A stretch of 64,000 nt of DNA from Allomeiothermus silvanus DSM 9946 (lineage in GTDB: Bacteria > Deinococcota > Deinococci > Deinococcales > Thermaceae): the NCBI RefSeq assembly GCF_000092125.1, contig NC_014212.1, positions 454,001-518,000 on the forward strand, given 5' to 3'. Shown here piece by piece: positions 1-64,000 of the stretch; positions within the stretch are counted from its first letter, which is position 1, and every line of letters begins with the position of its first letter. The position numbers and the translations under genes are program-made. The notes beneath the pieces are model-generated. The model was given only the letters and a program-made list of their open reading frames with translations, was not told the origin of the DNA and made no database searches.

Positions 1-1
1 C

Positions 2-388
2 TACTATCCCGGTTGGTGGGAACCCGGTCCGGGCCTCTCCCTCTACGTCAACCTGGACCAGTGGAAGAGGCTGCCCAAGGACTACCAACAGGCTTTCGAA
101 GTCGCCGCCTACCAGGCCAACGTTGACATGATAGCCGACTACGACGCCAAGAACCCGGCGGCCTTCCGGCGGCTTTTGGGCCAGGGTGTCCAGATCAAGA
201 AGTTCCCCCGCGAGATCCTCAAAGCAGCCCAGAGCGCGGCTTTCGAGCTATACAACGAGGAGTCTAGTAAGAACGCCCAGTACAGGAAGGTCTTCGCCAA
301 CTGGGATCAGTTCCGCAAGGACAGCAGCCGGGTTATGGCCATCCACGAACTCAGCTTCGAGGAGTACATGTTCCCCCAGATCGTTTAG
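2..388 (+). CDS. TRAP transporter substrate-binding protein (DctP/TakP type), C-terminal part
   Basis: The gene enters from the left edge, with the reading frame starting at base 2 and stopping at 386-388. It is the C-terminal ~128 residues of a periplasmic TRAP solute receptor. The visible N-terminal motif YYPGWWEPG is characteristic of the DctP subfamily that binds 2-oxo/monocarboxylates, and the rest is the amphipathic helical tail typical of the family. It would deliver a carboxylate to the DctQ/DctM permease encoded at 1475-3423, but those genes lie on the opposite strand, so the receptor is transcribed separately and converges with them. A strong terminator follows at 486-513. The exact ligand cannot be read from this fragment. 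Confidence 0.85.
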   Translation, partial: YYPGWWEPGPGLSLYVNLDQWKRLPKDYQQAFEVAAYQANVDMIADYDAKNPAAFRRLLGQGVQIKKFPREILKAAQSAAFELYNEESSKNAQYRKVFANWDQFRKDSSRVMAIHELSFEEYMFPQIV

Positions 389-485
389 GGTCAGGTTGTG
401 AGAAGAGGGTGGCTCAGGCAGTAAAGCCGCTCCAGCGGTTCGGCTAGCACCGGTGCCCAGAGGCCTCCCGAGCGATGCGACGAGG

Positions 486-513
486 GCTCCCCACCTTGTG
501 CGGGGAGCTTTTT
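486..513 (+). terminator. Rho-independent terminator
   Basis: GCTCCCC and GGGGAGC form a 7-bp stem with a 9-nt loop, followed by TTTTT. It ends the transcript of the TRAP receptor gene, about 100 bases after its stop. Confidence 0.8.
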
Positions 514-571
514 CTGGGGCTTGTAGCTATGCGCCTTTACGATCCTGGCCGCTGGCGTAAACTTTGATCCG

Positions 572-1054
572 ATGAACGAAGCTTATCCTCTGCGTTCCAA
601 AAGAGGTCTGGCGACCATGGCAGCGGGCTCGAGCATGGTGCTGATGGGCTTGCTGGTGGTGGGGTACAGTCTGGCCGGGGGATTGCAGGGCTTCCAACTG
701 CTGGCGGTTCCGGTCATCCTGGGGCTGTTCATGATCGCGTTGGGGGTAGACGAAGGTTTCTTGGCCGAACTCGAGGTGACCCCCACCCAGGTCCGGATCA
801 AGAAATGGGGGAGTTGGGAGGAGTTTTCCCTCGAGGGCATTGAGGTAGTGGACGTTCTGCGAGACTGGCTGGGTTTGGGGGGGCTGATCCTGGTGCTGGC
901 GGCCAAGGGCCGGCCCAGCGTGCAGATCAACCTGCGGCAGTACAGCAACCGCAAAGAGCTAGCCCGGCGGATCCTCCAGGGGGTTTGGGCGGCGAACCGG
1001 GAGGTGCTCATCCTGCCCCGAGCCGAGCGCCGTTTTGGGCGGCCTCCGTATTAA
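572..1054 (+). CDS. small membrane protein, two TM segments plus PH-like domain
   Basis: A 160-residue protein with two hydrophobic segments (about residues 15-36 and 41-60) followed by a ~90-residue soluble part of alternating beta-strand character (LEVTPTQVRIKKWG onwards). This layout matches small bacterial membrane proteins with a pleckstrin-homology-like (bPH/YdbT-type) domain. I recognise no specific family and assign no function. The gene stands alone between the receptor gene and a degraded transposon fragment. The soluble domain likely faces the cytoplasm (inference). Confidence 0.6.
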   Translation: MNEAYPLRSKRGLATMAAGSSMVLMGLLVVGYSLAGGLQGFQLLAVPVILGLFMIALGVDEGFLAELEVTPTQVRIKKWGSWEEFSLEGIEVVDVLRDWLGLGGLILVLAAKGRPSVQINLRQYSNRKELARRILQGVWAANREVLILPRAERRFGRPPY

Positions 1055-1474
1055 GACTTCCAGCGATCCTCATCGGCGCTGGGCAAAGCTTGGCACTCAG
1101 CGCGCGGGATTCACGGGGACCCTTCGGCCCGGATGTTTTGGGCCGCGTGCAAATCCCGGTCATGCACCGCCCCGCACGTACACGTCCAGATCCTCCCCAG
1201 ATGGGCTGAACCGCCGGAAACGCGATACCCTCAAGGCATTTCCCTAATGTCCGTGAGTGGCGCGGCGGGACGACGTGTGGCACAAGTACGGTCTACCGGG
1301 AGCTTCGGGAGCGCTTTCGTCCCGTGCAAGCGCTCTTTATCCTCGCCATGCGGTGTGGCAAGGCGTAGCTGCGGCGGCAAGCCGTCGACCTACGCCCCTA
1401 CCAAAGACCTAGACCGCCCTGCAAACCCTACGCGCCCCGTGCACGGCCCATTTGCCCGGTCAACCATCCGCGCC
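1055..1474. other. 420-bp gene-free stretch with transposon debris
   Basis: There is no intact gene. It holds the degenerate tnpB 3' end described separately (1111-1176) and around 1287-1372 on the + strand a short open stretch (YRELRERF) that may be an N-terminal TnpB remnant. The two would be in opposite orientation, so this looks like rearranged debris of IS200/IS605-type elements. Confidence 0.5.
1111..1176 (-). pseudogene. tnpB (IS200/IS605 family) C-terminal fragment
   Basis: Read on the minus strand, the segment encodes [19 protein letters not shown] and then stops. This is the end of the TnpB zinc-finger domain followed by the hallmark HDRDxNAAxNI motif of TnpB proteins. Upstream the frame is interrupted, so only the C-terminus survives. 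No matching TnpA or element ends were recognised nearby. Confidence 0.7.
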
Positions 1475-2830
1475 TCACTTGGTGATCCAGTTCGTCACCA
1501 GCCAGGGGTTAAAGAGCACGATCAGCACCATCACTACCTGAATCACCACATAGGGGATGGCCCCCCAATAGATATCTGAGGTCTTGAGGCTGGGCGGGGC
1601 CACGCTGCGCAAGTAGAAGAGGGCGAACCCAAAAGGGGGATGCATGAAGGAGGTCTGGAGGTTCACCCCCAGCATCACCCCGAACCAGTACAGCCCGATC
1701 TTGTAGTCTTGCGGGTAGAGCTGTTCCATGATCCCCGTCACGGCGGGCAGGATCAGGGGGATCACGATAAAGGCGATCTCGAAATAGTCGAGGAAGAAGG
1801 CGATCAGGAAGACCAACAGGTTGAGCACGAGCAAAAAGGCCAGGGGGTTTTGCGGCAGGGTGCTCGACAGCAGGTTCTCCACCCAGCGGTCGCCGTCCAC
1901 CCCCACGAAGACCAGGCTGAAGATGCGCGAACCCACCAGGATAAAGGCCACGAAGGAGGTGATCCGGGCGGTGGATTCCATGGCCTGGAGCAGCACCTTC
2001 AGGCTCAACCGCCGCCGCAGGGCGGCCAGCACCAGCGCCCCCACGGCCCCCATGGCCCCGCCCTCGGTGGGGGTAGCCACTCCGATAAAGATCGTACCCA
2101 GCACCAAGAAGATCAGCACCAGGGGGGGGATCATGACGGTAAGCACTCGCATGACTAGCCGGACGCCGCGGTAGGTGCGGGCTTCCTCCGGGAGGCCGGG
2201 CGCTGCCTTGGGGTTAATGAGGCTGACCCCGATCACGTAAACCAGATAGAGCCCGGTGAGGATGAGGCTAGGAACCAAGGCCCCACGGTACATGTCGCCC
2301 ACGCTCACGCCAAGCTGGTCCGCCATGATGATGAGCACCAGGCTGGGGGGAACGATCTGGGCCAGGGTGCCCGAGGCGGCAATCACCCCGGAGGCAACCC
2401 GCGGGGAGTAACCGTAGCGCAGCATCACCGGTAGCGAGATGAGGCCCATGGCAATCACCGAGGCCGCCACCACGCCGGTTGTAGCACCCAGCAAGGCGCC
2501 TACGAGGATGACTGCATAAGCAATCCCACCGCGTAGCCGCCCGAAAAGCTGTCCCACCGTATCCAGCAGATCCTCGGCCATGCCGCTGCGCTCGAGGATC
2601 AACCCCATGAAGGTGAAGAAGGGAATGGCCAGCAGGGTTTGGTTTTTCAGGGTGTCGAAGATGCGCAGGGGGATATTTTGTAGGAATACCGGCTGGATAA
2701 AGTCGTAGTGCATACCAATCCAGCCGAACAACAAGCCCACCGCGCCCAGCGAGAAGGCTACCGGATACCCCAAGAGCAAAAAGACGATCAGGCCCACGAA
2801 CATCAGCGGGGCCATTACCTCGAAGCTCAC
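1475..2830 (-). CDS. dctM: TRAP transporter large permease DctM
   Basis: A 451-residue, strongly hydrophobic protein with about 12 membrane segments and the conserved DctM signatures GALLGATTGVVAASVIAMG (near residue 110) and a repeat of the same fold in the second half. It is the ion-coupled transport channel of a tripartite ATP-independent periplasmic transporter, using a Na+ or H+ gradient to import a carboxylate. Its start overlaps the stop of dctQ by 4 bp (ATGA), so the two subunits are translationally coupled. The matching receptor is probably the gene ending at 388. Length is normal for the family. Confidence 0.93.
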   Translation of the reverse strand: MSFEVMAPLMFVGLIVFLLLGYPVAFSLGAVGLLFGWIGMHYDFIQPVFLQNIPLRIFDTLKNQTLLAIPFFTFMGLILERSGMAEDLLDTVGQLFGRLRGGIAYAVILVGALLGATTGVVAASVIAMGLISLPVMLRYGYSPRVASGVIAASGTLAQIVPPSLVLIIMADQLGVSVGDMYRGALVPSLILTGLYLVYVIGVSLINPKAAPGLPEEARTYRGVRLVMRVLTVMIPPLVLIFLVLGTIFIGVATPTEGGAMGAVGALVLAALRRRLSLKVLLQAMESTARITSFVAFILVGSRIFSLVFVGVDGDRWVENLLSSTLPQNPLAFLLVLNLLVFLIAFFLDYFEIAFIVIPLILPAVTGIMEQLYPQDYKIGLYWFGVMLGVNLQTSFMHPPFGFALFYLRSVAPPSLKTSDIYWGAIPYVVIQVVMVLIVLFNPWLVTNWITK

Positions 2831-3423
2831 TGTTTATCCTCCTTCGGGTCGTTGTTCACTACGATGGCCTTGACCTCTTGAACCTCGGCCTCTTCCTCGG
2901 TCACGTATTCGGGGATCTCCAGGTGCCCGGTGAGCATAGCCAAACGCTTGATGACCTCGGAGATTGCTTGCAAGATTAGCAAGATAAACGCCACAGGAAT
3001 CAGGAGCTTGATCGGCCAGTAGGGCAGACCCCCAGCATCCGGCGACATCTCCCGGGTGCTGATGGAGTTAGCCACCCAAGGCAGTGAGGTTAGGAAGATC
3101 ACTACCGCGGTGGGGATCAAAAAGAAAAGCGTTCCCAGCAAGTCCACCCAGAGCTTGACCCTAGGTGGGTACTTGCTATAGAGCACATCCACCCGCACGT
3201 GACCATTCTTCATCAAGGTATAGCTGGCCCCCAGCAGGAAGATAGCCCCGAACATGATCCACTGCAGCTCGAGCCAGGCATTTGAGCTGTTGTGCAGAGT
3301 GTAGCGCACCAGGGCATTGCCCGCCGAGACCAAGCTAGATAGCAAAACCAACCAGACTACCGCTTTATTGATGTTTAGGCTGAGTGCGTCGATGGCCCGC
3401 GAGATACCCAGCAAGAACCTCAT
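2827..3423 (-). CDS. dctQ: TRAP transporter small permease DctQ
   Basis: A 198-residue membrane protein with four predicted membrane helices, the DctQ layout, including the typical W-x-x-x-M-F-G-A-x-F-L-L segment near residue 75. It forms the membrane complex with DctM. The ATG at 3421-3423 is preceded by a good ribosome-binding site (GGGAGG). The C-terminus is longer and more acidic than usual (EEEAEVQEV...). It is the first gene of a two-gene operon with dctM. Confidence 0.9.
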   Translation of the reverse strand: MRFLLGISRAIDALSLNINKAVVWLVLLSSLVSAGNALVRYTLHNSSNAWLELQWIMFGAIFLLGASYTLMKNGHVRVDVLYSKYPPRVKLWVDLLGTLFFLIPTAVVIFLTSLPWVANSISTREMSPDAGGLPYWPIKLLIPVAFILLILQAISEVIKRLAMLTGHLEIPEYVTEEEAEVQEVKAIVVNNDPKEDKQ

Positions 3424-3500
3424 GCGACCTCCCTTAAACTGACCCGACCATCGTATAGGACGGTATTGTCCTCGTCAATGCGACCGGATGGCCAAGGGGG

Positions 3501-4715
3501 TTAACGGGCACCGCGAATCTGCCGCACCAGAAACGTTCCCAGCAGAAAAAACCCTGCTGCTAACAGGAAGACCAAGGTATACCCCGAGCCCGCCGAGGCT
3601 TGGTTGGCCCGGTCAATCAGCCCGCCAAAACTCCCTGCGATCACCTGGGGCAGCACGATGGAAGTCTGCCACAATCCCATGTCGGTGGCGTAGCCTTCGG
3701 GGTCGGGGAGTACGTCTGCGACCAGAGCCCAGTCCACAGCCAGATAGATGCCAAAAAACACCCCGAAGATCAGGGCCAAGGCCACCAGCAGATCGAAACG
3801 GGGCAGCATTAGGATCGGCAGCATCACCAGCGATAATCCAATCCCCGAGACGTAGATCAGGCGTTTGCGCCCCAGTTGGTCTGAGCGCCGCCCAGCGTAG
3901 ACGGCCGAGAGCGCCCCCCCTACGAAGATCATCAGCCCCAACACCCCCACCGCCTGGGCCGGGTCTACAAGGTGCAGGCCAAAGGCGTCGAAGGTGCGAA
4001 CTACGTCGCTCAGGTAGTACAGCAGATAGGTCTGCACACTGTACTGGCCTAGCATGGCGAAGAAACGGGTGGCCCATACCCAGCGGAAGTCAGGGTTTTT
4101 CCAGGGGGCTAACATGCTCTGCACGAAGCTGAGCTGGCGCTGGCGTAGCCCTGGCACCTCCTGGATCGCCCGCAAAACGAGCAGCGCTGCGAGCAGGTTG
4201 ACCCCGGCCAGCACATAAAACTGTCCAGTGACGTTGGGCAAAGAGAAGATCAGCACTGCCGCCGCAATGTTGCCGATCATCTGCATGGTTCCCAAATACC
4301 CCGAAGCCGCTCCCCGTTTGGAGCGGGGCACTAAATCGGGGATCAAGGCCGAATAAGGGCCCGTGCCGAGGTCATCGGCGATCTGCAAGAGGATATAGGC
4401 CGCAAATAGTACCGCATAGCTGGGGGCATGAGCCATCCAGACCAAAGCCACGGCGGTGAGCACTGCCCCGATGGCCAAGAAAGGCATCCGCCGTCCCACG
4501 CGGTCGGAGAGGTAGCCCGTCAGCGGGGGGCCGACAAAGGCCATTACCGCTCCGGTGGCGAAGAGCAGGCCCAGCGCCCCGGCTTTCTGCTCGTCGGGAA
4601 CCAGTTGCGCCACCCGTCCGGGGAGCAAGGCCAGGAGGACAGCCGCCCACTTGAAGCTGCTGGCAAACCAGTAGGAAGCCAGGACCATGTACCAGCTTGG
4701 GGTAAAGGGCTGCAT
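3501..4715 (-). CDS. MFS transporter
   Basis: A 404-residue protein with 12 hydrophobic segments. The major-facilitator motif A, DRVGRR, lies at residues 71-76 between helices 2 and 3, and a second copy (GRRSDQLGRKR) lies between helices 8 and 9. The substrate cannot be read from sequence; the two-half organisation resembles sugar or glycoside-type MFS carriers. It is monocistronic and divergent from the IS481 element. A TATACT -10 box sits 7 bp before the ATG, suggesting a leaderless message. Confidence 0.88.
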   Translation of the reverse strand: MQPFTPSWYMVLASYWFASSFKWAAVLLALLPGRVAQLVPDEQKAGALGLLFATGAVMAFVGPPLTGYLSDRVGRRMPFLAIGAVLTAVALVWMAHAPSYAVLFAAYILLQIADDLGTGPYSALIPDLVPRSKRGAASGYLGTMQMIGNIAAAVLIFSLPNVTGQFYVLAGVNLLAALLVLRAIQEVPGLRQRQLSFVQSMLAPWKNPDFRWVWATRFFAMLGQYSVQTYLLYYLSDVVRTFDAFGLHLVDPAQAVGVLGLMIFVGGALSAVYAGRRSDQLGRKRLIYVSGIGLSLVMLPILMLPRFDLLVALALIFGVFFGIYLAVDWALVADVLPDPEGYATDMGLWQTSIVLPQVIAGSFGGLIDRANQASAGSGYTLVFLLAAGFFLLGTFLVRQIRGAR

Positions 4716-4722
4716 CTAGCCC

Positions 4723-4728
4723 AGTATA
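4723..4728 (-). promoter_or_regulatory. putative leaderless -10 box of the MFS gene
   Basis: TATACT on the minus strand ends 7 bases before the start codon at 4715, the spacing expected when transcription begins at the ATG. There is no Shine-Dalgarno sequence and no convincing -35 box. Confidence 0.4.
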
Positions 4729-4778
4729 GGTGGGATTGCTCGAGATAGAGCCTGGAGGGTAGCTTACCTTTGCCCGTT

Positions 4779-5920
4779 GTGAACCCGGACAAACACATGT
4801 GAGACTCTAAGCTGGGATAAAAAGAGGGGAACCGACCAGGAAAGGAGGTTCCCCAGGTGCAGTTTACCACCGTTGGCCGAGAGATATGGAGAGGCGCTAG
4901 ACAAGCACAGAGGCTGGCCGAGGCCAACGCAAGCGACCCAGAGGTCCAGGAACGTCTGCGCAAGCTCCGACTGGTCAAAGCCCTGCGTGAAAGTAAAAAG
5001 AGCTGGAAGGAGATCCAGGACCTGGTCGGGATCAGCCGGGCCACCTACCACCGCTGGCAAAAAGCCCTAAAAGAAAAGGGCCTGGCTGGACTCAAACCCC
5101 GCTCCCGCCGCCCTAAGCACCTGCGCACAAAGGTCCACTGGACCCCAGGGCTGCTCATTAGAATAGAAACTCTCCGCAAGGAAAACCCCACCTGGGGACG
5201 CTGGTCCATCTGGCTTACCCTCCGCAAGGAGGGTTTCCAGATGAGCGAACGCACGGTGGGGCGCATCCTGGCCTACCTGGAGAAGCACCGACGTATCGAG
5301 AGCGTGGCCGGCTACCTGGCCCGGACTCAAAGAGGGAAGCTAAAGCGAAGGGTAAACCGGCCCTACGCCAAAAGGAAGCCCCGAGGATACGAGGCCAGGG
5401 CTCCTGGGGACCTGGTCCAGGTGGACACCCTCACCCTGACCTTAGGACCGGGAAGCATGGTCAAGCACTTCTCGGCGATTGACCTCCATAGCCGGTTTGT
5501 CCTGGCGGAGGTGCACAGCCGGGCCACGGCTAAGCTTTCTGAGGGGTTCTTGTCCTTGCTTCTGGCCAGGGCCCCTTTTCCCATCCGGGCCATCCAGGTG
5601 GATGGGGGCAGCGAGTTCATGGCCGAGTTTGAGGAGGCCTGCTGTGCTCTGGGGATTGCCTTGTTTGTGCTACCGCCGAGGAGTCCTAAACTCAATGGTC
5701 ACGTGGAGCGGATGCAGCGGACCTTCAAGGAGGAGTTCTACACCCGGCCTTTGCCCACCCCGCTCAGCGAGCTGCAGGCAGAGCTGGATACCTACCTGGA
5801 CTACTACAACCGCCGAAGGCCTCACATGGCCCTGGGGGGTCTTGCTCCGCTGGAGTTTTTGGCTAAGATGCAAGAGGAGTCGGTTCCTCAAAGAGTCTCA
5901 AATGTGTTGACCGATTACAC
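4779..5920 (+). mobile_element. IS481-family insertion sequence
   Basis: A ~1.14-kb element bounded by imperfect inverted repeats of about 30 bp. The left end starts GTGAACCCGG and contains CACATGTGAGACTCT (4779-4808). The right end is AGAGTCTCAAATGTG...CCGATTACAC (5892-5920). The flanks share GTT (4776-4778 and 5921-5923), a possible 3-bp target duplication. One DDE transposase fills the element. The right end lies directly against the -35 box of the tRNA-Arg promoter. Confidence 0.8.
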
Positions 5921-5972
5921 GTTGTTGACAGCTTTCGGGGGCTGTGCTATCTTACAGGACGCGCTCGAGTGA
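4857..5972 (+). CDS. IS481-family transposase
   Basis: A 371-residue DDE transposase/integrase. An N-terminal helix-turn-helix (about residues 45-85, KSWKEIQDLVGISRATYHRW) is followed by a second winged-helix region and an rve catalytic core. The acidic triad is visible: D190 in VQVD, D249 in VDGGSEF and E284 in HVER, with 34 residues between the last two. GTG was chosen as start because AAGGAGG lies 8 bases upstream. The frame runs through the right inverted repeat and stops 52 bases beyond it, so the last ~17 residues come from flanking chromosome. It appears intact. Confidence 0.9.
   Translation: MQFTTVGREIWRGARQAQRLAEANASDPEVQERLRKLRLVKALRESKKSWKEIQDLVGISRATYHRWQKALKEKGLAGLKPRSRRPKHLRTKVHWTPGLLIRIETLRKENPTWGRWSIWLTLRKEGFQMSERTVGRILAYLEKHRRIESVAGYLARTQRGKLKRRVNRPYAKRKPRGYEARAPGDLVQVDTLTLTLGPGSMVKHFSAIDLHSRFVLAEVHSRATAKLSEGFLSLLLARAPFPIRAIQVDGGSEFMAEFEEACCALGIALFVLPPRSPKLNGHVERMQRTFKEEFYTRPLPTPLSELQAELDTYLDYYNRRRPHMALGGLAPLEFLAKMQEESVPQRVSNVLTDYTLLTAFGGCAILQDALE
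5925..5953 (+). promoter_or_regulatory. promoter of tRNA-Arg
   Basis: A perfect -35 TTGACA (5925-5930), 17-bp spacer and -10 TATCTT (5948-5953), 30 bases before the tRNA. The IS481 right end is 4 bases upstream of the -35 box, so the core promoter was spared. Confidence 0.7.
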
Positions 5973-5983
5973 GCGTAAAGCCA

Positions 5984-6060
5984 GGGCCCGTAGCTCAGCT
6001 GGATAGAGCGACTGACTACGGATCAGTAGGCCAGGGGTTCGAATCCTCTCGGGCCCGCCA
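5984..6060 (+). tRNA. tRNA-Arg (ACG)
   Basis: The full cloverleaf can be drawn: acceptor stem GGGCCCG with CGGGCCC, D-arm AGCTC...GAGC, anticodon stem ACTGA/TCAGT with loop CTACGGA (anticodon ACG), and T-loop GTTCGAATC. The 3' CCA is encoded. The ACG anticodon, read as ICG, decodes CGU, CGC and CGA arginine codons. Confidence 0.97.
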
Positions 6061-6065
6061 ATAAT

Positions 6066-6091
6066 CCCCTCGAGCCCATGGGCTCGAGGGG
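6066..6091. terminator. perfect palindrome between tRNA-Arg and the convergent GH3 gene
   Basis: Two 13-nt arms (CCCCTCGAGCCCA and its complement) form a perfect inverted repeat six bases after the tRNA and 15 bases from the stop of the convergent gene. There is no long T-run, so it is a probable bidirectional stop or tRNA processing hairpin and not a textbook terminator. Confidence 0.5.
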
Positions 6092-6106
6092 TAAGCTTTG
6101 GGCTTT

Positions 6107-7600
6107 TCACCTGCGCACCTGCTCGAGCAGCTCCTGTACGATCTCTTCGGCAGCAGCAGGCAGAAGGCTTTCCTGAAACTCCAGCACGCTGCGCAAGGGG
6201 GTATCGAGGATAAAGCCCATCATGTCCATACCGATAGCTTGCTCGCCTGTTCCCATCGCTGCGCCCATTTGCTGTACGAGATTGTTGAGGATCGGCTCGA
6301 TTACCGCCCTCCCCCGTTTGTCCTCAAGCCATTCGCGCGGGGTGGATTCGATGTTGAGGAGCGAGGGGAGATCGAGCGTGGATTCCAGCGTCACTGTTTT
6401 GCGAAGGCGGATATCCCCTGCTGAAGCCCCCACCAAGATTTCAAACTCCCCGTCTTCGGTAATCCAGCGCTTATAACCAGGATGGTAGTAGGCGAAGGCG
6501 CGGAAGTCCAGCGGTACACTTACGGTTCGGGTTTCGCCAGGTTGTAGCTCGAGCTTAGCAAAACCCTTGAGTTCTTTCACCGGGCGCACCAGCTTGGACT
6601 TCACGTCGCGCACATAGACCTGAACGGTCTCTTGGCCCGCTACCTGGCCGGTGTTGCTCACCTCGAGCGATATGGTGATGCCCTCGGTGTCCTTGAAGAC
6701 CTCGGCAGAGACCCGTAGGTCACGGTACTCGAAGGTGGTGTAGGAAAGCCCGTGACCGAAGGGGAAGAGCACCGGAACTTCCTTAGCGTCGTAGTAGCGG
6801 TAGCCGATGAAGAGGCCCTCGCCGTAGCGCACCTGGCCGTTCTCGCCGGGGAAGTTGAGGTAAGCTGGAGTGTCTTGCAGGCGCAGGGGAAAGGTCTCGG
6901 CCAGCTTACCGGAAGGGTTGATGCGGCCAAAGAGGATGTCGGCGATGGCCCCAGCTCCGGCCTGACCCATCAGCCACCCTTGTAGCACTGCCCCCACTCC
7001 TTCGATCCATGGGCCCATCTCCACCGCCGAGCCGGTGTTGAGTACCACTACCGTACGGGGCTGCGCGCGGCTCACGGCCTGGATAAGGGCTACTTGCTGA
7101 GGGGTGAGGCCCAGGTAGGGACGGTCGTAGCCTTCCGACTCTACTGCGGGCGGCAGGGCCGCAAAGACCAGCGCCACCTCGGCCTTTTGGGCCTGGGCTA
7201 CTGCCTCCTCGATGCGCTTGGGATCTTCCTCGAGGCCTGCCGGGTAGCCTTCGCTATAGGTAAGCACCGCGTCCGTAGCCACCTTGCGTAGTTCCTCCAG
7301 GGGAATGTCTACCTGGGTAGGGTTCACGTTGGAACTGCCCCCGCCTTGGAACTGTGGGTACAAGGCCGAACGGCCGATCACCGCGATGCGCCGAGGGTTC
7401 CGAAGGGGCAGCAGGCCCTCGTTCTTGAGCAGTACCATGCCCTCCGAAGCGGCCTTGCGGGCCAGGGCATGGTGGGCTTCCTTATCGAAACGGCCTCCTT
7501 TGGGGGTCTCGGCGGCCTTAAACACGATTTGCAGGATGCGCCGAACCGCCTCGTTGAGCTTGGACTCCTTTAGCTTCCCACTGCGTACCGCTTCGATCAC
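6107..7600 (-). pseudogene. GH3 beta-glucosidase, N-terminal catalytic domain missing
   Basis: 497 residues corresponding to the second half of a glycoside hydrolase family 3 enzyme: the C-terminal alpha/beta sandwich (GMVLLKNEGLLPL..., VVVLNTGSAVEM) and the fibronectin-III-like domain (GHGLSYTTFEY, ETVQVYVRD). The N-terminal barrel carrying the catalytic aspartate is absent. The homologous frame continues upstream of the GTG as GLPGPKLRHTQA, resembling the end of the barrel (normally MPGP), and stops exactly at the LacI gene's TGA. A deletion has therefore joined the gene behind lacI. The protein may be expressed but should not hydrolyse glycosides. Confidence 0.8.
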
Positions 7601-7639
7601 GGCTTGGGTATGGCGCAGCTTGGGACCGGGGAGGCCGGC

Positions 7640-8701
7640 TCAGCTTGGCTCGTCTACCACCCCCTTCTCCTTAACGAGGCGATGGGAATGCCGGAGGGGC
7701 CGGGCTGTGCTGGCCCGTTCCACCAGCTCGGTGGGCAAGGTGATACGGCTCGAGGGGGGCTTGACCCCCCGTAGCATGGCGATCATCATTCGGGCCGCGG
7801 CCACCCCCATCTGGTAGAGGGGTTGCCGGATGGTGGTGAGGGGTGGATAGACCTGGCTGGCCATCGGGATATCATCGAACCCGATCACCGAGATGTCCTG
7901 GGGTACCCGCAGGCCTTGTTCTTTGATGGCCTCCATCACCCCGAAGGCCATCAGGTCACTGGCCGCGAAGATAGCCGTCGGGGGATCGGGCAACGAGAGG
8001 AGTTTTTTCCCCGCGCTAAAGCCGCCGGGCTGCAAAAAATCTCCTGCAGCGACCAGGGTTTTGTCGAAGGGCAGCCCGGCGGCCAGCAGGGCCTCCTTGT
8101 AGCCTTGCAAGCGTGCCGTGGAGGCCCCGTAGCCTCTAGGACCGCTTACCAAGCCGATGCGCCGGTGGCCTAGGGCCAGCAGGTGCTCCATTGCCAGCCG
8201 GGCTCCGCTGTAGTTATCCACGTCTACCGAGGGCAGCATGATCTTGTTCCCCCGGTGGTCAATCACCACTACCGGGATGCCCGCCTGCTCAAGCCCCACC
8301 AGCATCTCGTCGGGAGTACGGGGCAAAAGCAGCAACAGCCCATCGGTGATTCCTCGCAAGAACGCCACCTGGTGGCGCTCCCGGGTGAGGTCGGAGGCAG
8401 TGGAGATGAGCATCTCCATTCCCGAGCGGCGCACCTCGTCGCCAGCCCCCCGCACGATCTCCCCCATGTACTGGGAAGAGAGGTCGGGGACCAGCATACC
8501 CACGGTGTTGGTACGCCCCCCAGCCAGCCCCCGGGCGGCCAGGTTGGCAGTATAGCCGGTACGTTGAATGGCTTCTTGCACCCGCGTTCGGGTGGCTTCG
8601 GATACGTTGGGGCGGTGGTTGAGCACGTTGGAAACCGTCACCGCCGAAACTCCCGCCAGCTTGGCAACATCCTTTAAGGTGACCCGCACTTCTCTTCTCA
8701 C
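7640..8701 (-). CDS. LacI-family transcriptional regulator
   Basis: A 353-residue repressor. The N-terminal helix-turn-helix [20 protein letters not shown] (residues 8-27) and hinge helix ([10 protein letters not shown]) are followed by a periplasmic-binding-protein-like effector domain ([12 protein letters not shown]..., [15 protein letters not shown]). It probably senses a sugar and controls the divergent genes at 8907-10823 and itself, because a 14-bp LacI-type palindrome (8752-8765) lies between its own -35 and -10 boxes. The truncated glucosidase downstream suggests a glycoside-utilisation locus. The C-terminal tail ([13 protein letters not shown]) ends where the deletion in the GH3 gene starts. 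Confidence 0.9.
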
Positions 8702-8749
8702 AGCTTCCCTCTTTTCGCGAGAGGATAACTTGGTATGATGTTTAGCGTT

Positions 8750-8778
8750 AAGTTAAGCGCTTAACCAAAAGCTGTCAA
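8750..8778 (-). promoter_or_regulatory. lacI-type gene promoter with embedded operator
   Basis: On the minus strand a -35 TTGACA (8773-8778), a 17-bp spacer and -10 TAACTT (8750-8755). The perfect palindrome GTTAAGCGCTTAAC (8752-8765) has the central CG typical of LacI/GalR operators and overlaps the -10 and spacer, implying autoregulation. On the + strand it lies just downstream of a possible TATGAT box (8734-8739), so it could also block the divergent transcript. Confidence 0.7.
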
Positions 8779-8906
8779 TACAGCGTCAAGCCCGAAGCTG
8801 GGAGTGTTGCCGTGGCTAGGGCTTGGGGAAGGAGGAGCCAAGCACAAAGCAGGCGGCGATAATCGGCGAGTAGGAAAGCGGGGCTCGAGCCCCCGGAGGA
8901 TTAGCG

Positions 8907-9707
8907 ATGAACCAGATTTCTTTTATCACCGCCAATTTCGTAGCGCGGCAGATCGGCTACCACCTGACCGAGGGCTGGATGCAGGGCGACACCGCTACCC
9001 AGAACTACTTCCGGCCTATCGAAACCTTTAGCGAGCGGCTGGATAGGATGCTGGCCGAGATTCGCCAGATGGGGTTTGGCGCGATTGATCTGTGGGGGGC
9101 GCACCTGAACTGGACCTGGGCTACCCCCGAGCACGTCGCCATCGCCAAGGACTCTCTCGCCCGGCATGGGTTGCGGGTGCTGAGCTTCGCCACCTGGGTG
9201 GGCTCATTGCAGGGGCTCGAGGGCACTTGCAAGCTGGCTCAGGCGATAGGGATCCCGCTGATTGCCGGAGGAGCTCCGCTCCTCAAAGAACAGCGCCAGG
9301 AAGTGGTGGCGATCCTCCAGCACTACGGGGTAAAGCTGGGCATCGAGAACCACCCCGAGAAGACCCCCGCCGAGGTGCTGGAACTTATCGGGGATGGGGC
9401 AGAGGGACACCTTGGGGCTGCCCCAGACACCGGTTGGTGGGCTACCCAGGCTTACCCGGCACCCCAGGCCTTGCGCGAACTCAGGGAGCATATCTTGACC
9501 ATCCACCTCAAGGACGTAAAAGCCGCCGGAGCCCACCAGACTTGCCGTTTCGGGCACGGGGTAGCCAACATCGAAGGCTGTGTGCGGGTCTTGCAAGAAA
9601 TCGGCTATACCGGCCCCCTCGGCATCGAGCACGAGCCCGAACAGGGCGACCCTACCGAGGACATCAAGGCCAGCCGGGCCATGCTTGAGGGCTGGCTGAG
9701 CAGCTAA
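8907..9707 (+). CDS. sugar phosphate isomerase/epimerase (xylose isomerase-like TIM barrel)
   Basis: A 266-residue AP-endonuclease-2/xylose-isomerase-like barrel. Likely metal ligands are E in GIENHPE (near residue 146), H in TIHLKD (near 196) and E in GIEHEPE (near 236). The ATG has GGAGG 7 bases upstream. It is the first gene of a two-gene unit with a Gfo/Idh/MocA dehydrogenase 39 bp downstream, a pairing common in catabolism of unusual sugars, inositols or keto-sugars. A LacI-type operator upstream suggests induction by a sugar. The exact substrate is unknown. Confidence 0.82.
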   Translation: MNQISFITANFVARQIGYHLTEGWMQGDTATQNYFRPIETFSERLDRMLAEIRQMGFGAIDLWGAHLNWTWATPEHVAIAKDSLARHGLRVLSFATWVGSLQGLEGTCKLAQAIGIPLIAGGAPLLKEQRQEVVAILQHYGVKLGIENHPEKTPAEVLELIGDGAEGHLGAAPDTGWWATQAYPAPQALRELREHILTIHLKDVKAAGAHQTCRFGHGVANIEGCVRVLQEIGYTGPLGIEHEPEQGDPTEDIKASRAMLEGWLSS

Positions 9708-9746
9708 ACATACGCAAAGCCTTCCGGTTTGACTGAAAGGAAAAGT

Positions 9747-10823
9747 ATGCCCCTCAAACTCGCCATTGTCGGTTGCGGAAACATCGCCGGGCCGTACAGC
9801 CAGGACATCAAAAAGCACCCCGAACTCGAGCTGATCGGCTTCTATGACCTAGATGCCAGGCGCTCCCAGGCCTTTGCCGCCGAGCACGGCGGGAAGGTGT
9901 ACGCATCGCTCGAGGCGCTTTTGGCCGATCCTGAGGTGGAGGTGGTGGTCAACCTGACCATCTTCGACGCCCACTACCGGGTGGTCAAAGCCGGGCTCGA
10001 GGCGGGGAAGCACGTCTATTCCGAGAAACCCCTGGCACTCAAATACCGCGAGGCGCAAGAACTGGTCGATCTCGCCAAGGCGAAGAACTTACGCTTGGCC
10101 TGCGCCCCTATCACCTTCTTGGGCGAGGCCCAGCAGACCGCGATGAAGCTCGTGCGCGACGGTAAACTCGGGGCTGTGCGGGCGGTCTACGCTGAGGTCA
10201 ACCACGGGCGCATCGAGTCCTGGCACCCCAACCCCGCCCCCTTCTACGCGGTGGGACCGATGCTCGACGTGGGGGTATATCCGCTGGCGTTGCTCACCGC
10301 ATTGTTCGGCCCGGCCAAGCGGCTCACCGCTTTCGCCACGACCCTTTATCCGCACCGCGTCACCAAGGAAGGTCAGCCCTTCACCATCGAGGCCCCCGAT
10401 TTTTACGTGGTCAACCTTGAGTTCCAGCAAGGCCCCTTGGTGCGGCTCACCGCCAACTTCTATGTCTCCGGCCAGACTCTCCAGGGTGAGGGGATCGAGT
10501 TCCATGGCGACCTGGGCTCGTTGCGCCTGCACAACTGGTTCGCGGCCAACAGCCTGCTCGAGTACGCCGATTTCAACCAGCCCTATGCGCCCATTCCGCC
10601 CCTGCGCCCCAGTGAGGTCGGGATTGACTGGGCCCGGGGTCTGGTGGACTACGCCCAGGCCATCCAAACCGGCAGGCCCCCGCGGGTCACCGGGGAGCAC
10701 GCCGCGCACGTGGTGGAGATCCTCGAGGCCACCAACCAGTCCGCCCGCACTCACCAGCCGGTGGAACTCACCTCGAGCTTTACCCCACCTGCCCTGATGG
10801 ATTGGGTGGATATCAAGGCTTAA
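9747..10823 (+). CDS. Gfo/Idh/MocA-family NAD(P)-dependent oxidoreductase
   Basis: A 358-residue dehydrogenase with an N-terminal Rossmann fold (AIVGCGNIAG), the conserved EKP motif (YSEKPLALK, near residue 95) that positions the cofactor and substrate, and the C-terminal alpha/beta substrate domain including DVGVYPL. The ATG at 9747 is preferred over an in-frame TTG at 9729 because GAAAGG lies 6 bases upstream of it. It is co-transcribed with the upstream isomerase and likely oxidises a sugar or cyclitol hydroxyl. No export signal. Confidence 0.88.
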   Translation: MPLKLAIVGCGNIAGPYSQDIKKHPELELIGFYDLDARRSQAFAAEHGGKVYASLEALLADPEVEVVVNLTIFDAHYRVVKAGLEAGKHVYSEKPLALKYREAQELVDLAKAKNLRLACAPITFLGEAQQTAMKLVRDGKLGAVRAVYAEVNHGRIESWHPNPAPFYAVGPMLDVGVYPLALLTALFGPAKRLTAFATTLYPHRVTKEGQPFTIEAPDFYVVNLEFQQGPLVRLTANFYVSGQTLQGEGIEFHGDLGSLRLHNWFAANSLLEYADFNQPYAPIPPLRPSEVGIDWARGLVDYAQAIQTGRPPRVTGEHAAHVVEILEATNQSARTHQPVELTSSFTPPALMDWVDIKA

Positions 10824-11143
10824 ACGGACCGCTTTATGGTGCTAGGGTCGTGGTTAATCGGCGGGCCGGGTTTTAGGGCGGCTACGAACGCTACCCGCCA
10901 GATAGCACTGTGTGCCAGAGCCCTACAAGGCAATTCCTAAGAGGATTCGGGCAGAGCCAGTTCGGGTAGCCCACCGGTGAGTCTATCGGTGTCTGGGCAT
11001 GTGAGAGACCCTGAAACATCCCTATCGCTCCCGGCTTGCCGCAGCGTGATAGGCGACTCCGCTAGCGCTATCCTCAGGAGGATAAACCATCTCACATCCT
11101 CCGCTCGGTGAGGTCTTTTGCCAGGAGAACCGGGGAGGAGTAA
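10824..11143. other. 320-bp intergenic stretch without recognisable gene
   Basis: I see no coding sequence, RNA gene or terminator that I can support. Given the IS-related deletion immediately to the right, it may be remnant sequence. Confidence 0.5.
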
Positions 11144-11642
11144 GAGGCTGTCGTAAAAGTCTACTATGCTTGAAGGGTGGCTTCTACACGTAGATTTTAC
11201 CCCAGCGACCTCTCGGATCAGGCTCGCTTTAGCGACCGCCAGGCGGAGTGGGTTTTCCTGGAACCCCTCATCCCCGCCCCCAAGCCGGGAGGCCGCCCTG
11301 CAAAAGTGCCTAGAAGGGAGATCGTCAACGCCATACTCTACGTCCTGAAAAACGGCATCCAGTGGCTGGAGGTGGTTGCCCATCCCCATGCGGGGGGTAT
11401 GGGTGAGGGAGGGGGAGCCACTTCCGGAGGTAGAGCGTGTGAAGGGGTTTAGGCCGTTGCCCAAGCGGTGGGTGGTGGAACGGACCTTTGCCTGGCTGGG
11501 GCGAAACCGACGGCTGGGAAAAGATTACGAGTACTATCCTGAGGTAACGGAAGCCTGGATGTATTTAGGCATGATACGCTTGTTGGTGAAGCGGCTGGCC
11601 AGGGCCGCGTAGCCTCCTGTGGAGGACTTTTACAACAGTTTC
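11144..11642 (+). mobile_element. internally deleted IS5-family element (IS427/IS1031-like)
   Basis: Terminal inverted repeats are visible: GAGGCTGTCGTAAAAGTC (11144-11161) and its imperfect complement GACTTTTACAACAGTTTC (11625-11642). The element is only ~500 bp, about 300-350 bp shorter than usual, because the middle of the transposase is missing. The flanks show TAA and TTA (both TNA) but not an identical duplication. It interrupts a response-regulator gene on its right. Confidence 0.8.
11177..11612 (+). pseudogene. IS5-family transposase, central part deleted
   Basis: The N-terminal DUF4096-type region (FLEPLIPAPKPGGRPAK, [14 protein letters not shown] pattern) is open from 11177 to about 11370. 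The C-terminal end of the DDE domain ([20 protein letters not shown], which holds the catalytic glutamate) is open in another frame up to 11612. The sequence encoding the two catalytic aspartates is missing. The join near 11376-11405 falls in a hairpin-like CCCATCCCC...GGGGGTATGGG, a plausible deletion hot spot. Inactive, but it could move if transposase is supplied in trans. Confidence 0.8.
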
Positions 11643-11978
11643 TTAGAACGTGCCCTCCGGGCAGGAGCCCTGGGGTATCTGCTCAAGGATTCTCCCGCGG
11701 AAAAACTCGCCGAGGCGGTGCGCAGCGTAATGCAGGGGCGGCGGGTGGTGGACCCTGAACTGGCCCTCGAGGCTTTGGCCGAGCCTAACCCTCTTTCCGA
11801 GCGTGAGCGGCAGATTCTCTTGCTGGCCGAGACCGGGCTTTCGAGCAAGGAGATCGCGGCTCGGCTCAACTTATCCGAAGGTACAGTACGCAACTACCTC
11901 TCCGAAGCCCTCTCCAAGCTAGGGGCAAAGAACCGGCTGGAGGGCTTACAGATAGCGCGGGCCAAGGGGTGGCTATAA
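11643..11978 (+). pseudogene. NarL/FixJ-type response regulator, 5' truncated by the IS element
   Basis: The remaining frame carries the last helix of a receiver domain (RALRAGALGYLLKDSPAEKLAEAV) and a complete LuxR-type HTH (LSERERQILLLAETGLSSKEIAARLN). The phospho-accepting aspartate and most of the receiver are gone, and no matching 5' fragment exists left of the IS. The resemblance is closest to DesR-like regulators. A GTG inside the IS right end (11619) is in frame and could start a 119-residue protein, so a constitutive DNA-binding fragment is possible. Confidence 0.75.
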
Positions 11979-11979
11979 T
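11974..11979 (+). promoter_or_regulatory. putative -10 box of the DinB-like gene
   Basis: A consensus TATAAT overlaps the stop of the truncated regulator and lies 18 bases before the ATG at 11998. The -35 region is weak. Confidence 0.4.
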
Positions 11980-11997
11980 GTGCGGTATATTCCCCTC

Positions 11998-12456
11998 ATG
12001 GACACAACGGCCCTTCTTTCCTGGCTTGAAACCCAGCCCTCTGCGCTTACGCTGATCCTCAAGGCCCCGCCCGAAGCCCTGGATGCCCACCCAATCCCCG
12101 AGAAGTGGTCGGCCCGGCAGAACCTGGCCCATCTGGGGCGTTTTCATCAGGTCTTTTTGGCTCGCCTCGAGCAGATCCTAACCGTAGACAACCCCCACCT
12201 GGTGAGCCGCACCCCCGAGAACGACCCCGATCTGGCCGCCTGGATGGAACTTCCGGTGCCAGAGATCATCGCCCGGATGAAGGGCTTGCGCTCCCAAATC
12301 GTCCAGCGCTTGCGCGACCTCCCCGAGGAAAAATGGGCCCGTACTGGCGTCCATCCCCTTTTTGGTCCGATGGATATCGGGGAGCTGCTCGAGCATTTCC
12401 TAGTCCACGAGGGGCACCACCTCTACGTGGCCCTGCAGCGCTCGAGGGGGCACTGA
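11998..12456 (+). CDS. DinB-like four-helix-bundle protein
   Basis: A 152-residue protein of the DinB/DUF664 superfamily. The metal-binding histidines are placed as in the family: H in NLAHLGRFHQ (near residue 45) and the HxxxH pattern in LVHEGHHLY near the C-terminus. Members are putative metal-dependent hydrolases or thiol transferases; the substrate here is unknown. ATG at 11998 was chosen over an upstream GTG (11980) because the latter overlaps the TATAAT box. Confidence 0.75.
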   Translation: MDTTALLSWLETQPSALTLILKAPPEALDAHPIPEKWSARQNLAHLGRFHQVFLARLEQILTVDNPHLVSRTPENDPDLAAWMELPVPEIIARMKGLRSQIVQRLRDLPEEKWARTGVHPLFGPMDIGELLEHFLVHEGHHLYVALQRSRGH

Positions 12457-12513
12457 GTTACAGCTTGTCCGATGGCTGATCTTTAGGTTGGCACGTGGAG
12501 ACACGTAGACGAT

Positions 12514-12942
12514 CTAGGGCCGGTTCACCTTTTCCTTGACCGGTAGCAGCTTTAGCTGTTCGGGGGTAGGGGTGACGAGGGCCTTAAAGGACCACAGCAC
12601 CAGATTCTCATGGGTGGTCAGGGCCAAATACCCCTGCTTAGGCAGGGGTTTGAGGGCTACGATGTGAAAGCGCATTCCCCCAGCCTTCAAGTACATGGGT
12701 CCGGGCTGCCAGCCTTGGGTCTGGATACGGTTCACGATGAAGAACCCGCCCACTACCCAAATCTTGCCGGTGCCGATGAGTGCTTCTAGCTCGGTAGGAA
12801 GCTTGCGCCGCCGGGCAGTCATGCCGATGCGGGGTGCTTCCCCCTCGCGCTGGCGGCGGTCGGGGTAGGCTTCGGTGATGGCGCCCTCGAGCACGTCGAG
12901 GGCTTTGCCCGGTCCCTGAATGGTGGCTCCAGCCAAATCCAT
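12514..12942 (-). CDS. hypothetical protein, 142 aa
   Basis: An open frame on the minus strand with the ATG at 12940-12942. The sequence has mixed alpha/beta character (GKIWVVGGFFIVNRI, MRFHIVALKPLPKQGYLALTTHENLVLWSF) and no signal or membrane segment. I recognise no family. It is isolated between a DinB-like gene (convergent) and an SDR gene. Codon usage looks like that of its neighbours and no better frame covers the region. Confidence 0.55.
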   Translation of the reverse strand: MDLAGATIQGPGKALDVLEGAITEAYPDRRQREGEAPRIGMTARRRKLPTELEALIGTGKIWVVGGFFIVNRIQTQGWQPGPMYLKAGGMRFHIVALKPLPKQGYLALTTHENLVLWSFKALVTPTPEQLKLLPVKEKVNRP

Positions 12943-13078
12943 GCGTTGCCTTAATTCTATACGTCAGGATAGGCTGCCGGTGTGCATCTGTCCGGTATAT
13001 CGGGGTTCCCACAAACCCTTAGCGGGGGTGGCAACCGTTTTGTACGTCCCGGCTGGGCTAGGCATTCGTGGTGCCGCC

Positions 13079-13855
13079 CTATATCGCCGAGATGCCTCCG
13101 TCTACCGCGATCACCTGCCCGGTAATGTACGCCGAGGCATCGGAGGCAAGCAAGACAGCCACACCCTTGAGGTCTTCCGGGCCGCCCAGGCGACCCATCG
13201 GGACGAATTGCAAGATCCGTTCCCCCGCCATCTCGAGGGTGCCCCGGGTCATCTTGGTGGGGAAGTAGCCGGGCGCGATGGCATTCACGGTGACTCCCTG
13301 CGGGGCCCATTCCGCCGCCAGGGCCCGGGTGAAGTTCACCAATCCGCCCTTGGAGGTGTTGTAGGCCAGGGTGGCCATCATCTGCGGGTGGTTGCCCTGC
13401 AACCCCGCCACCGAGGCCACGTTCAAGATGCGCCCATATTTGCGCGGCAGCATGGAGAGCTTTCCTACCGCTTGGGTGAGCAGGAAAACCCCACGCAGGT
13501 TGAGGTGCATTACCTTGTCCCACGCTTCCAGGGGGTGTTCCACAGTGGGAGCCCCCCAGGTAGCCCCGGCGTTATTGACCAGGATGTCCACCTGGCCCCA
13601 CCGCTCCAGGACTTGCCGCACCAAAGGCTCGGCGGCCTCGGGGCGGCTCAGGTCGGCGGGAATGACTAGGGTCTCGACCCCCAGGCTATGTAGCTGCGCG
13701 GCGGCTTGGTTTAAGTCTTCCGCTTTGCGCGAGGTAAGGGCGACTTTGGCCCCCATCTCTCCTAGGGCTTCCGCGATCTGCAAGCCCAGCCCCCTCGAGC
13801 CTCCCGTCACTAGCGCTACCTTACCGCCCAAGTTAAATAGTTCTTTCACGCCCAT
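13079..13855 (-). CDS. short-chain dehydrogenase/reductase (gluconate 5-dehydrogenase-like)
   Basis: A 258-residue classical SDR. The cofactor loop TGGSRGLG is at residues 17-24, NNAG near 94, the catalytic Ser in NVASVAG, and YNTSK (YxxxK) near 163, followed by the PGYFPTKMT segment. The sequence around the active site resembles gluconate 5-dehydrogenases and 3-oxoacyl reductases. TSRK after the second strand suggests NADP preference (inference). It is transcribed alone. Confidence 0.88.
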   Translation of the reverse strand: MGVKELFNLGGKVALVTGGSRGLGLQIAEALGEMGAKVALTSRKAEDLNQAAAQLHSLGVETLVIPADLSRPEAAEPLVRQVLERWGQVDILVNNAGATWGAPTVEHPLEAWDKVMHLNLRGVFLLTQAVGKLSMLPRKYGRILNVASVAGLQGNHPQMMATLAYNTSKGGLVNFTRALAAEWAPQGVTVNAIAPGYFPTKMTRGTLEMAGERILQFVPMGRLGGPEDLKGVAVLLASDASAYITGQVIAVDGGISAI

Positions 13856-13916
13856 GCCCCCAGCTTAAAGCTCGAGCCCCGGATTCCACCAGGGCTCGAA
13901 GGGAGGCCAAAGAACT

Positions 13917-15251
13917 CTAGGCGTATGCCGGCTGGCGTTCCCCCGTCGGTAGCGCTTGGGGGAGGGCTCGAGCGGCTAGGATCTCCCGAGCAGCCCGTCG
14001 CCCGCTGGCGTAGGCCCCGTGGACGGTAGCGGCCCAGGCGTTTGAGGCGGTGTGCTCTCCGGCGAAGAAAAGCCGGTTGGCTACCGGTTTGGCCAGGATG
14101 GCCCGTGCGCCGGAGGCCCCCACGCTGGCTTTGCTGTAGGCTCCCAGCGCGAAGGGATCGTCCCGCCAATGGGCCAGATGGGCTTTGCTGGGGGTCAGGT
14201 GGGGTTGGCCCAAGGCCTGGCGTAAGGTCTCGAGGCCCCTGCGCAAGGCCTGTTCCGGGGGCAGCCGTAGGAGTTCGCGGGCCTTGGGGCCGGTAGCTAG
14301 CGAGGTCAGGATCTCGATGGCTACGCCGTGGCCGCGCGAGCTGCTCCACCACTCGTCGGGGTTCGCCCCAGGCACATAGAGTTCGTTGATGCCGGGGGGG
14401 AAGATCGGGTGGTCAAAGTGGTAAAAGAGCTTTACCGCGTCGGCCACCCCCAATAGTGCGAGGGCCTCGAGCTTCTCCGGGGGCAACTCGGGTATAAAGC
14501 GCACCTGTTGGGCTTTGAGGACGCCTAAGGGCAAGGTGATCACCGCCTGATCCGCGCAGTAGACCCGTCCGTCGGTGCTGATGGCTTTCACCCCAAAGGC
14601 TCCCCACTCGACCACTTCCACCCTAACCCCCAGCCGAATGTCCAGCGGGGAGAGCGTTGTACTCCCGGCGGCCCCGTTGGAGGCCAGACCGGCTAACTTT
14701 ATCGCTAGTTAGTCATAGCCGTCGAGGATGCGGTAGTCCCCTTCCTCGGCAGACTTGTCGCGAAGGAACTCGAGCGCGGCCTTAGCGCTCAAGACCTCCG
14801 GCTGGTCGAAATCGGAGATGTACTCTTGCAGCTTGTAGGGGATCCGATGGCCGCTGAGCCCATTGCGCTCGAGGTACTCCGCCAGCGACTCCTCCCCTAA
14901 AGCCTCAGGCCAGGATACTGACCGGATGTCGGAAAAGCACCTGTGCTGGCACCCCACCTCCGCTACCGAGCGCAAACGCCCATCCGGCAGGCGCACCAAA
15001 GTGTCTTCCTGCTGGTTGATGGGGTGGGTTTTGAGCTGGAAGTCCTGGGCTAGGGTCCAGGTGGGAACCTGCGAGGAGTGGATGAACTCGGCTCCTAGTT
15101 CAATAGGTACAGCGGCAAAGCTGCGGTTGGTGTGGATGCGTCCTCCGACGCGGTCGCGGGCCTCGAGTACGGTGACTTGATGGTTCGCTTTCTTTAGGTC
15201 TTGGGCGGCGGCTAAACCCGCCATACCGGCTCCTAGGACAAGCGTTTTCAT
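13917..15251 (-). pseudogene. flavin-containing amine oxidase, interrupted by an in-frame stop
   Basis: The first 180 codons (15251 to 14712) encode the FAD-binding domain ([25 protein letters not shown]) and stop at TAA (14709-14711) right after DGYD. The same frame resumes without shift as LAIKLAGLASNG and continues to the C-terminal FAD motif (LFFAGEHTA) and stop at 13917. In homologues this position is GYDRL, so one codon has become a stop. Either the gene is dead or it gives two fragments; an assembly error is possible. When intact it would deaminate amines to aldehyde, ammonia and H2O2. Confidence 0.85.
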
Positions 15252-15534
15252 TGAACACCTTTTTTACACTGCTTCTGACCTTTCTCCCGAGAATTGTTGT
15301 GGATGCTCGGGCATCACCCTGCCGACTGGAGTGCTCCATCGTGCCGTGGCATACGGCATGGTGGCAGTTCGTCGAGTTCGCGCTTCGAAGCGCCTAGCAT
15401 TGCGCCAGTGCTGGCGCGCCTACAGTTGGGGTATTCCTCCTATCGGGTGCTGGATTCCCCAGGCGCCCTGGGGTATTCCCATTGTAGCCAAAGAAAGAGG
15501 CCAAAGGGAGACATAAGCCGCTGTTGCCACTGGC
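15252..15534. other. 283-bp palindrome-rich intergenic region
   Basis: No gene is seen. Several short inverted repeats occur (CGCCAGTGCTGGCG near 15405; TTCCCCAGG/CCTGGGG near 15457), possibly an old repeat element. I cannot assign it. Confidence 0.4.
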
Positions 15535-16512
15535 CTAGGCGTTGACGTCTACCACTACCCGTCCCCGGATCCGCCCCTGCAGGATCTCTTGGGCCAGACG
15601 GGGCACTTCGGCCAGCGGAGCAATGTGTAGGGTCTTTTCCAGCTTCTCCCTGGGCAGATCCCGCGCCAGCCGCTCCCAGGCGACGAGCCGTTTTTCCTTC
15701 GGACACATCACCGATTCGATCCCCAAGAGGTTCACCCCACGCAGGATGAAAGGGAAGACCGTGGTCTCGAGCGCAGGGCCCGCTGCGTTGCCACAAGCCG
15801 CCACGCTGCCGCCGTAGGCGGTTTGGGCCAGCACTTTGGCTAGGATTTCCCCGCCTACCGTATCCACCCCCCCGGCCCAGCGCTCAGACTCGAGGAGCTT
15901 AGCCGGGGCCGCCAGCTCAGCACGCTCGATGATGCTCGTAGCCCCTAGCGCCCTCAGGTACTCGTAGGCGTCTTTCCGGCCAGTGGAGGCGGCCACCTTG
16001 TAGCCCTGCTGGGCCAGCAAGGCTACAGCTATACTCCCCACCCCGCCCGCTGCCCCGCTTACCAGCACCTCGCGTTCCCGGGAGAGGCGGTGCTCCTCCA
16101 GCGCCATCACCGCCAGCATTGCCGTAAACCCCGCCGTGCCGATACCCATGGCCTGCAGTGGGCTCATCCCTGGGGGTAGCGGCACCAGCCACTCGGCTTT
16201 CACCCGGGCCATCTGGGCCATCCCGCCCCAGTGGACCTCCCCTACCCTCCATCCGGTGAGGAGCACCCGGTCCCCCGGTTGGTACTCCGGCGAGGCCGAC
16301 TCCACTACCGTCCCGGCGAAATCAATGCCCGGAACCATCGGGTAGCTGCGGATCACCTTGGCCTGATTGGTGATGGCCAGGCCATCCTTGAAGTTGAGGC
16401 TGGAGTACTCCACCCGCACCTGCACGTCTCCGGCGGGGAGTTCGGCCTCGTCGATCTCGCGGATGTGTGGCTGGCCTTCGGCCTCGAGGATCAGGGCTTT
16501 GAACGTTGCCAT
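15535..16512 (-). CDS. AcuI/YhdH-type NADPH-dependent acryloyl-CoA reductase
   Basis: A 325-residue zinc-free medium-chain dehydrogenase. Family marks are SSLNFKDGLA (near residue 38), PGIDFAGTV, the GDRVLLTGW segment, the nucleotide-binding loop SGAAGGVGS (near 150) and the conserved STGR for the NADPH phosphate. YhdH/AcuI proteins reduce acryloyl-CoA to propionyl-CoA; the length and motif order fit. It is monocistronic; the next gene upstream (16536-17048) is 23 bp away on the same strand and may be co-transcribed. Confidence 0.88.
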   Translation of the reverse strand: MATFKALILEAEGQPHIREIDEAELPAGDVQVRVEYSSLNFKDGLAITNQAKVIRSYPMVPGIDFAGTVVESASPEYQPGDRVLLTGWRVGEVHWGGMAQMARVKAEWLVPLPPGMSPLQAMGIGTAGFTAMLAVMALEEHRLSREREVLVSGAAGGVGSIAVALLAQQGYKVAASTGRKDAYEYLRALGATSIIERAELAAPAKLLESERWAGGVDTVGGEILAKVLAQTAYGGSVAACGNAAGPALETTVFPFILRGVNLLGIESVMCPKEKRLVAWERLARDLPREKLEKTLHIAPLAEVPRLAQEILQGRIRGRVVVDVNA

Positions 16513-16535
16513 ACCGTTACTTTACCGGCTCGAGC

Positions 16536-17048
16536 CTACCTGTACTCGGCGGGCGCTGGCAGTCCCAGAAGCCGGGCGATCTCGGCGTGGCGCTTTTGCT
16601 CTTGTAAGAAGCCCAGACCGCGCTTGCGGTAGATCCACGATTTGAGCGCGCGGGCGTTCTCGGGATGACCGAATAGCTGGGCCAGCCGCTCGATGTCTCC
16701 CGCTTCGGGTTTTACCGTTTCGCTCACGTACGAGCAGACCGGGCAGCCCAAATACATGGGGTTGGAGTCGTAGGCGAAGATTGGTTCTCCCCGGTCGTAG
16801 ACCCAGAACAACAGCAGGTCGTCCTCGAGGTTCATCACCGCCAAAGCCAAGGTCTCGAGCTTGCGCGAGAGTTCTTCGGCCAGCGGAACGATCTCGTCTT
16901 GCTGGGCGTAGTAGGTCTCAAAAGTGGGGGGAGGGAGGGTGACCACCGAGTAGCCGTCCGTGCTCGAGACGGCTTCGCTACGCCCTCCCAGAACCTCGCG
17001 CACGGCCTGGGGGTGTACTTCCTGAAGGTAAATCTGGCGGTAACTCAT
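16536..17048 (-). CDS. hypothetical protein, 170 aa
   Basis: A soluble protein with no signal peptide. It contains a CPVCS pair (near residue 102), which could bind metal if completed by another ligand, and a basic, helical C-terminus (SWIYRKRGLGFLQEQKRHAEIARLLGL). I recognise no family. Its start overlaps the frameshifted end of the upstream VOC gene by 4 bp; in the ancestral frame the two genes would be 52 bp apart. Same strand as the AcuI-like gene. Confidence 0.6.
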   Translation of the reverse strand: MSYRQIYLQEVHPQAVREVLGGRSEAVSSTDGYSVVTLPPPTFETYYAQQDEIVPLAEELSRKLETLALAVMNLEDDLLLFWVYDRGEPIFAYDSNPMYLGCPVCSYVSETVKPEAGDIERLAQLFGHPENARALKSWIYRKRGLGFLQEQKRHAEIARLLGLPAPAEYR

Positions 17049-17482
17049 CCCCTAAAGCTTAGACCCGCCGCAACATCATGGGGTGAGCTGGCTGAAGCTT
17101 TTAGAGGGGGGCGAACAGGTCCACGGTATGGCCCGTCGGGGTCCTTGACTTGGGCGTAGCGCTGGCCCCAGAAGGCGTCCCAGGGTTCTTTATGGCTTTG
17201 GTAACCAGCCCCTACTAACTCGGCGTACTTGGCGTTCACCTCGGCGGGGCTGTCGCAGAGGTAGGCCCCGGCGTGTGCAGGGTGAAGTTTATAGCCGGGG
17301 TCGAAGCTCCGCATCACCTCCAGGGTGTCCCAAGCAAAGCGCAGCCCGCCTGACAAGCTCACCTCGACGTGCCCCTCCCGGTCGGCTTCTGCCGGAAGGT
17401 CAAATCCCAGACGGCGGTAAAAGTCCAGCGAAGCTTTCATGTCCCGCACCACCAGCCCCACCAGATCGAGTCGAATCCCCAT
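17045..17482 (-). CDS. VOC-superfamily (glyoxalase/bleomycin-resistance-like) protein with frameshifted C-terminus
   Basis: 145 residues: a vicinal-oxygen-chelate fold (LVGLVVRDMKASLDFYRRLGF) ending at VKDPDG. After this the current frame gives an unrelated tail. Shifting by one base restores HTVDLFAPL and a stop at 17101-17103, the canonical end of this family. An extra C in the GGGCC near 17131 therefore extends the protein by 20 residues and into the next gene. VOC proteins of this kind often bind antibiotics or act on small electrophiles; no substrate is assigned. It may be functional, because the lost strand is terminal. Confidence 0.75.
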   Translation of the reverse strand: MGIRLDLVGLVVRDMKASLDFYRRLGFDLPAEADREGHVEVSLSGGLRFAWDTLEVMRSFDPGYKLHPAHAGAYLCDSPAEVNAKYAELVGAGYQSHKEPWDAFWGQRYAQVKDPDGPYRGPVRPPLKASASSPHDVAAGLSFRG

Positions 17483-17539
17483 AAATACCCCCTTTGATTA
17501 CGCTATTAACATACACCTCGAGCCGGGAGGGGTCAAATC

Positions 17540-17565
17540 AAAAACCCTCCCCGCTTCGGGGAGGG
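17540..17565 (-). terminator. Rho-independent terminator of the fbc operon
   Basis: On the minus strand a 9-bp stem (CCCTCCCCG/CGGGGAGGG) with a short loop is followed by TTTTTGATTT. It lies 24 bases after the fbcB stop codon. Confidence 0.85.
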
Positions 17566-17588
17566 TGAGGCCCTAGGTTCTCGGGACA

Positions 17589-18866
17589 TCAATCGTCGGC
17601 TGCTGAGCCCTGTAGGCCTCCTACCTGGGGCTCTTGCGGGGCTTTGCCGTAAAAAGCCCGCAGGATCACGTAAGCCACCACCCCGGTCAGGATCGGCACA
17701 AACAGCACCAGTACCCATAGCAGGGCATTGGGCAGGTTGAGGTCGATCTTGTAGCCGGCTAGGGTGGCCATGATGTAGAACATCAGCATTCCGATCACAA
17801 AGCTGGTGCGTCCGGGGTGCTGGCTGGGCAGCTCGAGGTAGCGTTGTTTGTGGGGCTGGGCATCAATGAAGGGGATGGCCGCTGCGCCCAAGATGATGAG
17901 CGTGGGAACGAAGATACCTCCCCAGAACTGGGGTCCAAAAGTAGCCCCCAGCAGTTCGAACTTCCAGTTGCTAGGGATCATTTGCAAGATCCCGTAGATC
18001 CACAAGAAGTACCAGTCGGGCTTGACTGCCGGGGTGTTGGCCGTAGGAGGACCGTAAGCCTGGACCGGGTGGGCCAGGAAGATCCCGGCGATCAGCGTGG
18101 TCACCGCCACGTACACCAAGAACAAGATCCCCGCCATTATGCCCTGGGAGGGCAGGGCCGGAACACCCAGGATCTTACCCGGGCTGACCCGCTCGGCGTA
18201 TTTAGGCTGGGTGTGCTTTTGCTTGACCATGATCAGCAGGTGTAGCCCGATGAGGGCGATCAGGGTCAGGGGCAGCCACAGAACGTGTATCGAGAAAAGC
18301 CGGGGGATCATCTGGGTGTTGGTGTTGGAGAACTCCCCCGCGAAGAGGATATTGACCAACAGCCCGCCTACCCAGGGCGCGGCTGCTCCGATCTCGTAGC
18401 CGATCTTGGTGGCGGTGATAGCGTAGTTATCAAAAGGCAGCGCGTAGCCCGTAAAGGCCGTCACGATGGCCAGCACCAACAAGCCGATCCCCACCAGCCA
18501 GTTCAGCTCGCGCGGCTTCTTGTAGGCGCCTGAGAGGTGGATGCGGATCATGTGCAAAAAGGCCGCCGCGATCATGATGTGGGCCGACCAGTGGTGCAGG
18601 CTGCGGATTACCGCTCCGAAGGGCAGCGAGTCGATGTAGAGAATAGAGGCATAGGCCGCGGGTAGCTTCTGCCCGTCGGGGGTGGTGACCTCCCGAATGG
18701 AGGGCTCGTAGTTCAGAGTCAGGAAAACCCCGGTAAGCACCAGCACCACAAAGGCAAACAGGGTGATCTCGCCCAGGAAGAAGGTGTGGTGCACCGGGAA
18801 GGCTTTGCGGAAGAGCTTGCTGTTCAACCTTTGGAGGTCGAGGCGTTCGTCCAGCCACTTATACAT
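17589..18866 (-). CDS. fbcB: cytochrome b subunit of the bc complex
   Basis: A 425-residue membrane protein with about 8-9 helices, cytochrome b6 and subunit IV being fused in one chain. Haem-ligand histidines are H91 (SLHHW) and H105 (FLHMI) in the second helix and, 14-15 residues apart, the pair in SIHVLWLP and GLHLLIM. The quinol-site motif PDWYFLW (the PEWY equivalent) is present near residue 287. It carries quinol oxidation and transmembrane electron transfer. Last gene of the fbcC-D-F-B cluster, 9 bp after the Rieske gene, and followed by a strong terminator. Confidence 0.95.
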   Translation of the reverse strand: MYKWLDERLDLQRLNSKLFRKAFPVHHTFFLGEITLFAFVVLVLTGVFLTLNYEPSIREVTTPDGQKLPAAYASILYIDSLPFGAVIRSLHHWSAHIMIAAAFLHMIRIHLSGAYKKPRELNWLVGIGLLVLAIVTAFTGYALPFDNYAITATKIGYEIGAAAPWVGGLLVNILFAGEFSNTNTQMIPRLFSIHVLWLPLTLIALIGLHLLIMVKQKHTQPKYAERVSPGKILGVPALPSQGIMAGILFLVYVAVTTLIAGIFLAHPVQAYGPPTANTPAVKPDWYFLWIYGILQMIPSNWKFELLGATFGPQFWGGIFVPTLIILGAAAIPFIDAQPHKQRYLELPSQHPGRTSFVIGMLMFYIMATLAGYKIDLNLPNALLWVLVLFVPILTGVVAYVILRAFYGKAPQEPQVGGLQGSAADD

Positions 18867-18875
18867 GCTCCCCTC

Positions 18876-19508
18876 CTAAACGTCGGCCCCAGGCTTGAAC
18901 AAAAACCCCGCCGTGGCGACGATGCGGTTTCCTTCAAGCTTGATGGGCAATTGCGGTACCGGGCCGGGCACTGGCCCCGCCACCACCTTAGCCCCTTGCC
19001 GGGGATCGTATTCCCCACCGTGGCAGGGACAGTGCCACACGTTATTCTTCCACTGGCTGATGGTGCAGCCCAGGTGCTTACAGATCGCCGAGTACGCCAC
19101 GATGCCCTGCGCCGCGTATTTTGCGGTCTCCGGGCTCAAGGAGGAGGGCTCGAGCTGCATCACCATGATGGTATTGGTGGCCAGCTGGTTTTTGACCACG
19201 TTATTCTCGGGGTTCTTGGGATAGGCGATGATGAACGGTGGGTCGGATTTCAAAGCCGCCTGAAGGTCGGCGGGGGTGATCTCCTGCCCGGCCTTGGCCC
19301 CTTGCGCCCAGACTAAGATATCTCCGGCCTTGACCGGTTCTTTTTCCGGGGTAACCACCACCTTGGGGATAAAACCCACCCCCACGTATAAGGTGGAGAG
19401 CACCGAGAGCCCCACCCCTACGCCGATGGCAGCTTGCAACACCGTGCGGCGCTGGATGTGCTCCTGCTGCTCCTGGACCGGATCGATCGAGTGTTCGGTG
19501 TGTTCCAT
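18876..19508 (-). CDS. fbcF: Rieske iron-sulfur protein of the bc complex
   Basis: 210 residues: an N-terminal membrane anchor (about residues 22-47) and a C-terminal Rieske domain with CKHLGC (C143, H145) and CPCHGG (C160, H163) binding the 2Fe-2S cluster; C148 and C162 form the conserved disulfide. It takes electrons from quinol and passes them to cytochrome c. Position between fbcD and fbcB is the Thermus order. The twin-arginine RRTV before the anchor is consistent with Tat export. Confidence 0.95.
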   Translation of the reverse strand: MEHTEHSIDPVQEQQEHIQRRTVLQAAIGVGVGLSVLSTLYVGVGFIPKVVVTPEKEPVKAGDILVWAQGAKAGQEITPADLQAALKSDPPFIIAYPKNPENNVVKNQLATNTIMVMQLEPSSLSPETAKYAAQGIVAYSAICKHLGCTISQWKNNVWHCPCHGGEYDPRQGAKVVAGPVPGPVPQLPIKLEGNRIVATAGFLFKPGADV

Positions 19509-19572
19509 GTCTTGCCTCTTCGAGTGCGGTACGGCTATAGATGAGCCAGGGTGAGGTGGCTTACCAGCCTGG

Positions 19573-20082
19573 CTACCAGGGGAAGTCCCCTTTCTCGTCC
19601 TCGGCCACCACCTCTTCGGGTAGGTAAAACTTCTTGTAGAGGGCGATCAGGAAAGCGATCACCAGCATCATTGCGGCGAAGACCAACCCTTGCAGCCAAG
19701 TAGGGTTAGCCGCGGCTACCTCGGCGGGCTTGAGCGGGTTGGCGGCATAGGCGAAGGTGATGAGCCGCACGAAGAAGCCCGAGAGCATCACCAGGAGCAG
19801 CGAGAGCACGATCCCCGCGACCAGGGGAGCGCTGCCAGGCTCGGGTTGTTGGATGCCGGGGCGCAGCTCTTGGCCCTCAAGCCAGTTCGAGAGCAGCCCG
19901 ATAAACCCGTAGATGAACAGTACCAAAGCGAAGGCGATGAGCCCGATCCCGCCCACCGAGAGGTGATCCACGTTCTCGCCCGCCAAGCGGTTGATGTGCT
20001 GTTGGTTGAGCATCGCCGTCACGAAAATCGCCACGGCAAATAGCAGCGAGAAGGTAGGGATCACGTTGTCGTTGCGGTACAT
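19573..20082 (-). CDS. fbcD: bc complex accessory membrane subunit
   Basis: A 169-residue protein with four hydrophobic segments and no cofactor motif. Its identity rests on position: in Thermus the second gene of the bc operon encodes a small membrane protein of unknown role. The ATG at 20080-20082 lies 9 bp after the fbcC stop, and a normal 64-bp gap separates it from fbcF. It probably helps assemble or stabilise the complex. Confidence 0.75.
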   Translation of the reverse strand: MYRNDNVIPTFSLLFAVAIFVTAMLNQQHINRLAGENVDHLSVGGIGLIAFALVLFIYGFIGLLSNWLEGQELRPGIQQPEPGSAPLVAGIVLSLLLVMLSGFFVRLITFAYAANPLKPAEVAAANPTWLQGLVFAAMMLVIAFLIALYKKFYLPEEVVAEDEKGDFPW

Positions 20083-20091
20083 GCTCCCTCC

Positions 20092-20898
20092 TTATCGGGC
20101 GGCTTGGGCTTGTTCGGGCTTTACGCCGCCAAACTTGTTGCCCCAACTGTTGCGGATATAGGTAGCGACCGCCGCCACCTCCTCGTCGGAGAGCTGGCCG
20201 AAACCGGGCATGGGCTGGGTGTACTTCACCCCATTTACCTCAACCCCGGAGGCGAGGCCGTGGATAACGGTCTTGACCACATGCTCGGCATCAGCAAGGT
20301 TGGGGTTTCCGGCTAGCGGTGGGAAAACCCCCGGAACCCCGGTGCCGCCAGCCTGGTGGCAGCCCGTGCAGTACGCGCTGTACACCGTCTCACCTTTGAC
20401 GAGAAGGGCCTGATCTACGGCTACGGCCTCCCCGCCACCAGTCTGCGTCCCGCCTGCGTGGGCTCCATGCCCACCTTCAGCGACAGCTTCGGTCTTCGCC
20501 ACCTCCTTGACCACCTCGTTGAACCCCGGGTTGAGCGCGAAGAAGCCCCAGACTCCCCCCAGCACCACCACCGCGGTGACGATGAAGCCTACCAGGGGAA
20601 AGCGCGAGGGTGGAGGAGGAAGATCAGGATCGCCTACCCGGATGGTCATCTCGAGGTTCCCGCTCACTTCCTTGCCTTCCTCGAGACCCTCTACCACCAC
20701 CCCGGGGGTATTGCTCACCTTGAAGGGGATCTCCTTGACCTCGCTTCCGCCTCCCCGATAGTGGGTCACTACCCGCATCAGGTGATCGCCGTCAGGAAGT
20801 TTGGTAGTATCGAAATTGACCTTAAAGGGCGGTTCTTTGAGTACCTGGATAGGCTCTTTTGCGTTGTCGACGTATACCTCAATCCGCTCGATGGGCAT
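20092..20898 (-). CDS. fbcC: membrane-anchored c-type cytochrome of the bc complex with Ig-like N-terminus
   Basis: 268 residues. Residues 1-65 look like an Ig-like beta-sandwich (VEVYVDNA, PFKVNFDTTKLPDGDH), followed by a single membrane helix at about 100-120, a Gly/His linker, and a cytochrome c domain with CTGCH (C177, C180, H181) and a likely axial Met in PMPGF. No cleavable signal is present, so the N-terminal domain would sit inside the cell. The ATG has AGGAGGAAG upstream. A TATAAT is present at 21038-21043 on this strand, about 140 bp ahead, as a possible operon promoter. Confidence 0.85.
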   Translation of the reverse strand: MPIERIEVYVDNAKEPIQVLKEPPFKVNFDTTKLPDGDHLMRVVTHYRGGGSEVKEIPFKVSNTPGVVVEGLEEGKEVSGNLEMTIRVGDPDLPPPPSRFPLVGFIVTAVVVLGGVWGFFALNPGFNEVVKEVAKTEAVAEGGHGAHAGGTQTGGGEAVAVDQALLVKGETVYSAYCTGCHQAGGTGVPGVFPPLAGNPNLADAEHVVKTVIHGLASGVEVNGVKYTQPMPGFGQLSDEEVAAVATYIRNSWGNKFGGVKPEQAQAAR

Positions 20899-21061
20899 CT
20901 ATCTTCCTCCTGGCCAGTCTGGAGTGCCTGGCAACCGTACCAAAGATTACCAGATCACGGTGTGGGCGGTGCCCCCTCGTGACAAGTTTAGTTAAGATCA
21001 CCGGGGCAAATGTCCCTTAACCGGCCATAACGGATGAATTATAGTCACAGATTTTGGCGCT

Positions 21062-21832
21062 TTATTCCGGTGTCTCGCCGCGCAGGATCGCCACGCTGCG
21101 GCGCACCCCTTCTACACCGCCTTGCACCTCGAGGGCTGCGGTTCCGCTAAAGCCCTGAAGCTTTCCGCGCACCCAGGCCCAGTCCACGGTGCCCTCGCCT
21201 ACTACCAGATGTTCGTCCTGCTGTCCCTGGTTGTCGTGCAGGTGCCAATGGATGAGGCGGTCCGAGAGGGCCTGATAGTAGCGCTTGTAACCCCCTGGGC
21301 CCAGCTCGATCTGACCGTGCCCCACGTCGAGGCAAAAGCCGTAGGCGGGGTGATCGGCGAGCAAGCTCTTGAGTTCATCCACCCCTTCTAGAAGATCGGC
21401 TTCGGAAAGGCGGGTGTTCTCGAGCGCGATGGGGATGGGGGAGGGCTGGAGCGCGGCCAGGGCTTCGGCTAGTCGGAAGCGAGCATATTTGAGGGCGATT
21501 TCGATCCTGAGGGGAACCTGCCCGGTATGCATCACCGCGCAGGCGGCTCCGATGGTATGACCGAACTCGAGGGCGGTCTTGGTTCGCTCCAGGGAGCTTT
21601 TCCAAGCCAGCGGCACCAGGCTGGCCGAGTTCAGGTCCACGAAGGGCAGATGCAAGGTGAAGCCGACCCCGGCCACGCGGCCCATCTCGGCGAGTTCTCG
21701 AGCCGAAGGCAGCCGGGGGTCCATTTCGTGTTGGTCGTAGGCAATCTCTAGCAAAAGCCCCAGTTCGGCAGCCAGATCGAAGGCGGTTGGATAATCAAGG
21801 CCAGCAGTGAGCGGGCTAAAACCCATGCGCAT
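21062..21832 (-). CDS. sugar phosphate isomerase/epimerase (AP-endonuclease-2-like TIM barrel)
   Basis: 256 residues with the xylose-isomerase-like barrel signatures IALENTR (metal-ligand Glu near residue 138), CLDVGHG (near 170) and HWHLHDN (near 198), and a C-terminal Glu in ALEVQGG. It is the last gene behind an ABC importer for a sugar-like compound, separated by ~156 bp, and may process the imported substrate. A TATAAA-type -10 on this strand near 21873 could give it its own promoter. Specificity unknown. Confidence 0.8.
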   Translation of the reverse strand: MRMGFSPLTAGLDYPTAFDLAAELGLLLEIAYDQHEMDPRLPSARELAEMGRVAGVGFTLHLPFVDLNSASLVPLAWKSSLERTKTALEFGHTIGAACAVMHTGQVPLRIEIALKYARFRLAEALAALQPSPIPIALENTRLSEADLLEGVDELKSLLADHPAYGFCLDVGHGQIELGPGGYKRYYQALSDRLIHWHLHDNQGQQDEHLVVGEGTVDWAWVRGKLQGFSGTAALEVQGGVEGVRRSVAILRGETPE

Positions 21833-21988
21833 GGTGACCCTACGCTAAACCTAACGACCCGGGAAAAGTGTTTATATCGCACACCGCGAGTCTGCGCTAA
21901 CCTGCGTGCACTTGCCTAAAAACCTTCCCAGATGAGCTAACCGGGTCTGTCCTGAGCCACCTGTACCATCCGCCCTAACCGATAGCCC

Positions 21989-23182
21989 TTATCTGGATGC
22001 TTCTGCCTTACGCTGGGCCTCCTCAAGGGCTTGGCGGGCGGGAACGTTCCCTTTTAGGGCTTTCTCCAAGGCCTCCTCCAAAAAGTTTCGCCACACCGCG
22101 AACTGCGGCACTCGGGGGCGGGGTTGGGCATTCCCTACTTGCTGGAAGGCCACCCGGCGGTAAGGGTTTTCCTTATAGAAGCCCTCGAGCAGGGGTTCGG
22201 CCGACTTCCGCATGGGCAGGTAATACGAGGCTTGCACCCATCTTGCGACGACCTCGGGTTCCATCAGGTACTTCCAAAACTCCACTGCCCCGCGCTGCTG
22301 CTCAGAGCTGGCCCCCCGCACCACCACCAGTTGCGCTCCCCCTAAGGGCACCTTGCCGCCCGGCTCGCGCGGCACCGGAGCCACCCCTAGCTTGAAAGCG
22401 AACGAGAAGTTCTCAGCCGCAGGCCAGTTGGCAATGGAGGCGAAGACCATCATACCCTTGGTGCGTACGAAGTCGAGCTGGGCGAAGGTGGCCTCAGCCA
22501 GGTTGCGCACCGAAATGACCCCGCTACGGTTTAGGTTTTGTAGAAACTCGAGGGCCTCCACTACCTGGGGGGAGGTAAAGCTGGGTTTCCCATCGGGGGT
22601 TACGAGATTGCCCCCACGGCTGGTGACCATCGCCTCGAAGGTCCAGGACTCGGTGAGCGCGATGAAGCCCTTGCTTTGGCGGCTGCTCATGGCTCGGGCG
22701 ACCTCCCCGAACTCCTTCCAGTTGGTAGGAACCTTCAGGCCCTTAGCCCGCAGTTGGTTCTCGTTAAAGAAAAGTACCGGGGTGGAGGTGTTGAAGGGCA
22801 ATCCGTAGCGCTTTCCGCCGATGACCCCGTACTCCCAGGCCGCGTCGAACAAATCGTTCTCGAAGGGCAGGGCGCGCACCAGGTCATCTAGCGCTACTAC
22901 GCTGCCCTCGGCCACTAGCCGCGGGAAAAACACCACTTCGGCCTGGTATAGCACCGGGGCTCCACCTGCCCGCAGCGCGGAGACCAGGCTACTTTCCTCG
23001 TCGCGGTAGTCGCCCTTGTACACCGGGACCACCCGGAAGCTACGCTGCTTGGCATTGAACTCTTTGGCAAACTGATCGATGGCCCGACCCGCCGGGCCAT
23101 CCATGGCGTGCCAAAAAGGGATCTCTACCTGGGCAAAGGCCAAGCTAAACGCCAGAAAAAGCCACGCTGCGACTCGCTTCAC
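21989..23182 (-). CDS. ABC transporter substrate-binding protein (family 1, UgpB-like), second copy
   Basis: 397 residues with a signal peptide (MKRVAAWLFLAFSLAFA). The mature part has the family-1 sugar-binding layout (IPFWHAMDGPAGRAIDQF, RYGLPFNTSTPVLFFN). It is a paralogue of the protein at 23286-24491: the last ~25 residues (FLEEALEKALKGNVPARQAL) are identical and the DNA is still similar, indicating tandem duplication and divergence. Pattern and DYRD motif resemble glycerol-3-phosphate/polyol binding proteins. It probably recognises a different sugar for the same permease. Confidence 0.88.
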   Translation of the reverse strand: MKRVAAWLFLAFSLAFAQVEIPFWHAMDGPAGRAIDQFAKEFNAKQRSFRVVPVYKGDYRDEESSLVSALRAGGAPVLYQAEVVFFPRLVAEGSVVALDDLVRALPFENDLFDAAWEYGVIGGKRYGLPFNTSTPVLFFNENQLRAKGLKVPTNWKEFGEVARAMSSRQSKGFIALTESWTFEAMVTSRGGNLVTPDGKPSFTSPQVVEALEFLQNLNRSGVISVRNLAEATFAQLDFVRTKGMMVFASIANWPAAENFSFAFKLGVAPVPREPGGKVPLGGAQLVVVRGASSEQQRGAVEFWKYLMEPEVVARWVQASYYLPMRKSAEPLLEGFYKENPYRRVAFQQVGNAQPRPRVPQFAVWRNFLEEALEKALKGNVPARQALEEAQRKAEASR

Positions 23183-23285
23183 ACTTTCCTCCCGCGCTGG
23201 TGCACCTATCTTATCCGTTGATACAGGCTATTTGTCAGGTAAAGCCCCCGGTGCTGAAGCTGAAAAAACCGCTCTGCCCTCGAGC

Positions 23286-24491
23286 TTACTTCCGCTCGAC
23301 AGCTTCTGCCTTGCGCTGGGCTTCCTCGAGCGCCTGGCGGGCGGGGACGTTTCCTTTGAGGGCTTTTTCTAAAGCCTCCTCGAGAAAGGTGTACCACACG
23401 GTCACCTCGGGGTCTCGGATCCAAGGGCTGGCCCTCTCCACTTGGCTGAAGGCCACCCGGCGGCGGGGGTCTTCTTTATAGAAGTCCTCGAGTAGGGGTT
23501 GGGTGCTGCGGCGCATGGGTAAGTAGTAGGTGGCCTTGACCCAGCGGGCGATGTTCTTGGGCTCCATCAGGAAGCGCCAGAAGGCCACCGCGCCCTTGAC
23601 TTGCTCGGGGCTGGCCCCTTTGAGCACCACCAGCGCCCCGCCCGCCAGCGGAACTTTCCCGCCTTGCTCAAGCGGCACGGCAGCCACCCCCAGCCGGAAG
23701 GGAATGGGGGCGCGGTCTTCGATCAGCGGCCAGATGGTGATGGGAGCCAGGCCCATAAAGGCCTTGGTGCGTAGGAAGTCGGCCACCGAGAATTGGGCCT
23801 CGGCGATGTTGCGGCTTTGGGCGTGGCCTGCGCGTACGATCTTTTGCAGGAACTCGAGCGATTCCACCACCTTGGGGTGGGTGAAGTCCGGGCGGCCCTG
23901 GGCGTTGACCAGATCGCCTCCACGGCTCATCACCAGGGCGTTGAAGCTCCAGATATCGCTGGAGACGATGAGCCCCTTGGCAGCGCGGCTAGAGAGCTTG
24001 GCGGCTGCTTCGGCTACTTGGTTCCAGTCGGTTGGGACCGGGATATTGCGGGCGCGGAACTGGTCGGCGTTATAGAAAAAGATCGGCACCGAAAGCCCAA
24101 TGGGTAGCCCATAGGTCTTGCCCTGAAATCTGCCGGTCTCGAGGAAGCCCGGATAGAAGTCGTTGGGCAGATTGTTCAGGTACTCGTCCAGCGGCACCGC
24201 GATTCCTTCTTTGACCATCTGCCCCAGGAAAGAGATCTCCGCATGGAACAAGGTAGGGGCGCCCCCCGCCCTCAGCGCGTTCAGGAGTTTGAGCCCAGCC
24301 TCGCGGTAGTCGCCCTGGTAGCGCGGGGTGATCTTATACTGGCTCTGTGCGGCGTTGAACTCCGCCACCATGGCCTCGAAGGGCTCCTGGCCGGGCGGCC
24401 CGGCGGTGTGCCAGAGGGTGATCTCGAGCGGCTTTTGGGCCAGCCCCAGGCCGAGCAAAACGAAGATGGCGATTCCCAGACGGTGCAGCAT
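23286..24491 (-). CDS. ABC transporter substrate-binding protein (family 1, UgpB-like), first copy
   Basis: 402 residues. The start at 24491 (MLHRLGIAIFVLLGLGLAQ, a signal peptide, with GAGGTG just upstream) is preferred to an in-frame ATG at 24527 that would add a 12-residue basic extension. The mature protein shows ITLWHTAGPPGQEPFEAMV and GLPIGLSVPIFFYN, as in UgpB-type receptors. It follows the two permease genes with 85 bp spacing and precedes its paralogue. No ATPase gene is in the cluster, so a shared MsiK/UgpC-like ATPase elsewhere is expected. Confidence 0.88.
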   Translation of the reverse strand: MLHRLGIAIFVLLGLGLAQKPLEITLWHTAGPPGQEPFEAMVAEFNAAQSQYKITPRYQGDYREAGLKLLNALRAGGAPTLFHAEISFLGQMVKEGIAVPLDEYLNNLPNDFYPGFLETGRFQGKTYGLPIGLSVPIFFYNADQFRARNIPVPTDWNQVAEAAAKLSSRAAKGLIVSSDIWSFNALVMSRGGDLVNAQGRPDFTHPKVVESLEFLQKIVRAGHAQSRNIAEAQFSVADFLRTKAFMGLAPITIWPLIEDRAPIPFRLGVAAVPLEQGGKVPLAGGALVVLKGASPEQVKGAVAFWRFLMEPKNIARWVKATYYLPMRRSTQPLLEDFYKEDPRRRVAFSQVERASPWIRDPEVTVWYTFLEEALEKALKGNVPARQALEEAQRKAEAVERK

Positions 24492-24576
24492 GTTCACCTC
24501 GAGGGCCGGCTTGATTTCCCGACCCAATCCTTAGCCAGTTTGCCATGAAGATGTTTGAGAAGTTTGGCGGCTTCAC

Positions 24577-25350
24577 CTACCCCTTCAAGCCTTTCTCCAC
24601 GCTCTCTATCACCCGCCGCTCGTAGACCAGATAGATCAGCACCAGCGGGAGCGTAGCCGCCAAAGCCGCCGCCGAGAGGATCCCCCAGTCGGCTGGGTAT
24701 TTGCGTTGGAGGTCGGTGAGCCAAGTCTGCACGGTTTTCCATTCCTCTCCGGCCACGATGCGCGGGTAGAGCACCAGGTTCCAGTGCGCGGCGAAGGCTA
24801 GCACCCCGGCGGCCACCAGCGTAGGGCGCATAAGAGGGAAGAGGATGCGGCTGAGCAAAACGCGGTGCCCCGCTCCATCCAGCCGGGCGGCCTCGAGCAG
24901 TTCCTCGGGGATCGAGCGCATCGCCCCGTAGAGCAAAAACACGATAAAGGGGCTGGCCGCGAAGGGCAGGATCAGGGCCCAGACCGTATCGAGTAGGTGC
25001 AGGCTCTTGAGCAGGCCGTAAAGGGGAACCAGCAATAGCTCGGCGGGTACGGCCAGCAAGAGCAGGAAGAAGGGGAGCACCTTGAGCCCTTCCTTGATCG
25101 CGTAGGCTGCCAGAAAAGCCGTAAAAAGTTGCAAAAATGTGACCAGGCTCGAGACCGCTAAGGAAAACCCCATCCGCCCCCAAAACCCTTCCTTGGCCAA
25201 CACCTGGAAGTTCGCGAGGGTAAAGCCAAAACGGCTCAGCAGCTCCCCTGAGTACACGATCTCCTGCGGGATAAAGGCGGCGAAGGCCATCCACAAAAAG
25301 GGAAGGGCGACCAGGAAAGCCGTGATCAAGACGAAGAGATGGCGGATCAT
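24577..25350 (-). CDS. ABC sugar transporter permease (MalG/UgpE-like)
   Basis: 257 residues, six membrane helices. The cytoplasmic EAA loop that docks the ATPase is clear: EELLEAARLDGAG near residue 152, followed by LPLMRP-like FPLMRPTL. Overlaps the upstream permease gene by 4 bp. Forms the heterodimeric channel for import of the ligand carried by the two binding proteins. Confidence 0.9.
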   Translation of the reverse strand: MIRHLFVLITAFLVALPFLWMAFAAFIPQEIVYSGELLSRFGFTLANFQVLAKEGFWGRMGFSLAVSSLVTFLQLFTAFLAAYAIKEGLKVLPFFLLLLAVPAELLLVPLYGLLKSLHLLDTVWALILPFAASPFIVFLLYGAMRSIPEELLEAARLDGAGHRVLLSRILFPLMRPTLVAAGVLAFAAHWNLVLYPRIVAGEEWKTVQTWLTDLQRKYPADWGILSAAALAATLPLVLIYLVYERRVIESVEKGLKG

Positions 25351-26222
25351 TCGCCCTCCCGCAGCAACCGGGCCTGGGCGTAGGCGAAGCTGAGGGTCAG
25401 GATCAGCACGATCACCGTGATGGCAGCAGCGTAGCCCAGCCGGAAGTTCTCAAAGCCGGTCTCGTAGAGGTAATAGCCGAGCACCCGGGTACCCCCGAAG
25501 GGGCCTCCGCGGGTGAGCAAAAACACCGCACTATACGACTGCAAAGCCAGCACCGTGCCGATTACCAGCAAGAAAGTAATGGCCGGGCGGAGCAGGGGTA
25601 GGGTGATGTAGCGGAAGGCCTGGGCGGCGGTAGCCCCGTCCACTGCCGCAGCCTCCAAGAGCGTCCGGGGGATTGCTTTGAGCCGTGCCGAGACCACCAG
25701 CACCCCGTACCCCACGTGCCGCCACAGGGTAAAGAGCACCACCAACACCAAGGCCCAGAACACCTCCTGGTCCCAGCGGGGGATGGGGACGAGGGCTGCC
25801 AGGGCCCCATACTCGGGGGCGAAGAGGGTGTACCAGGAGAGGGTAGCTCCCCCCAGTGTGACCAACCCCGGCAGGAACAAAAGCGCCTTGACCGGACGTT
25901 CGTACCGCTGGCCATCCAAGGCCAAGGCCAACAGCACGGCCAGAATCACAAAGGCTGGGAGGGCCATGGCCATGAAATACAAGGTGGTGCGCAGGCTGGC
26001 CCAGAAGGCCGCGTCGCGGAGGATTTGGCGGTAGTTCTCCAGCCCCACCTCCTTAGGTGCGCTCAAGCCCGACCAATCCCAGGTGGAGAACCGCAGTACG
26101 TCGAGAAAGGGATAGAGGATGAAAAGCGCCAAAATTCCCATGGCCGGCAGGGCGAAAAGGTGGGCCGGGTTGAAGCGCCAGGCCCTTCTAAATTGGGTGG
26201 AGGAAGGGGGAGCCATACGCAC
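25347..26222 (-). CDS. ABC sugar transporter permease (MalF/UgpA-like)
   Basis: 291 residues with six membrane helices and the EAA loop RTLLEAAAVDGATAAQAF followed by ITLPLLRP (about residues 187-215). The N-terminus (FNPAHLFALPAMGILALFILYPF) is typical of the first permease of sugar ABC importers. First gene of the operon permease-permease-receptor-receptor-(isomerase). Confidence 0.92.
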   Translation of the reverse strand: MRMAPPSSTQFRRAWRFNPAHLFALPAMGILALFILYPFLDVLRFSTWDWSGLSAPKEVGLENYRQILRDAAFWASLRTTLYFMAMALPAFVILAVLLALALDGQRYERPVKALLFLPGLVTLGGATLSWYTLFAPEYGALAALVPIPRWDQEVFWALVLVVLFTLWRHVGYGVLVVSARLKAIPRTLLEAAAVDGATAAQAFRYITLPLLRPAITFLLVIGTVLALQSYSAVFLLTRGGPFGGTRVLGYYLYETGFENFRLGYAAAITVIVLILTLSFAYAQARLLREGE

Positions 26223-26271
26223 GGGCTCTCCTAGGGAGAGAACCCTTCATAGTCTACCGAGGGGCCTGAGG

Positions 26272-26772
26272 TTACCAAAGGTAAAGGACGGAAATCTTCA
26301 GCGGGTAGCGATCGGAGGTAGCGGCTTCCAAAGCTACTGGATCTAAGTAAAACCGCGCCCCCAGCCCATAGGCCAGATGAAAACCGTCCTGGTAGCCTAG
26401 CCCAACGTAGGCAGAGATGGCCCCCCCGGGGACCTCCAGGGTAGCGGGTACGCCTAGGTGGGCTCCGAATCCGCTATTGATGTAGCGCAGGTCAATTCCT
26501 ACCCCTACCGACATCGAAAGGTCACCGATGCTGAGCGCAGGCAGCAGGTTGGCTTTGGTGAGCACCCACACCGAGGGGTTATCGGGCAATATGGCTTCCA
26601 CGTCTAACCCGGTGTCGATGCCCAAGGGGCTGAAGGGCAGGCCCAGGCTGCCCTGGAGGGTGAGGCCCCGGTTGAAGCTAAACCCCACCCCGATGGTGTT
26701 CTCGGGATAGGCAGGGGCTTGGGCGGCGGCCAGACCGGCGAGCACGGTGAGGGTGGCGAGTATTCTCTGCAT
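26272..26772 (-). CDS. exported beta-barrel-like protein, 166 aa
   Basis: The ATG at 26770-26772, with GGAGGACACG directly upstream, gives a signal peptide (MQRILATLTVLAGLAAA) and a mature chain of alternating hydrophobic/polar strands rich in Gly and Tyr (IGVGFSFNRGLTLQGSLGL, YVGLGYQDGFHLAYGLGARFYL). This looks like a small outer-membrane beta-barrel. A longer frame upstream starts at 26925 but lacks a ribosome-binding site and would bury the signal peptide. Function unknown. Confidence 0.75.
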   Translation of the reverse strand: MQRILATLTVLAGLAAAQAPAYPENTIGVGFSFNRGLTLQGSLGLPFSPLGIDTGLDVEAILPDNPSVWVLTKANLLPALSIGDLSMSVGVGIDLRYINSGFGAHLGVPATLEVPGGAISAYVGLGYQDGFHLAYGLGARFYLDPVALEAATSDRYPLKISVLYLW

Positions 26773-26877
26773 CGTGTCCTCCAAACGCTCCGCCAAGATG
26801 GGGCGGGTGCGCAGTCGCCCCATCATAGCAAGGGAGTGGGGTGGCTCGAGTTTGCCCATGCTCACAAAAACTTGAGG

Positions 26878-26883
26878 TTTAAT
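26878..26883 (+). promoter_or_regulatory. putative leaderless -10 box
   Basis: TTTAAT ends 6 bases before the ATG at 26890, the spacing of leaderless promoters common in Deinococcus-Thermus. A TTGCCC at 26852-26857 is 20 bp upstream, a little far for a -35. Confidence 0.4.
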
Positions 26884-26889
26884 GGCCGC

Positions 26890-27612
26890 ATGCTTCATCC
26901 GCTGTATCTTCCCGGCGAGCCCCACCCTGCCGACGCCGCTTTGCTTCGCGACTTACCTTTGCTGGTGCTGGTCGGCCTTACCGGGGTGGGTAAGTCGAGC
27001 TTACTGCGCGCCCTCGAGTACCCCACCCTCCCCGACCGCCGCGAGGTAGTGGACCGCTACGTGTTGCCGCTTTTCGGGGCTAAACCCCCCCTCGACCGGG
27101 CCGAGCGCTTCGCCCTCACCCGCCGTTTCCGTGAGGAGCACCCGGGGGGGGTCGCCGAGGCGTTAGCCCACGCGTATACCCGGCCCACCTGGCCCCTGCT
27201 GTTCGACGGGCTGCGGGGCAAGGCTGAAGTGCACTACGCCCTCGAGCGCCTGCCCAAGAGCTATTTCATCGTCCTCGAGGCGAGGGACCTGACCCGGCTG
27301 TCGCGGCTGTTGCACCGAGGGGACAGCTTTGACCGAATACGGGTGGACTCAACTGGCTTGAAGGCCATGCGTGAGCTGGCTCAAGGAGTACTTTCGCAAG
27401 ATGAACTCGAGCAAGCCCTCTCCTGGGGCATCCCCCCCGAAGACCTTATCGCCAAGCTCAAGATTGTAGCGGAGGAGCGCAAGAACTACGACCCCGAAGG
27501 AGCCCGCCAGGTTCTGCAAAATAGCCCCCGGGCCCTCTTCCTCGACACGGAGGCCTTGACGATCGAGCAGGAAGTCGAGGTCATTCGGAGTTTCGTAGAG
27601 CAGATTGCGTAG
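26890..27612 (+). CDS. P-loop NTPase of unknown function, 240 aa
   Basis: A Walker A motif GLTGVGKSS lies near residue 29, preceded by a hydrophobic strand (LPLLVLV). A second strand followed by LFDGLRGKAEV (near 113) may hold the Walker B aspartate. The rest is helical and charged with no known effector domain. It has the look of a small kinase or GTPase-like fold, but I assign no reaction. ATG 26890 was chosen over upstream in-frame codons because a -10 box sits exactly 6 bp before it. It precedes the enolase-superfamily gene by 42 bp and may be co-transcribed. Confidence 0.7.
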   Translation: MLHPLYLPGEPHPADAALLRDLPLLVLVGLTGVGKSSLLRALEYPTLPDRREVVDRYVLPLFGAKPPLDRAERFALTRRFREEHPGGVAEALAHAYTRPTWPLLFDGLRGKAEVHYALERLPKSYFIVLEARDLTRLSRLLHRGDSFDRIRVDSTGLKAMRELAQGVLSQDELEQALSWGIPPEDLIAKLKIVAEERKNYDPEGARQVLQNSPRALFLDTEALTIEQEVEVIRSFVEQIA

Positions 27613-27654
27613 GGCATCTTGCGTTTCGCGGCTCGCCTCTTTAGCGTTTAGCCT

Positions 27655-28731
27655 ATGGCGGTCATCACCCGCATTACCCTCCGGCCCTTCCGGCTCCCGC
27701 TCAAAGGAGCCCTGCGCTGGGGCAAGTCGAGCGAGCTAGCCGCCCTCGAGCATCTCTTAGTCGAGGTCGAACTCTCCGACGGGGCCATCGGGCGGGCCGA
27801 GATCCCCCCCCGCCCGACCATCTACGGCGAGACGGTGGGGAGCGTACAGGCGGCGCTCGAGTACCTCACCCCCCGACTCCTGGAGCTCGACATCGAGGAC
27901 ACCCTACGGATCCGGGCGGTGCTGGAGGGCCTCCCCTGCAACCATACCGCTAAAGGTGGCCTTGACACCGCAATCTGGGAAGCCTGGGCTAGGAGCCAGG
28001 GGCAGGAGTTGTGGGAGGTGCTGGAGCCCCACCACCGTCGGGTTCGGGTCAGCTACATCCTGGGCATCGCCGACCCAGAGGAGATGTTGGCCGATGCCCA
28101 GGCGGTGTACCAAGCAGGGGTGCGGGTGCTCAAGGTGAAGGTGGGTCGGGACCTGGCAGGCGACCTCGAGCGCCTGGCTCTGCTCCGCGAGCAATTCCCG
28201 GATGTAGAACTTTATGCTGATGCCAACGAGACCCTGCCCCCTGAGGAGGCCGAGACCTATTTACGTGAGTGGGCCAAGGCCGGGCTTTTGTACGTCGAAG
28301 AACCTCTGCCCGTGGAGGAGGTTTTAGCCCGTAAAAGGCTTAGGGCGGCGGAGATTTTGCCGATCATCGCGGATGATTCGTGCTTCACCCTGCGCGACCT
28401 GTGCCGCGAACTGCTGCTCGACACCTTCGACGTGCTCAACCTCAAACCCGCGCGAAGCGGGATCACCTGGACGCTCGAGATGCTGGCCCTGGTCCGCTCG
28501 GAGGGCAAACGCGCCATGCTGGGCTCGCAAGCTCAGTCCAGCTTCGGGGCCTGGCAGACGGCCTTGCTGGCTTTTCAGGAAGGGGTGGATGAGCCCAGCG
28601 AACTCTCCTTCCATCTCAAGGCGGAGGGAGGGTTTTTGGAGTTTCCCCCCTTCCGGGAGGGCTGGCTGTACTGGGAAGACCTGGTGCGGTGCCGCTTCGA
28701 CGAGGCGGCGTTTGCGAAATATGCCCTCTAA
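27655..28731 (+). CDS. mandelate racemase/muconate-lactonizing (enolase superfamily) enzyme, dipeptide epimerase-like
   Basis: 358 residues with the full catalytic set of the MLE subgroup: the lysine pair in LKVKVG (about 160-164), metal ligands in DANE (near 189), EEPL (near 216) and ADDS (near 239), and the second lysine in LNLKPAR (near 263). This arrangement fits dipeptide epimerases, o-succinylbenzoate synthases and N-acylamino-acid racemases. No menaquinone genes are adjacent, so a dipeptide (Ala-Glu type) epimerase is the more likely reading. Its stop overlaps the stop of the convergent HAD gene by 4 bp. Confidence 0.85.
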   Translation: MAVITRITLRPFRLPLKGALRWGKSSELAALEHLLVEVELSDGAIGRAEIPPRPTIYGETVGSVQAALEYLTPRLLELDIEDTLRIRAVLEGLPCNHTAKGGLDTAIWEAWARSQGQELWEVLEPHHRRVRVSYILGIADPEEMLADAQAVYQAGVRVLKVKVGRDLAGDLERLALLREQFPDVELYADANETLPPEEAETYLREWAKAGLLYVEEPLPVEEVLARKRLRAAEILPIIADDSCFTLRDLCRELLLDTFDVLNLKPARSGITWTLEMLALVRSEGKRAMLGSQAQSSFGAWQTALLAFQEGVDEPSELSFHLKAEGGFLEFPPFREGWLYWEDLVRCRFDEAAFAKYAL

Positions 28732-29369
28732 CTCCGCTCGAGATACTTCCACAGTTGCGGATCCGTAAAGTCGGCGATGAGGAGAAAGGCTCCGGCGGCC
28801 TTCAGGGCTTCGGGGGGGTGTCCGGTGGTGAGGCCGATGGTGGGGATACCCGCGCCCACGGCGGCCTTCACCCCTGCAGGGGAATCCTCGAAGGCCAGGG
28901 CCTCTTGTGCCCCCAAATCGAGCCGCTCGAGCGCCACCCGGTAGGGGAGCGGGTCGGGCTTGCCCGCTGCTAACTCCTCGGCCAGCACGACTACGTCGAA
29001 GCTCAGACCCAGGGCTTGGGTCACGTGCCGGGCGTTCTCGTGGGGGGCGTTGGTGACCAGGCCGGTCAGGAGTTTTTTCCGCCGGGCCCACGCGAGCAAC
29101 GCGTCGAGCCCCGGCAATGCCCGTAAGTCTTGGGCCAGCTCGCGGAAGCGGCGCTCTTTGCGGGCGATAAAAGCCTCTCCCTCAGCCTCGGAAAGCTGGG
29201 GCAGGAGCCGCCGCACGATCTCGGGGTTGAGGCCCCCGCTGATCTGGGTCTGATAGAAGTGATGGTCCCCCTCGATGCCATAAAAGCGCAGAGTCTCGAG
29301 CCAGGCTTGTTCGTGTAGCCGGTCGGTGTTGGCTAGGGTTCCGTCGAGGTCAAACAGTAGGGCGCGCAT
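28728..29369 (-). CDS. HAD-superfamily phosphatase (beta-phosphoglucomutase-like)
   Basis: 213 residues. Motif I DLDGTLANT (D8, D10), motif II VTNAP (near 105), motif III lysine in AAGKPDP (near 134) and motif IV EDSPAGVKAA (near 160) are all present. The cap insert and the GxxGGLNPE segment resemble beta-phosphoglucomutase/phosphonatase-type HADs. It starts inside the last codons of the upstream MFS gene (20-bp overlap), so both are co-transcribed. Substrate unknown, probably a small sugar phosphate. Confidence 0.88.
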   Translation of the reverse strand: MRALLFDLDGTLANTDRLHEQAWLETLRFYGIEGDHHFYQTQISGGLNPEIVRRLLPQLSEAEGEAFIARKERRFRELAQDLRALPGLDALLAWARRKKLLTGLVTNAPHENARHVTQALGLSFDVVVLAEELAAGKPDPLPYRVALERLDLGAQEALAFEDSPAGVKAAVGAGIPTIGLTTGHPPEALKAAGAFLLIADFTDPQLWKYLERS

Positions 29370-30414
29370 CTATTCCCCTCAGGTAGTTCACGCTCGCCAA
29401 AAGCAATAACCCTAGGGTCAGAAAACCGTAGGGGATGAGCGGGGGGCTCACCAGGGCAAAAAACGCCGGGCCCAGCGTTCCCCCTACCGCCCCGGCGTAG
29501 AATACTCCCCCGATAGCCCGGTAACCGAACTTCTCTTGCACCAAAGCGAAAACCGTGGCGAAGATAGGGCCATAGAAGAGCCCTATCAGCGGAAAGATGG
29601 GGGCAACCGGGGGGAAGAGCATCAGCAGCAGGGTCGCCACCGAGCCGGTGATCAGAAAAGTGAGGTAGCGTAAGGGGGCGAGTGCTACCCAAGTTCCCAA
29701 GAAAAGCCGCCCGGCGGTAAGGCCTGCCCAGTACAGCGAGAGGAGGGTGCCGTTTAGGGGCGAAGGGTAGCCCAGGTAGCTCAGGTAGACGCCCGAGTAG
29801 GTAGCCAATGAACCCTCGAGCGCAGCGTAGCAGACGACAATCAGGAGGGCCAGCCAGATGCTCCCGCCCCCTGGACCCTTTCTAGGATAGGTCTGCACCG
29901 GGCCAGGAGCGCCCCACACCAAAAAGGCCGTAAGCAAAGCCAGCACCGCAAACAGCCCGAACATTTCCCGCCAGGCCAGCCAGAGCGAGAGGACTGGGGC
30001 GCTTACTGCTCCTACCCCAAAAGCCGCGTTGACCCAGTTCAGCATAGTTACCCGACGCTCTGGCCACAGTTCGCCGGTAAGCCCGTTGCCATGGACGTTG
30101 ATGACCCCCTGCCCGAACCCGAGCAAAACTCCCGCGACGAGCACCCCGTTGAAGGTAGGGGTTAACGCGGCCAGGATAAACCCTAAGGCTACCGAGACCG
30201 GGGCCAGCGGGTACTGTATCCGGCGGGATCTCGAGCGGCTTCCCGCGGTAACTCCAATCAAGAGCCCGAGCAAGATCAGGTTGAAATACAAAGCGACCTG
30301 CTCGGGGCTAGTGTAGCCCTCCCGCCACTGGGGTAGCACTGCCCCGGGAATGGCTACCACGCTTCCTGCTACAAAAATTGCGAGAAAATTTCCGATGGTC
30401 AGCCGCAGGCGCAC
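29350..30414 (-). CDS. MFS transporter
   Basis: A 354-residue carrier with about 11-12 helices, shorter than usual but continuous. The first loop (SRSRSRRIQYPL) is a degenerate motif A. Sequence style (GQGVINVHGNGLTGELWPERR) resembles the FucP/GlcP-like sugar MFS group. It overlaps the HAD phosphatase downstream, which suggests import of a sugar whose phosphate the HAD enzyme handles (inference). Confidence 0.82.
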   Translation of the reverse strand: MRLRLTIGNFLAIFVAGSVVAIPGAVLPQWREGYTSPEQVALYFNLILLGLLIGVTAGSRSRSRRIQYPLAPVSVALGFILAALTPTFNGVLVAGVLLGFGQGVINVHGNGLTGELWPERRVTMLNWVNAAFGVGAVSAPVLSLWLAWREMFGLFAVLALLTAFLVWGAPGPVQTYPRKGPGGGSIWLALLIVVCYAALEGSLATYSGVYLSYLGYPSPLNGTLLSLYWAGLTAGRLFLGTWVALAPLRYLTFLITGSVATLLLMLFPPVAPIFPLIGLFYGPIFATVFALVQEKFGYRAIGGVFYAGAVGGTLGPAFFALVSPPLIPYGFLTLGLLLLASVNYLRGIDARPTV

Positions 30415-30499
30415 CCGGCTATTTTATGCTGAACTCCAGAAGATGCCTTCTTCCGCTTGCCACAAGCCCTGAGCCTGGATTGGTATACTCCCCTCAACT

Positions 30500-31654
30500 A
30501 TGTACCGCGACCATTTTCCCCAGCTCGAATCTCCCGGGGTGTACCTCGCCAGCCATACCCTGGGGCCGATGCCCCGCGAGGCCGAAGCCGCTCTGAGCCA
30601 ATATACCCAAACCTGGAAGGCCCGGGGCGTGCGGGCTTGGGCCGAAGGGTGGTGGGATTTGCCACGCCAGGTCGCTCGAGACTTAGCCCCCCTCCTGGGG
30701 GTGTCTCCCGAGGGGATCTCCTTCCACCCCCACACCAGCGGGGCGGTAGCGGCGGTGCTGTCGAGCTTGGACTTCTCAAGCGGGCGCAACAAGATCGTCA
30801 CCACCGAACTCGAGTTCCCCAGCATTGGTTATCAACTCAGGGCTTGGGAGAAGTACGGGGCTCAGGTGGTGGTGCTCCCCGCTCCGGAAGGCTGCTTCCC
30901 TTGGGAGGCTGTGGAAAACGCTGTGGATAACTCCACCCTGCTCCTGGCAGCCTGCCATGCCTACTTCAAGTCCTCCGAGCGGATAGACGCTGCGCGGCTC
31001 GCGGCCATCGCCCACCGAGCCGGGGCCCGGCTGCTCCTTGATGTCTACCAGACTGCCGGGGTAATGCCGCTCGAGCTGGAAGCTGAGGGGGTGGATTACG
31101 TGGTGGGGGGCGGGGTCAAGTGGCTTTTGAGCGGCCCCGGCATCGGCTATTTGTGGGTACGCCCTACTTACTGGGACGAACTTCCCCGCCTGGTGGGTTG
31201 GGCCGGGCACGCCCGTCCCTTCGCCTTCGAACTCGATTGGGCTCCTGCCGATGGGGCGGTACGCTACCACACCGGGACGCCTAATATCCCCGTGTTGCTG
31301 GTGGCTCAGGCTGGGTATCGGCTTTTGCGTGAGGTGGGGTTGGCCAAGGTCTGGAGCCACATCCGGCACCTCGCCGGGCGGTTTTTGCAGGGGGCCGAGG
31401 AGCTGGGCTTCCGAGTGGTGGGGCCTAGGAACCCAGCCTCTCGCAGCGGCACGGTGATCCTCGATCTGCCCTACGGCTATGCTGCCGAACTGAACGCGCA
31501 GGGCTTCGTCTGCGACTGGCGCACCGGGGCCGGGGTACGGATGGGGCTGCATTTCTTCACCCTCGAGTCCGAGGTCGCCCAAGCCCTTGAGGCCCTGGCC
31601 AAAATCCGCGACAGCAAAGCCTGGGAAGCCCATCAACCGGGTGCAGTGACATAA
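30500..31654 (+). CDS. kynureninase-like PLP enzyme (aminotransferase class V)
   Basis: 384 residues with fold type I PLP features: YLASHTLGPMPR at the N-terminus (kynureninases have a similar N-SHSLG), HTSGAVAAVLSS around the phosphate-binding loop, LLLDVYQTAGVMPL with the cofactor-pairing Asp, and the Schiff-base lysine in VGGGVKWLLSGPG (near residue 207). It could cleave kynurenine to anthranilate or be a related cysteine-desulfurase-like enzyme; no other tryptophan-catabolism gene is in view. A TATACT lies 10 bp before the ATG. Confidence 0.8.
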   Translation: MYRDHFPQLESPGVYLASHTLGPMPREAEAALSQYTQTWKARGVRAWAEGWWDLPRQVARDLAPLLGVSPEGISFHPHTSGAVAAVLSSLDFSSGRNKIVTTELEFPSIGYQLRAWEKYGAQVVVLPAPEGCFPWEAVENAVDNSTLLLAACHAYFKSSERIDAARLAAIAHRAGARLLLDVYQTAGVMPLELEAEGVDYVVGGGVKWLLSGPGIGYLWVRPTYWDELPRLVGWAGHARPFAFELDWAPADGAVRYHTGTPNIPVLLVAQAGYRLLREVGLAKVWSHIRHLAGRFLQGAEELGFRVVGPRNPASRSGTVILDLPYGYAAELNAQGFVCDWRTGAGVRMGLHFFTLESEVAQALEALAKIRDSKAWEAHQPGAVT

Positions 31655-31719
31655 GAGCGCTACGCCAGAACATCTTTTTTGACCCTCGAGGCTCGATTCT
31701 AGACCCTAGACTGATTTAG

Positions 31720-32767
31720 ATGTTGTCCCAGATCCGCACCTATAGCTTGTTCGGCCTCGAGGCGCTCCCGGTCACCGTAGAGGTGGATGTCTCGCCGGGG
31801 ATGGTTTCGTACACAGTGGTTGGCCTCCCTGACAAGGCCGTGGAGGAGTCCCGCGAGCGGGTACGCTCGGCCCTCAAAAACTCGGGGTTCCCCTATCCGC
31901 AGGGGCGGGTGGTGGTGAACCTGGCCCCGGCGGAGCAGCGCAAGGAAGGCTCGCACTACGATCTACCTATCGCGCTGGGCCTCCTCTGTGCCCAGGGGGT
32001 GATCCCGGCTGAGCGCTTGCAGGGGGTAGCGGCTGCGGGGGAACTCGGCTTGGATGGTGAGCTTCGGGTGGTTCCTGGGGCGGTCAACCTGGCTTTGGGA
32101 GCTTTGGTTGAAGGGTATCGGCTACTGTTGCCGGGCGATTCCGCCCAGGAAGCCGCGCTCATCGAGGGAGTGGCCGCCTACGGGCTCTCGAGCTTACGCG
32201 AGGTGGTGGAGTTCCTTATCGGGGTGCGGGAAGTCCCTCCGGCCCAGCCGCAAAGCGCTTATGAAAATCCGGAAGATTTCCTGGACTTGCTCGACGTAAA
32301 AGGGCAGGCCAAGGCAAAGCGAGCCTTGGAGATTGCGGCTGCTGGTGGACACCATCTGTTGATGATCGGTACGCCGGGCTCGGGTAAGACCATGCTGGCC
32401 AAGCGGATGCCAGGGCTTTTGCCACCGCTTTCCCGCGAGGAAGCTCTGGAAGTGACCCGAATCCACTCAGCGGCCGGGCGATTGGTGGGGGGTGGGCTCA
32501 TCAAGACCCCGCCGTATCGCTCTCCGCACTCCACGATCTCCGATGCCGGGCTGATTGGTGGGGGTTCGGTGCCCAAACCGGGCGAGGTCTCGCTGGCGCA
32601 CCGGGGGGTGTTGTTCATGGACGAGTTCCCCGAGTTCTCCCGGGATGCCTTGGAGGTACTCCGCCAGCCTTTGGAGGATGGGATTGTGACGGTGAGCCGA
32701 GCTCGAGCCAGCTTAACTTTCCCGGCAAGATTTTTGCTGATTGCAGCTATGAACCCCTGCCCGTGTG
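31720..32767 (+). pseudogene. comM: comM (YifB-type Mg-chelatase-like AAA+ ATPase), 5' part, split by the ICE
   Basis: The first ~349 codons of ComM. The N-terminal Lon-like domain ([20 protein letters not shown]), Walker A GTPGSGKT (near residue 218) and Walker [11 protein letters not shown] (near 300) are intact. Homology ends in the conserved MNPCPCG, where sequence from the integrated element begins; the frame then runs on with unrelated residues to 32883. The missing part contains the zinc loop, arginine finger and C-terminal domain. ComM is a branch-migration helicase for natural transformation, so its disruption should lower chromosomal transformation. The rest is expected beyond the right end of the ICE. 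Confidence 0.92.
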
Positions 32768-32770
32768 AGG
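32747..32770. other. attL: left integration site of the ICE inside comM
   Basis: The codons for MNPCPC plus one G (to 32767) still match comM, and the next bases do not. The last six codons and stop of the recombinase (TGRGS and TAG, minus strand) are encoded by this same comM-derived sequence. The crossover therefore lies within about 32750-32767. Confidence 0.8.
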
Positions 32771-34294
32771 TGCAATCTGCCCGAACCGGTAACGCACCTC
32801 AACCTCGACCTCTCCCTTTCCGGGCCGCACCGTCACCCCCTCCACCAACTCCCGTGCCACGGCTTGCTTCTCTTCCGGGGTAAGGCGGTCTATCCGATCA
32901 CGCAGGCGGGCCGAGAGGCTCTCCAGGGAGTGGAGGGCTTCCTTGCGCTGGCGCTCGGCGATGGAGCGCTGCCGGGCTGCTTCCACGCTCACCTGGACTT
33001 CCCGGACGCGGGTGTCCAGATCTTCGAGGCGGGCGTAGTAGGTTTCCTTTTCCACCCCTCCCTCCAGATAAAGATCCAGCAGGCGGGCCCGGGCTTCGAG
33101 GAGGGCCTGCAAGCGTCTTTCCAGCAGGGAGACTTCATTGCTTTCCGGGGACTCCTCATTTATGAAAGCCTGCAAGGCCTCACCAGGGTTGAGCAGGAAG
33201 GAGCGGATGTCGTGCCAGATCCTCTCTTCCAGCTCTCCTCTGCGCACGTGCGGAGCGGTACATCTCATCTCGGGAATGGGAGACGCCTGACGGTTGGTTC
33301 GCCCCACGCACGCATAGTAGCCGGCTGATCCGACATAGGCGCGCCCACACATCCCGCAGCGGATGAGTCCCTTGAGCAGGTACACGCTGCGGGCGTTGCG
33401 CAGGGCGAACAGGGCGTTGCGGGATAGCTGCTCCTGGGCTGCCTCGAAGAGGACAGGCTCTACAAGGGGGGGTACCGGCACCGACACCAGTTCAGGCTGA
33501 GGTTTGCGGGTGCGCTTGCCGTAGACGTACTCACCGATATAGGTACGGTTCTTGAGGATGCGCAGCACCCCACCCCCGCGCCAGACCCCAGCGGTGCGTT
33601 TACCCCGTACCCCGCGCCCCTCGCGGCGGTACTTCGGGGGGATGCCCAGGCGGTTGAGTTCCTGGGCTACCCGCTCGGTGCTCCAGCCCCGTTCGGCCAC
33701 CCAGGCGAACATCTGCTGCACCACCGCCGCCTCCTCGGGCAAAGGAGCCAGGCGACCGTCTTCGACGGTGTAGCCATAGGGCACGATGCCACCGAGGTAC
33801 TTTCCCATCCGGGCGGCCTTGTGCATGCCCAGACGGCTGCGTTCGGCGAAGGTGTCCCGCTCCCACTCGGCGAAGACGGCCATGATCCCCAGCACCGCCT
33901 TACCGATGGAGGTGGTGGTATTGATATTCGGCTCGGAGTAGCTCATGAGTCCCACCCCGCACCGCTCCAACCGCTCGATGAGGTCGTAGGCCAGACGCAC
34001 CTTGCGGGCCAGCCGGTCGAGCCGGTAGACCAGCACCACCACAAAACGTCCCTCCTGTGCATCCGCGAGCAGACGGGTCAGAGCGGGCCGATCCTCCTGA
34101 GCTCCCGAGTAGCCGGGGTCGGTGTAGGTGGCCGCCACCTCGTACCCCAGCACCCCGGCCCAGCGCGTGAGCACCTCCTGCTGGGCCTCCAGAGAGTAGC
34201 GCTCGACCTGCTCCTCGGTGGAAACGCGGGTGTAGAGGGCGCAGCGCTGTACGCTCGCAGAGCGTGCCGACAGGGGATCGTCCGTACGCGTCAT
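32747..34294 (-). CDS. large serine recombinase (ICE integrase)
   Basis: 515 residues. The resolvase domain has the catalytic serine S25 in YTRVSTEEQ and the arginines of VYRLDRLAR; it is followed by a recombinase domain ([16 protein letters not shown]...), a zinc ribbon (CGMCG ... C near residues 310-350) and a C-terminal coiled coil ([19 protein letters not shown]...). It catalyses site-specific integration and, with a directionality factor, excision. The N-terminus ([17 protein letters not shown]) precedes the usual start of the domain and is encoded by a B-family repeat. The C-terminus reads into comM at attL. Starts 4 bp inside the repressor gene. Confidence 0.93.
34246..34284 (-). repeat. 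B-family palindromic repeat (B1) at the recombinase N-terminus
   Basis: On the minus strand CGGACGATCCCCTGTCGG followed by ACGCTC-tgc-GAGCGT and ACAGC. Same orientation and frame (DDPLS...V) as the other B copies; the second stem is recoloured from ACGGGC/GCCCGT to ACGCTC/GAGCGT. Confidence 0.75.
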
Positions 34295-35049
34295 AACTGG
34301 CGGAACTCCCCGTAGACAACTCCCACCGCGAGGGGGTACATGGGCGTCTTTTTACCCGCAGGCAATTGCAGGGAGCCATCCGGCAGGAGCCAGTACACCG
34401 TTCCCACCCCACCCACGGGCCGCACCAGGCGGGGCTCCGACGGTAGACGGTAGAGCAAAGGACGGCGGGTCTCCTTAAGGTGTTCCCCTAGCGGGGAAGC
34501 AACGACGAGGCCGAGCAGGACCATGCCCCGCTCCCGGGCGGGTTTGCGCTCCACCACCAGCAGCGAACCCTCGGCGAGGGGGAGATCCTCCGAGCAGAGC
34601 GCGTCCCCTTCCAGCGTGGCCAGAAAGAAGCCCGCGTAGCCGGGCCGGGTGGGGAGGAGGCGGGTGTCGAGGTGGCTCCTCCCCGGAGCCTCCTCTCCCA
34701 CACAGGCCGGGGCCAGCGCCGGGTAGTAAGGCAGCGGGGTCAGGCCGGGGGTGGAGGGGAAATCCCCACCCTCACTCCCGCCCAGCAAAAGGTCCAGCGA
34801 AGGCAGATGCAGCGCCCGCAGCAAGGCTTGCAAACGGCCTACGCTCATGTCCCGGATGTCGTGGGTGCCTCGCTCGAGCTTGGCGATGAGCGAAGGGGAA
34901 ATCCCTGCGGCCAGAGCCAGGGCCTCGCGGGAGAGACCCAGCTTCTCCCGCCGGGCCACCAATAGCCGGGCCCAGTCGGGGGCGATATTCTCGGAAGGTT
35001 GGGACGCTGTACGGAAGCTCTTCTTGGCCATGGGAATATTGTATTGCAT
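34291..35049 (-). CDS. CI/LexA-like repressor with inactivated S24 peptidase site
   Basis: 252 residues. An XRE-type helix-turn-helix (LGLSREALALAAGISPSLIAKLERG, residues 37-61) is joined to a C-terminal S24-like domain. Where LexA/CI proteins have V-x-G-D-S-M, this one has TLEGDAL, so the nucleophilic serine is replaced by alanine and RecA-stimulated self-cleavage is unlikely. Start is ATG 35049 or ATG 35031 (MAKKS). It shares an intergenic region with the Cro-like gene that contains the palindromes at 35049 and 35071, and overlaps the recombinase gene, so it probably controls integration and transfer. Confidence 0.82.
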   Translation of the reverse strand: MQYNIPMAKKSFRTASQPSENIAPDWARLLVARREKLGLSREALALAAGISPSLIAKLERGTHDIRDMSVGRLQALLRALHLPSLDLLLGGSEGGDFPSTPGLTPLPYYPALAPACVGEEAPGRSHLDTRLLPTRPGYAGFFLATLEGDALCSEDLPLAEGSLLVVERKPARERGMVLLGLVVASPLGEHLKETRRPLLYRLPSEPRLVRPVGGVGTVYWLLPDGSLQLPAGKKTPMYPLAVGVVYGEFRQL

Positions 35050-35062
35050 GTAATATATTGTC
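35049..35062. promoter_or_regulatory. putative repressor operator O1
   Basis: TGTAATATATTGTC matches the perfect palindrome at 35071-35084 at 11 of 14 positions and covers the repressor start. Confidence 0.5.
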
Positions 35063-35070
35063 TATTGATA

Positions 35071-35084
35071 GGTAATATATTACC
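35071..35084. promoter_or_regulatory. putative repressor operator O2 (perfect palindrome)
   Basis: GGTAATATATTACC, a perfect 14-bp palindrome between the divergent repressor and Cro-like genes, 22 bp centre-to-centre (two helical turns) from O1. Similar sequences recur at 43573, 46751 and 62527. Confidence 0.65.
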
Positions 35085-35093
35085 ATTGATCGC

Positions 35094-35348
35094 ATGGAGT
35101 GCCCGAACATCATTCGCCAGCTGAGGAAGCAGGCGGGCCTCAGCCAGGAGGCGCTGGCGGTGGAAGCGGGGATCACCGTTTCGCTGCTGACGAAGTACGA
35201 GCGGGGCGAGGTGCGGCGGCCCTCGCTGGTGTGCAGCCGCAAGCTGGCGAAGGTGCTGGCGCTGCGGCTGGACGTGAGCGAGGAAAAGCTGCTGTTACAG
35301 ATCGCGGAGGGGTTCGAGTGCCACCCAAGCCACGACACATCCGCCTAG
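35094..35348 (+). CDS. Cro-like XRE-family regulator
   Basis: 84 residues, essentially one helix-turn-helix domain (RKQAGLSQEALAVEAGITVSLLTKYERGEVRRPS). It is divergent from the CI-like repressor, an arrangement like the lambda immunity switch, and is probably the counter-regulator or excision/transfer activator. ATG lies 9 bp after the O2 palindrome; no clear Shine-Dalgarno is visible, so the message may be leaderless or nearly so. Confidence 0.78.
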   Translation: MECPNIIRQLRKQAGLSQEALAVEAGITVSLLTKYERGEVRRPSLVCSRKLAKVLALRLDVSEEKLLLQIAEGFECHPSHDTSA

Positions 35349-35432
35349 TACGTCACTACAGCGAAAGTGACGTTTTCTCATCTTTTGTCCGGCGAGCCCT
35401 GGAAATCGTGCTAGCGTCAGGAGATAACCAGG

Positions 35433-35873
35433 GTGCGCAGGGCGCACCAGAACACTATGCAAATGGACAGAGACCTGTTCTTGCTGACACCCCGCCACAA
35501 GAGCCTGGCGGTGAGCCTCCCTGCGGGCAGAATCGCAGAGCTGCTGCGCTCTGCTCAGGAGATGCGGTCACGGCTCCCGGACACCCGACCTCTTCCGGAG
35601 ATCGCCTTCGATCTGGAAGGGATGGGGATGATACTGCACCCGCTGTCCCTGCTCCCTGACGCGATCCAGGAGGTACTGGAGATGACCGGCAGGGCCCGCT
35701 TTTCCTGTCAGGCTTTGGGCATGGAAATGGGCGGGCGGCTCCTGGTGTCTGTGGGGCTGGCCTGGCTCGAGGTCCAGGTCTGGCGCGGGGAGAGCCTGGA
35801 GGTGCTCTGCCATGAGCTGGAGGAAGACACCGATGACGAAGGACGCCCTGACGCACTCCATCGAGAGGGTTGA
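35433..35873 (+). CDS. hypothetical ICE protein, 146 aa
   Basis: Unrecognised soluble protein with an acidic C-terminus (HELEEDTDDEG). GTG 35433 is preceded by CAGGAG at good distance; ATG 35457 is an alternative start. The end overlaps the primase-helicase start region by ~40-60 bp, so translation is coupled. Position suggests a replication accessory factor, but nothing in the sequence proves it. Confidence 0.55.
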   Translation: MRRAHQNTMQMDRDLFLLTPRHKSLAVSLPAGRIAELLRSAQEMRSRLPDTRPLPEIAFDLEGMGMILHPLSLLPDAIQEVLEMTGRARFSCQALGMEMGGRLLVSVGLAWLEVQVWRGESLEVLCHELEEDTDDEGRPDALHREG

Positions 35874-38481
35874 CCTGCCTGCACTGGTGTGCGAACTCTG
35901 GCCGGAGTCGGGGGCCAGGCCGGGGCGAGCCGGGGTATGCCGGGCGGTGTGGCGGGGCGACACGCACCCCTCGCTTTCGCTATTTCAAGCACGGGGGATG
36001 TGGTTCTGGAAGGACCACGGCAGCGGGGAGAGCGGAAACGCCTTCCACCTGTTGCTCCGGGCCGGGATGAGTAAGGAGGAGGCGGCGGAACTGCTCAAGG
36101 CCAGGGCGGGCGAAGTTGCTTTGCCCGAGGCGTATTTTCGCCAAGCGGAGCGAGATGCTTCTTTCGCCGCGAAGCGGGGTGGGGTAGGGCAAACACGTCT
36201 TGTTGCTTTGCCCGAAGGGCAAACACGTCTTGAGGCGGCCCTGCTCAGCGGGCGCCCTCCCGCTGAGCATCCGCGCAGGGGGGCCGGAGCGGCTTCACCG
36301 GACGATCCCCTGTTGGGACAGAGCCCTGACGGGCCTGTTCACCAAACGGACGATCCCCTCTCGGGACAGACGGCAGATGCCGCTGTTCACCAAAGGGCAC
36401 CGGGCCTCACCCCGGAGGAACGGCGAGCCCTGGAAGAGGCCCAGCGGCGCCTCGACGAGGCGGCCATAGCGGGGCGGGGAATCACTCTCGAGCAGGCCCG
36501 GCGGGTGGGGTTGGGGAAAAGCTGCCAGGGTGACCTGGTGATCCCCATCCTGGGGCCTTCTGGCGAGCCCCAGGCGGTCAAGACAAGGCTGTTAGCGCCC
36601 GGGGCGGGCTACCGCTACCGCTACCTCACCCCGGGCCGGGGAGCTCCACCCTGGTACTCCCCAGGGTTCGGGCAGCACCCCGAGCGGGCAGTGCTGGTGA
36701 TGGAAGGCGAACTCAACGCCATCACCAGCTGGTTCGCCCTCGAGGAGAAGCTGGACGTGATCGGTATGCCCGGCGTGGAGGGCCGGGTGCCCTGGGAGAG
36801 TCTGGCGGGTCGAAGGGTATACCTCTACGCCGATGAGGACGAAAGAGGAAGGACAGCCCTCGAGCGCTGGCTTCAAGCTGCTTCGCGAGACACTTCTTTC
36901 GCCGCCAGGCGGGGTGGCGAACACCTTGCGGCCAGGGCCGCGGATGTTGCTACGCTGGAACCCCTGGGGGGCGGCCTGGATGCGTGCGAGTGGGCCCACG
37001 CCCAGGGGCAGGAGAGCCTCAAGGTGCGGCTGCTGACGCTCATGGAGGGGGCCTGTCGGTGTTCCCCTGACGGGGAAGCAGCGCACCAGGCCCCCCACCG
37101 TCAGGACGAGGACTGGCCCCCCAAGAGGGGAGCGGTTTCCCCCTTCCTCGATACCGAGGGGGCCAACGCCGACCGGATCGTGCAGCACTTCGGCGCTGAT
37201 CTGGCCCACGTGGAGGGCCAGGGCTGGCTGGTGTGGGCGGGCACGCACTGGGAGCGAAGCGACGCGGTGGCGCTGGAGATCATGCAGCGCCTCCCGCAAC
37301 TCGTCCTGCAGGAGGCGCTTCAAGCCGGAGAGGCGGGCGAAACAGAGAAGAGCCAGAAGCTCTTCAAGTGGGCGCAGAAGTCTGATCGGCTCAGCACCGT
37401 GCGAAACAGCGTGGTGATGGCCTCGTGGGCGCTGCGGGTACGAGAGTGGGAACTCGACGCGAGGACCGACGAGCTTCCGCTGGAAAACGGGGTGCTCAAC
37501 CTGGAGTCGCTGACGCTGGGCCCGCACCGGAAGCTCGCCTGGCATACCCACGTTCTCCCTCACCCCTACGATCCCTATGCCGAGTGCCCGCGCTGGGAGC
37601 GTTTTTTGGAGGAGGTGCTGCCGGACGAGAATCTGCGGCGCTACGTGCAGAAGGCGGTGGGCTATAGCCTGCTGGGCGACAACCGCGAGCACGTGATCTT
37701 CCTGTGCTACGGGAGTGGGGCCAACGGCAAGAGCGTTTTCCTTGAGGTCCTCTCCTGGCTTTTCGGTCCCTACGCCCACCGGGCCGACCCGGAACTGCTC
37801 CTGCAAAGGAACTCTGACCGCCACCCCACGGAGATCGCGGCCATGCGGGGCAAGCGGCTGGTAGTGATGCAGGAGGTGGACCCCGAAGGCATCTGGCGCA
37901 GCGCCCTGCTCAAGAGCATGAGCGGGGACAACACCCTCACCGCCCGCAAAATCCGCGAGAATCCCATCACCTTCACGGTGACCTGGAAGGTGTGGATCGC
38001 CGCCAACCACCTGCCGCGCTCGAGGGACCATAGCGAGGCGTTCTGGCGGCGCATCAAGCTCATCCCTTTCAACGTGACCATCCCACCTGAACGCCGGGAT
38101 CGCACCCTGCCCTGGAAGTTGCGAGAAGAGTCGGTAGGTCTTCTGGCCTGGGCCGTGCAGGGCTTGCGGATGTACTACCAGGAGGGCCTTCAGGAGCCGG
38201 AGGCAATAGCGCAGGCCAACCGCGCCTACCGCGAGCGCGAGGACCAGGTAGGACGCTTCCTGAAGGAGCGGTGCCAGCTCGGAGGTGGCCGCACTGCATC
38301 GTCAGCGCTGTACGCGGCCTATCAGGAATGGGCCCTCGAGGAAGGAGAGAGGATGCTCAGCCAGAAAGCGTTCGTGGCCGAACTGGAACAGCGGGGGCTC
38401 GAGCGTAAGAGGCTGGCAGAGGGAATCTTCTTCCTCGGAATGGAGCTTCCCACGGAAAGGAAGTCATCTACCTCGGACTGA
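35812..38481 (+). CDS. primase-helicase (P4 alpha/D5-type, TOPRIM plus SF3 helicase)
   Basis: 889 residues. Residues ~15-95 form a degenerate CHC2-like primase zinc region (WRGDTHPSLSLF, WKDHGSGESGNAFHLL). Residues ~100-195 are a linker made of repeat insertions. A TOPRIM-like part follows (LVMEGELNAITSW ... YLYADEDERG, ~295-345), then the D5_N domain and an SF3 helicase with Walker A GSGANGKS (~633-640), a Walker B-like LVVMQEVD and WIAANHLP sensor. It would start and unwind ICE replication at the adjacent iteron region. ATG 35833 (MTKDAL) is an alternative start. The last residues (KSSTSD) come from the left end of an inserted IS200/IS605 remnant. Confidence 0.88.
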   Translation: MSWRKTPMTKDALTHSIERVDLPALVCELWPESGARPGRAGVCRAVWRGDTHPSLSLFQARGMWFWKDHGSGESGNAFHLLLRAGMSKEEAAELLKARAGEVALPEAYFRQAERDASFAAKRGGVGQTRLVALPEGQTRLEAALLSGRPPAEHPRRGAGAASPDDPLLGQSPDGPVHQTDDPLSGQTADAAVHQRAPGLTPEERRALEEAQRRLDEAAIAGRGITLEQARRVGLGKSCQGDLVIPILGPSGEPQAVKTRLLAPGAGYRYRYLTPGRGAPPWYSPGFGQHPERAVLVMEGELNAITSWFALEEKLDVIGMPGVEGRVPWESLAGRRVYLYADEDERGRTALERWLQAASRDTSFAARRGGEHLAARAADVATLEPLGGGLDACEWAHAQGQESLKVRLLTLMEGACRCSPDGEAAHQAPHRQDEDWPPKRGAVSPFLDTEGANADRIVQHFGADLAHVEGQGWLVWAGTHWERSDAVALEIMQRLPQLVLQEALQAGEAGETEKSQKLFKWAQKSDRLSTVRNSVVMASWALRVREWELDARTDELPLENGVLNLESLTLGPHRKLAWHTHVLPHPYDPYAECPRWERFLEEVLPDENLRRYVQKAVGYSLLGDNREHVIFLCYGSGANGKSVFLEVLSWLFGPYAHRADPELLLQRNSDRHPTEIAAMRGKRLVVMQEVDPEGIWRSALLKSMSGDNTLTARKIRENPITFTVTWKVWIAANHLPRSRDHSEAFWRRIKLIPFNVTIPPERRDRTLPWKLREESVGLLAWAVQGLRMYYQEGLQEPEAIAQANRAYREREDQVGRFLKERCQLGGGRTASSALYAAYQEWALEEGERMLSQKAFVAELEQRGLERKRLAEGIFFLGMELPTERKSSTSD
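36115..36202 (+). repeat. A-family palindromic repeat split by a nested insertion
   Basis: GTTGCTTTGCCCGA (36115-36128) and GGGCAAACACGTCTTG (36187-36202) are the two halves of an A repeat. Between them lie 58 bases containing the hairpin GGCG-tatttt-CGCC and a D repeat (36154-36183). The uninterrupted A copy next door has 1 base here, so the net insert is 57 bases, 19 codons. Confidence 0.85.
36154..36183 (+). repeat. D-family repeat (D1), nested in the loop of an A repeat
   Basis: GATGCTTCTTTCGCCGC-GAA-GCGGGGTGG; encodes DASFAAKRG. Almost identical to the insert in the C-family copy at 36877 apart from a TG/CA change and a recoloured loop. Confidence 0.85.
36202..36232 (+). repeat. A-family repeat (A2), intact
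   Basis: GTTGCTTTGCCC-gaa-GGGCAAACACGTCTTG, directly adjoining the split copy; encodes VALPEGQTRL, the same peptide as the copy at 44051 in an unrelated gene. Confidence 0.9.
36243..36268. repeat. 10-bp perfect hairpin in the primase linker
   Basis: GCTCAGCGGG and CCCGCTGAGC with a 6-base loop, between the A and B repeats. Not clearly a member of families A-D. Confidence 0.6.
36299..36346 (+). repeat. B-family repeat (B2)
   Basis: CGGACGATCCCCTGTTGGGACAG...CTGTTCACCAAA, a 48-bp unit whose second stem has become ACAGxxCCC/GGGxxTGT. Encodes DDPLLGQSPDGPVHQ. Confidence 0.85.
36347..36394 (+). repeat. B-family repeat (B3), tandem to B2
   Basis: Second 48-bp unit, CGGACGATCCCCTCTCGGGACAG...CTGTTCACCAAA, with the stem again recoloured (ACGGC/GCCGC). 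Encodes DDPLSGQTADAAVHQ. Confidence 0.85.
36877..36928 (+). repeat. C-family repeat with a D repeat nested in its loop
   Basis: GCTGCTTCGC (36877-36886) and GCGAACACCTTG (36917-36928) are the halves of a C repeat. The 30 bases between them are a D repeat (GAGACACTTCTTTCGCCGCC...GCGGGGTG). The uninterrupted counterpart (40734-40757) has a 3-base loop, so the net insert is 27 bases, 9 codons. Confidence 0.85.
37058..37082 (-). repeat. C-family repeat (C1), reverse orientation
   Basis: Minus strand GCTGCTTCCCCGTCAGGGGAACACC shown as halves GCTGCTTCCCC and GGGGAACACC around GTCA, in the linker before the D5 domain of the primase-helicase. Confidence 0.85.
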
Positions 38482-38723
38482 AGTCCGAGGCTTGCAGGCG
38501 GCACGATAACCATGAATAGCATCTCATGCCCCCACGTGGGATTTGAACGCGGCCCGAAACATCAGGGCTGAAGGAATCCGCCAGATTCCCGTCGCCGTGG
38601 GGCACCCGGAGACGCTAAACGCTTGGGGAGAGGGCGTAAGACCTACACAGCGTAGGCCGTCCTCGTCGAACCAAGAATCCCACGTGCTTCCCGCCACGCC
38701 GTGGCGGGGCGTGGGAGTGTCAA
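38465..38723 (+). mobile_element. IS200/IS605-type element remnant with both end hairpins
   Basis: A left hairpin CCTCGGACT-ga-AGTCCGAGG (38471-38490) and a right structured end (inner stem CCCGCCAC/GTGGCGGG at 38690-38708, outer CCCACG/CGTGGG) followed by GTGTCAA bracket ~260 bp that contain only the last codons of tnpB. Nearly all of the transposon body is deleted, leaving a MITE-like remnant. The right end corresponds to where TnpB elements encode the scaffold of their guide (omega) RNA; whether it is still transcribed is unknown. It lies between the primase-helicase and the iteron cluster. Confidence 0.7.
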
Positions 38724-38761
38724 ATGAAAATCATTGGGGCGATCCTACACAACCTACATGA
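38540..38761 (+). pseudogene. tnpB C-terminal fragment
   Basis: The frame encodes [20 protein letters not shown] and further residues typical of a TnpB tail ([11 protein letters not shown]). The NAARNI motif is the signature of the TnpB zinc-ribbon end. The RuvC domain is absent, so no nuclease can be made. Confidence 0.8.
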
Positions 38762-39011
38762 CCCTACAGCGACCCTACATCCCAGGAAAGCTGTACAGAA
38801 CGGCGTTTATGTAGGATGTAGGGAAAATGTAGGTTTTTTGGGGTTGACGCCACGAAAAAATTTCACATACGCGATAACCCCGGATTTCCTTACACATCCT
38901 ACATCCATTTCTTTTTTTGCCGTGCAGGACTGATTTTTCAGGATGTAGGGAGGATGTAGGGAGGTGTAGGATGGGGAGTTTTTACGATGATTATCACGCC
39001 TTACCCTACAT
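38741..39011. promoter_or_regulatory. iteron-like cluster, putative ICE replication origin
   Basis: Twelve copies of CCTACA/TGTAGG in 270 bp. Four are direct (38744, 38753, 38763, 38774), three inverted (38810, 38817, 38828), one direct (38898), three inverted (38944, 38955, 38965) and one direct (39005). Several extend to ATCCTACAT or GGATGTAGGG. Between the groups is an AT-rich stretch with homopolymer runs (38828-38940). Location directly behind a P4-type primase-helicase gene fits an origin bound by that protein (inference). Confidence 0.7.
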
Positions 39012-39061
39012 TCTACCCGTCCAGGACGTGGTTTTTTCTCTCTGAGGATGAGGGTGTGGAG

Positions 39062-39436
39062 ATGCGCGAGGAGAAGCCGATACACGTCTGGGTAGTGCTG
39101 GGGATGGACGAGAGGACAGAGCTACCAGCGACCATCCGGGTCGCTGCCTCAAGACGTGTTTGCCCGCAAGCGGGCAAAGCAACCGGGGCCGAGGAAGCCC
39201 TCGAGCGGGCCGGGCTGTGGCACGAAGAGGGCGACTGGAGGCTGTTGCAGCAGTTGCGGGACGATCCGGTGGGCGACCTGGGGGAACTGGCAGCCAGTGT
39301 GGACTGGCCCCAAGGGGAGGGGCTGGCCTCCTTGCGGTGGACGCTGCGGGAGCGCTGGCCGGAGTACGAGGAGGCCCTCGAGCGGGCCTGGGGGGAATAT
39401 CGGAAGGTGCTGCATGTGGATCCGGCCTCGAGCTAA
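39062..39436 (+). CDS. hypothetical ICE protein, 124 aa, containing an A repeat
   Basis: Start chosen at ATG 39062 (MREEKPIHVWVVLG) since the upstream in-frame region is the iteron cluster. N-terminal beta-type segment, then a reversed A repeat (encoding RRVCPQAGKAT), then a helical, acidic C-terminus with two similar ERAxxEE/ERAWGE segments. No known family. The stop overlaps the next gene by 23 bp. Confidence 0.55.
   Translation: MREEKPIHVWVVLGMDERTELPATIRVAASRRVCPQAGKATGAEEALERAGLWHEEGDWRLLQQLRDDPVGDLGELAASVDWPQGEGLASLRWTLRERWPEYEEALERAWGEYRKVLHVDPASS
39150..39183 (-). repeat. A-family repeat (A3), reverse orientation
   Basis: Plus strand CAAGACGTGTTTGCCCG-caa-GCGGGCAAAGCAAC; the stem is one pair longer than in A2 and matches A4. 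Confidence 0.9.
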
Positions 39437-39761
39437 GATCGTGGCCCTTTCCCTCAGGATGCCGCCGGGGGCCATCGTGGTACGGGCCTGCCATGACCGC
39501 GAGCTTTTCCACCCCGCTGTGCGGCGAAAGAAGCATCTCTCGAGGGCCGTGGAAGCGGGAGGGGAAGTCTGGCGCGAGGTGCGGGTTCGGGAAGAAGGGG
39601 GCTTTCGCACGCTCTACGAGCTGGTGGCGGAGAGCAGGTTTGAAGAGCAGCTGTTGAAGAGCCGGGTGCAGTTCGAGAGAATACAGGAGGGTTCCAGGGT
39701 TTGTTACACCTGGCGGCTGGGCCGACCTCGAGGGATCAGCGATCAGGAGGTGGATACTTGA
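39414..39761 (+). CDS. hypothetical ICE protein, 115 aa, containing a D repeat
   Basis: ATG 39414 lies inside the end of the previous gene; the frame then encodes a compact basic protein (AIVVRACHDRELFHPAVRRKK ... REEGGFRTLYELVAESRFEEQLLKSRVQFERI). The segment HPAVRRKKHLSR is a reversed D repeat. No family recognised. Its stop TGA overlaps the TTG start of the next gene, so the four genes 39062-41713 form a tightly packed operon. Confidence 0.55.
   Translation: MWIRPRAKIVALSLRMPPGAIVVRACHDRELFHPAVRRKKHLSRAVEAGGEVWREVRVREEGGFRTLYELVAESRFEEQLLKSRVQFERIQEGSRVCYTWRLGRPRGISDQEVDT
39509..39542 (-). repeat. D-family repeat (D5), reverse orientation
   Basis: Minus strand GAGATGCTTCTTTCGCCGC-aca-GCGGGGTGG, matching D1 except for the loop. 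Confidence 0.85.
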
Positions 39762-40006
39762 TTTTGAAGCTGAATGGAATAATTGGCGAGCGTGAGGTGT
39801 TCCGGTCGTATCGGGGCCGGGGTGAGTGGTTCGTGCGCCAGCCGGACATCCACAACTTCCAGGCCGTGCACCGGGCCGAAGACGGCAAGGAGACGGTGAT
39901 AGGAAGCTACGGGAGCTTCGACGAAGCCTTCTGGGCGGCGGATCGGGCGGCGGATGAGGCCCACGCGGAGTTTGCCGGAGAAGAGGAAGGCGCCCTGCCT
40001 TTTTAG
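39758..40006 (+). CDS. hypothetical ICE protein, 82 aa
   Basis: Starts with TTG at 39758, overlapping the previous stop; AGGAGG at 39745-39750 supports this start. The protein (FRSYRGRGEWFVRQPDIHNFQAVHRAEDGKETVIGSYGSFDEAF) has a beta-hairpin, DUF-like style with a C-terminal helix rich in Ala and acid. No family recognised; possibly a small nucleic-acid-associated or regulatory protein. Confidence 0.6.
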   Translation: MILKLNGIIGEREVFRSYRGRGEWFVRQPDIHNFQAVHRAEDGKETVIGSYGSFDEAFWAADRAADEAHAEFAGEEEGALPF

Positions 40007-40018
40007 AAGCGTAGCAAC

Positions 40019-41713
40019 ATGGCCAGCGTCAGGGACATCGCCATCGAATACGGCCAGCAGGTGGAGGCGCTGCTCGAGCAGCTGGGGGCCCGGGGTCCGG
40101 CCCGGGGCGCGGGGGAGCTACTGGATCAGGTCAAACACCTCATCAACCCGGAAGGGCTGCGCAAGGTGCGCTGGTTTCTCAGGCTGCGCAACAAGGTGGT
40201 GCACGGTAAACCCGTGGAAATGCCCATGCCCTCCTGGGAGCAGGTAGATCGGGCGGGGCGGCAGGCGGTAGGGGTGCTCGAGGGGATACTCGCCAGGCAG
40301 CGCCAGGCTCCGCGGATGGACAGGTTGCCAGGCAGCGCCAAGCAGCCTGTCACGGGCGGTCCCCTTCGGGACGAACGGGTACCCGCAGGCCAGATGGCTG
40401 ATCGTTCTCGGCCTGCTGACCTCCCCAGACCGGTCTACCGCATCCAGGAGCGGGATGGGGCCTATGCGATCTGGGTCGGCCCGGCAGGGGTGTGGGTGGT
40501 GGCGGAGGAGCGGGAGGTGCTCGAGCAGGCCCGGATGGATGTGGAAGTGCGGCTGGTTACGCGTTTCCCCCGGCTTCCAGTAAAGGTTGCCCGGCGCGCA
40601 GATAGGCTCGAGCCTCGAGTTCGCTGGGGCCGCGCACGGCTCACTCCGAAGGAGATTGCCGAAGCCGTGCGGCTCCTGGCCCACAAGGAGCCTGTGGCTG
40701 CTTCCCTGTCAGGGGAACAGCTCGCCGATCCCCAAGGTGTTCGCTCCGCGAAGCAGCCGTCGGGACAGACGGCTCACGCGGCTGTTGACCGGGTGGAGCA
40801 GAGAGCCCAGCCTTCCGGTAGCACGCAGGAGTCGGATCGGATGCGCAGGGTAGCGCTAGAGGACGTCCCCGCCACCTTCTACGTGGGACCGGTAGGGGTG
40901 CTGGTGGTCTCGGAGTTCACGCTCACTGCCGAGACCGAGGCGAAGCGGGTGCTGGAAGATTCCAAGGGTGCCATCCCTGCCATCCCGGTGGTGCGCGCTC
41001 CCGGCCTGAAAGCGCCCCAGGGGCGGATGGAGGGGATGCTGGCCCTGCGGGATGAGGAGGCCATCAGGGACTACCTGCGGGGAAAGCGCCTGCTGGATGA
41101 CGACGAGGTGGACATGGTGGCAGGGTGGCTTGCCAACCGCCAGGCCCCCGTACCTGTCATCCGAGACAAGAGGGGGAGCTATAGCCTGAAGGGGGAGGAG
41201 GTCACGGAGGGGTGGGTGAAGGCCCCGTCCGCCTTCGTGGTCGAGCTGGTGCCGCCCGGCCCACCGCCCAAACGCCACCTCCTGACGGTTGCCTTGCGGG
41301 CCTTGAGTTGGCGGGCGCTGTTCCTGCCCGAAATGGTCATATTCGCGGCGATGGGGCTTTCCAGGCCCGGCTCTGTGGACGCTGCGCTTCTCGTTTTTGT
41401 CGGAGCGCTGGTGCTACGTTTTATAGCGCTGTTTGGCAGCTTCTCCGTGTGGAAGTTCTGGATGCTGCTAGTCATGGGAGCCCTGGAACTGCTCGTTGCC
41501 TGGCCAGCGGTGCATGCGCAAGCCCGGAAACTCGACGTAGAAAAGCTGCTCTCGGCTTGGTACCTGATGCTGATTCTGGTGCCCGGCCTGATCTCCTTCT
41601 TCCGGGCAATATGGCTGCTGCTGCCACAAAGCGTTCCCCTGAGAGGCAAGCAAAAGCCCCTTCCCCGTCGCGCGGCGAAGGAAGCATCTAGCGACCGTAA
41701 GCGAGTTCGCTAG
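40019..41713 (+). CDS. membrane protein with N-terminal HEPN-like domain and duplicated middle domain
   Basis: 564 residues. Residues ~1-95 are helical and carry RNKVVH (R57-x4-H62), the Rx4-6H motif of HEPN ribonucleases. Two similar segments follow, YAIWVGPAGVWVVAE (~150) and FYVGPVGVLVVSE (~290), each resembling the GPxGVxVV core of NERD-type domains, separated by palindromic repeats. The C-terminal ~150 residues contain about four membrane helices and a basic tail with a D repeat. The combination suggests a membrane-bound effector, perhaps defence or entry exclusion; this is inference. Four-gene operon behind the iteron region. Confidence 0.6.
   Translation: MASVRDIAIEYGQQVEALLEQLGARGPARGAGELLDQVKHLINPEGLRKVRWFLRLRNKVVHGKPVEMPMPSWEQVDRAGRQAVGVLEGILARQRQAPRMDRLPGSAKQPVTGGPLRDERVPAGQMADRSRPADLPRPVYRIQERDGAYAIWVGPAGVWVVAEEREVLEQARMDVEVRLVTRFPRLPVKVARRADRLEPRVRWGRARLTPKEIAEAVRLLAHKEPVAASLSGEQLADPQGVRSAKQPSGQTAHAAVDRVEQRAQPSGSTQESDRMRRVALEDVPATFYVGPVGVLVVSEFTLTAETEAKRVLEDSKGAIPAIPVVRAPGLKAPQGRMEGMLALRDEEAIRDYLRGKRLLDDDEVDMVAGWLANRQAPVPVIRDKRGSYSLKGEEVTEGWVKAPSAFVVELVPPGPPPKRHLLTVALRALSWRALFLPEMVIFAAMGLSRPGSVDAALLVFVGALVLRFIALFGSFSVWKFWMLLVMGALELLVAWPAVHAQARKLDVEKLLSAWYLMLILVPGLISFFRAIWLLLPQSVPLRGKQKPLPRRAAKEASSDRKRVR
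40697..40720 (+). repeat. C-family repeat (C2)
   Basis: GCTGCTTCCCT-gtc-AGGGGAACAG, between the two similar middle domains of the HEPN-like protein. Confidence 0.8.
40724..40792 (+). repeat. B-family repeat (B4) split by a nested C repeat
   Basis: GCCGATCCCC (40724-40733) and CGTCGGGACAGACGGC...GCTGTTGACC (40758-40792) join to a normal B unit when the 24-bp C repeat between them is removed. The host frame (DP...SGQT...V) is preserved because 24 is divisible by three. Confidence 0.85.
40734..40757 (-). repeat. C-family repeat (C3), nested in the first loop of B4
   Basis: Minus strand GCTGCTTCGC-gga-GCGAACACCTT, inserted after GATCCCC of the B repeat. Confidence 0.85.
41659..41690 (-). repeat. 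D-family repeat (D6) at the C-terminus of the HEPN-like gene
   Basis: Minus strand TAGATGCTTCCTTCGCCGC...CGGGGAAGG; more diverged than D1, D2 and D5. Confidence 0.65.
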
Positions 41714-41718
41714 CATTC

Positions 41719-41745
41719 TTGGCATCAGAGGTGTTGTCATATAAT
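41719..41745 (+). promoter_or_regulatory. leaderless promoter of the exported T4SS gene
   Basis: Consensus -10 TATAAT (41740-41745) ends 6 bases before the ATG at 41752; a TTGGCA (41719-41724) lies 15 bp upstream. The gene has no ribosome-binding site, consistent with a leaderless transcript. Confidence 0.6.
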
Positions 41746-41751
41746 ACTCCT

Positions 41752-42579
41752 ATGAAGGCAATAAGTTATTACAAATCGCTAACCCTCGCATTCATGCTGC
41801 TCGCCCCGCTGGCTGTGGGTCAATCGGTGCTCAAGACCTACTACGCCGACGACCTCACCCGGGTGCCGGGAGTGATCGAGGTCTCTCCAGGCTTTACCAC
41901 GGTGATGGACTTCTGGGACACGGTGAGCACGCTGGCCTCGGCCAAGGGCGAGCTTTTGCGGGTGGAGAGCGCCGGGCCGCGCATCCTCATCTCGGCCACC
42001 CAGAAGGCCGGGCAGACCGATCTGGTGGTAGAGGTAGCCGGGCGTACCCTGCTCTTCACCCTCAAGATCGGGCCGGGGGTGGGGCCACGGCGCTACGTGA
42101 TTGAGCTCAGCCGGGCAAGGAGCGGAGTATCGGCTCCCACCTACATTCCGCCGGTGAGTACACCTGCCCCCTCACCGCAGCCCCAGGTGAGCAATCCCCA
42201 AACCAGCACCCCTGCTCCACAGGCGGTGAATCCCGACGGGGTGCGCTTCACCACCACCGCTCAGGTGCCCTCGGATGGGAAGGGTACCATCACCCTCTTC
42301 TTTACCCTGGAGAACCGGGGCGCCCGTACCCTCGCGGCAGACCCCGGGCGGCTGGTGATCACCCAGGGAGGCAACCGACTCTCCTACAGCCTCAAGCGCG
42401 AGCCGCTTAAGACTCTCATCAACCCTGGTGAGGCCCTCTCGGGCCTCATCACCCTGGAAGGGGCCAGGGCCGGGGAGATCAGCCTGGAGTGGGGGCTGGT
42501 GGAGATCGGCAGCGGGCGGCAGTTTGCCCTCAAGCGTTCGGTGATGGCGGGGACGCGGATCGAGCTCGAGGGTCGATGA
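41752..42579 (+). CDS. exported two-domain beta protein, possibly VirB9/TrbG-like
   Basis: 275 residues: signal peptide (FMLLAPLAVGQ), an N-terminal beta domain (GVIEVSPGFTTVMDFWDTV ... QTDLVVEVAGRTLLFTLKI), a Pro/Ser/Thr linker (~130-160) and a C-terminal beta domain. The T-T-V-M-D-F and TDLVVEVAGRTLLFTL patterns recall the N-terminal domain of VirB9/TrbG core proteins, a component otherwise missing from this T4SS. The match is by pattern only. A leaderless promoter precedes it. The next gene overlaps by 4 bp. Confidence 0.55.
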   Translation: MKAISYYKSLTLAFMLLAPLAVGQSVLKTYYADDLTRVPGVIEVSPGFTTVMDFWDTVSTLASAKGELLRVESAGPRILISATQKAGQTDLVVEVAGRTLLFTLKIGPGVGPRRYVIELSRARSGVSAPTYIPPVSTPAPSPQPQVSNPQTSTPAPQAVNPDGVRFTTTAQVPSDGKGTITLFFTLENRGARTLAADPGRLVITQGGNRLSYSLKREPLKTLINPGEALSGLITLEGARAGEISLEWGLVEIGSGRQFALKRSVMAGTRIELEGR

Positions 42580-43142
42580 GTTTGGTTGAGAAGCACGAAC
42601 GGTTCATACGAAGCCTCCACCTGCGGGGGCCAATGCTGGCGAGTGAGACCCTGGAGCGGCTGCCCAGGGCCACGTTTTACGACCTGGTGCGACGAAAATA
42701 CCTGGCCATCATCCCCACCGTGCTCGGCAAGGCGGTGGTGGTGGGCCCCAGGGGGCGGGTGGAGATACTCTCCATGACCCGCTTCTACCGCCCCAGGGCC
42801 ACCGCCGTGGCCGACGCGGTGCTCTTGCGGCGGGCGATTCGTATCGCAGAGCGGGAGGGCTGGCGTTTCCAGGGGAGAAACCCCAGGGGGCGAATCGCCT
42901 TCATGCGCCGCAATGGGGAGCGGCTGATGTTGATCGCCAGCCTGCGGGCTTACAGCACCCGCAGTCTCCGAAGCACCCTCAAGCGCATGGGATGGTACAG
43001 CCGAAGCAAGCAGGGGGAGGCGGAATGGGTGCGGGTCTACCATCCCTACCCGAAGCGGTTTGACCGGATGGAGCGGGAGGGGGGAGTGGAGGTAAGACCG
43101 GTGAGCGAAATCTTACCCCCGGATGCGGGGGCTGAGGACTGA
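42576..43142 (+). CDS. putative winged-helix DNA-binding protein, 188 aa
   Basis: ATG overlaps the previous stop (ATGA). The first ~60 residues (RFIRSLHLRGPMLASETLERLPRATFYDLVRRKYLAII) look like a winged helix with TFYDLVRRKYL as recognition helix; the remainder is basic and rich in Arg (LRSTLKRMGWYSRSKQ). It resembles the N-terminal half of replication-relaxation-type proteins. Possible role in DNA processing for transfer; unproven. Confidence 0.5.
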   Translation: MSLVEKHERFIRSLHLRGPMLASETLERLPRATFYDLVRRKYLAIIPTVLGKAVVVGPRGRVEILSMTRFYRPRATAVADAVLLRRAIRIAEREGWRFQGRNPRGRIAFMRRNGERLMLIASLRAYSTRSLRSTLKRMGWYSRSKQGEAEWVRVYHPYPKRFDRMEREGGVEVRPVSEILPPDAGAED

Positions 43143-43219
43143 GGAGGGGGCAAGAACGGGCAAAAAAGAACCCCCCAGAGAAAAGGACGGTCTCCGAGAG
43201 GTCAGAAGGACTGAGAGCT

Positions 43220-43465
43220 TTAGCGCACTCGAGCAAGTAGCCAGCCGCGAGGAAGAGGAACGAGTACCTCATCTCCGGATTCGAGGAGGTGTTCACGAAC
43301 CCGTTCACATTCGACATAGGACGGGAGTTCTTCCATGAGGTCGGCGGTGGTGGCATCAAACAGTGCCCCCCTGACCTGAATGATCTCCCAACCTTCGGCT
43401 TCCCTGATGCGCCTGACCACCATTTCGACTTTACCGTAGCCTTTGAGTGTGCTAACCTTAACCAT
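43220..43465 (-). CDS. hypothetical small protein, 81 aa
   Basis: A minus-strand gene supported by GGAAAGG before its ATG (43463-43465). It encodes a compact alpha/beta protein (VVRRIREAEGWEIIQVRGALFDATTADLMEELPSY). No family recognised. It is divergent from the gene starting at 43603, sharing a ~137-bp region that contains an operator-like site. Confidence 0.55.
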   Translation of the reverse strand: MVKVSTLKGYGKVEMVVRRIREAEGWEIIQVRGALFDATTADLMEELPSYVECERVREHLLESGDEVLVPLPRGWLLARVR

Positions 43466-43572
43466 AGTTTCCTTTCCGACGAGAGGCGCAGGCCGCGAAC
43501 CCAGCCTCTCGTCTTTTCGACTTGAGACTGAGCGCCTGCCTGACCCTTTCGAAAAGGAACCAGGTAGCCCTC

Positions 43573-43586
43573 AGTAAGATATTACC
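43573..43586. promoter_or_regulatory. putative repressor operator O3
   Basis: AGTAAGATATTACC matches the palindrome GGTAATATATTACC at 12 of 14 positions and lies directly before the ribosome-binding site of the gene at 43603. Confidence 0.5.
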
Positions 43587-43602
43587 AAAAGGGAGGAATA
43601 GA

Positions 43603-44316
43603 GTGCGGGTTCCAGTGTTTCCGAATACCCTGACCAGCGATCAGATCGAGGGGTGGTTAGCTCGGGGTCTCACAGCGGAGCTCAAACCGGACATCGTCAA
43701 AACCAGCCTGCTCGCCCCCAGGCCGGTGCGGCTGCCCGTCTATGAAGGCGAGCAGCACCGGGGCGTTCTGGAAGGGTGGACGAGCCTTGAAGAAAACGCC
43801 CTGGTCATCGAGGGTGTCTTCCAGGAAGAGGCGGGCGGGGTGGCGGTACGGGTGGCCGTCTCCTGGGAGGAGATCGCCCGCCGGTTCGACCTGGCGGACA
43901 CCCCGCTCTACCTGTGGCGGGCCCGGCGGCTTCCCGCGGGGGCGTGGGAAGCGTGGCGGGCTGATCTGGATCGGCTGGGTCTGGTGGACAGAGCCGTGCT
44001 TCTCGGAACATACCCGGTTGCTTTGCCCGCTTGCGGGCAAACACGTCTTGTTGCTTTGCCCGAAGGGCAAACACGTCTTGAGGGTGGCCCGCTCTGCCGG
44101 GCAGAACCCACCCAGGAGAACGCCTGGGCCTTCTGGCTGGCGGCCTGGCGGTTCGGAAGCCGGGTGGCCCTCGACCTGGGAATGCGGCGGGCGAGCCTCG
44201 AGCGGGCCTTCACCGCGCTCAAAGAACGTCTGCCGGAGCTACCCGATGTTCTGCTCGAGCGCAGCCGGGAGGCGGAGGGCTGGGGTAAGGAGGAGCTGCG
44301 GGCGCTTCGAGAATAG
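43603..44316 (+). CDS. hypothetical ICE protein, 237 aa, with tandem A repeats
   Basis: GTG 43603 is chosen because GGGAGGA lies 7 bases upstream. The first 145 residues form a mixed domain (RVAVSWEEIARRFDLADTPLYLWRARRLP); then two A repeats encode VALPACGQTRLVALPEGQTR; the last ~75 residues are helical (AFWLAAWRFGSRVALDLGMRRASLERAFTALKERL). No family recognised. Probably under repressor control through O3. A terminator follows immediately. Confidence 0.55.
   Translation: MRVPVFPNTLTSDQIEGWLARGLTAELKPDIVKTSLLAPRPVRLPVYEGEQHRGVLEGWTSLEENALVIEGVFQEEAGGVAVRVAVSWEEIARRFDLADTPLYLWRARRLPAGAWEAWRADLDRLGLVDRAVLLGTYPVALPACGQTRLVALPEGQTRLEGGPLCRAEPTQENAWAFWLAAWRFGSRVALDLGMRRASLERAFTALKERLPELPDVLLERSREAEGWGKEELRALRE
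44017..44050 (+). repeat. A-family repeat (A4)
   Basis: GTTGCTTTGCCCGC-tt-GCGGGCAAACACGTCTTG, stem longer than in A5 by complementary bases. Confidence 0.9.
44051..44080 (+). repeat. A-family repeat (A5), tandem to A4
   Basis: TTGCTTTGCCC-gaa-GGGCAAACACGTCTTG, 30 bp, identical to A2 in the primase-helicase gene. Confidence 0.9.
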
Positions 44317-44337
44317 GGGGCATCTTGCCCCCTTTTT
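44316..44337 (+). terminator. Rho-independent terminator
   Basis: GGGGGC-atctt-GCCCCC followed by TTTTT, starting at the last base of the upstream stop codon. Confidence 0.85.
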
Positions 44338-44369
44338 CTATCCATAGCTGTCCCACGGGGGCAAGAAAG

Positions 44370-44957
44370 CTACCACCAGCGTGCGGCCATCACGAAACGC
44401 GGCTCCAGCCCGAACCCCGCGAGCTTTCCCCGCAGGCTCGCGGCCTTCTTTTCGGTAGGAGCCCCCCAGAACTGCCCCACGAAGCGCAGGGCGAAGGTCT
44501 CAGCCTTTCGCTGTAGCTGCGCCAGAGAGTAGCTTCCCGCGTCGTACTCGATGGCGATGGGGCCCCGCTGGCTGTACCAGTAGGCATCCGGTTGCTCCCG
44601 GTAGTGAATGCGGTGGGTATCGGTACGCCACGCTTCGGGCCTCACCCCCAGGATATGCCGCATCTCGCCTACCCCGGCCAGGTGGCGCAGGAGCGGCGGC
44701 CCCAGCCGCGCTACCCACAGATAGGGGGTAAAGAAGGCAACCTCCATCAGCCGGTTGGCGTGGTGCGAGGGGTTCAGCACCGCCCGCACTGCGAAGAGGC
44801 CCATCCCGTGGGCCTCCTTCTCCGAGGGAACCACCCCGTAGTGACGCATGAGCTGGCCTTCCGAGAGGGCCAGGTCGCAGCGTAAAGCGGCATGGATGCG
44901 CTCGAGGGCGTCCCGGCGCTCACTTCCCCGCAGCGGGGTCCTGACCTGGGACAACAA
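44370..44957 (-). CDS. replication-relaxation-like protein with PD-(D/E)xK-type motif
   Basis: 195 residues. An N-terminal winged-helix-like part (DLALSEGQLMRHYGVVPSEKEAHGMG) is followed by REQPDAYWYSQRGPIAIEYDAGSYSLAQLQRKAETF, the PDA...E-x-D-x-G...K arrangement of replication-relaxation family proteins, which have a restriction-endonuclease-like fold. Such proteins are typical of conjugative elements and may take part in plasmid replication or transfer. The start is uncertain: a TTG at 44957 overlaps the end of the VirB10-like gene. Confidence 0.6.
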   Translation of the reverse strand: MLSQVRTPLRGSERRDALERIHAALRCDLALSEGQLMRHYGVVPSEKEAHGMGLFAVRAVLNPSHHANRLMEVAFFTPYLWVARLGPPLLRHLAGVGEMRHILGVRPEAWRTDTHRIHYREQPDAYWYSQRGPIAIEYDAGSYSLAQLQRKAETFALRFVGQFWGAPTEKKAASLRGKLAGFGLEPRFVMAARWW

Positions 44958-45669
44958 GGATTACCACCTCCGTTCCCTTCTCGGCCTGGGCCACCCGCAC
45001 CACCGCCTTCTTGTCCTGCTGCAGGGCGAACAGGTTGGCCAGGCTTCCGGCCATGAAGAGCTCCAGCGGCGGGGTCTGCGACGACTGAGCCACACCCCCG
45101 CCGGGCAGCACGGTCACGCTCTTGGCCTGCGAGGCAGCGGTGACGTAATCGCTCACCCCGCGCAACGACCCCCGGATGAGGTCGGCGGCGATGGAAGGGG
45201 CTTCCTCACGCACTCTGGCCGCCACCCCCAGTGTCCCCTCGGCGTCCAGCAGGGTGGCGTTGGTCGCGTACTCCCGGCCATCCTTGATGACCCGGGTGAG
45301 CTTCCCCTTGAGGCGGCGGGTCTCGTCCAGGGTGACCTCCCCCACCCAGGTCGAGCCGTCCTCGGCGTCTATGGCCACCGCACCCGGAGCTCCTTCCGCG
45401 ATGAGCACCCCCACCCCTAAACGGCCCTTGAGGCGGGTGCCCAGGGGGTAGGGGGCTGCTGCAACGGTGACGCTTGTTTCGCCGCGTAGCGGGGTGGGAG
45501 TCTGGGCTCCCGCGACGGGAGCCGTAGGAAATGCGGGAGCTTGAGGCACAGCAGGTGCCGGCGAAAGAGAGGCCTGGAGCTGCTTTCCCGTCAGGGAATC
45601 ACCGAGGTTAGCCCCGAAGGGGCTACCTTGGGGCGGAGCGGATGAAGATGGGGGGGCAGACCCTCCCAC
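44920..45669 (-). CDS. virB10: VirB10/TrbI-like, C-terminal part (after a frame change)
   Basis: 249 codons beginning in a different frame inside the end of the N-terminal part. It contains the TrbI-type outer-membrane-contact domain: YPLGTRLKGRLGVGVLIAEG, the Asp/Gly-rich beta region, and a C-terminal helix. Together with 45591-46748 it makes one VirB10 of about 600 residues. Three palindromic repeats (C4, C5, D3) sit in the linker (SPFGANLGDSLTGKQ, TPLRGETSVTV). On its own it lacks a membrane anchor. It ends at the start of the replication-relaxation-like gene. Confidence 0.75.
   Translation of the reverse strand: MGGSAPPSSSAPPQGSPFGANLGDSLTGKQLQASLSPAPAVPQAPAFPTAPVAGAQTPTPLRGETSVTVAAAPYPLGTRLKGRLGVGVLIAEGAPGAVAIDAEDGSTWVGEVTLDETRRLKGKLTRVIKDGREYATNATLLDAEGTLGVAARVREEAPSIAADLIRGSLRGVSDYVTAASQAKSVTVLPGGGVAQSSQTPPLELFMAGSLANLFALQQDKKAVVRVAQAEKGTEVVILVVPGQDPAAGK
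45466..45497 (+). repeat. D-family repeat (D3)
   Basis: GTGACGCTTGTTTCGCCGC-gta-GCGGGGTGG; lies antisense to the virB10-like gene, where it encodes PLRGETSVT. Confidence 0.8.
45579..45603 (+). repeat. C-family repeat (C4)
   Basis: GCTGCTTTCCC-gtca-GGGAATCACC, antisense to the host gene. Confidence 0.8.
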
Positions 45670-46748
45670 GAGATAGAAGCTCCCCCCTGGCCGCCCTGAC
45701 CCTCCACTGCACGCACTGCGAAGGTGGACTGGGTCTCCTTCTTGAGGGTCAGGCTGCTCTGGGCCTGGGCGGTGACGCTTCTTTCGCCGCCGCCAGGCAA
45801 GGAAGGAGCAGGCTGGCCCTGGAGGCTGGCCGCCACATCATCGGCCACACTGCCGGTAACAGGGCGGGAGGAGGAAGTCGGTGGGGTCGAAGGACGGCTA
45901 CTGAGGGTGAGCCCTGCCCCCATGAGCGAGGGGGTGGTGTAGAGGGTCAGGGGTTGGGACGGCGCGGTGGGTTGCGTGGAGGCCGCCTGACCGGTCGCGG
46001 ACTGGGCCGGGGCCGCGCTGGCGCTGTAGATCGTAAGAGGCTGGGGCGGAGCCGGTTGCGCAGCGGTTCCGGTATTCGCATAACCCGCGGGAGCAGAAGA
46101 GGCTGGATACCCTGAAGGCGGCGGGGGTGGCACCTCGCTATAGCCGGAGGGGGGTGGGGGCACGCTCGAGGCATCCGAGGTACCTGGGTTTTCCGGCGTG
46201 CCCCCCGGTGTGGTGGCGGTCTCTTTGCTTTGGGCTGAGGGGGACTCAGACGAGGCAGACGAAGCCAGTGAAGCCGCACCTGCGGCCCGGCCGGGCCGGT
46301 ACTCAGAGGTAGGCGCCGGTGGCTGTACAGGGACCGGTTGTTGCGAAGCTGAGGTAGCGACCGGCACCGGCAGGCCCCCTTTGGCGGGTCCGGTCTCCCG
46401 TGTGGATAGGGTGAACCACAGGGTGGTGGCCAGTACCAGACCCAGGAAGCCCACCGCGATCTGCTTGGGCCGCGAGGGCACCCACTCCCCGGTGAGCTCG
46501 TCGTAGCGGTCGAGCAGGCGGTGCTTGAGGGTGAGGAGGGAGCTACGCCGGGCCACCGCGCGGGCGGTCTCCTCCTCCGGGGTGGGGAGGTCGTCGAAGA
46601 CCACCCCCGACTCGAGCAGGCTGGCCAGTTCGGGGTTCTCCTTGCGCAGGCGCAACAGAAGCTCGTCGAACTCAGGATCGGTCGGAGAAGGGACTGGAGT
46701 TTTCAGCGCAGCCTCCACCTGCTTTTTGACCTCTGGGTCAAGGCGCAT
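45591..46748 (-). CDS. virB10: VirB10/TrbI-like, N-terminal part
   Basis: 385 residues: a cytoplasmic N-terminus, one membrane helix (QIAVGFLGLVLATTLWFTLS, about residues 94-113) and a long Pro/Ser-rich periplasmic segment, as in VirB10 proteins that span the envelope. A D repeat (D4) lies near residue 325. The frame ends in a non-homologous tail after a run of seven C in the coding strand (G7 at 45650-45656); one extra C would join it to the C-terminal domain. Divergent from the pilin gene, with the palindrome at 46751 between them. Confidence 0.75.
   Translation of the reverse strand: MRLDPEVKKQVEAALKTPVPSPTDPEFDELLLRLRKENPELASLLESGVVFDDLPTPEEETARAVARRSSLLTLKHRLLDRYDELTGEWVPSRPKQIAVGFLGLVLATTLWFTLSTRETGPAKGGLPVPVATSASQQPVPVQPPAPTSEYRPGRAAGAASLASSASSESPSAQSKETATTPGGTPENPGTSDASSVPPPPSGYSEVPPPPPSGYPASSAPAGYANTGTAAQPAPPQPLTIYSASAAPAQSATGQAASTQPTAPSQPLTLYTTPSLMGAGLTLSSRPSTPPTSSSRPVTGSVADDVAASLQGQPAPSLPGGGERSVTAQAQSSLTLKKETQSTFAVRAVEGQGGQGGASISWEGLPPHLHPLRPKVAPSGLTSVIP
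45607..45630 (+). repeat. C-like repeat (C5), adjacent to C4
   Basis: GTTAGCCCC-gaa-GGGGCTACCTTG; shares the hairpin plan and 3' ACCTTG with C repeats; a near-identical copy is at 61344. Confidence 0.7.
45650..45656 (-). other. C7 run at the VirB10 frame junction (possible slippage site)
   Basis: Seven consecutive C on the coding strand within the overlap of the two VirB10 frames. A one-base gain (or two-base loss) fuses N- and C-terminal parts. Confidence 0.6.
45771..45802 (+). repeat. D-family repeat (D4)
   Basis: GTGACGCTTCTTTCGCCGCC followed by GCCAGGCAAGG, antisense to the virB10-like gene; encodes PGGGERSVT there. Confidence 0.75.
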
Positions 46749-46750
46749 AT

Positions 46751-46767
46751 GGTAATATTATATTACC
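46751..46767. promoter_or_regulatory. putative repressor operator O4 between virB10-like and virB2-like genes
   Basis: GGTAATAT-t-ATATTACC, an 8-bp perfect inverted repeat around one base, just upstream of both divergent T4SS units, followed by a further half-site GGGTAATA (46774-46781). The half-site spacing differs from O2. Confidence 0.55.
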
Positions 46768-46803
46768 CGTAATGGGTAATAAAAAATCGTTTGAGGTGAG
46801 AGG

Positions 46804-47145
46804 ATGAACAGGATCGGAGCTATGGCAAAGCGGCTGGTGGCGCTGCCGGAGGTTCGCGGTTTGCTGGTGGGGCTGGTGCTGGTGGGGTTGGGGAGCGCGG
46901 CCCACGCCCAGGCGGATCAGGCGTTTAACAACCTGACCACCGCCATCTGCAACATCTACAACGCGATGAAAGGCCCCTTCGGCCTGGCGCTGGTGATCAT
47001 CATGTTCGCCATCGGCGGCATCAGCCTGATGATCGGGGGCCGGAAAGCCGTGCCCCTCATGATCGGCGCGGCCATCGGGGGCGTGATCCTGGCCGCGGCC
47101 CCCTCGTTCGCCAAGATTTTCATCAGCAGTACCTCCAACTGCTAG
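46804..47145 (+). CDS. virB2: VirB2/TrbC-like pilin
   Basis: 113 residues: a long signal sequence (cleavage likely after AAHAQA, residue ~40) and two hydrophobic helices separated by a short polar loop (LALVIIMFAIGGISLMIGGRKAVPLMIGAAIGGVILA), the VirB2 plan. It would form the conjugative pilus. Ribosome-binding site GAGGTGAGAGG. First gene of the long tra operon, downstream of O4. Confidence 0.88.
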   Translation: MNRIGAMAKRLVALPEVRGLLVGLVLVGLGSAAHAQADQAFNNLTTAICNIYNAMKGPFGLALVIIMFAIGGISLMIGGRKAVPLMIGAAIGGVILAAAPSFAKIFISSTSNC

Positions 47146-47153
47146 GGGGATGC

Positions 47154-47462
47154 GTGCGTCGCCGGGTGTACCGCCTCTACCAGCCCATCACCATCGTGGG
47201 CCTGGAGCTATGGCAGCTTCCGGTCATCGGGCTGGGGTTCGTGATCGGCCTGCGCCTCATGGAGGGGGTGCATCCGGCGGCGGGGCTTCTGGCAGGAGCC
47301 GCGACCGGCTATATGGCGCTGATGTTGGCGGAGAAACTCCGGGAGCGCTACCCCGGAGCCTCTTTGCTGCACGAGGCGCTGTGGCTGACCCAGAGCGACC
47401 GCTATACGCCGGGAAGAGACCGGGAGACCACGCCGCTCGTCATTCGCCATGACCGCGAGTAA
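47154..47462 (+). CDS. virB3: VirB3-like inner-membrane protein
   Basis: 102 residues, starting at GTG 47154, with an N-terminal basic stretch (YRLYQPITIVG) and two membrane helices. Size, position between the pilin and VirB4 and the overlap of 14 bp with virB4 fit VirB3. Confidence 0.82.
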   Translation: MRRRVYRLYQPITIVGLELWQLPVIGLGFVIGLRLMEGVHPAAGLLAGAATGYMALMLAEKLRERYPGASLLHEALWLTQSDRYTPGRDRETTPLVIRHDRE

Positions 47463-49980
47463 TGTAAATCTCTTCAACCGCCCTCGGGAGGGCTCGCTCA
47501 CCGAGGAGTTTCCGTACTGGGAGATCCATGAGGGGGTGATGTTCCTCGAGGACGGGCGGTGCGAGGTGGGGGTGGAGCTGCTCCTCAAGCCCACCCTGCT
47601 CCTGCCGCAAAGCGAACTCGAGGGCCTGCTCTACATGGTGCGCAGCGTCCTCAGGAACGGGGTGCCCCAGGGCACGCGGGCGCGGCTCTTCGTGGAAGCG
47701 GCCCCGGCTCCTGAGGAGACCGTTCAGGCCTACCGGGAGGCCTTCGACCCCACCCACCCCACCGCCCGCGCCATCGGGGAGGAGCGCTACCGCCACTGGC
47801 GGGGTCTGTGGGAGCGCGGGGAGGTGATGGGTCGGCGGGCCTTCCTCACCGTGGCCTACGGCCACAAGCGCCCCCGGCGGCTCCCCTTCGGGGGGGCCGA
47901 GCTTACTGAGCGGGTGAAGGAGGGGGCCAAAATCCGCGAGCGCATCCGCATGATCGCCAGGGGGCGGGGGGTGGAGGTGCGGGAGATGGACTCCCAGGAG
48001 GTCTTCGGCCTGGTCTACCGCTACCTCAACCCCGGCCTGCGGCAGGCCGGGGTGCCCCGCTACCGCCCCACCTGGCAGCGCTACCCGAGGAGGGCGGTGG
48101 AGCGGATGCCGGGCCTGCGGCCCCCCACCCTGCGCACCCAGCTCCTCCGGAGCGAGGTGGACAACTCCCGGCGTGACGCACTCTACGTGGGCGGGCGCTG
48201 GCTCTCGCTGTTCACCCTCTACACCATCCCCGACGAGACCTACACCGAGATGGGCGACGTGCTGGCGCTGGCCGGAGGGGGGGAGTTCTACCTGGTGGTG
48301 GACTTCCACCACGAGCCCTACGAGCGGGCCCTGAAGGCCCTCAAAGCGCGGGCGCGGCGGTTCTATGCGGCCAGCGCCAACACCGAGACCTACGTAGACC
48401 CCAACATCCTGGTGGGGCAGAGAGAGAGCGAAGGGGCCATCGCCCACATCTCCCAGACCGGCGACCACGTGTACCGGGTGGGGGTGGCCCTGATCCTGAT
48501 CGAGCATGAGCGGGAAGCCCTCGAGCGCAGGGCCAGCCAGGTGGTGGGGCGGCTTGCGGAAATCCCCGGCAACCCCTTCCGGCAACTCAAAAACGGCCTC
48601 TTCGAGCCCTGGAAGAGCCGGGCCCCCTTCAGCGGGGGGACGAGCGACGAGGTGGTGAGCCTCTTAGAGTCCAACGCCGCCGACCTGGTACCCCTCACGG
48701 GGGCCTGGAAGGGGCACGACAAGCCGGTGGTGCTGTTCCACAACCGCTTCCTCTCCCTCACCCGATTCGACCCCTTCACCCCCACGACCAGCAACTGGAA
48801 CGGCATCATCGCCGGGGGCTCGGGATCGGGCAAGACCTTCTTCACCCAGTACGTGCTCGCGGATTTGCTCCGGCGCGACGAGGTGGACGTGGTGATCCTC
48901 GACCGGGGGCGGAACTACGAGGCGCTGGTGGAGGCGTTTGGCGGAGCGTTCATCGACATCCGCCCCGGCGGGGAGACGGCGGTCAATATGTTCGACCTCG
49001 AGGAGGGCGAGGCCGAACCCGGCCCTGAGAAACTTCAGGACGTGTTGCGTTTCCTCCGAGCGATCCTCCCGCCAGGGGAGGACCGAACCGAGGAAGCTGT
49101 GGAGAACGCCATCCTGGAAGCGGCCATCGAGCAGACCTACAAGCGAGCCACCCCCGACCTCCCCCAGCCGGACGGGAGCTACAGGAAGGTCTACCAGGGA
49201 GCCCGCCTGTCCGACCTGGTGCAGACCCTGGTGCTGCTGGACGAGGTGGGCAGCCGACCGGCCTCATCCTTGGAGAAGGAAGTGGCACGGAAGCTGGCGC
49301 TCAGGCTTCAGTCCTGGGTTGGGGAAAGCCCCAAGGGGCAGTTCCTCGACTGGCCCACCAGCGTGCCCCTGGCCCAGGCGCGGGTGGTGTGCTACGAGCT
49401 AGAGGGACTCAAGGACGACCTGGAGATCATCGGCACGCTGCTCATCGCGGACCTGGTATGGAAGCGGGCCAAAAAGGGCCAGGGACGGCGGGTGCTGGTG
49501 GTGCTCGACGAAGCCTGGAAGGTCTTTCAGAGCCCCTACGCCAGCCGCCTCATCGAGGAACTCTACCGACGCTTCCGCTTCCTGGGCGGGGGCATCTGGA
49601 GCATCACCCAGAGCCTCGCAGACTTCGCCGGGGAGGGCCCCCGAGCCCTCTTACAGAACACCAGCTTCCACTTCCTGCTGCGGCTTTCCAGGAGCGAGGC
49701 GGAGCTTGCGGTAATGCGGGACGTGCTGGGGATGCCCGACCGGGCGATTGCGGTGCACGAACGGCTGACCGGGGTCAAGGGGGTCTACTCCGAGGTCCTG
49801 GCCTGGATTCGCACCGGCGAGGGCAAGGAGGGCGAGGTGATCGCGGTGCGCCCGAGCCCGGTGGACTACTGGTTGTTCACCTCGACCCGGGAAGAGGTGG
49901 AGCGGCGGCGGGAGGCTACCCGGCGCTACGGCGACGTGATCCGGGCGGTGCGGGCGCTGGCTTACGGTGAGGAAACATGA
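47449..49980 (+). CDS. virB4: VirB4/TraC-type T4SS ATPase
   Basis: 843 residues. Walker A GGSGSGKT lies at about 453-460, Walker B VVLDEAW at about 684-690, and the RecA-like motif ITQSLADF at ~720. The N-terminal domain (~1-400) is the family-specific region. It energises pilus biogenesis and substrate transfer at the inner membrane. Full length and intact, with no repeat insertions. Confidence 0.95.
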   Translation: MTASNVNLFNRPREGSLTEEFPYWEIHEGVMFLEDGRCEVGVELLLKPTLLLPQSELEGLLYMVRSVLRNGVPQGTRARLFVEAAPAPEETVQAYREAFDPTHPTARAIGEERYRHWRGLWERGEVMGRRAFLTVAYGHKRPRRLPFGGAELTERVKEGAKIRERIRMIARGRGVEVREMDSQEVFGLVYRYLNPGLRQAGVPRYRPTWQRYPRRAVERMPGLRPPTLRTQLLRSEVDNSRRDALYVGGRWLSLFTLYTIPDETYTEMGDVLALAGGGEFYLVVDFHHEPYERALKALKARARRFYAASANTETYVDPNILVGQRESEGAIAHISQTGDHVYRVGVALILIEHEREALERRASQVVGRLAEIPGNPFRQLKNGLFEPWKSRAPFSGGTSDEVVSLLESNAADLVPLTGAWKGHDKPVVLFHNRFLSLTRFDPFTPTTSNWNGIIAGGSGSGKTFFTQYVLADLLRRDEVDVVILDRGRNYEALVEAFGGAFIDIRPGGETAVNMFDLEEGEAEPGPEKLQDVLRFLRAILPPGEDRTEEAVENAILEAAIEQTYKRATPDLPQPDGSYRKVYQGARLSDLVQTLVLLDEVGSRPASSLEKEVARKLALRLQSWVGESPKGQFLDWPTSVPLAQARVVCYELEGLKDDLEIIGTLLIADLVWKRAKKGQGRRVLVVLDEAWKVFQSPYASRLIEELYRRFRFLGGGIWSITQSLADFAGEGPRALLQNTSFHFLLRLSRSEAELAVMRDVLGMPDRAIAVHERLTGVKGVYSEVLAWIRTGEGKEGEVIAVRPSPVDYWLFTSTREEVERRREATRRYGDVIRAVRALAYGEET

Positions 49981-51347
49981 GAAGGCTCTTTGTGACCCTG
50001 CTTTTCCTTCTTCCGGGGATGGGGTTGGCCCAGAACTACTTCATCGACCTGGCCCCCACCCCGGTCTCGGTGGCCCCGGGGAAGAGCGCCAAAGCGACGC
50101 TGGCGGTGCTGCCCGAGAACTTCACCGGAACGCTCCCCATCGCCATTACCGGGCTGCCTGCCGGGATGACCTACAGCCCCACCAGCATCACCGTCCCGGA
50201 CCCCAAGAAAAACGCCACGGTGGAGGTGACGTTTACGGCGGCAGCCAACACCCCGAGCGGCTCGAGCGCGGCCCGGCTCGCGGTGGGGCAGAAGACCTAC
50301 TTCTTCAGCGTGGTGGTGGACCCGGCGGCGGAGCCTCCCTCCCAGAACCCACCGGCTCTAGAGCAACTCTGGGCGCAGGTGCAGCAGTGGGGCAGCACGG
50401 CCTGCGCCACCATCAACGCCTTCAGCCTGGAGAGCGTGCGCTGGGTGTGCACGATCTACCGCACGCTGAACCGGGCGGTGGGGATGTGGGACGAGGTGAA
50501 GCAGGATTTTGACATGCTCAAAAAGGAGGGCTTCATCACCGGGGTGAGCTACCTGGTCAACGGGCTGGGAGCCGAGTTGGGGCTGGCCCAGGCCAACGTC
50601 GGAGCGGATCAACTGGAGAGCGATTTCCTGTCCCTCAGGCGCAACTACCGCCAGATGGTGGCCAAGATTTCTAACTGGATGGCGCGGGTGCGCGACAAGC
50701 AGGTGGAGGCCATCAAAAACAACCCCTACCCCAACGGCAGCCCCTCGTGGTGGGCGGTAGAGGCCCTCAAGCTCAACCCCAACCTGCTGCTGGCCGAGCT
50801 CAACACCTTGCACACGCAAGAGAAGCTGGCCCAGCTACGGGGCAAGGTCGAGGCCAATGCCGCCGCAGCCGAGCGACAGGTCGAAAAGGCCACGGACCAG
50901 ACCCAGGACGACCTGTCCAAAGCGCTCCAGGTTACCAACCCTCTGCCCTCGCAGGAGGGGGAGGCCGAGCAGGTGGTGCGCCGGGCTAAAGAGGCCAACT
51001 CCACCCGCGAGGTGCTGGAAGTGCTGGTAGACGCCCAGGCCAAGATCATGCGCCAGAACCTCACCAACACCCAGGACGTGGTGGCGGCGGTGCGGCAGAC
51101 TGCCGCCCAGCAGGCTTACACCACCCAGCAGCTCACCAACCTGATCGACCTCGAGCTCCAGCGCCGGGCCGACGAGATCACCGCCTGGAAGGCCGAGGTG
51201 GAGCGCACCATGGCCCAGGTCAGCGAGGAAGCCGAGAGCCAGACCGCCAACCTCCGGATGCTGGCCACCCTCTCCCGCACGGTGGCCTGCCCGGATGGGG
51301 TGCTGGGGCCGGGGCAGGATGGGACCCTCACCTGTATTCGTCCGTAG
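49977..51347 (+). CDS. exported Ig-like plus coiled-coil protein, probably VirB5/TrbJ-like
   Basis: 456 residues: signal peptide (LLFLLPGMGLAQ), an Ig-like domain (~25-115, APGKSAKATLAVLPENFTGT...), then a long helical region with several coiled coils (EKLAQLRGKVEANAAAAERQVEKA, ADEITAWKAEVERTMAQVSEEAE) and a short Cys-containing tail. Position after virB4 and before virB6 and the helical periplasmic character fit VirB5/TrbJ. The Ig-like domain is not usual in VirB5. Overlaps virB4 by 4 bp. Confidence 0.65.
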   Translation: MRRLFVTLLFLLPGMGLAQNYFIDLAPTPVSVAPGKSAKATLAVLPENFTGTLPIAITGLPAGMTYSPTSITVPDPKKNATVEVTFTAAANTPSGSSAARLAVGQKTYFFSVVVDPAAEPPSQNPPALEQLWAQVQQWGSTACATINAFSLESVRWVCTIYRTLNRAVGMWDEVKQDFDMLKKEGFITGVSYLVNGLGAELGLAQANVGADQLESDFLSLRRNYRQMVAKISNWMARVRDKQVEAIKNNPYPNGSPSWWAVEALKLNPNLLLAELNTLHTQEKLAQLRGKVEANAAAAERQVEKATDQTQDDLSKALQVTNPLPSQEGEAEQVVRRAKEANSTREVLEVLVDAQAKIMRQNLTNTQDVVAAVRQTAAQQAYTTQQLTNLIDLELQRRADEITAWKAEVERTMAQVSEEAESQTANLRMLATLSRTVACPDGVLGPGQDGTLTCIRP

Positions 51348-51355
51348 GGGGTTGT

Positions 51356-52801
51356 ATGCGGATTTTCCCTGTAATCATCCTGGCCCTGGTGGTGATGAGC
51401 GGGCTGGCCCTGGCCGATCCACCCCAGGTGCCCCCCCCGATGGGCACGACGCAGCAGCAAAACCTGCTCCAGAGCTTCTTCGACCTCTCGCGCTGGCTCC
51501 AGAGCATCAGCCGCGACCTGGCCCGCCTGGAGAGGGGGATTTCCGGGCTGGCGCTGGCCCTGGTCCTGCTGGGGTTCGTCTACGGCGTTGCGCAGGGCAT
51601 CCTGGGCGGCGGCCTGGAGGCCATCAAGGGTGCTTTCGTGCGGCTGGCGGTGGTGGGGCTGTTGCTCTCGCTCTCGACGAGCGGGTTCGTGGGCAACACG
51701 GTGGAGGGGGCCCTGACCGCAGCGCGGGAGTGGGGCACCGACTCGGTAGCCGCCACCCTCTCCGATGCGGGGGATAGCCTCGAGGCGCTGGCCATGCGGG
51801 TGGTGCCCTTCATGGGCGCGGTGGGGGCCCTCAAGATGATGACCGCGAAGGTTGCTGAGAACGCGGCCAAGAGCGCGGTTACCCGATCCGTCGCCTCCGG
51901 GACCAGCGCGGGGTCGGCCAGGGTGCTCCAGTACCTCAACTGGACCACCCTGCTCTTGATCCCGCTGATGCTGTTTTTCTTCATCCTCATCGTGGTGGCC
52001 TCGTTCACGGTGGAGGTGGGGGTGGCCCTCTTTCCGCTGGCGGCGGCCTTGCTGATCTTCCCTCGAGGTTCGGCGGCGGACTGGTTCGGCAAGTGGGTAG
52101 CGGCGGTGATGGGGGCCATCCTCATCGTGATCCTGCTGCCCGTCGGCTTCAAGGCGGCGGTGGAAATCGGCATCAACCGCCCGGTCAACCAGGTCAACGC
52201 CTACGTAGATCAGGCGCTGGCCCGGCTGGAAGCGGTCAAACAGAAGAGCGAGGAAGCGCTGGACGCGGCCAAGCAGGGTAATTGCGGCATCGACCCGCTG
52301 TGCTATCTGGGGGCCAAGTTCGATGCTGCGAAGACCGAGATAACCCTGGCGCTACAGGCCTTGCAGACGGTGATCACGGCCTGGCTGCTGGGGGTCCTCC
52401 TCCTGCTGGCGGGCATGGCGGCGGCGGCCTACATCCTGTTCAACATCGAGCGGGTGGCCATGAGCTTCATCGGCGGCTTCGTGGCCACCGGCGTGCGGCA
52501 GATGCTGGGCACGTCCTCCCTGGGCGGGCGGCTTTACCCCGGGGGTGCGGGCGGAGGCGGGGTCGCAGCAGGCGCGGGAGGTGCGGAACGCACGGTCGTC
52601 CTGCCGGGGGAACGGGCGCTGCCAGCCGGGGGTGGGGGCGGGGGTGCGGCTTTGCCCCGCCCGGCGGCTTACGAGATACAGCCCTATACATCCGCAATGC
52701 AGCGCTACGGCGATGACGTGATCGAGGGCGAATGGAGGCCGGTACGGGAGTTGCCCAACCCCTCGCCACGGGGCCTGCCGCCCGCATCCAGCGAGCGCTA
52801 A
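51356..52801 (+). CDS. virB6: VirB6/TrbL-like polytopic membrane protein
   Basis: 481 residues. A signal-like first helix, then about six more membrane helices, and a hydrophilic Gly-rich C-terminal tail (GGAGGGGVAAGAGG). Hydrophobic pattern and gene order match VirB6/TrbL, the inner-membrane channel component. A cysteine pair in GNCGIDPLCY lies in a periplasmic loop. Confidence 0.85.
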   Translation: MRIFPVIILALVVMSGLALADPPQVPPPMGTTQQQNLLQSFFDLSRWLQSISRDLARLERGISGLALALVLLGFVYGVAQGILGGGLEAIKGAFVRLAVVGLLLSLSTSGFVGNTVEGALTAAREWGTDSVAATLSDAGDSLEALAMRVVPFMGAVGALKMMTAKVAENAAKSAVTRSVASGTSAGSARVLQYLNWTTLLLIPLMLFFFILIVVASFTVEVGVALFPLAAALLIFPRGSAADWFGKWVAAVMGAILIVILLPVGFKAAVEIGINRPVNQVNAYVDQALARLEAVKQKSEEALDAAKQGNCGIDPLCYLGAKFDAAKTEITLALQALQTVITAWLLGVLLLLAGMAAAAYILFNIERVAMSFIGGFVATGVRQMLGTSSLGGRLYPGGAGGGGVAAGAGGAERTVVLPGERALPAGGGGGGAALPRPAAYEIQPYTSAMQRYGDDVIEGEWRPVRELPNPSPRGLPPASSER

Positions 52802-52813
52802 CGAGAGGGATAT

Positions 52814-53041
52814 ATGGAACTGAACGCATCGGACCTGATCGAAGGCAAAAGGCTGCTCGGACGCTGGTTCACCCACCGGGGCCGCGAGTGCGTGGTGCGG
52901 GCGGTGGGCGAGGTATGGGAGATGCCCGGTAGTGCCGGGCGCGAGGTCGGCACCTGGCAGCTCGAGGTGGACGGAAAGGCCCTCGAGCGGGTCTACGGCT
53001 CCCTGGAGGCGGCCACCTGGAGGTTGGTCGAGCGGGTATGA
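52814..53041 (+). CDS. small hypothetical protein, 75 aa
   Basis: A short cytoplasmic beta-rich protein (RGRECVVRAVGEVWEMPG, WQLEVDGKALERVYG). It sits between virB6 and virD4, with GAGAGGGATAT before the ATG and a 4-bp overlap with virD4, so it is likely a real member of the transfer operon. Function unknown. Confidence 0.65.
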   Translation: MELNASDLIEGKRLLGRWFTHRGRECVVRAVGEVWEMPGSAGREVGTWQLEVDGKALERVYGSLEAATWRLVERV

Positions 53042-55407
53042 GCGTGGCCCGGCGGCAATCCCTGCTGGAAGTTCCCGCCTCCCACAAGCTCCTGAAGTTT
53101 CTGGGAGGCTTGGTCATGCTTTCTACGCTGGCCCTGGTGGGCTGGCTCGGGTGGCAGGCGGCGCTGGAGGTGGCTCGGGAAATGCTCCGGGCCGGGTGGG
53201 GCGGCCTTTTGCAGGCGGCCTCGCCTGCAGAGCTAATGCTCCGCTGCAACACCGACTTCCTGGGTAATTGCAGCCAGGTGTTCAACACACAGTGGCAGAA
53301 GGCGCTCCCCCTGGACGCCTTGCGGCTGGTGGTGGCGGGGGGGTTCGCCCTGGGGATGCTCCCCTTTCTGGTTCGGCCATACCGCCCGCGCAAGAGTCCG
53401 GGGCAGGGACGCTGGGCTACGGCCAGAGACCTCGCAGGCTACCTGGGGGAGAAGGGTACCGGATGGTACGGCCTCTTCGAAGGCAAACCGCTCCGGGTAC
53501 CCCCCATGGAGCGGCGCACCGGGACGCTGGTGGTGGGCAAGCCGGGTGGGGGCAAGACCACCGGCTACTACCAGCCCAACCTGCTCCTGGACGCCAGGGA
53601 CGGCTGGAGCGCCGTCGTATTTGACCTGAAGTGGCCCGACGAAGGCGGGCTGATGGAGGCGGTGCGCTACTACCGCCACTTCGGGCGGGCGGTGTATGCC
53701 TACACCCCCTTCACAGCAGACTCGGCCCGCATCGCCCTGCTGGAGGGGGCGGAGAACCCCCAGGAGGCCAGCAACATTGCCGACATCCTGGTGCCACGGG
53801 GAGCCGACGGGGGGGCGGAGTTCTACGCCAACCTCGAGCGGATGCTCCTGGCCGGGTTGATATGGGTGGAGGGGCAGGAGGGGCGCTACTCCCTGCGGCA
53901 CATCCTGGAGGTGTTGCGCCAGGGCAAGGAGGAGCTCAAAGCCTACGCTGAGGTCAGGCCCCACCTCAAAGAGCGCATCGGAGCAGTGCTCCAGACCCGC
54001 GAGGACATCATCGCCGGGGTGGTGGCAGGGCTGGCAGGCAGGCTGGCCCTCTTCGAGAACGACCATTTGGATCGCTCGAGCCTGCCGGGTGCAGGGGCGG
54101 TGCCCTGGCCTCGCCTGTTCAGCGAGCCCAGCCTGCTTTACATCGGCATCCCCCAGGAGCACCTGGAAGGGGGCAAGGCCACGGCCCTCCTGTGGCTGGT
54201 CAAGCGGATCATGGACCGGGAGATCCACCGCGCCGCAGCCCGGAACGGGGGGACGCTGAAGACGCTGACCTCGGTCTACCTCGACGAGTTCACGGCCTTT
54301 GGGAAGCTCCCCGGCATCGAGGACAACCTCAAGACCATGCGCAGCAGGGGAGCGGCCTTCCACGTGAGCGTGCAGAACCTGGCCAACGGGCGCTCGGTAT
54401 ATGGGCGGGATGTGTGGGAGAGCATTCAGGGGACGTTCGGGCAGCAGGTGTATCTGCTCGAGCGGCTCTCGGAGGAGGATCGCAAGTGGCTCGCGCGCAC
54501 CCTGGGCTATGAGACGGTGGTGGGCTACTCCCGGAGCTCTTCCAGGAGCGGCTTCCTCTCGGGCAGCGAGGGCGAGGGGGAACGGGAAGAGGCCCGCTTC
54601 CTCTTATCCGCTGAGGAGATGCGGGAGGTGAAGAAGGGCGAGACCGTGGTGATCCTCGACGGCAAGCCGCCGGTGCGCACCTACCTGGGGGGGATGTGGG
54701 AGAAGCGCCACCCCCTGTACGGGCTGTACGAGAAGGCCCGGAAGGCGGCCAGGAAGGAGAGCACCCCGCCGGTATCACAACCTGAGACCGTCACCGGCGG
54801 AGCCGCCCCTATGCAGGATGAGTGCCTTGCGGTTGCCACCGGAGGGCAGCGGGCTGCTTTCCCGTCAGGGAAACACCTTGAGGCGAGCCCACTCACGGAC
54901 GATCCCCTGTCGGGACGGGCAGGGCCCGTACACCGAACGGACGATCCCCTGTCGGGACGGGCAGGGCCCGTACACCGGGAGGCCAGTGACCCGCGCAGCC
55001 TCGAGGACTACCTTCGTCGCCTGACCTCTGTGATGCCGGTCTTCCAGCGTTACTACCACAAGAAGACCACCACCGGGGTTCGTTTTGTGCTACCGGAGGG
55101 TTTCCCCGCGCCTGAGACCGCCTGGGTGCGGGAGGGCTGGATTGAGGTGCGGGGCAAGGAGGAGCTCTCCCTCAACCTCACCAGCCGGGGGCTGGAAGTG
55201 CTGGAGAAGGGCTTCGTGGCCGCCTTGGTGCGCTGGTGCCGGGTGCGGGAGTGGGCGAGGCGGCAGGGCCTGGACAGCCAGGCCGAGGTCTACATGGGCG
55301 AGGAGGAGGCCGAAACCGTCCTGCGGGAGTGGGCGAGGCGGCTCCCCAAGGAAGAGGGGCGGGTGCAGGTCAGGGTTTCGTTGGAGGCGCTGGGCGATGA
55401 GGCTTGA
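53038..55407 (+). CDS. virD4: VirD4-type coupling protein (T4CP)
   Basis: 789 residues. Two membrane helices (~20-45 and ~98-118), Walker A GKPGGGKTTG at ~167-176, the SAVVFDLKWP strand, Walker B VYLDEF at ~411-416 and the QNLANG sensor. Residues ~606-648 come from a C repeat and two tandem B repeats (FPSGKHLE, DDPLSGRAGPVHR twice) located between the ATPase and a C-terminal domain of ~140 residues not usual in VirD4. It should bring the relaxase-DNA complex to the channel. Repeats sit in a linker and leave the motor intact. Confidence 0.92.
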   Translation: MSVARRQSLLEVPASHKLLKFLGGLVMLSTLALVGWLGWQAALEVAREMLRAGWGGLLQAASPAELMLRCNTDFLGNCSQVFNTQWQKALPLDALRLVVAGGFALGMLPFLVRPYRPRKSPGQGRWATARDLAGYLGEKGTGWYGLFEGKPLRVPPMERRTGTLVVGKPGGGKTTGYYQPNLLLDARDGWSAVVFDLKWPDEGGLMEAVRYYRHFGRAVYAYTPFTADSARIALLEGAENPQEASNIADILVPRGADGGAEFYANLERMLLAGLIWVEGQEGRYSLRHILEVLRQGKEELKAYAEVRPHLKERIGAVLQTREDIIAGVVAGLAGRLALFENDHLDRSSLPGAGAVPWPRLFSEPSLLYIGIPQEHLEGGKATALLWLVKRIMDREIHRAAARNGGTLKTLTSVYLDEFTAFGKLPGIEDNLKTMRSRGAAFHVSVQNLANGRSVYGRDVWESIQGTFGQQVYLLERLSEEDRKWLARTLGYETVVGYSRSSSRSGFLSGSEGEGEREEARFLLSAEEMREVKKGETVVILDGKPPVRTYLGGMWEKRHPLYGLYEKARKAARKESTPPVSQPETVTGGAAPMQDECLAVATGGQRAAFPSGKHLEASPLTDDPLSGRAGPVHRTDDPLSGRAGPVHREASDPRSLEDYLRRLTSVMPVFQRYYHKKTTTGVRFVLPEGFPAPETAWVREGWIEVRGKEELSLNLTSRGLEVLEKGFVAALVRWCRVREWARRQGLDSQAEVYMGEEEAETVLREWARRLPKEEGRVQVRVSLEALGDEA
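54853..54883 (+). repeat. C-family repeat (C6) in virD4
   Basis: GCTGCTTTCCC-gtca-GGGAAACACCTTGAGG. Encodes AAFPSGKHLE. Confidence 0.85.
54896..54937 (+). repeat. B-family repeat (B5) in virD4
   Basis: 42-bp unit CGGACGATCCCCTGTCGGG...GCCCGTACACCGAA; second stem ACGGGC/GCCCGT. Encodes DDPLSGRAGPVHR. Confidence 0.92.
54938..54979 (+). repeat. B-family repeat (B6), tandem to B5
   Basis: Second 42-bp unit, identical to B5 except at the 3' end. Confidence 0.92.
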
Positions 55408-55439
55408 GGCGCGGATCGCGCGGGCGGTGGGGGTGGGGG

Positions 55440-55985
55440 ATGCTGCGGCCTAGGCTGACGGTGGCCCTCCTGATGGGCCTGAGCGTTGCCCTGAGCGCTT
55501 CCATGGACGATCCCCTATCGGGACGGGCTTCGCCCGTACACCAGGAGGCCCCCACCCTCTCCGAGGCGGAGGTGACCCGCCTGATCGCCACCGCCCGCAG
55601 CGAGGTGCTGCTGGAGATGAGTGTCTTTGACGACCGCGCCATCGCGGAGGGTTACCGGGTGGCGGTGGCGGAGCGGGGGGCTAAGGGCTACATCCTCACC
55701 CGAGCGGATACGGCGGAGATCGGGGCCTCTTACCTCCCCTGGGCCTCCATCCTGAGCGGGACGGGGGCAAGATTGCTGGCCTACACCCGGGGCGACTACG
55801 TGGTGGTGGATCGCCGGGTAGCGGTCATCCGCGAACAGCGGATGGGCCTGCCGGTCTACCGCCTGGAGGAGAACCCCAAGCGGGTGGCCGCGCTGGTGCG
55901 GCAGTTTGTAGAGGCCTATAGGGTAGCCCGCCCCTACTCGGTGGAGGGCCTGGTGCGGCGGGCCGCGCAGAAATATCTGAGGTGA
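55440..55985 (+). CDS. exported PLD-like (degenerate) protein, 181 aa
   Basis: ATG 55440 gives a signal peptide (MLRPRLTVALLMGLSVALSAS). A B repeat (B7) follows at once (MDDPLSGRASPVHQ), then a compact domain (ATARSEVLLEMSVFDDRAIAEGY ... GARLLAYTRGDYVVVDRRVAVIRE) whose strand order and the Y-V-V-V-D-R-R segment recall phospholipase-D-like folds without the HxK catalytic pair. Similar domains occur at 59313 and 59900. Role in the transfer apparatus unknown. Confidence 0.6.
   Translation: MLRPRLTVALLMGLSVALSASMDDPLSGRASPVHQEAPTLSEAEVTRLIATARSEVLLEMSVFDDRAIAEGYRVAVAERGAKGYILTRADTAEIGASYLPWASILSGTGARLLAYTRGDYVVVDRRVAVIREQRMGLPVYRLEENPKRVAALVRQFVEAYRVARPYSVEGLVRRAAQKYLR
55505..55542 (+). repeat. 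B-family repeat (B7) after a signal peptide
   Basis: GGACGATCCCCTATCGGG with second stem ACGGGC-ttc-GCCCGT and ACACC. Encodes DDPLSGRASPVH. Confidence 0.9.
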
Positions 55986-56275
55986 CGATGGAGCGTGCGA
56001 TACGGGTCATCGGTTGGGCAGGCGTGATCGTCGGCCTTTCGGGCGTGCTGCCGGGGATTTTCCTCCTCCGGGGCAGCATGATCGAGTTCGGGATGCTGGT
56101 GCTGCTGCTCTCGGCCCTGGTGCTTCTGGGGCTGGGGGCGCTGGAGGAGCTCCGCCACATCCGGCGGGGGATTGCGCGGCTGGCGGTGCGGGCCGAGCAG
56201 GTTGCTTCCCCGTCAGGGGAACACTCGGTTGCTTCCCCGTCAGGGGAACACTCGGAGGAGCAGCGTGCGGAATAA
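55982..56275 (+). CDS. small membrane protein, 97 aa, with tandem C repeats at the C-terminus
   Basis: GTG 55982 overlaps the previous stop (ATG 55988 is an alternative). Two membrane helices (~8-28 and ~35-55) are followed by a charged helix and a tail VASPSGEHS repeated twice, encoded by two identical 27-bp C repeats. Unknown function; part of the transfer operon. Confidence 0.65.
   Translation: MTMERAIRVIGWAGVIVGLSGVLPGIFLLRGSMIEFGMLVLLLSALVLLGLGALEELRHIRRGIARLAVRAEQVASPSGEHSVASPSGEHSEEQRAE
56201..56254 (+). repeat. two tandem C-family repeats (C7, C8)
   Basis: Two identical 27-bp units, each GTTGCTTCCCC-gtca-GGGGAACACTCG (56201-56227 and 56228-56254). Confidence 0.93.
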
Positions 56276-56293
56276 CTGGCGGCTGGAGGGGGG

Positions 56294-56758
56294 ATGCGCG
56301 GCCTGATGGTGAGTCTGGTGCTGAGCCTGGGGATGGGCCTGGCCTGTGGCCGCATCCCCCCCGACCTAGCGGGGTGGGCCGCCTACTACGCCAGAGGCTA
56401 CGGCCTCGACCCCGACCTGCTCATCGCGCTGGTCTGGGTGGAAAGCCGTTTCTGCCCGGATGCCGTCTCCCCCGACGGGGCGGTGGGGCTGGGGCAGATC
56501 ATGCCCGCCACGGGGAAAGCCATCGGCATCTCGCGGGAGCGGCTTTTCCACCCGCAGTGGAACCTGTGGGGCGCAGCCAGGCACCTTCGGCAGTTGTGGG
56601 ACAGCTTCAGGGACTGGCCCCTGGCCCTGGCCGCGTACAACGCCGGGAGCGGGGCTGTACGCAAGTACAGAGGGATTCCCCCTTATCCGGAGACACAGAA
56701 GTACGTGAGGGACGTGCTATGGGTGTACCGATGGTTGAAGCGGAACAGAAAAATGTAG
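56294..56758 (+). CDS. VirB1-like lytic transglycosylase
   Basis: 154 residues with a signal peptide and an SLT domain. The catalytic glutamate is E50 in VWVESRF, followed by [12 protein letters not shown] and [13 protein letters not shown], the standard motifs. It opens peptidoglycan for assembly of the secretion channel. The stop overlaps the ATPase gene by 40 bp. Confidence 0.9.
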
Positions 56759-57687
56759 TGCGGGTACACGAGCGCTTCCCCGAGGAGTTCGCCCGCCTCA
56801 TGGAGCGGCTGCCCCCGTGGGTGCGGGTGGAGGTGGAGGGACATCGGGACAGCCTGGACGAGATCGTGCTGGATTTGGGCAAACCCCTGATCTACACCGC
56901 CGGGGATCAGGTCTACGTCCTGGAGGGGCGCACCGTCACGAAGGACGACCTGTCCTACCTGACCCACCGGCTGGGGGGGTTCAAGGAGAACAACCGGGCG
57001 GGCCTCGAGGGCACCCTGCACCGCGTGAGCCGGATTCAGGACGCCTACGGCGAGACCGTGGGGGTCACCATCCGGGTGGGGCGCTTCGTGCTGGGGGTGG
57101 CCGAGGCCCTGAGGCCGTGGCTCGAGCAGACCGGCTCGCTGCTGGTGGTGGGGCCGCCCCGCACCGGCAAGACCACGCTCTTGCGGGACATCGTGCGCAT
57201 CCTGGCCGGGCGCTACGGGCCACGGGTGGCGGTGGTGGACACCTCCAACGAGATCGGGGGCGACGGCAAGCTCACCCACCCCGGCATCTCCCCGGCCCGG
57301 CGCCTCCAGGTGCCCGACCCCCCCTCGAAGAACCAGGGCTGGGTGATCTACCAGGCCATCGCCAACCACTCCCCGGAGGTGGTGGTGGCCGACGAGATCG
57401 GCTACAACGAGGACGTATTCCAGTGCTTGACGGCCTCGAGGCGGGGCGTGCGGGTGGTGGCCACCGCGCACGGGGAGACCATCCTCGACCTGCTGGAGAA
57501 CCCGGTGCTGCTGCCCATCCTGGGCGACCCGGGCGAGGGCAGGCGCAGAAGCCGCCCCTCCTTCGCCATGTGCCTGGAGGTGCGGGGCAAGGGGAAGTTC
57601 GTGCTGTACCCCGATTTTGCCGAGGCCCTGGACACCCTGCTCACAGGGGGTGAGCCCGAGGGCCTGCGTTTGGGGAGGTGGGATTGA
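56719..57687 (+). CDS. SpoIIIAA/Ycf45-type secretion ATPase in VirB11 position
   Basis: 322 residues. After ~140 N-terminal residues come [14 protein letters not shown] (Walker A, ~146-153), [12 protein letters not shown] (~173-184), ARRLQVPDP and VVVADEIG (~223), then [14 protein letters not shown]. The DTSNEI-GDG, ARR-QVPDP and ADEIG signatures belong to the SpoIIIAA/Ycf45 R3H-associated ATPases, distant relatives of VirB11, and are not those of canonical VirB11. By position it is the third T4SS motor. Start at ATG 56719 or 56731. Confidence 0.78.
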
Positions 57688-59309
57688 TGCGGTGGATCTG
57701 GATGGCGGTTTTGTTGGTGGGGGTGGCGCTGGCCCAGGACCCGCGCTACCCCGACACGACGCGCTACCTGGTGAGTGCCCCGGACTACCGGCTGGAGCGG
57801 CTGCCCCTGCTCAAATGGCCCTTCATCGAGGTCTTGCGGGCCGACCGCTGGAAGGAGAACCAGCAGGCCCGAGCGGAGGGGAAAGCGCCGGTGCCCCACG
57901 AGTGGCGGCTGCCCATGAGCGACCTCGCCACCACCCAGGAGGTGGCCCGCGACCTGAGGCGAGCCTGGCAGCGCTTCGAGGAACGCTACTACTGGCACGT
58001 GATCACCCGGCTCAACAACCCCGCGCTGTACGCGGTGTACTGCTGGGCCGGGCTCAAGGGGCCTGACCTGAACCCGCCTTTGCCGGAGGTACGGGTGGAC
58101 GTGCCTTCGGGGAGCGTACCCCAGGGGTTTGATCCGGGGCTCGGCTGGCCGCAGCCCGCCGCCCAGGGGCAGCACATGCTGGACGCCTACTGGCCGGTGC
58201 CGCAGGTGGACCCCGGCGACTTCTGCGACGGCCTCAGCCTGCAAATCCTGCCCCTGATGTACGTGCCGGGGTTCTGCATCGACATCGACGCCATCGGCTT
58301 CTCCTGGTGCACGCCGGGGTACGAGGGGGGCGAGCCCCTGTGGTTCAACGACGCCGAGGCGCAGAAGCGGGCCTCGGACGGCATCGCCCACGCGGTGAGC
58401 GCCTACTACCCGGACTACCAGAAGGATGTGCTCACCGCGTTGCGGCCTCGAGTACCCACCGACCTCTCCGACCCCACGCGGCTGCGGGTCTTCGCCCCCA
58501 TGCCCTGGCAGGCCCACGTGCTCGAGGGGGGTGCGGTGGTCACGCCGGTGATGCGGACGCTGGACGGCCTCACGCCGCAGAACCTGGTGAACGAGGCCCA
58601 GGGGATTCTGCAAACCCTACGGCAGGGGCTCCCCCGGCTCCCCGAGGCCGAGCGGCTGGCGGGGACGGCCTACTACTACCAGGCGGTGCGGGGCCTGGCC
58701 CGGCTGCCCTTCTTGCAGCCGGTGAGCGGGCAGCTTTCCGGGCTCATCAGCGGGATGGACGAAGAGGTGATGGAGAAGGCCCTGCTGGCCCTGGCCGCCA
58801 CCGACGAGGGGAGCAAGCTGGCGGGGCGGGACCTCTTCATCAACGCCAAGAACGCCCCCGGTGCCTGGCGGCTGGAGGAGCTCAAGCGCTGGTTCCCCCC
58901 TTCCAACCCCTACACCTACGAACGGTTTGGCTACGTGAGCTTCTTCCAGGTGTGGAACCGGGCCGAGGTGACCACGGTGCCCGACTTCCGCGCCGACCGC
59001 AACCCGCTGGGGGTGGCGGCCAGCCTGGGGATGCGGGCGCTGTTCTACTGGTGGGTGCCGGTGCGGATCAAGGTCAACCTGATGCCCAGCCCGCCCTTCA
59101 TCTCCCTCTCGGGGTCGCTGGACTGGCCCCGGCCCGTCCCCGTAGCCCCCTACGTCCTCCCTTTCGCGGGCGAGCGCACCTACTGGGGCTGGGTGAGCGT
59201 ACCGGAGGGCTATGAGGTGCCCCGGGTCAAGGGGGTGCCGGGCCTGGGGGTGAGCGGGGTGAGCATCCCCGGTTTCGGGCCGGATATATACAACATCCTG
59301 CTGAGGTAA
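57687..59309 (+). CDS. large exported protein, TraU-like
   Basis: 540 residues with a signal peptide ([17 protein letters not shown]); ATG overlaps the preceding stop. Several cysteines (YCWAG, DFCDGLSLQILPLMYVPGFCIDIDAIGFSWC) and aromatic-rich C-terminal segments recall F-type TraU, a periplasmic protein needed for DNA transfer. The match is by layout only. It starts a block of five exported proteins (57687-62531) that may form an envelope-spanning complex. Confidence 0.5.
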   Translation: MRWIWMAVLLVGVALAQDPRYPDTTRYLVSAPDYRLERLPLLKWPFIEVLRADRWKENQQARAEGKAPVPHEWRLPMSDLATTQEVARDLRRAWQRFEERYYWHVITRLNNPALYAVYCWAGLKGPDLNPPLPEVRVDVPSGSVPQGFDPGLGWPQPAAQGQHMLDAYWPVPQVDPGDFCDGLSLQILPLMYVPGFCIDIDAIGFSWCTPGYEGGEPLWFNDAEAQKRASDGIAHAVSAYYPDYQKDVLTALRPRVPTDLSDPTRLRVFAPMPWQAHVLEGGAVVTPVMRTLDGLTPQNLVNEAQGILQTLRQGLPRLPEAERLAGTAYYYQAVRGLARLPFLQPVSGQLSGLISGMDEEVMEKALLALAATDEGSKLAGRDLFINAKNAPGAWRLEELKRWFPPSNPYTYERFGYVSFFQVWNRAEVTTVPDFRADRNPLGVAASLGMRALFYWWVPVRIKVNLMPSPPFISLSGSLDWPRPVPVAPYVLPFAGERTYWGWVSVPEGYEVPRVKGVPGLGVSGVSIPGFGPDIYNILLR

Positions 59310-59312
59310 AGA

Positions 59313-59903
59313 ATGCGCATGGTGTATGCACTCATCCTGACGGTTTTCCTCGGAGGAGGAAGCCTCGCCCTGGATGCGAAAGACTTCAAGACCGCCTACG
59401 ACCTCTTGAGAAACGGGCTGTGCAGCCTCAAGATCACCTGTTTGCTCCCGGCGGACATGATCTACCCGGCGGACTGGAAGGGTGACGTGGAGGCGCGGCT
59501 TTCGCGCTCGAGGGAGGTGCTCCTGATCGGGGACGTGCAGTCGTTGCAGCCGGTCACCGGCTACCTCGACGCCTGGCTAAAGACGACCGACCCCGCCCGC
59601 AAGCAAAACCGCCCGCAAATCTTCGCCGTGGTGCCTCAGGAGCAGATGGTCTGGTTCCGGGGGTGGACAGCGAACCCCGAGCTCGCCAGCTTCGTGAAGG
59701 TGGTGGCCAGCAGCAACGAGAACGAACCGCTAGGGGTGGTGGGGCGCACCGGGCTGCCCCTGGTGATCCTGGACAACCAGGCGGTCTTTATGCCCACCTG
59801 GTGGCAGCTCGACGGCCCCACCCTGCGCCAGGTGCTGACCTGGGGGCGCTTGTTGGTAGATCAGATCAGGGCCGCCAACCAGCGCAAAGGGGAGGTCAAA
59901 TGA
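59313..59903 (+). CDS. exported protein, 196 aa, degenerate PLD-like/TrbC-TraW-like
   Basis: Signal peptide (VYALILTVFLGGGSLA). The domain starts RSREVLLIGDVQSLQPV and ends GLPLVILDNQAVFMPTWWQ ... LTWGRLLVDQI, a strand-helix order shared with the proteins at 55440 and 59900. Two cysteines (CSLKITC) follow the signal. In F-type systems TraW/TrbC proteins have a similar place. Function not established. Confidence 0.5.
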   Translation: MRMVYALILTVFLGGGSLALDAKDFKTAYDLLRNGLCSLKITCLLPADMIYPADWKGDVEARLSRSREVLLIGDVQSLQPVTGYLDAWLKTTDPARKQNRPQIFAVVPQEQMVWFRGWTANPELASFVKVVASSNENEPLGVVGRTGLPLVILDNQAVFMPTWWQLDGPTLRQVLTWGRLLVDQIRAANQRKGEVK

Positions 59904-60307
59904 GGCTTCTCGCGCTGTTTCTTCTTCTCGGGATGGGCCTAGCCCAGCAGCCTCCGCAGCAAATCCTTTTCCAGACCCCCAACCTGGCCCAGGCGGTGGG
60001 ATGGGTGAGCGGCATGGGGGGGCAGGATGCCCTGGTGATCGGAGGCCTGCCCGACCCCGCCTTTGCCCGCGCCCTGCCGGGCAGGACTCGAGTCCTGATC
60101 TCCGGGGCACTCCCCTCGTGGGTCAGAACCGGGATGGAGGTGCGATACCTGAAAGGCTTGCGGGGCAAGGGGATGCTGCTCATCGACCGGAGGTACTTCG
60201 TGGTGAGGGACAGCAAGGGTCTATGGACGGTACTGGCCAGCCCGGAGATCGGGATGCAGGTGGCTTACTACCTCGAGCAGCTCTGGCAGATGGGGGTGCG
60301 GGGATGA
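59900..60307 (+). CDS. exported protein, 135 aa, paralogue of 55440 and 59313
   Basis: ATG overlaps the previous stop. Signal peptide (MRLLALFLLLGMGLAQ), then GQDALVIGGLPDPAFARAL, TRVLISGALPSWV and GMLLIDRRYFVVRDSKGLW. The LLIDRRYFVV segment parallels VVVDRRVAVI in 55440 and VILDNQAVF in 59313. No catalytic residues recognised. Confidence 0.55.
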   Translation: MRLLALFLLLGMGLAQQPPQQILFQTPNLAQAVGWVSGMGGQDALVIGGLPDPAFARALPGRTRVLISGALPSWVRTGMEVRYLKGLRGKGMLLIDRRYFVVRDSKGLWTVLASPEIGMQVAYYLEQLWQMGVRG

Positions 60308-61299
60308 GAACGGTCGATCCCCTATCGGGACGCTCTGCGCCCGTACACCGGCGGGTGGGGCTTCTCCTTCCGTGGATCATGGCCCTGAGCCTGGCCCAGG
60401 GGGTGGACTGCTCGAGCGTCCCGCCCTCGGTCATCCCCGACCTGAATGCCCGGCCCACGCTCTTTGTGAGCGTAACCCCCGGGGGGCTGGCCGCGCCGGG
60501 GAGCTTCTCCGTACAGGCCGGGGCGCGGGCCTACGTAATGGGCGCGAGCCTCTCGGTGCGAGGGGAGCTGCGCTGGGGGGACTACGGCCCCCAGGTGCTG
60601 GCTAGCTGGAGCGCTTCCCCTACCGGGGGCGCTACTTTCGGCCCCCTCAGTTCGAGCGCTAATGGGATCTACACCTTCACCCTTATCGCCACGGTCTGCT
60701 ACCGGCTGAACGGGGTGCTGGTGGGCGAAACCCTCACCCAGGAGGCTAAGGGGAGCGTCTACATCCCCTGGCGAACCGCCAATCTGCCCTGGCTCTTATG
60801 GCGGGAGGCCGAGGCGGCCAACTACATCCGGGGCCTGGCCAACGACGTGAACGCGGGGCGGCCCATGTTCATCGAGGGCCTGGTCACCGGCCTGAACGAG
60901 CCGCTGCGGGCGGTGCTGCGAGACTACCTGCTGAAGGGGTATCTCAACCGGGATGGGACCTACCCGCCCGCGTGCTCGGGAATCTGCTACGCCATCGCGC
61001 CGGTGCAGATGCGGCTTTACGCGGTGCAGGGCGTGGGGGGGCTGTTTCAGCAGGGGTGGGCCAGCCTGGGGCTCTACGGCGGCCAGAAGGACAGCCGCTC
61101 CTACGAGCTCGGGACGAAGGGGGTGGCCGGGGTGCTCATCGTGCGGGGCTACCGGCACGACTACATCCTGCTGTCGGGGAGGGGCGACTTCAGCGACGAG
61201 GTGCAGGTGATCGAGATGCCCAAAGGCGGGGCTGAGCTCTTCCGCAAGGCCCTCGCCCTTTCGGCCCTGCAATCCCAGGCGCAGGAGGTGCAGCCATGA
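60304..61299 (+). CDS. exported ICE protein, 331 aa, with a B repeat before its signal peptide
   Basis: ATG overlaps the preceding stop (ATGA). The first 15 residues (MRTVDPLSGRSAPVH) are encoded by a B repeat; only then follows RRVGLLLPWIMALSLAQG, a normal signal peptide. The insertion thus lengthened the n-region. The mature protein is beta-rich (TLFVSVTPGGLAAPGSFSVQAGARAYV) with a helical middle and CSGIC. No family recognised. It may still be exported. Confidence 0.55.
   Translation: MRTVDPLSGRSAPVHRRVGLLLPWIMALSLAQGVDCSSVPPSVIPDLNARPTLFVSVTPGGLAAPGSFSVQAGARAYVMGASLSVRGELRWGDYGPQVLASWSASPTGGATFGPLSSSANGIYTFTLIATVCYRLNGVLVGETLTQEAKGSVYIPWRTANLPWLLWREAEAANYIRGLANDVNAGRPMFIEGLVTGLNEPLRAVLRDYLLKGYLNRDGTYPPACSGICYAIAPVQMRLYAVQGVGGLFQQGWASLGLYGGQKDSRSYELGTKGVAGVLIVRGYRHDYILLSGRGDFSDEVQVIEMPKGGAELFRKALALSALQSQAQEVQP
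60311..60351 (+). repeat. B-family repeat (B8) at a gene start
   Basis: CGGTCGATCCCCTATCGGG with ACGCTC-tgc-GCCCGTACACCGG; the second stem is imperfect here (one arm like B1, the other like B7). Confidence 0.85.
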
Positions 61300-62531
61300 G
61301 ATGGGCGGTCGGTGTATTTCTGCTGGGACTCGCGGCGGCCCAGGTCAGCCCCGCAGGGGCTACCTTGCCCACCAGCGGCAGCCTCAGCGACCTGTCCGGC
61401 CTCAGGAGCGTGCTGAACGCGCCGGGGGAACTGCACCTGGTGGTGCCGCAGATTACCCCGTGGGCGCTCAGGCTGCGGGAGTGGCGCACGGCGGGGCCCA
61501 CGACCTTCTACATCCCGCAGTCGGAGGCCCGCAAATACTGCGGCAGCACGCTCCCCATCCGGGTGCTCCCCGGCGGCGTGAAGGAGCCGGTGGGCTTCAT
61601 CGTGGGGCAGGGAGGCACCCTGGAGGGCATCGCCCTCCGGGGCCTGGGGCTCATCTACGACCCGGGGTGGGCCGAGAACGACCGCATCGCGCTGTGGATG
61701 GGCCTCTCGGGGCCACGGACGGGGCGGGCCTGGGTGGAGGGTAGCTGGACGGGCAGCCTCACCGCGCGGGTGGAGTTCCAGGTGACCGAGCGCTACCTGG
61801 GTGATCCCGTCACGACAAGCTATCTGTTCAATCACCCCTGGGACGGGCGGATCGGGGACGTGCGGGTGCAGGGGTATGACCCCTACCGCATCTACGGCGG
61901 GGAACCCCTCGCCCTGGTGGAACCGAGCGGGACCGCGCGGGGCGACTGCACGCTGCGCTCGCGCACGGCGCTGGTGGAGGTAGGGGTGGACACCGCCCGG
62001 ACGAGCCGGTACACGGGGGCGCTGGGGAACAACCATACCTTCTCCTTCGACCCCGGCACGGGGGTGGAGACCTTCCGCTCGGTGGAGTACGCCGCGGATT
62101 GCGGGTGGTTTGGTTGTGGCTGGCGCGGGTACTACATCTACGACCTCCAGGGGCGCTACCGGGGCAGCGGCTCGGGCACCCAGTGTGGGTGGAGCTGGTG
62201 TACGGAGGCCAGCATCTATCCCCGGCTCTTCGAGACCCGCAAGACCCAGGAGGAGGTCACCGCCCGCATCCGGCCCTGGCTCGAGCGCACCGTGTGGCAG
62301 CCCCAGGGCACCTTTCCGGTGGAGCCGGGGGGGATCGTGCGGGTGAACGGGGCGGTCTACCAGATACCGGGGCTGGAAGGCTACGGGAGGAGGCCCCAGG
62401 GGGTGGGTCTCGAGTGGATGCGAGGAGAGCCCTTCGTGAGCTACCTGGCCCGGGCTACCGGGATCATGGGCGGTGAGGTGTACCGGGGGCAGGTGGTGAG
62501 CTTACAAGAATATTGTACGAATATAAGGTAA
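61296..62531 (+). CDS. exported Cys-rich ICE protein, 411 aa
   Basis: Signal peptide (MRWAVGVFLLGLAAAQ) followed by a C-like repeat encoding SPAGATLP. The mature chain is beta-rich, with paired cysteines (DCTLRS, DCGWFGCGW, QCGWSWC) that probably form disulfides, and many aromatic/Gly segments. No family recognised; last gene of the exported block before the SLH protein. Overlaps the previous gene by 4 bp. Confidence 0.55.
   Translation: MRWAVGVFLLGLAAAQVSPAGATLPTSGSLSDLSGLRSVLNAPGELHLVVPQITPWALRLREWRTAGPTTFYIPQSEARKYCGSTLPIRVLPGGVKEPVGFIVGQGGTLEGIALRGLGLIYDPGWAENDRIALWMGLSGPRTGRAWVEGSWTGSLTARVEFQVTERYLGDPVTTSYLFNHPWDGRIGDVRVQGYDPYRIYGGEPLALVEPSGTARGDCTLRSRTALVEVGVDTARTSRYTGALGNNHTFSFDPGTGVETFRSVEYAADCGWFGCGWRGYYIYDLQGRYRGSGSGTQCGWSWCTEASIYPRLFETRKTQEEVTARIRPWLERTVWQPQGTFPVEPGGIVRVNGAVYQIPGLEGYGRRPQGVGLEWMRGEPFVSYLARATGIMGGEVYRGQVVSLQEYCTNIR
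61344..61367 (+). repeat. C-like repeat (C9)
   Basis: GTCAGCCCC-gca-GGGGCTACCTTG, close to C5; lies right after a signal peptide. Confidence 0.7.
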
Positions 62532-62540
62532 TATGTTATT
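62527..62540. promoter_or_regulatory. putative repressor operator O5
   Basis: GGTAATATGTTATT matches the O2 palindrome at 11 of 14 positions and ends 3 bases before the SLH gene start codon. Confidence 0.45.
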
Positions 62541-62543
62541 GCT

Positions 62544-63944
62544 ATGCTTTCACGAGAAAACCGCTGGCTGTTGGCAAAAACCGCTTTTTCTGTTTGGAGT
62601 GTCAGTCTAGGACTGGCCCTGGCCCAGCAGGCGCCCTTCACGGATGTCCTTCCCACCCTGGAGGACATCCGTTTCCTGTACCAGAAGGGCATCGTCCAGG
62701 GCTACCCGGACGGCACGTTTCGGGGTAAGGAGTATATGACGCGCTACCAGGCCGCCGCCATGCTTTACCGGGCCTACCTGGTCTTTGCCGACGACGTGGC
62801 GAAGCGGGTGAAGGAAGCCCTGACCCAGGACTCCCAGGCCAGGCTCGAGGAAGCCCTCTCCGCCATCGAGGAACTTAAGGAAGGGTTGCGAATCGTGCAG
62901 GAGGCGCTTGGCGACTACCCCGAGGTCAGGGCCAACCTGGAGGAGACCCGCAAGAACGTGGAGGGGCTGGCCGAGGAACTGGCCCAGGTGTCCAGCCAGA
63001 TGGTCACCCGGGAGGAAATCGGAGACCTCATCGCCTCGGTGGGGTCGCTGGAGAACCTCATCCAGCGGGGCGAGGACGGGTTGCGGGCGCTTCAGATCAA
63101 GGTGAACGTGCTGGAAGCGGCCTTGCGGGACCTCGAGGGGCGCTATCAGGCCGGTCAGGGGGAGCTCAACAAGAAGGTCTATGACCTCGGCGGGCGGGTG
63201 GACGCCCTGGAGAAGCAGGGAAAGAACCGTCCGAAGCTCACCGTGGGGGGTTCGGTGGGCCTCTCGGACGGAGGGCCGGACGGGGAGGTGTTCGTCCGGG
63301 GCGAGAAGGAAGGCGTCCGGCTCACCGGACGGGTGAACCCGGACGGGGTGCAGGTACGGGCTGAGGGGGGCGGGCTCACCCTCGAGCACGTCCAGAAAGG
63401 TGGGGTGTCCGAGAGCCGGGCCGGGTACCGACTGTTCGAGGGGGTGGCCCTGGGACTGGAGTTGGGGTATGGCGACTCGGCCTTCGGAGTGGCCCGGCTC
63501 ATCCATGAGGCGGACGGGGGCCTGATCCCCGGCGTGGTAGCCGAGGCCGGGGTGGGGGCGGGCTTCCACCAGGGCAGCCTCTCGCGCAACCTGCTCTTCG
63601 CGCGGGCGGGCTACCGCTTCGGCAGCGTGACACCCAGCCTGGGGTACTACCGTTACCAGGGGGAGGAGCCCTACAGCCTGCTGGAAGGTCGGCTCGACTG
63701 GCAGGCCGACTTCGGTGCGCTAGGGGGGTACTACCGGCTGGTGGCCTTCCCCGGAAGTGGAAACCGGGGCAGCGAGTATGGGGTGCGCTTCACCTCGAGC
63801 ACCAACCCCTTCGTGGAGTTCGGGGTGCGGGGAGCGAACGGGCTGGTGGCGGGCGAGCCGGGCAGCTTCAGCTTCCGTTACCGGGACGCCAGCATTACCA
63901 CCACCGCCTTTACCGTGCGGGTAGGGTACAAGCTGGAGTTCTAG
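62544..63944 (+). CDS. SLH-domain outer-membrane protein (SlpA/porin type)
   Basis: 466 residues: signal peptide, one SLH domain (FTDVLPTLEDIRFLYQKGIVQGYPDGTFRG, ~31-75), a long coiled coil (~85-225) and a C-terminal beta-barrel-like region ending in VGYKLEF with a terminal Phe. This is the plan of Deinococcus-Thermus SlpA-like proteins that link the outer membrane to the cell wall. Carriage on the ICE suggests an envelope adaptor for the transfer machinery or surface exclusion (inference). O5 lies at its start. Confidence 0.85.
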   Translation: MLSRENRWLLAKTAFSVWSVSLGLALAQQAPFTDVLPTLEDIRFLYQKGIVQGYPDGTFRGKEYMTRYQAAAMLYRAYLVFADDVAKRVKEALTQDSQARLEEALSAIEELKEGLRIVQEALGDYPEVRANLEETRKNVEGLAEELAQVSSQMVTREEIGDLIASVGSLENLIQRGEDGLRALQIKVNVLEAALRDLEGRYQAGQGELNKKVYDLGGRVDALEKQGKNRPKLTVGGSVGLSDGGPDGEVFVRGEKEGVRLTGRVNPDGVQVRAEGGGLTLEHVQKGGVSESRAGYRLFEGVALGLELGYGDSAFGVARLIHEADGGLIPGVVAEAGVGAGFHQGSLSRNLLFARAGYRFGSVTPSLGYYRYQGEEPYSLLEGRLDWQADFGALGGYYRLVAFPGSGNRGSEYGVRFTSSTNPFVEFGVRGANGLVAGEPGSFSFRYRDASITTTAFTVRVGYKLEF

Positions 63945-63953
63945 GAGGCGGCG

Positions 63954-64000
63954 TTGAAAAGGTTTGTTGTTCTCGGGGGGGCCGCGCTGGCCCTCCTGAT
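63954..64000 (+). CDS. start of a further exported protein (cut by the window end)
   Basis: TTG 63954 with AGGAGGCG 3-10 bases upstream begins a signal-peptide-like sequence (LKRFVVLGGAALALL). Only 15 codons are visible. Confidence 0.5.
   Translation, partial: MKRFVVLGGAALALL

Follow-up and report, generated by a model that had tools for sequence, protein, structure and literature searches.

Results

The window analysed here is a 64-kb stretch of the Meiothermus silvanus DSM 9946 genome, covering bases 454001-518000 of a 3,249,394-base contig (whole genome, 3,721,669 bases). Within a conjugative cluster that holds virB2, virB4 and virD4 genes identified by Pfam, it contains a virB10-like locus carried on two minus-strand open reading frames (ORFs) (Table 1). 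A first-pass annotation had described these as the anchor and channel halves of VirB10, split at a run of seven C (C7). Its account of the two ORFs stands, including their different frames and their overlap at 45591-45669, in which C7 lies; the frame change, however, is not at C7. The anchor half comprises a cytoplasmic part, one transmembrane segment (IAVGFLGLVLATTLWFTLST) near residue 97 and a proline-rich linker; the last ~29 of its residues are read in a shifted frame. In the channel frame, 305 codons are free of stops, up to 45837. The cluster is syntenic in five relatives, and its gene order is that of the relatives in which the gene is unsplit.

Table 1. Positions of genes, homopolymer runs and repeats at the virB10-like locus, numbered from the first base of the window.
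Feature	Position	Strand	Basis or remark
Replication-relaxation-like protein adjoining virB10	44373..44957	-	Pfam Replic_Relax
Channel half, 249 aa from GTG start	44920..45669	-	ORF; no signal-peptide-like segment at start
Copy of third palindromic repeat family (TTTCGCCGCNANGCGGGG)	45465..45497	no strand	Repeat search
Copy of second palindromic repeat family (GCTTYCCNGTCAGGGRAA)	45578..45604	no strand	Repeat search
Anchor half of VirB10-like gene, 385 aa	45591..46748	-	ORF translation; collinear with first 352-415 codons of 5 unsplit orthologues
Palindromic repeat, strongest hairpin downstream of break	45602..45630	no strand	Repeat search; second copy at 61339-61367
C7 run of the first-pass annotation, 25 bases downstream of break, in channel frame	45650..45656	-	Sequence
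G6 run on coding strand, site of frame change	45682..45687	-	GQGGQGG in anchor frame directly before, SFYLVGG in channel frame directly after
19-base sequence in anchor-half linker, common to 45465-45483 (one mismatch)	45770..45788	-	
virB2/trbC pilin gene, same transfer cluster	46804..47145	+	Pfam TrbC
virB4-type ATPase gene, intact	47449..49980	+	Pfam P-loop_TraG; unbroken against 5 relatives
Multi-spanning membrane protein, virB6 position, intact	51356..52801	+	Label from position and composition; no Pfam match; unbroken against relatives
virD4-type coupling protein gene, intact	53038..55407	+	Pfam T4SS-DNA_transf; unbroken against relatives

We infer the label VirB10-like from genomic context and from sub-threshold profile matches. 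The architecture is that of a VirB10-like protein, with a cytoplasmic N-terminus, one transmembrane segment, a proline-rich linker and a C-terminal domain, encoded in a virB2-B4-D4 cluster. Neither window half matched a Pfam model, and TrbI (PF03743) did not score above cut-off. When 18 relatives were scanned at E<=1, TrbI matched 2 (best 0.0037) and the conjugative-transposon TraM model matched 8 (best 1e-4); where scores were shown, all fell below cut-off. Alignment by hhalign to R751 TrbI and R388 VirB10, single-sequence targets that give the comparison low power, returned nothing, as did VirB9/VirB8-type controls. An hmmsearch of the PDB gave no match, NCBIfam gave nothing useful, and an AlphaFold2 model built from three sequences (mean pLDDT 38.8) was unusable for fold.

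Short palindromic repeats occur inside coding sequence at 36150-36182, 36885-36917, 45465-45497 and other positions. With one mismatch allowed, TTTCGCCGCNANGCGGGG has 44 copies in this genome, several of them spaced 27 bases apart, and 15 in the genus relative; two other genera have 0 and 1, and a backward control gave 1 in this genome. The GCTTYCCNGTCAGGGRAA family, found at 40696-40722, 45578-45604, 54852-54878 and 56200-56253, has 12 copies in this genome, half of which (6/12) are in the window, and 0, 1 and 0 copies in three relatives. Further families of direct repeats, also with palindromic units, lie at 36187-36252 and 44035-44100, and at 54895-54977, within three reading frames: the primase-like one, 43522-44316 and virD4.

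Each of five close orthologues (G002, G008, G016, G007 and G001) is one uninterrupted frame, 578-611 codons long, that spells GQGG(Q/K)GGSFYL(V/L)GG over the site. The window divides this peptide between two frames: TFAVRAVEGQGGQGG belongs to the anchor frame and SFYLVGG to the channel frame, and the two directly adjoin at a run of six G (G6). The peptides common to the orthologues therefore place the frame change at G6, and we rejected C7 as the break point; all sequence downstream of G6, C7 included, is in the channel frame. The earlier placement was misled because the GTG start at 45669 hides the longer open channel frame. Because all five orthologues cross the site in one frame, the break is not a chance overlap of ORFs.

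At the break codons, a long G run is absent from four of these orthologues (G002, G007, G008 and G016), and G016 has a seven-G run three codons further upstream of the site, unbroken. The nearest relative, G001, which belongs to the same genus, has a seven-G run (G7) exactly at the site, and its frame is open. Two further loci, L024 (Meiothermus luteus) and L025 (Calidithermus chliarophilus), equal G007 and G002 letter for letter at the junction and were counted once with them. Runs of at least six G or C number 81 in the window; the 22 reading frames that we checked hold 40 of them, and virB10 is the only broken frame. Because such runs are common here, a run near a break is by itself weak evidence.

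For each of the five relatives, the ORFs of at least 100 codons in 40 kb were compared with the window. ORFs lying largely under a better-matching one were left out, as were those below 50% identity, and 127 were kept. The comparison flagged twelve as frame-shifted. Five are the virB10 orthologues, three run antisense to real genes, and in the other four the additional match falls in the part of a stop-to-stop ORF that extends upstream. Thus virB10 is the sole real gene shifted among the genes compared, and general decay of the element was rejected, as no other gene is shifted against the five relatives.

The broken gene shows no decay. For the channel domain (165 aligned codons), dN/dS on the window branch is 0.060, 0.035 and 0.064 with three outgroups, and on the sister (G001) branch it is 0.188, 0.153 and 0.107. 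Over 119 codons of the anchor, dN/dS is 0.091-0.154 for pairs that include the window and 0.080-0.202 for other pairs, excluding the identical pair G008-G016. The channel half holds no further stop. This lack of decay implies that the break is very young, or is not real, or that the product is still made.

As a control on the assembly, 1.2 Mb of the 3.25-Mb chromosome was compared with 1.2 Mb of a 3.10-Mb contig of G008. At an identity of at least 55%, a score of at least 100 and a coverage of at least 0.6, 245 core genes (80,459 aligned residues) passed, and these yielded six candidate frame-change rows at three places. At none of the three was there a G/C run of at least six near the junction, which indicates that homopolymer miscalls are rare in this assembly and favours a real mutation. 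Portions of the genome report (PMC3035272) describe 8.3x Sanger and 16.6x 454 coverage, polishing with 9,068,515 Illumina reads, a stated error rate below 1 in 100,000 and 158 annotated pseudogenes.

A profile search with the channel domain across 111 genomes of the phylum found 28 places in 25 genomes, 21 of which are open frames of at least 400 codons. The seven shorter places are the window, four loci of genus-group g4 (258-295 codons), one contig end and one partial match. Conjugative elements of Meiothermus, Calidithermus and Thermus carry unsplit virB10-like genes, the closest of which are 83-88% identical to the window over the channel half and share its gene order; unlike the window, these genes are single open frames. 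Thermus sp. NEB1569, a candidate second split virB10, was rejected, since its frame is open and all that is absent is the gene-table entry for the anchor half.

The four g4 loci (L015-L018, in G039, G029, G032 and G022) have a two-gene form: a channel ORF comes after an anchor ORF, and its start overlaps or abuts the anchor stop codon, coinciding with it or lying no more than a few bases away. The N-terminus of each channel ORF is, as judged by eye and hydropathy, a hydrophobic stretch resembling a signal peptide, with A-Q at its end, and the four form one group with support of 99/99 in a tree that carries a long-branch warning. The g4 genomes probably belong to Thermus, given the near-identity of other g4 loci to Thermus plasmids (L011 equals L036 over the channel domain). 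Like the window, these loci encode anchor and channel as two polypeptides, with the division in the proline-rich linker; each of their channel genes, however, possesses a start and a signal-peptide-like segment of its own, neither of which the window shows. The maximum 15-residue hydropathy in the first 60 residues is 0.61 for the window channel ORF and 1.45-1.81 for L015-L018, and no channel gene with its own export signal lies beside the anchor stop codon in the window.

Two other VirB10-like sequences came to light. A second gene (L002, G000:C3:88324-92037), on the 124-kb plasmid of the same genome, is unbroken, encodes 618 aa and is 33% identical. On T. thermophilus HB8 plasmid pVV8, L036 (62352-63269) is a channel fragment beside a TnpB-type gene; no anchor half was found for it, and it is probably a remnant. 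IMG/VR yielded no relative. In PLSDB, 22 records match the channel half and 9 the anchor half, all below 60% identity, with no other M. silvanus copy among the matches listed. We found no paper on this frameshift and, in literature on Thermus that included part of PMC4605624, no report of a split VirB10; the portions consulted of two papers on ICETh1, which is another element (PMC5365140, PMC7767461), do not mention VirB10.

Discussion

We consider it probable that a one-base contraction of the G run broke the VirB10-like gene very recently in this strain. One lineage is broken, unsplit homologues span the break and the motif at the break is not conserved. These are the features of a singleton frameshift or recent pseudogene in the GeneTack sense (PMC3711429, excerpt), a class from which the break differs in no essential way, its cause here being either mutation or a reading error. 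The first-pass annotation had allowed for damage or mis-sequencing as an alternative to slippage, and that alternative is supported. A recent mutation is the most likely reading, an undetected sequencing error comes next, and programmed recoding is unlikely.

A second reading is that the gene is intact: the 454/Sanger assembly would have miscalled a homopolymer, polishing would have missed the mistake, and the run length on deposit would be incorrect. We regard this as doubtful, although several observations speak for it. The 16.6x of coverage from 454 is one (PMC3035272, in part); another is that the Thermus aquaticus project, in the pages seen of PMC4605624, met 27 frameshift errors from 2008 sequencing. 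The break is also a singleton of the unclustered, homologue-bridged kind that Antonov et al. expect to be mostly sequencing errors (PMC3711429, excerpt), and its channel half is free of decay, the complete absence of which is expected equally from a reading error and from a gene still in use. Against these stand the Illumina polishing with its stated error rate (PMC3035272, in part), the absence of any frame change at a G/C run of at least six in 245 core genes of the same assembly, and the single break among 40 such runs in the window frames that we checked. We take the deposited base count to be probably right, and a recent mutation to be the probable cause.

It is unlikely that some full-length VirB10 arises through recoding at G6, whether by ribosomes slipping back one base (-1) on G GGG GGA or by slippage of the RNA polymerase; in that event, improbable as it is, the break would limit VirB10 and not abolish it. 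Slippery heptamers follow the pattern X XXY YYZ, which the G6 context fits. Both halves are conserved, and the 101 bases directly downstream of the run fold more stably than shuffles, at -40.5 kcal/mol (z -2.28; 6/200 shuffles as stable). A seven-G run also gives low-level frameshifting in another gene (PMC5009743, excerpt). The slippery site is, however, not conserved among the close orthologues, being missing in four of five and longer and in frame in the fifth, and the strongest hairpin lies more than 50 bases downstream and is one copy of a dispersed palindrome, for which reason we rejected it as a dedicated stimulator. The first-pass annotation had proposed programmed slippage at C7. That proposal is not supported, since the change lies elsewhere, at a site whose run is absent from four of the five close orthologues and is longer, in an unbroken frame, in the fifth. 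It had also named unsplit orthologues without the run as evidence to the contrary; four of the five are of that description, and G001 is unsplit but has G7. A phase-variable gene would show run lengths that vary among isolates; the species is represented here by one isolate, and its congener G001 has another run length and an open frame. As for its precedent, dnaX of Thermus thermophilus, homopolymer slippage does occur there, in the same bacterial family and with two possible products, but the case differs in kind: dnaX has nine T and its full-length product in one ORF, and efficient RNA polymerase slippage is described for nine A or T (PMC5009743, excerpt). The window has G6, no conservation and a full-length product that is not in one ORF. 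The least probable reading is that each of the two ORFs encodes a functional protein, on the model of the two-gene form seen in the four Thermus-group genomes. That form shows an anchor gene and a channel gene with a hydrophobic start in one group with 99/99 support; the window channel ORF lacks a hydrophobic N-terminal segment, its ORFs overlap through a shifted frame instead of a stop-start junction, and its close orthologues are fused. A related idea, which we judge very unlikely, takes the break as a new G-run frameshift that leaves full-length VirB10 to rare -1 slippage, throttling conjugation, or that is a first step to a two-protein VirB10.

Under the favoured reading of a recent mutation, ribosomes on the deposited sequence would translate the membrane anchor and the proline-rich linker, leave the frame at G6 and stop ~29 codons later. 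The channel domain would then be unjoined to the anchor and have no export signal of its own, and for these reasons the transfer system should lack VirB10. The frameshift is ordinary in kind, and it would matter only if the full-length protein were still made. What follows for this strain is either that its element probably has a defective transfer system or that its reference sequence should be checked once. The conserved two-gene form in one Thermus-group clade is a more useful lead than the frameshift, as it suggests that VirB10-like proteins can have their anchor and channel on separate polypeptides.
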